From Pseudonocardiales bacterium (GTDB lineage Bacteria > Actinomycetota > Actinomycetes > Mycobacteriales > Jatrophihabitantaceae), in contig JAVEEO010000556.1 in the NCBI GenBank assembly GCA_030840415.1, positions 1 to 19,989 on the forward strand: a stretch of DNA of 19,989 bases, in the 5' to 3' direction. Under the pieces are notes generated by a model. The model was not told the DNA's origin. It saw only the letters and a program-made list of their open reading frames with translations, and searched no databases. Positions within the stretch are counted from its first letter, which is position 1. The number at the start of each line of letters is the position of its first letter. A program made the translations under genes and the position numbers. Of the stretch, positions 1 to 19,989 are shown piece after piece.

Positions 1-3000
1 CCGGGATCGGTGCATTCCTCGGTCAGCGACAGTGCCGGCACGATCGTCTGACCGCTCTTGCGCACCGCCTCGATGGCACCCCAGACCCGGGTCCCGGCAA
101 CGTCGAGGGACTCGCCGTGCTCGAACCGGATCCGCTCGGCGAGCCGGAAGCCGGCCGCCCCGAGCAGGTCCTGCCAGGTCGCCTCGTCCCGCTCGGCCAC
201 CGCTTCCAGGTCGCAGCCCACCGTGCTCTCCCCGGCCACCAGCAAAGTCACGCCGGCACCGTGGGCGGCGCTGACCTGCTCCTCGCCGGCGGTCTCCGGC
301 TTGCCGTCCGGGCGGTAGCTCAGCACCGCCTGCAGGCCGAGCGCCACCCCGAGTGCCGTCGCGGTACCCGACCGACGAGCCGGTGGCCAGGTGTCGGCCG
401 AGGCGTCGTCGACCAGCACCACCCGGTGACCGCCGCCGGCCTGGTCGAGCCGCCGTTCCAGATGCGGGCCGAGCAGCGCCGGGTGCCACGGACCGGAGCC
501 GTCGGTGACCCGCACCGCGTGCAGGGTCAGGCCGCTCCAGTGCGCGATCACCTTGCCCGACGGCACCCGTACGTCCAGGTCGTAGACGTAGGTGTTGCCG
601 CTGCGGTGCCGCTCCAGCGCGTACAGGGTGAGCCGCTCGGAGCTGTTGATGGCCTCCGCCGGTGCCGGGTAGAGCTTGTCGATGCCCGACGGCAGCAGGG
701 TTCCGGTCGGCACGCACACCTGGATGGCGTGCATGAAGGCGTCCCGAGCACCCGGATCACCCAGCAGCAGCCGGCTGGGCAGGTAGGGGGCGAACCAGGC
801 CACGGTGTCGTCGACGTCGATGTCGGCGACGCACGAGGTGGCAGCGCTGTACCGGTAGCCGGCCACCCGCTGGAATCGCCTGCCCTGGAACATGATCCGG
901 CCGTACAGGTCGCGCTGCGGATCCAGCGCCAGCGGCGGGGTGTCCTCCGACACAGGCGGCATCTGGTCGCCCTCGATCTCCGGCCGCGGTTGCACCAGGA
1001 TGGCCGCGAAGTGCTCGGCCTGGAATCCGGTGTCGCTGCTGCGGATGGAGACCCGGACCCGGCCCGGGGCCACCGTCTGGGCGGCGATCCGGATGGTGGT
1101 CTGGCCGTGCACCGGTACCACGATCGGTCGGTTGAATCGGACATCCTCGAAGCCGGGCACGGTGCTCGCGCCGGTCAGCGCGGCCCCCGCCTGCGCCATC
1201 GCCTCCATGCCCATCACCGCCGGGAACAGCAGTTCGCCGTCCAGGTCGTGATCGGCCAGGTACAGGTCGGTGCCGGCGGACAGGTCGGTCTCGACGACCA
1301 GTTCGACCCCCGCGACCTGCTGCACCGGCCGGTCGACGAAGCGCAGCAGCGGCAGCTCCGCCTCGGCGAAGGCCAGCGTCGGCAGGCCCGAGACCCGGCC
1401 CATCACCACCGGCACGGTGGGGGCGTCCGGATCGTCGACCAGCCGGCGGCAGACCGCCAGTCCCGCCTCGGTCGGGATCGGCTCGATCCCCGAGCGGATC
1501 AGCGAGTCGAGCACGCCCAGCCGCTCCCCCATGCCGGTTCCCGACCACACCGACCACTCGATGCACCGGCAGCGGACGTTCGGGTGCGCCTGGCCGAAGG
1601 CCCGGGTGCGCTCGGCCATCCAGTCGTTGGCGGTGGCGTAGTGCGCCTCGCCGGCCAGGCCGGCCCGGCCGATGATGCTGCCGAAGGTGACCAGCAGCCG
1701 CAGCGCGTCCGGATCCAGCGCGGCCAGCACGTGTTCCAGGCCGGCCAGTTTGACCTCGACGGTGCGGTCGAACTCGGCGGCGCCCAGCATGGTCAGCGGC
1801 CGCGGCTCGTTCACCCCCGCGCCGTGCAGCACCGCGGTGATCGGACCCCAGTCCGCCACCACGGCGGCAACCGCCTGGTGCACCTGCTCGGCCGAGGTGA
1901 CGTCGACCCGGTGGTAGCGGTAGGCCACCTGCCGGCCCTGAATCCTGGCCAGGTTGGCGGCCAACTCGCTGTCCTCGGCCGGGTCGGACCGGCCGAGGAT
2001 CACCAGTTTCGCCCCGGACTCGGCGGCCAGCTGCAGCGCGCACTCGCTGGTGATTCCCTTGCCGCCACCGGTCACCAGCAGCACGTCCGCGTTGCCCAGG
2101 TAGGACTCCAGCGGTTCCGGACGCTCGGGGTAGAGCGTGAGTTCGGGAACCCGGACCGCCGCATCGGCGGCCAGGTGGAACTCGCCGAAGCCGGTGGTCA
2201 GCCCGACGCAGGCGGCCGCGGTGTCGAGCAGCCGTGCTGACGGGCTGCCCTGCTCCGGGCCGTCCTCGAACAGCAGGACGGTGGTTGGGATCTGCGGGTG
2301 TTCCAGGTGCAGGGTGCGGGCCAGTGCGGCGGCACCGCCGACGGCCACAAACCGCCGGCCGTCGGCGATGGCCTGCCGGGCGGCGTCCAGCATCGGAGCG
2401 CTCGACCGGCCGGCACCGCCCTGCGGCGCGTACAGCAGCACGCCGTCGCCCAGCCCGGCCCGCTCCAACCGGTGGGCCAGCCCGACCAGCAGCAGGTGTT
2501 CCTCACCGGCACCGAACAGCTGCCAGCGCGATGGCGGATGCACCGCCTCCAGCGGGGCGATCTCGATCGTGTGCAGGTCGGTGACGAAGGCGTGCACCCA
2601 CGGGTCCAGTCCGTCCAGCACCGGCCGGTGCGACCGGTGCTGCGGCGCGCCGCTGGGCAACTCGTCGAGCAGGTCGGCGATGTCGCCGAGGGTGGCGGTG
2701 GCGTAACTGGTGGCCACCTCCGGCACCGGCAGGCCGCGCTCGCGGGCGGCCTCGCTGACGATCTGCCCGACGGTGATGCTGGAGAAGTGCAGCTCGTCCA
2801 GCGGGGCGGTCTCGGCGCTGATGTGCTCGATCGGGATCTCGGCCCGCTGGGCGGCGATCCGGCGCAGGGTGTCCAGGGTGCTGCCACCCGGTTGCGCGCC
2901 GGTCGGTGCGGCTGGCACTGCGACGGTGCCGGCAGCGGCCGGTGACCCGACACTGGCCGGGATGGCCGGCGCTGCCGGGGCGGTGCTGGCCACCAAGCTG

Positions 3001-5774
3001 GTCACCAAGCTGGTCGCCGGGCCGGTGCCGGCCGGCAGCGGCAGTGCCGCCGGCGCCGACTCGCAGGGGTTGGCGAAGAACCGCAGTTCCTTGCCGATCT
3101 GCAGCGGCCGGCGGTACCGGTCGGCGAACAACCGCTCGGTACGCACCGGGGCACCGGCCGCGAACAGCGCACCGGCCACCCGCAGGGTGCCGGCGACGGA
3201 GTCGGAATCGGCCTCCATCGACACCGCCGGCGTCACCGGGGAGATCTCGGTTGCCAGGTCGCTGAGGATGGTGCCCGGCCCGACCTCGACCAGCAGGTCC
3301 ACCGAGCCAGCCAGCGCCGCCACCGCCGGCGAGAACAGCACCGGCTGCATCACCTGCCGTTCGAGCAGGTCGGCCACCGGGACGGCGCGCTCCAGTTCCC
3401 CACCGGTGACGCTGGAGTACAGCCCGGTCGACACGGGGCCGAAGCTCTGCTCGTCCAGGTGGTCGCGCAGGCCGCGGGCGGCAGCGGCCACCGCCGGGGA
3501 GTGGAAGGCGTGCGAGACCCGGATCCGGACGGCGTCGATGCCGGCCTCACGAGCCCGGCCGAGGACATTCTCGATCGCCTCGGCGCTGCCCGAGAGCACC
3601 GTCTGGCGCGGGGCGTTGAGGCCGGCGACCACCAGCGGCAGGCCCTCGATCAGCGATTGGGCCTGCCTGACGGAGGTGCGCAGGCTTGCCATCGCGCCGC
3701 CGCCGTCGCTGGCAGTGCTCATGATCCGGCCGCGAACCCGGGCGATGTCGAGCAGCTGGTCCTCGGCCAGCGCACCGGCCCAGTGCAGCGCGGTCAGCTC
3801 GCCGAGGCTGTGCCCGGCGCAGCCCATCGCCGTGATGCCCAGGTCTGCCAGCACCCGCAGGCCGGCCAGCGAGGCGGTGACGATGCGCGGCTGGGCGATC
3901 TCGGTGGCCACCAGGTCGGCTCCGGCGGGTACCGGGTGCTCGCGGTAGAGCGCATCCACCCGGTCGAAGCGCCGCCGCAGCGCACCCCCGTCGGAGCGGC
4001 TGCCGGCACCCTGGCCGGGAAACAGGTAACCGATTCGGGGACGGCTGTGCCCCACCCCGAGGAAGATCGACTGCTTGACCCGGACCACCTCCCGTACCCC
4101 GGACAGCGCCAGGTCGGCCAGGATGGTCAGCCGCTCGGCCGCCTCGTCCGGGGAGCCGGCGACCACCGCGGCCCGGACCGGCCGGCCGTCCAGGTTGTCG
4201 GCCAGCGTGGCGGCCAGGTCGCCGAGCTCGGCGTAGGACAGCCCGGCGGCGAAGGCCGCCAGCTCCCGGGCCCGTTCGGCCAGCGCGTCGGTGGACACCG
4301 CGTCCAACAGCAGCAGTTCCGCGTCCTGCCGGGAACGGCTCAGCTGCACCGTGCGCGCATCCAGCTCGGCCGGCCGAGCCTCGTCCACTCCCTCGATCAC
4401 CAGGTGGGCGTTGATGCCGCCGAAGCCCATCGACGACACCCCGGCCCGGCGCGGCCGGTCGACCGGCCACGGCTCGGCGCTGACCGGCAGCCGCAGCATC
4501 TCGGCGTCCACGCCGTCGGACTGCTCGACGGTGCCGGTCGCCGGCGGGATCACCTGGTGGTGCACCGCCAGCACCGCCTTGAGCACCCCGGCCACCCCGG
4601 CCGCGGCCTTGGTGTGCCCGATGTTGCCCTTGATGGTGCCCAGCGGCAGCGGTCCGGACCCGCCGCCCTCGCGGCGTCGGGCGGCGACGAAGACCGACAG
4701 TTCGGTGGCGTCGCCCAGCGGCGTACCGGTGCCATGGCCTTCCAGGTATTCGATGCTGCCGAAGCTGAATCCGGCCTTCTGGTAGGCCGCGTCGATGGCC
4801 CGCTGGTGACCGGCGGCCTCGGGCCGCGTGATGCCACCCTTGCCGTCGGAGGAAATCCCCCAGCCGCGGATCACCGCGTACCGGCGCAGTCCCTGGGCGC
4901 GGGCGTCGCTGTCGCGCATCAGCACCAGCACGCCGCAGCCCTCGCCGGGCCAGAACCCGTTCGACCGCTTGTCATAGACCCGCATCTCGCGCCTGGCCAG
5001 CGCGCCGGTCTTGGCGAAGCCGACCACTTCGAACGGGTCGATGGACAGGTCCACCCCGCCGGCCAGCGCGGCGCCCAGTTGACCGTCGGCCAGCGCGTTG
5101 CAGGCGGTGGCGATCGACAGCAGCGAGGACGAGCACGCTCCGTCCACGACGTACCCGCCGCCGCCGAAGTCGAAGAAGTTGCAGATCCGGCCGGCAATGG
5201 TGTTGGCCAGGCCACCGGCCAGGCTGTCCTCGTCGATGGGCGGGAACGGCGCCTTGTACTGCTCCTCGAGCGCATCGAGGAAGCTCGCCAGCCGCGCCGG
5301 CGTCCAGTCGGCCTGCTCGGCCAGCGCCGCGGCCACGGTGCGCCGGACGTAGGGCCACCGCAACCGCATCACGCTGGCCCTGGTGAACTCGCCGGTGAGG
5401 CTGTTGCCGATGAACACCCCGGTCTGCATGCCGGGCAGGCCCACCCCGCCGGGGAAGCCGGCATCGGCCAGCGCCCGGGCGGCGGTGTCCAGCGCCAGCC
5501 AGTGGGTCATGTCGGTGGCACGGAAGGTGGAGCCGGCGATCCGGTACTTGACCCGGTCGAACTCGAATCCCTCGATGACAGCGGCCTTGCGGGTGTAGTG
5601 CTGGTCGGGCGTGGCCGGGTCGGGATCGAAGTAGTCCTCCGGGTTGAGCCGGACCTTGGGGATGTTGCGGAAGGCCCGCCGACCGGTCAGGACGTTGTCC
5701 CACAACTGCTGGTGGTCATCGGCGTCCGGGTACCGGCAGGCCATTCCGACGACGGCTATAGGTGTGCTGCTCAC
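1..5774 (-). CDS. pksE: Iterative type I enediyne polyketide synthase (PKSE), 3' end cut by window edge
   Basis: Builds the linear polyene precursor of the enediyne core by iterative malonyl condensation. About 1924 codons are visible and no stop is reached; PKSEs are usually about 1900-1980 aa, so little is missing. Domains in order: KS (about 1-460) with Cys214 in DGACSSS, His347 in EGHGTGT and His387 in NIGHTKA; AT (about 580-890) with Ser656 in GHSLGE and an SHAFHS motif at 754-759; Ala/Pro-rich linker; ACP (about 965-1040) with LHFSSI, phosphopantetheine Ser probably Ser999; KR (about 1225-1460) with TGGGKGI, Ser1365, Tyr1378 and Asn1382; DH (about 1490-1750) with His1508 in LADHDLDG; C-terminal PPTase with GCDLE (Asp1854, Glu1856) and W1897-x3-E1901. 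The GTG start at 5774 follows GAAGGAAG and overlaps the unbU stop by 4 nt (GTGA). In the PPTase WxxKE-type motif, the Lys is Ile1900. The domain order is specific to enediyne PKSs. The thioesterase partner (E10) should lie just beyond the left edge. Confidence 0.97.
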   Translation of the reverse strand, partial: MSSTPIAVVGMACRYPDADDHQQLWDNVLTGRRAFRNIPKVRLNPEDYFDPDPATPDQHYTRKAAVIEGFEFDRVKYRIAGSTFRATDMTHWLALDTAARALADAGFPGGVGLPGMQTGVFIGNSLTGEFTRASVMRLRWPYVRRTVAAALAEQADWTPARLASFLDALEEQYKAPFPPIDEDSLAGGLANTIAGRICNFFDFGGGGYVVDGACSSSLLSIATACNALADGQLGAALAGGVDLSIDPFEVVGFAKTGALARREMRVYDKRSNGFWPGEGCGVLVLMRDSDARAQGLRRYAVIRGWGISSDGKGGITRPEAAGHQRAIDAAYQKAGFSFGSIEYLEGHGTGTPLGDATELSVFVAARRREGGGSGPLPLGTIKGNIGHTKAAAGVAGVLKAVLAVHHQVIPPATGTVEQSDGVDAEMLRLPVSAEPWPVDRPRRAGVSSMGFGGINAHLVIEGVDEARPAELDARTVQLSRSRQDAELLLLDAVSTDALAERARELAAFAAGLSYAELGDLAATLADNLDGRPVRAAVVAGSPDEAAERLTILADLALSGVREVVRVKQSIFLGVGHSRPRIGYLFPGQGAGSRSDGGALRRRFDRVDALYREHPVPAGADLVATEIAQPRIVTASLAGLRVLADLGITAMGCAGHSLGELTALHWAGALAEDQLLDIARVRGRIMSTASDGGGAMASLRTSVRQAQSLIEGLPLVVAGLNAPRQTVLSGSAEAIENVLGRAREAGIDAVRIRVSHAFHSPAVAAAARGLRDHLDEQSFGPVSTGLYSSVTGGELERAVPVADLLERQVMQPVLFSPAVAALAGSVDLLVEVGPGTILSDLATEISPVTPAVSMEADSDSVAGTLRVAGALFAAGAPVRTERLFADRYRRPLQIGKELRFFANPCESAPAALPLPAGTGPATSLVTSLVASTAPAAPAIPASVGSPAAAGTVAVPAAPTGAQPGGSTLDTLRRIAAQRAEIPIEHISAETAPLDELHFSSITVGQIVSEAARERGLPVPEVATSYATATLGDIADLLDELPSGAPQHRSHRPVLDGLDPWVHAFVTDLHTIEIAPLEAVHPPSRWQLFGAGEEHLLLVGLAHRLERAGLGDGVLLYAPQGGAGRSSAPMLDAARQAIADGRRFVAVGGAAALARTLHLEHPQIPTTVLLFEDGPEQGSPSARLLDTAAACVGLTTGFGEFHLAADAAVRVPELTLYPERPEPLESYLGNADVLLVTGGGKGITSECALQLAAESGAKLVILGRSDPAEDSELAANLARIQGRQVAYRYHRVDVTSAEQVHQAVAAVVADWGPITAVLHGAGVNEPRPLTMLGAAEFDRTVEVKLAGLEHVLAALDPDALRLLVTFGSIIGRAGLAGEAHYATANDWMAERTRAFGQAHPNVRCRCIEWSVWSGTGMGERLGVLDSLIRSGIEPIPTEAGLAVCRRLVDDPDAPTVPVVMGRVSGLPTLAFAEAELPLLRFVDRPVQQVAGVELVVETDLSAGTDLYLADHDLDGELLFPAVMGMEAMAQAGAALTGASTVPGFEDVRFNRPIVVPVHGQTTIRIAAQTVAPGRVRVSIRSSDTGFQAEHFAAILVQPRPEIEGDQMPPVSEDTPPLALDPQRDLYGRIMFQGRRFQRVAGYRYSAATSCVADIDVDDTVAWFAPYLPSRLLLGDPGARDAFMHAIQVCVPTGTLLPSGIDKLYPAPAEAINSSERLTLYALERHRSGNTYVYDLDVRVPSGKVIAHWSGLTLHAVRVTDGSGPWHPALLGPHLERRLDQAGGGHRVVLVDDASADTWPPARRSGTATALGVALGLQAVLSYRPDGKPETAGEEQVSAAHGAGVTLLVAGESTVGCDLEAVAERDEATWQDLLGAAGFRLAERIRFEHGESLDVAGTRVWGAIEAVRKSGQTIVPALSLTEECTDP

Positions 5775-6793
5775 TGGAGGCTTCCTTCGGTGACGCGCGG
5801 CGTACCGGCTTGCCGGGTGGGTCGGTGCGAGCGCTTGCGCGCCAGGTGCACCACCCACCAACCGGCTCCACGCAGTCCGCAGACGAGGGTGACGGAGAAG
5901 AACAGGGTGTAGACGACGTTGAAGGCCATCAGCACGCCGTAGACCATCGCGACCGCTGAGCCGAACATGAACTGGGGACGGGCCTTGCTCGGCGTGGTCC
6001 CGGGGTCGGAGATCATGTAGTTGGTGAACAGGATGAAGGCGATTCCGCTCATCACCGCCAGTGCCGAGTTCAGCGCCACGTCGTAGATCCAGTACCGCAG
6101 CACGGCCTGGATCACGAAGCCGCCGAGCCAGCCCAGCAGCAGCGGGATCTTGCGGGTCAGCGAGGCGTTGAGCACCGTGCCGGCCATCGCGATCACCAGC
6201 ACGATGCCGATCCGGTAGAAGGCATTGACGTTCTCGCTGAACTGGTACGGCGGCGCGATGCTGACGAACGAGCTGAACGCCACCAACGTCACGGTGATGC
6301 CGAAGTTCGAAGGGTTCATGAAGTGCCGCATGCGGCCGTTGATCGGTGCCTGCAACACGTTCTTGGCCGTGATGCCGACCACCACGCCGAACAGCACCGG
6401 CAGCAACTGGTTGTTGGCGTAGACGAGCATGTTGACCGCGAGCGCGGTGATGTGTGCCGGCAGCAGGAATTCATAGACCGAGCGTGGGTTGCGGGGATCG
6501 AAGCGCAGCGGCCGCTGCTGGGCCCAGCCACCCAGGAATTCGAAACCGATCTCGGTGGCATAGGCGGTCAGCACGCACAGGATCGGCCACAGCCAGGGCT
6601 GCTCGAAGCCGAGCAGGGTGTAGCCCAGCACGTTGAACACCGAGATCGACATCGCGAAGTTGCGCAGGGCGAGGTAGCGCGGGTCGGGCGGCACGGGTGC
6701 GCTGGCGACCGGACGGGCAACTGGTGCCGGGGCCTGCTGGACGGTGGCCGGGCCAGCGATCTCACTGCCGGGGGGAACGAGCGCCTTGGTCAT
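5771..6793 (-). CDS. unbU: Enediyne biosynthesis membrane protein UnbU (E5), RnfD/NqrB-like
   Basis: 340-aa polytopic membrane protein of the enediyne core cassette. A Pro/Ala-rich cytosolic N-terminus (1-40) precedes several hydrophobic segments (about 45-80, 112-150, 165-180, 193-210, 216-235, 243-262, 275-307), then a basic tail. The stretch around 249-285, with ISDPGTTPSK followed by a glycine-containing helix, resembles the end of RnfD/NqrB family proteins (family knowledge, from memory). I do not see an obvious covalent-flavin motif of the NqrB type. The ATG at 6793 overlaps the unbV stop (ATGA), and its own stop overlaps the GTG of pksE, so unbV-unbU-pksE reads as one coupled unit. The biochemical role of UnbU is not settled; a membrane redox function is inference from the fold. 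Confidence 0.93.
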   Translation of the reverse strand: MTKALVPPGSEIAGPATVQQAPAPVARPVASAPVPPDPRYLALRNFAMSISVFNVLGYTLLGFEQPWLWPILCVLTAYATEIGFEFLGGWAQQRPLRFDPRNPRSVYEFLLPAHITALAVNMLVYANNQLLPVLFGVVVGITAKNVLQAPINGRMRHFMNPSNFGITVTLVAFSSFVSIAPPYQFSENVNAFYRIGIVLVIAMAGTVLNASLTRKIPLLLGWLGGFVIQAVLRYWIYDVALNSALAVMSGIAFILFTNYMISDPGTTPSKARPQFMFGSAVAMVYGVLMAFNVVYTLFFSVTLVCGLRGAGWWVVHLARKRSHRPTRQAGTPRVTEGSLQ

Positions 6794-8793
6794 GAGCGGG
6801 TGATCTCCTTGATCGAGCTGCCGAGCAGCAGGGCGTGGCTGCCGGGTGCGAGTTGGGTGCGCTGGCTGTGCCAGGCACCGGACTGATCGCGCCAGCTGAG
6901 GTCGACGGTGACCGGACCGCTGGCGTCGCCGAGCCCGAAGTGGACGTCGAAGCTGACCTTGCCGCCGTGTCCGCCGCCGCCGTCGAGCTGCTGCAGCTGC
7001 GGTCCGGCGCTGGTGACGACCCGGGCGACGGCACCGTAGGCCGGGGACAGCCCGGTGGCGGCTGAGGATCCGCCGTCGGCGCCGGCTACCGGCTCTTCGG
7101 TGGTCGCCGGCCGGTACAGCTGCAGGTTGAGGTAGTTGCCGAGACGGGGCGAGGTGTTGCGGTAGAAGACCGGCAACGCCCACTGCCGCGCCACCGCGAA
7201 GTCGAGGGTGCCGGTGCCGGTGCTGTCGCCGATCGCGACTCCGCGGCTGGGAATCCGATCCGCCGTGGTACCGACCTGCTCGCTGATGTTGACGAACTTC
7301 GCCGAGGTCGACGAGCGGGCGTAGAGGGCGAAGGCATCGTGGCCGGAGACGTCGTCGCCGGGCTTGAAGTGCGGCCACATGGCCGGGTTGGCGATCAGGT
7401 CGTCGTTGCTGATCGCCAACTCCTGCAGCCAGTTCCACCGATCGATGGTGCCGCGCACGAAGCCGTCGCTCTGCAACACGTCCTGGTGGCCCTGGTTGAG
7501 CAGGTCAGCGGCCTTGACGTCCCAGGACCAGCCGGTCCAGGCCAGCCCATCCTGCTGGGCGCGCTGGCTGAACGGCGCCTGCCCGGACTCCATCGCCCGG
7601 CGCATCTCGGCGGCCGTGTCGGCGTCGTTGTGCCAGGCGAAGTTGCTCTCCTGCAGGCCCCAGGTGGCGGTGATGTTGCTGACCAGGAGGTCGAAGCGAC
7701 CCTGGTTGTCCAGGTCGGTGAAGTCCGCGCCCATCCCCTTGAACGAGTCGTGGCCGATCACGAAGGACTTCGGCGTGGTCGGGGTACGGCTTCCCACCAC
7801 CGCCCGGAACCGGATCTTGCCGGGGGTGGACAGGTTGTAGAGCAGGTGATCGCGGCCGAAGTCGTTGGCCACGTACACCTCGGGCTTGCCGTCGTCGGTG
7901 AGGTCGGCCGAGGTGATCGCCAGGGTCCAGCCACTGGCCACGGTGAGCGGGATCGCGCCGGGTTGTTCGAGGTAGCGCACCGAGGGCGTGCTCGACGTGC
8001 CGCCGTTGGCCGTCCACCGCAACACCCGGTCGCCGCCGCCATTGGTCGCGTGCGACAGGGTGTTGTCCATGACGAACTCGCCGCTGGACTGGGTGTCGAG
8101 GATCGCCACGTCGGGGAAGTAGTTGCCGACCACGATGTCGGGGTGGCCGTCACCGTCGAGGTCGGCGATCCCCACGGCGTTGGTGTTCCACCGCGCTCCG
8201 TGGTACTGGCCGTCGACGTTGGCGGTGGGGACGAGTTCCTGCGGCAGGTATGAGGCAAGCGACAGCGGCTGCCGGCTTTCCTTGGCCAGGAAGACGATCG
8301 GGGTCCGGCCCCAGTAGTAGACCAGCAGGTCCATCCGCCCGTCGCCGTTGTAGTCGCCCGGCACGCAGCCCATCGGGGCCATGTTCTCGTCCATCGGCAG
8401 CCCGTTGGGCCGCAGCAGGAACGGGGTGAACCGGTCGGCCGGGGGCGCGGTCGGGGTATAGGTGACCACCGCCTCGTTGGTGCGGGTGTCGGTGAAGCAC
8501 AGCGCGTCCGAGCGGCCGTGGCCGACCAGGTCGTTCATCGCGATGCTGGAACCGACGGCCGACAACCAGGCCCGGATGTGCTGATAGTCGGGGTTGACAG
8601 CCCGCTCGGTCCGGGTCGGTACCGCGTCGTAGCCGGGCGGCAGTGCGATCGGCAACTGCTGGAACCGGTAGGGGCTCGCGACCTGCGCGGCCGAGGCGGT
8701 CCGCACCGGCAGTTGGCCTACCACCAACAGCGTGCCGGCCAGTCCCAGCGCGCACAGCGCCGGCACCAGTCTGCGGAATCTGGTTCGTTGCAT
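6790..8793 (-). CDS. unbV: Enediyne biosynthesis protein UnbV (E4), exported FG-GAP/ASPIC protein
   Basis: 667-aa member of the enediyne cassette. It begins with a clear export signal: basic MQRTRFRR, a hydrophobic core at about 9-28, and a likely cleavage after TASA or TASAA (35/36). The body carries repeated Ca-binding-like FG-GAP/VCBS loops: DYNGDGRMD (147-155), DLDGDGHPD (211-219), DLTDDGKPE (297-305), DLDNQGRFD near 360, then weaker copies near 430 and 523. These suggest a beta-propeller. The C-terminus (about 585-640: YGAVARVV, GGGGHGG, HFGLGD) matches the ASPIC/UnbV domain. The ATG at 8793 has AAGGAG 7 nt upstream; the stop overlaps unbU. The export signal next to a membrane partner implies a step outside the cytosol or at the membrane, which is unusual for a polyketide pathway. 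Exact activity is unknown. Confidence 0.94.
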   Translation of the reverse strand: MQRTRFRRLVPALCALGLAGTLLVVGQLPVRTASAAQVASPYRFQQLPIALPPGYDAVPTRTERAVNPDYQHIRAWLSAVGSSIAMNDLVGHGRSDALCFTDTRTNEAVVTYTPTAPPADRFTPFLLRPNGLPMDENMAPMGCVPGDYNGDGRMDLLVYYWGRTPIVFLAKESRQPLSLASYLPQELVPTANVDGQYHGARWNTNAVGIADLDGDGHPDIVVGNYFPDVAILDTQSSGEFVMDNTLSHATNGGGDRVLRWTANGGTSSTPSVRYLEQPGAIPLTVASGWTLAITSADLTDDGKPEVYVANDFGRDHLLYNLSTPGKIRFRAVVGSRTPTTPKSFVIGHDSFKGMGADFTDLDNQGRFDLLVSNITATWGLQESNFAWHNDADTAAEMRRAMESGQAPFSQRAQQDGLAWTGWSWDVKAADLLNQGHQDVLQSDGFVRGTIDRWNWLQELAISNDDLIANPAMWPHFKPGDDVSGHDAFALYARSSTSAKFVNISEQVGTTADRIPSRGVAIGDSTGTGTLDFAVARQWALPVFYRNTSPRLGNYLNLQLYRPATTEEPVAGADGGSSAATGLSPAYGAVARVVTSAGPQLQQLDGGGGHGGKVSFDVHFGLGDASGPVTVDLSWRDQSGAWHSQRTQLAPGSHALLLGSSIKEITRS

Positions 8794-8847
8794 TGAAAAA
8801 CTCCTTCTGGTTCCACTGGCTCGGCGACGCGGGACGCGGGTGTCCGG

Positions 8848-9684
8848 TCAGGCCTTGACGGCAAGTCCGCACCACATGGGCAGCGGGCGGGGACCGGTGT
8901 GCGCGGCGGGCGGCCGCCAGTCCGGCAGTTCCACAATTCCGGGGGTGACCAGCTGCAGCGGCTCGAGCAGCGCCTCGACTTGCGCCCGGGTGCGCCGGGT
9001 GATCGATTCGCCCCATTGCTGGTTGAGCTGCTCGAACGTCTCGTCCATCGCCTGGTCGCCGTCGGCGCGGGCGAAGTGCGAGACCGCGACGTAGGAGCCC
9101 GGGCACAGCGCGTCGTGGAGCTGCCGGGCCAGCTTGCCGGCGACGGCGTCGTCGTCGATGAAGTGCAGGATGCCGAACAGGACCAGGCCCACCGGCCGGT
9201 CGAAGTCCAGGTGCCGGCCCGCTTCGGCGAGGATCGCCGCCGGATCGTGCATGTCGTTGCCGAGGTACCAGACGTGCTGGGCGCCGCTGTCGGACAGAAG
9301 CTGGCGGGAGTAGTCGACGACCACCGGGTCGTTGTCCACGTAGACGACCTTGGCGGCCGGGTCCAGGGACTGGGCGGTCAGATGGACGTTGCCCATGGTG
9401 GGCAGCCCGGAGGCGATGTCGAGGAACTGCCCGACACCGGCCTCACTGACCAGGTAGGTCACGATCCGCTCGAGCGCTCGGCGGGCGCTGCCGATGTCCA
9501 GCCGCACGCCGTCGACCCCGCCGACCTCGCCCGGCCAGCCGGCGAAGGCGTGCTCGGCGACCTGCCGGTCGGCCTCGGTGTTGGCGGTTCCGCCGAGCAG
9601 ATAATCGAGCACTCGGGATACGTGCGGCATTTCCGGCTCCGAAGAATTTGACGGGGGCCCGGACACTTTCATAGATGACGACAT
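8848..9684 (-). CDS. SAM-dependent methyltransferase, DUF574 (Methyltransf_19) family
   Basis: 278-aa predicted SAM-dependent methyltransferase. The glycine-rich SAM loop is FLDIASGLPTMGN (about 87-99), followed by an acidic second-strand motif YVDNDP (115-120), both typical of the actinobacterial DUF574 family. In most members the first motif reads DIGTGIPT; here it is DIASGLPT. The N-terminal HVSRVLDYLLGG (21-32) is also characteristic. I chose the ATG at 9684 because GAGG lies 9 nt upstream; an in-frame extension to 9738 exists but has no convincing ribosome site. The gene follows the LLM oxidoreductase by 89 nt and precedes unbV by 54 nt on the same strand, so it is probably in the PKSE operon. 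Members are common in actinomycetes and many have no known substrate, so O- or N-methylation of the enediyne is only an inference. Confidence 0.88.
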   Translation of the reverse strand: MSSSMKVSGPPSNSSEPEMPHVSRVLDYLLGGTANTEADRQVAEHAFAGWPGEVGGVDGVRLDIGSARRALERIVTYLVSEAGVGQFLDIASGLPTMGNVHLTAQSLDPAAKVVYVDNDPVVVDYSRQLLSDSGAQHVWYLGNDMHDPAAILAEAGRHLDFDRPVGLVLFGILHFIDDDAVAGKLARQLHDALCPGSYVAVSHFARADGDQAMDETFEQLNQQWGESITRRTRAQVEALLEPLQLVTPGIVELPDWRPPAAHTGPRPLPMWCGLAVKA

Positions 9685-9720
9685 GGTGGAATACCTCACA
9701 TTGTTAGGGACTGAAACTAT

Positions 9721-9735
9721 CGGGCAATATGCCCG
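9721..9735. repeat. Perfect 6-bp inverted repeat upstream of the methyltransferase gene
   Basis: CGGGCA-ATA-TGCCCG lies in the 89-nt gap between the LLM gene and the methyltransferase gene. It could be an operator or a small RNA hairpin. Promoter boxes around it on the minus strand (TTGCAG, 17-nt spacer, TATTGC) are only weak matches. Confidence 0.5.
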
Positions 9736-9773
9736 CACTTGAGTTACTGCAAAACCGTTTCGTAAATCCCGGG

Positions 9774-10802
9774 TTATTGCATTGATGCACTAAACGATTC
9801 GATCGTTGACTGCAGGTTGAGGCGCAGTCGGGTGCCGTCGATCCCGATGTCGGACAGGTACAGGACCGGCTCCTCGTAGAGGTCGGCGAAGCCGGCTCGC
9901 CAGCGCTGCCGGGCCTCCTCCGGTGGGCCGTAGACGGTGAGGACGTCCAGCATCCGATCGGTCACGGCGCCGCGAGCGGCCTCGAGATCGCGACGCGCCA
10001 TCGCGGCGGCGATCGCCTGGGCCTCGGCCGTGAACCCGGCGTGCACCAACACCTGCCGGGTGGACTCGCGCATCGCGTAGACCGCGACCTGCAGCGCCAC
10101 GGTGCGCCGGGCGATAGCGGCGTCGTCGGACACGCAGGCCAGGATCAGACCGGTGATCGGCGGTGGGGCGGCGGCCGGATCGGGCCGCCGGCTGGCGCCC
10201 TCGGCCAGTAGCGGCCGCACCACCTCGTCGACATAGGCCCGCGAGGACAGCGGATTGCCGATCAGGCCGTCGGCAATCCGGCCGGCTGCCCGCAGCATCG
10301 GCGCCCGGCCGCCGGCCAGCAGGATGGGCAGTCGCGGCATCGCCTGCAACGACTCATCGCGCGCGATCCGACAGCGGAAGTGCCGGCCGTCGTGCTCGAC
10401 CGCCTGTTCGGACAGCCGCCACAGTTGCCGCAGCAACCCCACCAGCTCTACCAGCCGGCCGACCGGTTCATCGGTGCTCACGTCCAGCCAGTCGCGCAGT
10501 ATCTGCGGGTTGCCGGTCCCCAGCCCCAGCCGCACCCGGCCGGGCGCCAGCTCGCTGATGGAGCGCAACTCGGTGGCCAGCGCCAGCGGAGTGCGGGCGA
10601 AAGCCCAGGCGATGGAGCTGCCCAAGTTGATTTCCGCCGTCGTGCAGGCCGCTGCGGCAAGCGTGGTCAGGGCACTCCGGTTGCTGTATTCAGAGGTCCA
10701 TACCGACGGTAGTCCAGCACGTTCGGCCCACGCCGCAGCGTCCAGTGCGAGCGACATATCACCGCCCTGAACCGCGATGCCCGGCAGGTTTGTCTGCGTC
10801 AC
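9774..10802 (-). CDS. LLM-class F420-dependent oxidoreductase
   Basis: 342-aa luciferase-like TIM-barrel flavoprotein of the F420-dependent group (methylene-H4MPT reductase-like). The family is recognised from AERAGLPSVWTSEYS (about 27-41), the strand-helix unit ending in ELAPGRVRLGLGTGNP (about 84-99), and PRLPILLAGGRAPMLRAAGRIADG (a typical barrel strand and phosphate-binding loop). Such enzymes transfer hydride to or from an organic substrate using F420, or act as FMN monooxygenases; sequence alone does not separate the two here. The GTG start at 10802 has AGAGGG 5 nt upstream. It is the first gene of the minus-strand operon and is divergent from the AhpD-like gene across a 185-bp promoter region. 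Its position suggests a tailoring or core-reduction role, which is inference. Confidence 0.88.
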   Translation of the reverse strand: MTQTNLPGIAVQGGDMSLALDAAAWAERAGLPSVWTSEYSNRSALTTLAAAACTTAEINLGSSIAWAFARTPLALATELRSISELAPGRVRLGLGTGNPQILRDWLDVSTDEPVGRLVELVGLLRQLWRLSEQAVEHDGRHFRCRIARDESLQAMPRLPILLAGGRAPMLRAAGRIADGLIGNPLSSRAYVDEVVRPLLAEGASRRPDPAAAPPPITGLILACVSDDAAIARRTVALQVAVYAMRESTRQVLVHAGFTAEAQAIAAAMARRDLEAARGAVTDRMLDVLTVYGPPEEARQRWRAGFADLYEEPVLYLSDIGIDGTRLRLNLQSTIESFSASMQ

Positions 10803-10987
10803 TTAGCCCTCTGAAATGTTTGTCCGCGAAAGGCTGTGTGCCTTTTTCCGGCGTTTACGCTAGCTATGGCGTGGTAGCCAAATTTCTTCGTTATTGCCGC
10901 TTGAAGGCAAGCTGGAAGTAACTTGCTAGCAGTCACTTCGCAACGATCAACAGATCTTTCATCCAATTTCACCAGAAGGGTGGCGTT
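10803..10987. promoter_or_regulatory. Divergent promoter region between the two main operons
   Basis: A 185-bp AT-richer stretch separates the LLM oxidoreductase (minus) from the AhpD-like gene (plus), so it should hold both promoters. It contains two GCTAGC palindromes, at 10859-10864 and 10925-10930; the second extends to TGCTAGCA (10924-10931). Between them lies a short inverted repeat, GCTTG-AAGG-CAAGC (10899-10912). A GAAGGG ribosome site (10975-10980) precedes the GTG at 10988. I cannot identify convincing -35/-10 boxes on either strand, nor assign the palindromes to a regulator. Confidence 0.55.
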
Positions 10988-11593
10988 GTGAGCATCACGC
11001 CTGCCACGAGCTCCGTACGCGTTCCGATTACTCCTGAGGAGCAGGCCTCCGGCCCGCTGGCCGAGCAGTACGCCAGGATCAGGTCGGCCAGCGGATTGCC
11101 TTTTGTGCCCGACATGTTTGGAATGCTGTCGAGCCGGCCCGACCTGCTCGAGGCTGTCGTCTCGGGTTATTTGGGCGTGTTCAACGACGGCGCGCTCGAC
11201 CGCCATACCAAGGAACTCATCGCCAGTTGGACCTCCCAGGTCAACGGCTGCCCGTATTGCGTGGGAACCCACAACTATTTCCTGCAGCTGTTCGGCGGCA
11301 GCAGCGAACTCGCCGCGGCGATCCAGAGCGCCGGCTCGGAGGACGACCTGCCGGTGGACGAGCCGACCAAGGCCCTGCTGCGGCTGGTCAGCACCGTCTG
11401 CCGTTCGGCCTACAAGGTCACCGACTCGCTGTGGCAGCAGACATTGGACAGCGGCTGGAGCTCGGAGCAGCTGTTCGAGGCGGTGTTCACCACCGCGCTG
11501 TTCAACAGCATCACCCGGTTGGTCGACGGCTTGGGACTGGGCCAGAGCGTCGCGCAGAGCCGCACCTCGACGATGGAACCCAACGGTGGCTGA
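10988..11593 (+). CDS. AhpD/carboxymuconolactone-decarboxylase-like protein
   Basis: 201-aa all-helical protein of the CMD/AhpD peroxidase-related superfamily. It has the full redox signature E76-x11-C88-PY-C91-x3-H95, which in AhpD forms the peroxidatic/disulfide relay. An N-terminal portion (about 1-50) with FVPDMFGMLSSRPD is typical of the longer peroxidase-related subgroup. The GTG start at 10988 has GAAGGG 7 nt upstream. It opens the plus-strand operon and overlaps the SDR gene by 8 nt. Possible roles are peroxide or thiol handling during enediyne formation, or a dedicated oxidoreduction; neither is proven. Substrate is unknown. Confidence 0.87.
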   Translation: MSITPATSSVRVPITPEEQASGPLAEQYARIRSASGLPFVPDMFGMLSSRPDLLEAVVSGYLGVFNDGALDRHTKELIASWTSQVNGCPYCVGTHNYFLQLFGGSSELAAAIQSAGSEDDLPVDEPTKALLRLVSTVCRSAYKVTDSLWQQTLDSGWSSEQLFEAVFTTALFNSITRLVDGLGLGQSVAQSRTSTMEPNGG

Positions 11594-12506
11594 ACCCTGG
11601 CCGGGCAAGTCGCGGGCCGTGCTGATCACCGGCTGCGGCTCCTCCACCGGGCTCTCCTCGGGCACCGGCCAGCGAGCCGCCCGGATGCTGCACGAGCGCG
11701 GCTGGGACGTCTATGCCACCGGCCGCAGTCGGGAGGGTCTGGCGCCGCTGACCGAGGCCGGGCTGAACACCCGATTGCTCGACGTCACCGACGAATCGAG
11801 CATGCTGGAGACGGTGAGCGAGATCGAGGAGCGGCACGGCAGTGTCGGAGTGCTGGTCAACAATGCCGCCTACAGCCTCAACGGCACCTTCCTCGACACT
11901 CCCCTCAGCTCGGTGCGCCATCAGTTCGATACCAACCTGTTCGGGCTGGTCAAGCTCACCCAACTGGTGCTGCCGGGCATGATTGCCGCCCGCTCCGGCC
12001 GGATCGTGATGATGTCCTCGATCTTCGCCCTGTTCGCCACCGCCGGCCGCGGCTACTACGAGGCGACCAAGTACGCGCTGGAAGCGGTCAGCGACTCCCT
12101 GCGTCTGGAGGTCGACCATCTGGGCATCGATGTCGCGGTCATCGAGCCCTCGCCCATCCGCGGCGGCTTCGTACCCACCTCGGTGACCGACCTGGGCCTG
12201 GCCGAAGGCAGCGATCCCGAGCTGTACCAGGAGTTCTGGAAGTACTTCGTGGACTGGCACGGCGCCTACCGCGAGGTCGAGCATCCGCGTGGCCGGGGCC
12301 GGACGGCGATCACCGCCGACGGTGCCGCCCGGGTGCTGGTCAGGGCGGTGGAGGCTCCGACGCCCAGGATCCGCTACCGGATCGGGGTGCCGGTGCGGGT
12401 GCTCAGCCCGATGCGCAGCCTGATCGGCGAGCGGAACTGGGACCGGTTCGTCAGGGCGTTCTTCCCGACGCCGGCCAAGGCGTTGCGGGTGGCAGAGCGA
12501 CGATGA
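11586..12506 (+). CDS. Short-chain dehydrogenase/reductase (SDR), classical type
   Basis: 306-aa NAD(P)-dependent oxidoreductase. After strand AVLITG the nucleotide-binding loop reads TGCGSSTGLSSGTG (15-28), with a complete TGxxxGxG motif at 21-28 that appears preceded by an extra six-residue partial copy. Other SDR marks: VNNAA (91-95), catalytic Ser145 (MMSS), Tyr158 and Lys162 (YEATK). The C-terminus (about 200-306) is longer than in minimal SDRs and reads like the retinol-dehydrogenase-like group with a substrate lid. I place the start at GTG 11586, the only well-placed codon before the Rossmann strand. It has a poor ribosome site and overlaps the AhpD-like gene by 8 nt, so expression probably depends on coupling. 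The stop overlaps the GMC gene (ATGA). Confidence 0.88.
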   Translation: MAEPWPGKSRAVLITGCGSSTGLSSGTGQRAARMLHERGWDVYATGRSREGLAPLTEAGLNTRLLDVTDESSMLETVSEIEERHGSVGVLVNNAAYSLNGTFLDTPLSSVRHQFDTNLFGLVKLTQLVLPGMIAARSGRIVMMSSIFALFATAGRGYYEATKYALEAVSDSLRLEVDHLGIDVAVIEPSPIRGGFVPTSVTDLGLAEGSDPELYQEFWKYFVDWHGAYREVEHPRGRGRTAITADGAARVLVRAVEAPTPRIRYRIGVPVRVLSPMRSLIGERNWDRFVRAFFPTPAKALRVAERR

Positions 12507-14047
12507 GGATCGCGTTCGATTCGATCGTGGTCGGTGGAGGTAGTGCCGGAGCCATCGTGGCTGCCCGGCTGGCCACCGACCCGACACACCGCGTGCTGCT
12601 GATCGAAGCCGGCCCGCACTATCAGGCCGCCAAACTCCCGGCCGAGCTCGGCAATGCGAACGCGATGGCGCTCAGCTCGCACAGCTGGGGCATGACGGCC
12701 CGGCTTACCCGCAACCGGACGGTGCGCTTTCCCCAGGCAAAGGTGACCGGTGGCGGCTCGGCGGTCGGCAACACGGTGGCGATCCGTCCGCTGCCGGAGG
12801 ACCTGGACGAGTGGTGCAAGCTGGGAAACCCCGGCTGGTCCTGGGACGAGTGCCTGCCCATCCTGCGCGAGATGGAGGACGACCAGGACTTTGGCGGGCC
12901 GCTGCACGGACAGGGCGGCCGCACTCCGATCCGCCGGTTCAGCCGCGGCGAGCTTGCTCCGGTACAGGCCGCCTTCTACGACCAGTGCATGGAACTGGGT
13001 TACCCGGTCGCGGCCGACCACAACCATCCGGCCTCGACCGGCGTGGGACCGATGCCCACCCAGCGCAGCGGACCCGACGTGCGGTTCTCGACCGCGCTCG
13101 GCTATCTCGAACCGCTGCCGGACAACCTGACCATCTGGGCGCACACGCTGGTCAGCAAGGTGCTGCTGGATGCCGCCGGCATCGCGCACGGCGTGGAGAT
13201 CATCGCCGATGGCGAGCGGATGCGAGTGCCGGCCGGCCAGGTGGTGCTGTGCGCCGGCGCCATCATGACCCCGGCCATCCTGCAGCGGTCCGGGGTGGGT
13301 GATCCGGCCGAGGTGGACCAGGCCGGAGGCGTGCTGCGGATCGCCCTGCCGGCAGTGGGCAGGAACCTGCTCGATCAACCCCGGGTCGGGGTCTTCCTGG
13401 CCCCCAGCGAGGCCGCCGAGAACCTCGACACCTCCACCGGGCAGGTGGTGCTGCGCACCACCTCGGACAGCTACGGCGAGGCCAACGACCTCTACTACGC
13501 CATGGTCAGCCGGTTCGACCTGACACAGCACTTCCCGCGGCTGCGCCAGGACCAGCGAGCCGGCGGCGGCGTGGTGTACGGGGTGATGGCGGTCGCGCGC
13601 CGGCCGCACTCGCGCGGATCGGTGCGGGTGGTGTCGCCGGATCCGGACGTCCTTCCAGCGATCGATCTGGGCTACCTGTCCAACCCGCGGGACGTGAAGC
13701 TGTTGGTCGAATGCATCGCCGGTTGCTGGGATCTGGCTCGTACGCCGCGTATCGCGAGCCGGAGCTCGAGCGATCCGCTGCTGCTCGAGGCAGCCGACTT
13801 CGGCGGCCGCGGCACCGGCGTCCGACGCTACCTGCGGGCCACCGTGGACAGCGCGTACAACCCGGCCGGCACCGCGCGGATGGCACCGGCAGAGGCCGGC
13901 GGCGTGGTGGATCCGAACGGTCGGGTGCACGGAGCACAGGGTTTGTACGTCGCCGACGCCTCGGTGTTCCCCACCATGGTTCGCGCCAACATCAACCTGA
14001 CGGTGATGCTCGTCGCCGAGCGCATCTCCCGGTCACTGGTCGCCTGA
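12503..14047 (+). CDS. GMC-family FAD oxidoreductase with His-to-Asn change at the active site
   Basis: 514-aa glucose-methanol-choline family flavoprotein; members oxidise alcohols (and some ring-close or oxidise aldehydes) using FAD. Visible marks: FAD dinucleotide motif VVGGGSAG (9-16), ribityl-binding EAG (35-37), GMC signature 1 around 81-95 (VTGGGSAVGNTVAIRP), signature 2 at 252-266 (GAIMTPAILQRSGVG), and the C-terminal block LYVADASVFPTMVRANINLTVM (from 481). The usual catalytic His of the YHPxGTxRM motif is Asn453 here (AYNPAGTARM; codon AAC at 13859-13861). The second active-site position is the normal Asn497. Most of the fold is intact, so the protein is probably made and binds FAD but may not do ordinary alcohol oxidation. 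The start ATG overlaps the SDR stop by 4 nt. Substrate unknown. Confidence 0.92.
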   Translation: MRIAFDSIVVGGGSAGAIVAARLATDPTHRVLLIEAGPHYQAAKLPAELGNANAMALSSHSWGMTARLTRNRTVRFPQAKVTGGGSAVGNTVAIRPLPEDLDEWCKLGNPGWSWDECLPILREMEDDQDFGGPLHGQGGRTPIRRFSRGELAPVQAAFYDQCMELGYPVAADHNHPASTGVGPMPTQRSGPDVRFSTALGYLEPLPDNLTIWAHTLVSKVLLDAAGIAHGVEIIADGERMRVPAGQVVLCAGAIMTPAILQRSGVGDPAEVDQAGGVLRIALPAVGRNLLDQPRVGVFLAPSEAAENLDTSTGQVVLRTTSDSYGEANDLYYAMVSRFDLTQHFPRLRQDQRAGGGVVYGVMAVARRPHSRGSVRVVSPDPDVLPAIDLGYLSNPRDVKLLVECIAGCWDLARTPRIASRSSSDPLLLEAADFGGRGTGVRRYLRATVDSAYNPAGTARMAPAEAGGVVDPNGRVHGAQGLYVADASVFPTMVRANINLTVMLVAERISRSLVA

Positions 14048-14122
14048 CCCGGCGACCGCCCCCCTGCCGACCCGGATTCCCCGCGGTTGGTCCGCATCTT
14101 CCCTTTCGTATCAGGAGATTCC

Positions 14123-15937
14123 ATGGCTGGACAACGCTATGACGTCGCCGTCCTCGGTTCCGGAATCGGCGGTTCGATGCTCGCCTGCATCCTGGCCAAG
14201 CGCGGCCTGACCGTCGTGCTGGTCGAGGGCGCCACCCATCCGCGCTTCGCGATCGGCGAGTCGCTCATTCCCGAAACGGGCGTGCGGCTGCGCATCATCG
14301 CCGAGAAGTACGGCATTCCCGAGATCGGCTGGCTGGCCACCTTCCAGACGCTGCGCGACCGGATCAGCCCGGCCTGCGGGGTCAAGCGGTCCTTCAGCTT
14401 CCTGCACCATGACCGGGGCGCCCGGCACCAACCGGGCCACGTCAACCAACTGCCCACCCTGACGCCACCGGTAGGACCGGATTCCCACCTGTTCCGGCAG
14501 GACACCGACGCGTACTTCGCCGGGGTCGCGGTGCGCTACGGCGCCCGGCTGGTGACCGGAGCGCCGGTGACCGCGGTGAAGCTGAACCGGCACGGCGTGA
14601 CCCTGACCACCGCCACCCACGGCGACTTCGAGGCGGAGTTCCTCATCGACGCCTCGGGGATGAAGTCACTGGTGTCCGACCAGCTGGGCCTGCGCGATCC
14701 CGAGCCACGGTTTCGGACCAACACCCGGGCCATCTACACCCACATGGTCGGCGTGCCGCCGGCCGACGCGCTGCTGACCACGAAGGGGCGCAAGCAGCTG
14801 GCCTCGCCGCTGGGCCAGGCCACCATGCACCACGTCTTCGACGGCGGTTGGATCTGGGTGATCCCGTTCGGCAACCACCGTTACGCGACCAACCAGCTCA
14901 CCAGCGTCGGCATGCTGCTGGACCGGCGCAAGTACCCGGACCCGACCGGTGCGCCCGCGGATGAGTTCCGGGCGGTGGCAAGCCAGTTCCCCAGCATCGC
15001 ACAGCATTTCGCCAACGCCTCGGCGGTCCGGCCCTGGGTGGGAACCGGCCGGCTGCAGTACTCCTCGTCCCGGATGGTGGCTGACCGGATGATCCAGCTG
15101 CCGCACGCCGCCGCCTTCCTCGACCCGCTCTACTCCAGCGGAATGTCGGTGCTCACGGTGGCCGTCGATCAGATCGCCGGCCGGTTGTTGACGGCGTTCG
15201 AGGACCGCCGGTTCGGCCGGGAGAACTTCGTGCCGGTGGAGAGCTTCGTCAACCGCGCCTTCGACCACTACGACCTGGTGGTGTCGCACTCCTTCGACGC
15301 CTTCGCGCACTGGGAATTGTGGAATGCCTGGAACCGCAACTGGGCGATCGGCAACATGCTCGGCACCTTCGGCAGCCTGTCGGTGCTGATGCGCTACCTG
15401 GCCAGCCGGGATCCCGCGATCCTGGAGGAGTCGGTCGATCCGCTGCATGCCGGGGTGCTGGGCAGCCAGTTGCCGGAGGTGGTCGAGTTGATGAGGCGCT
15501 CGGCCGAGCACATCGCCGAGGCCGCCGCCGGCCGCGCCTCGCCAGCGGCGGCCGGTGCCGAGATCTTCCGGTTGATCGGAGCGGCCGACTTCCTGCCGCC
15601 CTACCTGCGCTTCGGCGATCCGGACGGCGGGGTGCCCACCTTCACCCTGCAGGCCGGCGCGCGCCACGTCACCTGGTACCGCACCCAGGCGCCGGAGCAG
15701 TGGCGCCGGCACTGCGACTTCCCGCTGAGCACCTACTCCTGGCACGCGCTCGGCTACCTGGCCGGCACCGCCGGCCAGGTAGCCGGCCGGTTGTTCGGCG
15801 ACAGCCGGGACGTGGTGCGGGCGCGCAACCACGAGCTTCCCGTCGGGCCGGACACCTGGCAGCCCGACCTGTCGGCGCTGGCCACCGCGCCGCTGACCAC
15901 CGGCGAGCTGCCGGTCGACGTCGCGAGTGCTCGCTAG
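14123..15937 (+). CDS. Flavin-dependent halogenase
   Basis: 604-aa FADH2-dependent halogenase-type flavoprotein. Motifs: GSGIGG dinucleotide fold (12-17); PRFAIGES (40-47); a Lys in GVKRSF (Lys88), at the place of the HOX-relay lysine of phenol/pyrrole halogenases; WIWVIP (243-248), the WxWxIP hallmark that separates halogenases from monooxygenases; and FLDPLYSSG (332-340), the second halogenase signature. About 200 further residues follow the core, including an Ala-rich helical stretch near 475-500, more than in many phenolic halogenases. ATG 14123 has AGGAG 5 nt upstream; the gene lies 75 nt after the GMC gene. It needs a flavin reductase, which is not in the window. It may chlorinate or iodinate a peripheral aromatic group, or halogenate a core intermediate; both are inference. 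Confidence 0.9.
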   Translation: MAGQRYDVAVLGSGIGGSMLACILAKRGLTVVLVEGATHPRFAIGESLIPETGVRLRIIAEKYGIPEIGWLATFQTLRDRISPACGVKRSFSFLHHDRGARHQPGHVNQLPTLTPPVGPDSHLFRQDTDAYFAGVAVRYGARLVTGAPVTAVKLNRHGVTLTTATHGDFEAEFLIDASGMKSLVSDQLGLRDPEPRFRTNTRAIYTHMVGVPPADALLTTKGRKQLASPLGQATMHHVFDGGWIWVIPFGNHRYATNQLTSVGMLLDRRKYPDPTGAPADEFRAVASQFPSIAQHFANASAVRPWVGTGRLQYSSSRMVADRMIQLPHAAAFLDPLYSSGMSVLTVAVDQIAGRLLTAFEDRRFGRENFVPVESFVNRAFDHYDLVVSHSFDAFAHWELWNAWNRNWAIGNMLGTFGSLSVLMRYLASRDPAILEESVDPLHAGVLGSQLPEVVELMRRSAEHIAEAAAGRASPAAAGAEIFRLIGAADFLPPYLRFGDPDGGVPTFTLQAGARHVTWYRTQAPEQWRRHCDFPLSTYSWHALGYLAGTAGQVAGRLFGDSRDVVRARNHELPVGPDTWQPDLSALATAPLTTGELPVDVASAR

Positions 15938-16026
15938 CCCGGCGCCGCCCTCCCTCCAGGCGGAGCAGCCCAGATCAGCCAAATCGACTCGACCGATTAT
16001 TCTCGGACGGCTCGAACGTAGGTACT

Positions 16027-16107
16027 GGAGGAACAGTGCTTCGGGCTGCCAGCTGGCTGCTCCGATGCATTCCGACACCATCACCGCACAGATTGGACCG
16101 AACATGA
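16027..16107 (+). CDS. Putative 23-codon leader ORF coupled to the SgcJ-like gene
   Basis: A small open frame starts with GTG at 16036, with a strong GGAGG ribosome site at 16027-16031 (4-nt spacer). It encodes 23 residues containing ASWLLRC and a Pro/His/Arg-rich tail. Its stop (TGA, 16105-16107) overlaps the SgcJ-like ATG as ATGA. The SgcJ-like gene itself has no good ribosome site, so ribosomes finishing the leader would be well placed to start it. Whether the peptide matters or only its translation does cannot be told. Confidence 0.5.
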   Translation, partial: GGTVLRAASWLLRCIPTPSPHRLDRT

Positions 16108-16499
16108 CCAGCACCACCGACACTGCGACCGCCGGCGTCAAGGACACCCTGAACAGCCTCTACCAGGCCTGGGCCGACAACGACGGCGACGCCTTCGCCC
16201 AGCTCTACACCGAGGACGCGACGGTGGTCCTGCCCGGCAACTTCCACCAGGGCAAGGACTCCATTGCCCGGTACATGGGCATGGGATTCTCCGGACCGCT
16301 CAAGGGTTCGCGGGGCGTCGACGAGCCGCAGTCCATCCGGATCATCGGCGACACCGCCATCGTGGTGAGCAAGGCAGGCATCCTGATGGCCGGCGAGGAC
16401 TCGCTGCCGTCCGAGCGGGAGCGCTACGCCACCTGGGTGCTGACCCGTCAGGACGACCGCTGGTTGGTGGCCGCCTACTCCAACAGCCCGGCGCACTAG
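16104..16499 (+). CDS. sgcJ: SgcJ/EcaC-family NTF2-fold (SnoaL-like) enediyne protein
   Basis: 131-aa small cone-shaped-fold protein of the SgcJ/EcaC group; SgcJ belongs to the C-1027 enediyne cluster. Family marks: first helix with LYQAWADNDGDAFAQLY (about 19-35), TEDATVVLPGN (37-47), then GKDSIARYM (50-58), and strands with RYATWVLTRQDDRWLVAAYSN (from 107) that end the NTF2 fold. Length is typical. The ATG at 16104 has a weak ribosome site and overlaps the stop of the leader ORF; an in-frame ATG at 16065 would add 13 residues but also lacks a ribosome site. The precise reaction of SgcJ-type proteins is unclear; binding or cyclising an enediyne intermediate is inference. Confidence 0.85.
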   Translation: MTSTTDTATAGVKDTLNSLYQAWADNDGDAFAQLYTEDATVVLPGNFHQGKDSIARYMGMGFSGPLKGSRGVDEPQSIRIIGDTAIVVSKAGILMAGEDSLPSERERYATWVLTRQDDRWLVAAYSNSPAH

Positions 16500-16511
16500 C
16501 AACTGGCCGGC

Positions 16512-16567
16512 AGTACGAAGAGCACAGTACGTAGAGCACAGCACGTAGAGCACAGCACGGGCAGCAC
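16512..16567. repeat. Four tandem 14-bp units
   Basis: Four adjacent units start at 16512, 16526, 16540 and 16554: AGTACGAAGAGCAC, AGTACGTAGAGCAC, AGCACGTAGAGCAC, AGCACGGGCAGCAC. Neighbouring units differ at one to three bases. The last unit is also the 5' arm of the terminator hairpin. There are no spacers, so this is not a CRISPR array. Confidence 0.85.
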
Positions 16568-16605
16568 AGCGAGCGAACGCCGCTGTGCTGCCCGGGTGCT
16601 TTCGG
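16554..16605 (+). terminator. Strong hairpin terminator between convergent genes
   Basis: GGGCAGCACAGC (16559-16570) pairs perfectly with GCTGTGCTGCCC (16582-16593) around an 11-nt loop. After a small bulge, AGCAC (16554-16558) pairs with GTGCT (16596-16600). A short TTTC-type tail follows on the plus strand. It sits 55 nt after the SgcJ-like stop and 59 nt from the sigma-factor stop, so it may stop transcription from both sides. Confidence 0.75.
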
Positions 16606-16658
16606 TGGTGGGTGAGCAGCGACCGGCAGAGCGGGCCCGTCCGGTCGGAGCCGGAGGA

Positions 16659-17630
16659 TCAACCGGCCGGCAGCACCGGCGCCAGGTCGAAGCCGGCCAG
16701 TACCCGCGGGTCGGCGAACACGTCGTTGCGCCGGACCCGGCCCGCTGAGATCTCCAGGACCTGCAGGGTGTGCAGCCGGTACTCCGTCGCCGAGGCGCGG
16801 CAGTAGGCGGCGAAGGCCGGCTGCCCGTTGGCCTGCGTCGCCACGGTGCGCCAGGACGTGCCGCGCTCGTCGAACACCCGCGACAGGAATGCCCGGTAAT
16901 TCGGCACTCCGAGGTACCACAAATTCACCGGCGGCATTTCCAACAGCACGTCGTCGGTCAGCAACTTGACGATGCCGTCGACGTCCCCGTGTTCGAAGGC
17001 GTGCATGTAGTTCTCGATGGGACCGAGGTCGGAATTGGCGTCGGCGAGGCTTTCGTCGACAATCGATAATTGTCCGAGCCGCTCCCGCGCACGCTGTAGG
17101 GCGCTATTCGCCGCCGCCACAGTTGTCTGCAACATTGCGGCCGTTTCCTCGGCGCTGAATGCGAGCACGTCGCGCAGGATCAGAACCGCCCGCTGCCGGG
17201 CCGGAATAGTCTGAAAAGCCGCGATCAACGCAAGCCGCAGGCTGCTGCGCGCCACTGCCACGTCGGCCGGGTCGGCGGCTGAGCCGCCGGTCGGGAACGG
17301 CTCCAGCCACGGGATCTCCCAGGACGGCGCCAACGGTGCCAGGGCATCCTCCGATGCCGGGCCCAGGCCGACCGGAAGCGGCCTGCGCGGCCGGCCACGT
17401 AGGGTGTCAAGGCAGAGATTGGTGGCGATCCGGTACAACCAGGTCCGCCGGGAGGCCCGGCGCTCGTCGAAGCCCTCCCGCCCCCGCCAGGCGCGCAGCA
17501 GGCATTCCTGGGCCAGGTCCTCGGCCTCGAAGTAGCTGCCCACCATCCGGTAGCAGTGGGCCACCAGTTCGGCACGGTGCTGGGCGAGTCCGAGTTCCAT
17601 CTCGCGTTCTGCGGTCACGACGATTCCCAT
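16659..17630 (-). CDS. ECF sigma factor with C-terminal SnoaL-like domain
   Basis: 323-aa RNA polymerase sigma factor. Sigma region 2 spans about 16-80 (AHCYRMVGSYFEAEDLAQE, then RRTWLYRIATNLCLDTLRGR). Region 4 spans about 130-187 (PARQRAVLILRDVLAFSAEE, AAANSALQRARERL). A third domain, about 205-315, is an NTF2/SnoaL-like fold, as in the SigJ/SigG-like and TIGR02960 groups, where it modulates activity in place of an anti-sigma factor; no anti-sigma gene is adjacent. I chose ATG 17630; it has only a weak GAAG site, and ATG 17600 or TTG 17654 are alternatives. Leu188 is encoded by TTA (17067-17069), rare in high-GC actinomycetes and a possible bldA checkpoint. It is divergent from the monooxygenase-unbL operon, a likely place for it to act. 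Confidence 0.9.
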   Translation of the reverse strand: MGIVVTAEREMELGLAQHRAELVAHCYRMVGSYFEAEDLAQECLLRAWRGREGFDERRASRRTWLYRIATNLCLDTLRGRPRRPLPVGLGPASEDALAPLAPSWEIPWLEPFPTGGSAADPADVAVARSSLRLALIAAFQTIPARQRAVLILRDVLAFSAEETAAMLQTTVAAANSALQRARERLGQLSIVDESLADANSDLGPIENYMHAFEHGDVDGIVKLLTDDVLLEMPPVNLWYLGVPNYRAFLSRVFDERGTSWRTVATQANGQPAFAAYCRASATEYRLHTLQVLEISAGRVRRNDVFADPRVLAGFDLAPVLPAG

Positions 17631-17762
17631 CACTTCACTGGTGCGAAAAGGCAATGCACAAGAAATTCATCCCAGGATATCAAACTACGTTTCAAGCGTT
17701 ATCGGCCCGTCTTTGGAAACCACTCCGACAGGGCCCCACCCGCCACCTCATTCCGGAGCGTG
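17631..17762. promoter_or_regulatory. Divergent promoter region, sigma factor / flavin monooxygenase
   Basis: A 132-bp AT-richer gap between divergently read genes. It must contain a promoter for the sigma factor and probably one for the monooxygenase-unbL pair. CGGAG (17754-17758) is the ribosome site for ATG 17763. I see no clear inverted repeat or confident -35/-10 pair. Confidence 0.5.
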
Positions 17763-18956
17763 ATGAACAGCAATCCGGCCCCGCTCACCCTCGATATTGC
17801 CACCAGCGATCCTGAAACGAAATTATGGCTCGATAAAGTCGACGGCATTTCCGAGGTACTCGAGAAATTCAGCGGCGAAAACGAGCGGAATCGGGACACC
17901 GATCCGGCCGTGACGGCCGAATTGGTCCGTACCGGCATCTCCCGGATGTGCGTCGGGCGCAGGTTCGGTGGCAGCCAGGTGAGCATCGCCACGGCGATGC
18001 GGGTCATCGAGGCGATCGCCCGGATCGATCCGGCGGTGGCCTGGCAGGTCGGCGTGCAGGCGGCCATCGGCCGGTTGTCGGACTTCCTTCCCGAGGACAG
18101 CGCCAACACCGTCTTTCGCGACCAGGACGGCACCGTGATGGGCGGGGTGACCCCGTCCGGCCGGGCCGAGCGGGTACCGGGCGGCTACCTGGTCAACGGG
18201 GAGTGGGCGTTCGGGTCCGGCGGGTCGATGGCCAACTGGATGCTGTGCACCACGATGGTGACCTCGGGCGGCGAGCCGGTGATGGACGGCGTTCGCCCGG
18301 TGATGTGCGCCGCCCTGGTGCCGACCGCCTCCATCAGCTTCCGCGACACCTGGCACACCCTGGGACTGCGTGGGTCGGGCAGCAACCACTACCGGGTGGC
18401 CGACGTCTTCGTCGCCGAGGAGATGACCGTCTCACGGGCCACCCTGGTCCGCCCGCCGGCCCGGCCGGACGCTGCCTACCCGCTCAGCTACTTCGACTTC
18501 GGGCCGTTCGCCGAGTCCCCGCAGGCGTTGGGCATCGCAGCCGCCGCACTGGCCGCCTTCCGGGAACTCGCCGAGCGCAAGCGGCCGACCAGCGGCACCA
18601 CCACGCTGGCCACCTCGCACGTGGTGCAGGACCGCTACGCCCGCGCCGAGATGGCGGTCCACACCGGCCGGCTGCTGCTGGACGAGGCGGCCCGCCAGGC
18701 GATGGTGCGCCCGCCCGGTGACAGCCTGAGCGCGCTGGTCCGGATGAGCGCCGCGTCGATGGGCGAATCCGCGGTCTTCGCCGTCAACACGGTGTTCGCG
18801 CTCGCCGGCACCTCCGGCATCTACGAGACCAGCCCGCTGGAACGGGCCTTCCGCGACATCCACACGGCAACCAAGCACATCGCGATGGCCGCCAGCCATT
18901 TCGAGATGGCCGGCTCGGCGATGCTGACCGGCGGCCCGCTGGCGATGCGGCGCTGA
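17763..18956 (+). CDS. Acyl-CoA-dehydrogenase-fold (group D) flavin monooxygenase
   Basis: 397-aa protein with the acyl-CoA dehydrogenase fold. N-terminal helical part, about 1-120; beta domain with GGYLVNGEWAFGSGG (140-154); GLRGSGSNHYRVADVFV (201-217); and a C-terminal helical bundle ending in a FRDIHTATKHIAM block, as in the type-2 C-terminal family of FMNH2-dependent hydroxylases and N-oxygenases (HsaA-like). I see no obvious catalytic Glu of true acyl-CoA dehydrogenases, and a secondary-metabolite setting favours a monooxygenase. It would need a separate flavin reductase, not in this window. ATG 17763 has CGGAG 4 nt upstream. Leu21 is a TTA codon (17823-17825). unbL follows after 96 nt on the same strand. 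Substrate unknown; hydroxylation of the core or an aromatic group is inference. Confidence 0.85.
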   Translation: MNSNPAPLTLDIATSDPETKLWLDKVDGISEVLEKFSGENERNRDTDPAVTAELVRTGISRMCVGRRFGGSQVSIATAMRVIEAIARIDPAVAWQVGVQAAIGRLSDFLPEDSANTVFRDQDGTVMGGVTPSGRAERVPGGYLVNGEWAFGSGGSMANWMLCTTMVTSGGEPVMDGVRPVMCAALVPTASISFRDTWHTLGLRGSGSNHYRVADVFVAEEMTVSRATLVRPPARPDAAYPLSYFDFGPFAESPQALGIAAAALAAFRELAERKRPTSGTTTLATSHVVQDRYARAEMAVHTGRLLLDEAARQAMVRPPGDSLSALVRMSAASMGESAVFAVNTVFALAGTSGIYETSPLERAFRDIHTATKHIAMAASHFEMAGSAMLTGGPLAMRR

Positions 18957-19052
18957 CGACCCGCCCCGCCGGCCCGCCCTTGGCGCCGGCACGGCCACCC
19001 AGCGCGGCCGCCGGGCCGCCCCTTCTCGGTGTACCCCCGACAGGAGCTCCAC

Positions 19053-19989
19053 GTGTTCCATACCCTGCTCAACCTGCGCAGCTCGGTGCTGACGCCGAAC
19101 CGGCGCGAGACCACCTTCGCCTTCCGCGGGTTCCAGCCGCGCGACGAGCGCGCCCGCACCGTTCTGGAGTCGGCCGGCAACGGCTTCCTGGACGGTTTCG
19201 CGATGGCGGCCGGCACGCCGAGCGCCGCCGCCGCGGCCGCCCGGCTGCAGTACCTGCCGGCTGCCACCCGCGGCTTCGGTTACGAGGGCGCCGCCATGGC
19301 GCTGGCGATGCTGGAGGTCGGCCGGCCGCGCTCGGGCGAGCTGCGCCGGTTCCTCACCGAGTTGGCCGGCTCGCACGTCTACCTGGCCTACGTGGGCGTC
19401 GGCTGGGCGCTGGCACGGCTGCCCCGTCCGCTGTGGCGGCGGCCGGTGGCGGCGCTGGCCGATCCGGTGCTCGACTGGCTGGTACTGGACGGCTACGGCT
19501 TCCACGAGGCGTACTTCGACACCGGGCGGACGGTGGGAGCCCATCGCCGCCCGGCCGGGCTGAGCTGGCAGGGCCACACCGGTGACGGCCCGGTGCAGTC
19601 GGTGTTCGACCAGGGGGTCGGCCGCGCGCTGTGGTTCGTCTGCGGCGCCGACCCGCGCCAACTGGCCTCCACCCTGGACGGCTTCGACCGGCGGCGGCGC
19701 CCGGACCTGGTCGCGGGCCTCGGCCTGGCGGCCACCTACGCCGGCGGCGCGGACGCCGAGGTGCTGGCCACGGTGCGCGAGATCGCCGGCGAGCACGCCG
19801 CGCAACTGGCCCAGGGCGCGGTCTTCGCGGCCGAGACCCGGGCCCGGTCCGGCGCCGTCAACCCGCACACCGAGGCCGCCTGCCAGGCGCTGGCCGGCAT
19901 CTCGGTGGCCGAGGCGGTCGACCTGGCCACCACCACCCGGCCCACCGAGGCGACCACCGACGGCGAGGTGTCCTACCAGGTGTGGCGGG
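19053..19989 (+). CDS. unbL: Enediyne biosynthesis protein UnbL (E3, DUF1702), 3' end cut
   Basis: 312 codons are visible before the window ends, close to the full length expected for this family. It is recognised as the DUF1702/UnbL protein of the enediyne core cassette from FRGFQPRDERAR (about 24-35), FLDGFAMAAG (about 46-55), RGFGYEGAAMALAML (about 73-87), HVYLAYVGVGWALARLP (about 109-125) and DGYGFHEAYFD (about 148-158). It is Ala/Gly-rich with no obvious signal or membrane segment. The GTG start at 19053 has AGGAG 6 nt upstream. It is required in the conserved cassette, but its reaction is not known to me. It lies on the opposite strand from unbV, unbU and pksE, about 10 kb away, in an operon headed by the group-D monooxygenase. 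Confidence 0.93.
   Translation, partial: MFHTLLNLRSSVLTPNRRETTFAFRGFQPRDERARTVLESAGNGFLDGFAMAAGTPSAAAAAARLQYLPAATRGFGYEGAAMALAMLEVGRPRSGELRRFLTELAGSHVYLAYVGVGWALARLPRPLWRRPVAALADPVLDWLVLDGYGFHEAYFDTGRTVGAHRRPAGLSWQGHTGDGPVQSVFDQGVGRALWFVCGADPRQLASTLDGFDRRRRPDLVAGLGLAATYAGGADAEVLATVREIAGEHAAQLAQGAVFAAETRARSGAVNPHTEAACQALAGISVAEAVDLATTTRPTEATTDGEVSYQVWR

Follow-up and report, generated by a model that had tools for sequence, protein, structure and literature searches.

A predicted flavin-dependent halogenase that appears to be inherited together with an enediyne polyketide synthase cassette

How enediyne cores form, and how halogen enters intermediates derived from the enediyne polyketide synthase (PKSE), are still largely open questions. 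The locus analyzed here, in which a halogenase (HAL) is encoded within a run of five genes beside a PKSE, raises the questions of whether this enzyme acts on an intermediate of the core or on a peripheral group and whether the five genes form one functional unit. The window, by which we mean the whole 19,989-bp stretch of DNA that was analyzed, is the entire contig C410 of a MAG from an uncultured bacterium (4.14 Mb, 569 contigs, 86% complete), and both of its ends are assembly cuts.

Examination of the window confirmed the five genes at the positions originally predicted, with the described 8- and 4-nt overlaps and short spacing (Table 1). The genes themselves are directly established, and each of the five (10988-16499) has a third-position GC content within 0.87-0.95, as expected of coding genes. 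For the SDR, an ORF starting at 11103 gives a longer reading in the same frame. Promoter-like and terminator-like sites between positions 10700 and 16700 numbered 0 and 0, versus 0.4 and 1.8 expected, so a single transcript for the five genes is possible.

Table 1. Features of the 19,989-bp window.
Feature	Coordinates	Strand	Remarks
PKSE (enediyne PKS)	3-5774	-	KS-AT-KR-DH; 3' end cut at contig end
UnbU (cassette)	5771-6793	-	340 aa; 4-nt overlaps with both UnbV and PKSE
UnbV (cassette)	6790-8793	-	FG-GAP/ASPIC; homologs named UnbV or enediyne biosynthesis protein E4
SAM methyltransferase	8848-9738	-	PF04672; homologs in the G1062 and G347 clusters, 49-51%
LLM (luciferase-like) oxidoreductase	9774-10802	-	PF00296; divergent from AhpD by 185 bp
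AhpD-like (carboxymuconolactone decarboxylase family)	10988-11593	+	GTG start; PF02627, E 1e-9
SDR (short-chain dehydrogenase)	11586-12506	+	GTG start; PF00106; 8-nt overlap with AhpD
GMC oxidoreductase	12503-14047	+	ATG start; PF00732/PF05199; 4-nt overlap with SDR
Halogenase (HAL)	14123-15937	+	ATG start; PF04820; 604 aa; 75-nt gap after GMC
SgcJ-like NTF2-fold protein	16104-16499	+	ATG start; 131 aa; TIGR02246; 166-nt gap after HAL
ECF sigma factor with SnoaL domain (SigX5/TIGR02960)	16659-17654	-	start uncertain
Acyl-CoA dehydrogenase/HsaA-like flavoprotein	17760-18956	+	PF08028; NF045629 below its cut-off; start uncertain
DUF1702 cassette protein	19029-19989	+	PF08012, 356 bits; cut by contig end

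The proposed enediyne setting was also borne out, since the PKSE and its companions UnbU, UnbV and DUF1702 are all present in the window, beside the five genes. The PKSE matched the AT of DynE8, the sole characterized-PKSE reference in the comparison, with 192 bits, and its homologs are named enediyne polyketide synthase. PF00550 (ACP) found no match in this protein, the C-terminus of which is cut; among the 119 homologs listed, many likewise gave none. All four proteins are shared with the known enediyne PKS cassette (E3/E4/E5/E/E10; DynE7/E8/T3/U14/U15), whereas the cassette thioesterase belongs to the known cassette and not to the window; no E10-type thioesterase was seen within the 19,989 bp, cut at both ends. 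Five genes common to all enediynes are named in the available text of PMC5181780. From what those genes encode, a halogenase does not appear to be among them.

Comparison of HAL with solved structures places it in the CtcP/PltM-type, free-substrate class, as a predicted flavin-dependent halogenase. The closest solved relative in both sequence and fold was the tetracycline 7-halogenase CtcP (PDB 7xgb, 7v0b; 363 bits), itself of the free-substrate class, followed among the best PDB sequence matches by the phenol halogenase PltM (PDB 6bza; 325 bits), compared to just 75-82 bits for the carrier-tethered enzymes PltA, Mpy16 and ChlB4. The fold class, a direct observation, followed the same pattern, with TM scores by target length for the HAL model (pLDDT 88) of 0.93-0.95 versus CtcP and 0.92-0.95 versus CtcP and PltM together, compared to 0.73-0.79 versus the tethered class and 0.76-0.79 versus PltA. 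HAL fell outside the PltA/CndH-like tethered class when compared with PltA, Mpy16, ChlB4 and CndH. Residues 12-17 (GSGIGG) and 243-248 (WIWVIP) correspond to the GxGxxG FAD-binding and WxWxIP motifs; W243, W245, I247 and P248 are invariant across 36 sequences, as is Lys88, which aligns with Lys87 of PltM (residue numbers for this pair, and for Asn411/Ser404 below, were counted by hand from the alignment). In the available portions of PMC6424973, PltM K87A gave no halogenated product and PltM accepted chloride, bromide and iodide. HAL also differs from both relatives: the substrate of PltM is phloroglucinol and its Ser404 aligns with Asn411 of HAL, whereas CtcP is 36-41% identical and belongs to a tetracycline pathway while HAL lies with an enediyne PKS. 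Residues 504-569 of HAL, outside the part matched to CtcP, have conserved positions. FAD monooxygenase families matched HAL as well, weakly, as might be expected of a flavin monooxygenase or hydroxylase of halogenase fold that adds no halogen, but with halogenases as its best matches and both Lys88 and the WxWxIP motif conserved, we consider such an activity very improbable.

Halogenases are also found in other enediyne clusters, including SgcC3 (C-1027), MdpC3 (maduropeptin) and CalO3, the halogenase of the calicheamicin cluster, which is held to decorate a peripheral unit. As far as the available text of PMC8407142 goes, SgcC3 acts on beta-tyrosine, probably in tethered form, and CtcP halogenates an advanced polyketide core; MdpC3 is described in part of PMC10951976 as working on a tyrosine-derived unit. 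The analogy to C-1027 in the original prediction fails on enzyme class, with HAL being of the CtcP/PltM type rather than the tethered PltA/CndH type, a separation from the probable class of SgcC3 that was drawn via PltA, Mpy16, ChlB4 and CndH.

Analysis of the genomic context of HAL relatives revealed a close association with the PKSE. GTDB contigs were scanned with an alignment of 23 HAL homologs, and among the best 80 of at least 465 loci, two had at least 48% identity to HAL: L010, from Catenulispora pinistramenti (60%), and L011, from Deltaproteobacteria HyVt-553 (48%). The PKSE lies less than 2 kb from the halogenase in both; the halogenase precedes the PKSE in L010, and the order in L011 is DUF1702-UnbV-UnbU-PKSE-thioesterase-HAL, with a thioesterase of the 4HBT family and a HAL start 2 nt past it. 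Genome searches by halogenase alone identified two more relatives, G347, from the MAG's own genus, and G1062, from genus g8 (probably Streptomyces), in which UnbV-UnbU-PKSE directly follow HAL on the same strand; the gap of ~140 nt between HAL and UnbV in G1062 makes a single transcript there only possible. UnbU of the window is 61-64% identical to the proteins of G1062, G347 and Catenulispora and 40% identical to that of L011. Adjacency to the PKSE was thus observed directly in 4/4 relatives with at least 48% identity and genomic context, the window excluded, versus 0/78 more distant halogenase loci in which the best-scoring PKSE piece reached 40% identity (25-39% where there was one, some loci being short); with the window included, the comparison is 5/5 versus 0/78 (Fisher p 3e-8).

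Several additional homologs provided indirect indications of co-location. When 119 HAL matches listed (of 1328) were compared with 118 PKSE matches listed (of 4541), six further HAL homologs came from contigs identical in size to that of a PKSE homolog (61276, 205173, 558044, 187745, 18475 and 10194), the first three also having the organism name in common (Streptomyces NPDC051104, S. sviceus and NPDC050485, respectively). One more HAL homolog contig matched, by eye, that of a listed UnbV homolog in size (5256). A plasmid search returned 49 records, all under 60% identity, and no closer HAL relative. Among the papers listed in literature searches, none was listed as reporting an association of this HAL subfamily with the enediyne PKS, and the HAL-cassette association does not appear in the available portions of PMC4785625, PMC12871659, PMC7256010, PMC10951976 and PMC11857848.

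The phylogenies of HAL and the cassette are in agreement. When 122 halogenases were placed in a tree, a single clade (SH-aLRT 99, quick method) united the five PKSE-linked proteins with 24 homologs, drawn from the 119 listed, and within it the deltaproteobacterial halogenase is basal; the G1062 halogenase grouped with named Streptomyces proteins. A common tree was directly observed, with IQ-TREE analyses of HAL, PKSE, UnbV and DUF1702 giving the same five-taxon topology with ultrafast bootstrap values of 98-100 on inner branches, although, for five taxa, each gene would match by chance with a probability of 1 in 15, and the genes are not independent. HAL and PKSE distances, likewise not independent, correlated with r = 0.98 over the five loci. 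These results support, without proving, the idea that HAL was inherited together with the enediyne PKS cassette. The location of HAL and the cassette on different operons in the window could also reflect a halogenase that serves another pathway and lies near the PKSE by accident, yet four other genomes, including a deltaproteobacterial one, have the same HAL clade next to the PKSE, with matching trees, which renders this explanation highly improbable.

In contrast to the constant neighborhood of HAL, enediyne loci often lack the halogenase. HAL above 50% identity was present in 2/397 genomes of the MAG's order, one being the window, and HAL at E 1e-140 in 1/392 genomes of genus g8. DUF1702 was detected at E 1e-20 or better in 23/246 g8 genomes, with UnbV and PKSE seen nearby in 21 of the 23 (stretches mostly of 40 kb; the exceptions were G861 and G691), and the HAL subfamily was present in 0/23; four of these genomes carry halogenase relatives at 28-44%, always on a contig other than that of DUF1702. 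The PKSE clade of the window comprises nine loci, four with HAL and five without (G759, G791, G829, G919 and the second PKSE locus of G347). The 0/23 genomes and the five of nine clade loci indicate that an enediyne core can be made without HAL, and the counts of 0/23, 1/392 and 2/397 rule out HAL as a universal cassette gene. To judge from this distribution, HAL is a feature of some enediyne pathways and is not needed for every core. Clustering of HAL-containing loci on the PKSE tree, on which the window PKSE sits on a long branch, was not beyond chance (120/500 label shuffles were as low), and the pattern fits repeated loss or gain.

Could HAL instead modify a peripheral unit of aromatic or amino acid origin, the role ascribed to CalO3, SgcC3 and MdpC3, with the genes for that unit lying beyond the contig ends? 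The window, in which the original prediction rightly saw no aryl-polyketide genes, is cut at both ends, and the search was extended to the relatives. The inner 80 kb of G1062 contains 60 ORFs, of which 10 match window genes, 20 more were run through Pfam and 30 were left unassigned; among those identified there was no orsellinate/naphthoate-type PKS, aminomutase or chorismate enzyme. From ~64 kb upstream to ~50 kb past the PKSE of G1062 no further ORF matched the window PKSE. The next PKS, ~51 kb past the PKSE, is modular and adjoined by a thioesterase, a desaturase and a methyltransferase, and an A-PCP-TE protein lies ~17 kb from the PKSE. No aryl-acid-type PKS was found among the ORFs scanned in L011 and L010 or on the scanned KS contigs of the MAG, which is only 86% complete, so that the negative result there carries little weight. 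The MAG has six KS matches, namely the PKSE, C524, C525, two on C441 and a short one on C274; the scan covered the C524 and C525 proteins and one C441 protein, which were rejected as aryl-acid synthases, being NRPS/PKS-type pieces. A further candidate halogenase of the MAG, on C421, adjoins a LodA-like oxidase and is probably a LodB-like maturase.

Other evidence is more favorable to a peripheral unit. More distant halogenases at 40-44% identity (L019, L024, L056, L066 and L089) have a PKS within 10 kb that is 32-33% identical to the PKSE over ~900 aa, and these PKSs may be aryl-acid synthases. In addition, the nearest solved enzymes use phenolic or aromatic substrates (PMC6424973, in the part available), and MdpC3 offers a precedent with a tyrosine-derived unit (PMC10951976, likewise in part). 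Nevertheless, no such pathway was recognized in the scanned ORFs of G1062, L011, L010 and the MAG KS contigs, and HAL stays with the cassette in 4/4 relatives with context, so that peripheral decoration seems to us unlikely, though it keeps some weight.

A PKSE-derived intermediate is the better supported substrate for HAL, because of the adjacency, the common tree and the failure to recognize an aryl-acid pathway near the relatives. The original prediction had judged a core-derived substrate to be as plausible as a side group; it stands as a serious option, and the relatives, with PKSE adjacency in 4/4, make it the stronger one rather than an equal. Substrate, halogen and timing are what we infer from this gene context. 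The PKSE, UnbU, UnbV, DUF1702 and a thioesterase would generate a polyene-derived intermediate, and the substrate of HAL would most likely be a polyene or polyyne en route to the core or an aromatic compound from the same PKSE. In flavin-dependent halogenases, FADH2 from a separate reductase gives rise to a flavin hydroperoxide, and halide is oxidized to HOX, which in HAL the conserved Lys88 would pass to the substrate.

Precedent for halogenated PKSE-derived intermediates comes from iodoanthracene and diiodotetrayne, the latter reportedly an intermediate of enediyne biosynthesis (Gui et al. 2024). To our knowledge, both arise from cassettes without a flavin halogenase of the HAL kind. According to the available text of PMC9464397, the DynE7/E8/T3/U14/U15 cassette leads to iodoanthracene, and iodine is essential for anthraquinone-fused enediynes; that of PMC12645471 indicates that the flavin halogenase JamD can brominate alkynes. 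We tentatively suggest, as a rather doubtful possibility, that the HAL subfamily is the dedicated core halogenase of one enediyne branch, placing iodine (or Br/Cl) onto a PKSE-derived polyene or polyyne. If true, this would represent a flavin-dependent route to a halogenated intermediate that is formed in other clusters without an enzyme of this type. Arguing against the action of HAL on a PKSE-derived intermediate in general, HAL of the window lies outside the cassette operon and the known substrates of PltM and CtcP are phenolic or aromatic rather than polyenes, and the support comes from few loci (n = 5). A halogenase clade that accompanies the cassette offers a well-defined candidate for assays with PKSE products, and it points to clusters that might yield halogenated cores or intermediates.

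The five genes do not behave as the single dedicated oxidative/halogenating module that was first proposed. The AhpD-SDR pair recurs in G347, G1062, G791, G829 and G919 (57-62% identity for AhpD and 60-63% for SDR); in the last three, the pair and a nearby GMC are present but this HAL is absent, whereas in G347 and G1062 HAL precedes the cassette, apart from AhpD-SDR-SgcJ. In G347 and G1062, the GMC gene adjoining that of the SAM methyltransferase encodes a protein 49-50% identical to the window GMC, compared to 43-45% for a second GMC of these genomes and the GMC of G791, G829 and G919. The order AhpD-SDR-GMC-HAL-SgcJ was absent from G347, G1062, L010, L011 and the stretches of the 23 DUF1702 genomes, no identical operon from a characterized cluster came up among the loci compared, and the five genes were rejected as a conserved module, the order being missing in all relatives read and AhpD-SDR alone recurring. 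The arrangement in the window appears to result from local rearrangement of a set of genes common to G1062 and G347, in the latter split over contigs C6 and C33.

The SgcJ-like protein scored 93 bits against TIGR02246 (cut-off 34), its top two PDB matches, 4i4k and 4ovm (~100 bits each), are both named SgcJ, and homologs are also present in the G347, G1062 and G830 clusters. SgcJ belongs to the cluster of C-1027, a nine-membered enediyne (PMC8488855, from the part available). The reading that we favor, with some reserve, is that HAL is a cassette-inherited free-substrate halogenase acting on a PKSE-derived intermediate, that AhpD, SDR and GMC form a separable redox set and that the SgcJ-like protein aids maturation of the core. 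The roles we infer are that AhpD, SDR and GMC, with other flavoproteins, would adjust the oxidation state of a pathway intermediate and that the SgcJ-like protein would help core maturation as in C-1027. HAL can now be considered apart from the AhpD-SDR-GMC genes, which allows each to be tested individually. The G1062 and G347 clusters also hold a styrene-monooxygenase-like flavoprotein, an asparagine-synthase-like protein and transporters, and in G1062 an RPE65-family (carotenoid-oxygenase-like) protein and a flavin reductase lie just past the PKSE.

The sigma factor encoded in the window (see the table below) is a possible local regulator. Homologs of this protein were found in the stretches read in genome G830 and in Catenulispora (contig C600). 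A RPE65/carotenoid-oxygenase-like family recurs in PKSE loci of the window's clade, assigned by Pfam in G1062 (probably Streptomyces) and Catenulispora (contig C19) and by clustering in genomes G759, G791, G829 and G919.

Because a second, truncated DUF1702 gene lies at the end of contig C134 of the MAG, this genome may carry a second cassette or a second DUF1702 copy. The congeneric genome G347, which has a PKSE locus with a halogenase of the window's subfamily, has on contig C5 (L202 and L203) a second PKSE locus with DUF1702 in tandem; no halogenase was present in the 40 kb read there.

Coordinates of the features discussed
Feature	Location	Strand	Context
Sigma factor, SnoaL domain at C-terminus	window 16659-17654	-	between SgcJ-like and acyl-CoA-dehydrogenase-like genes
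Truncated second DUF1702	G000:C134 (L201) 3392-3705		contig end, MAG
Sister-clade halogenase	L016 10001-11731		Enhygromyxa salina SWB007; large PKS at same locus

Halogenases of the clade sister to the PKSE-linked one adjoin DUF1702 genes in three Acidobacteriota MAG loci (L012, L014 and L017; 40-46%), each of which also contains a PKS, with the domain order AT-KS-KR-DH in L012 and L017. Weak UnbV-like matches lie close by in L014 and L017. These loci possibly represent a different polyene-type pathway that likewise combines a halogenase with DUF1702.

Enhygromyxa salina SWB007 produces salimabromide, a metabolite bearing a brominated benzene ring (PMC6163206), and its sister-clade halogenase is a candidate for the salimabromide halogenase. 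Halogenase homologs (40-44%) occur less than 10 kb from a PKS at five further loci (L019, L024, L056, L066 and L089), possibly aryl-acid-type pathways; these PKSs share 32-33% identity with PKSE over about 900 aa.
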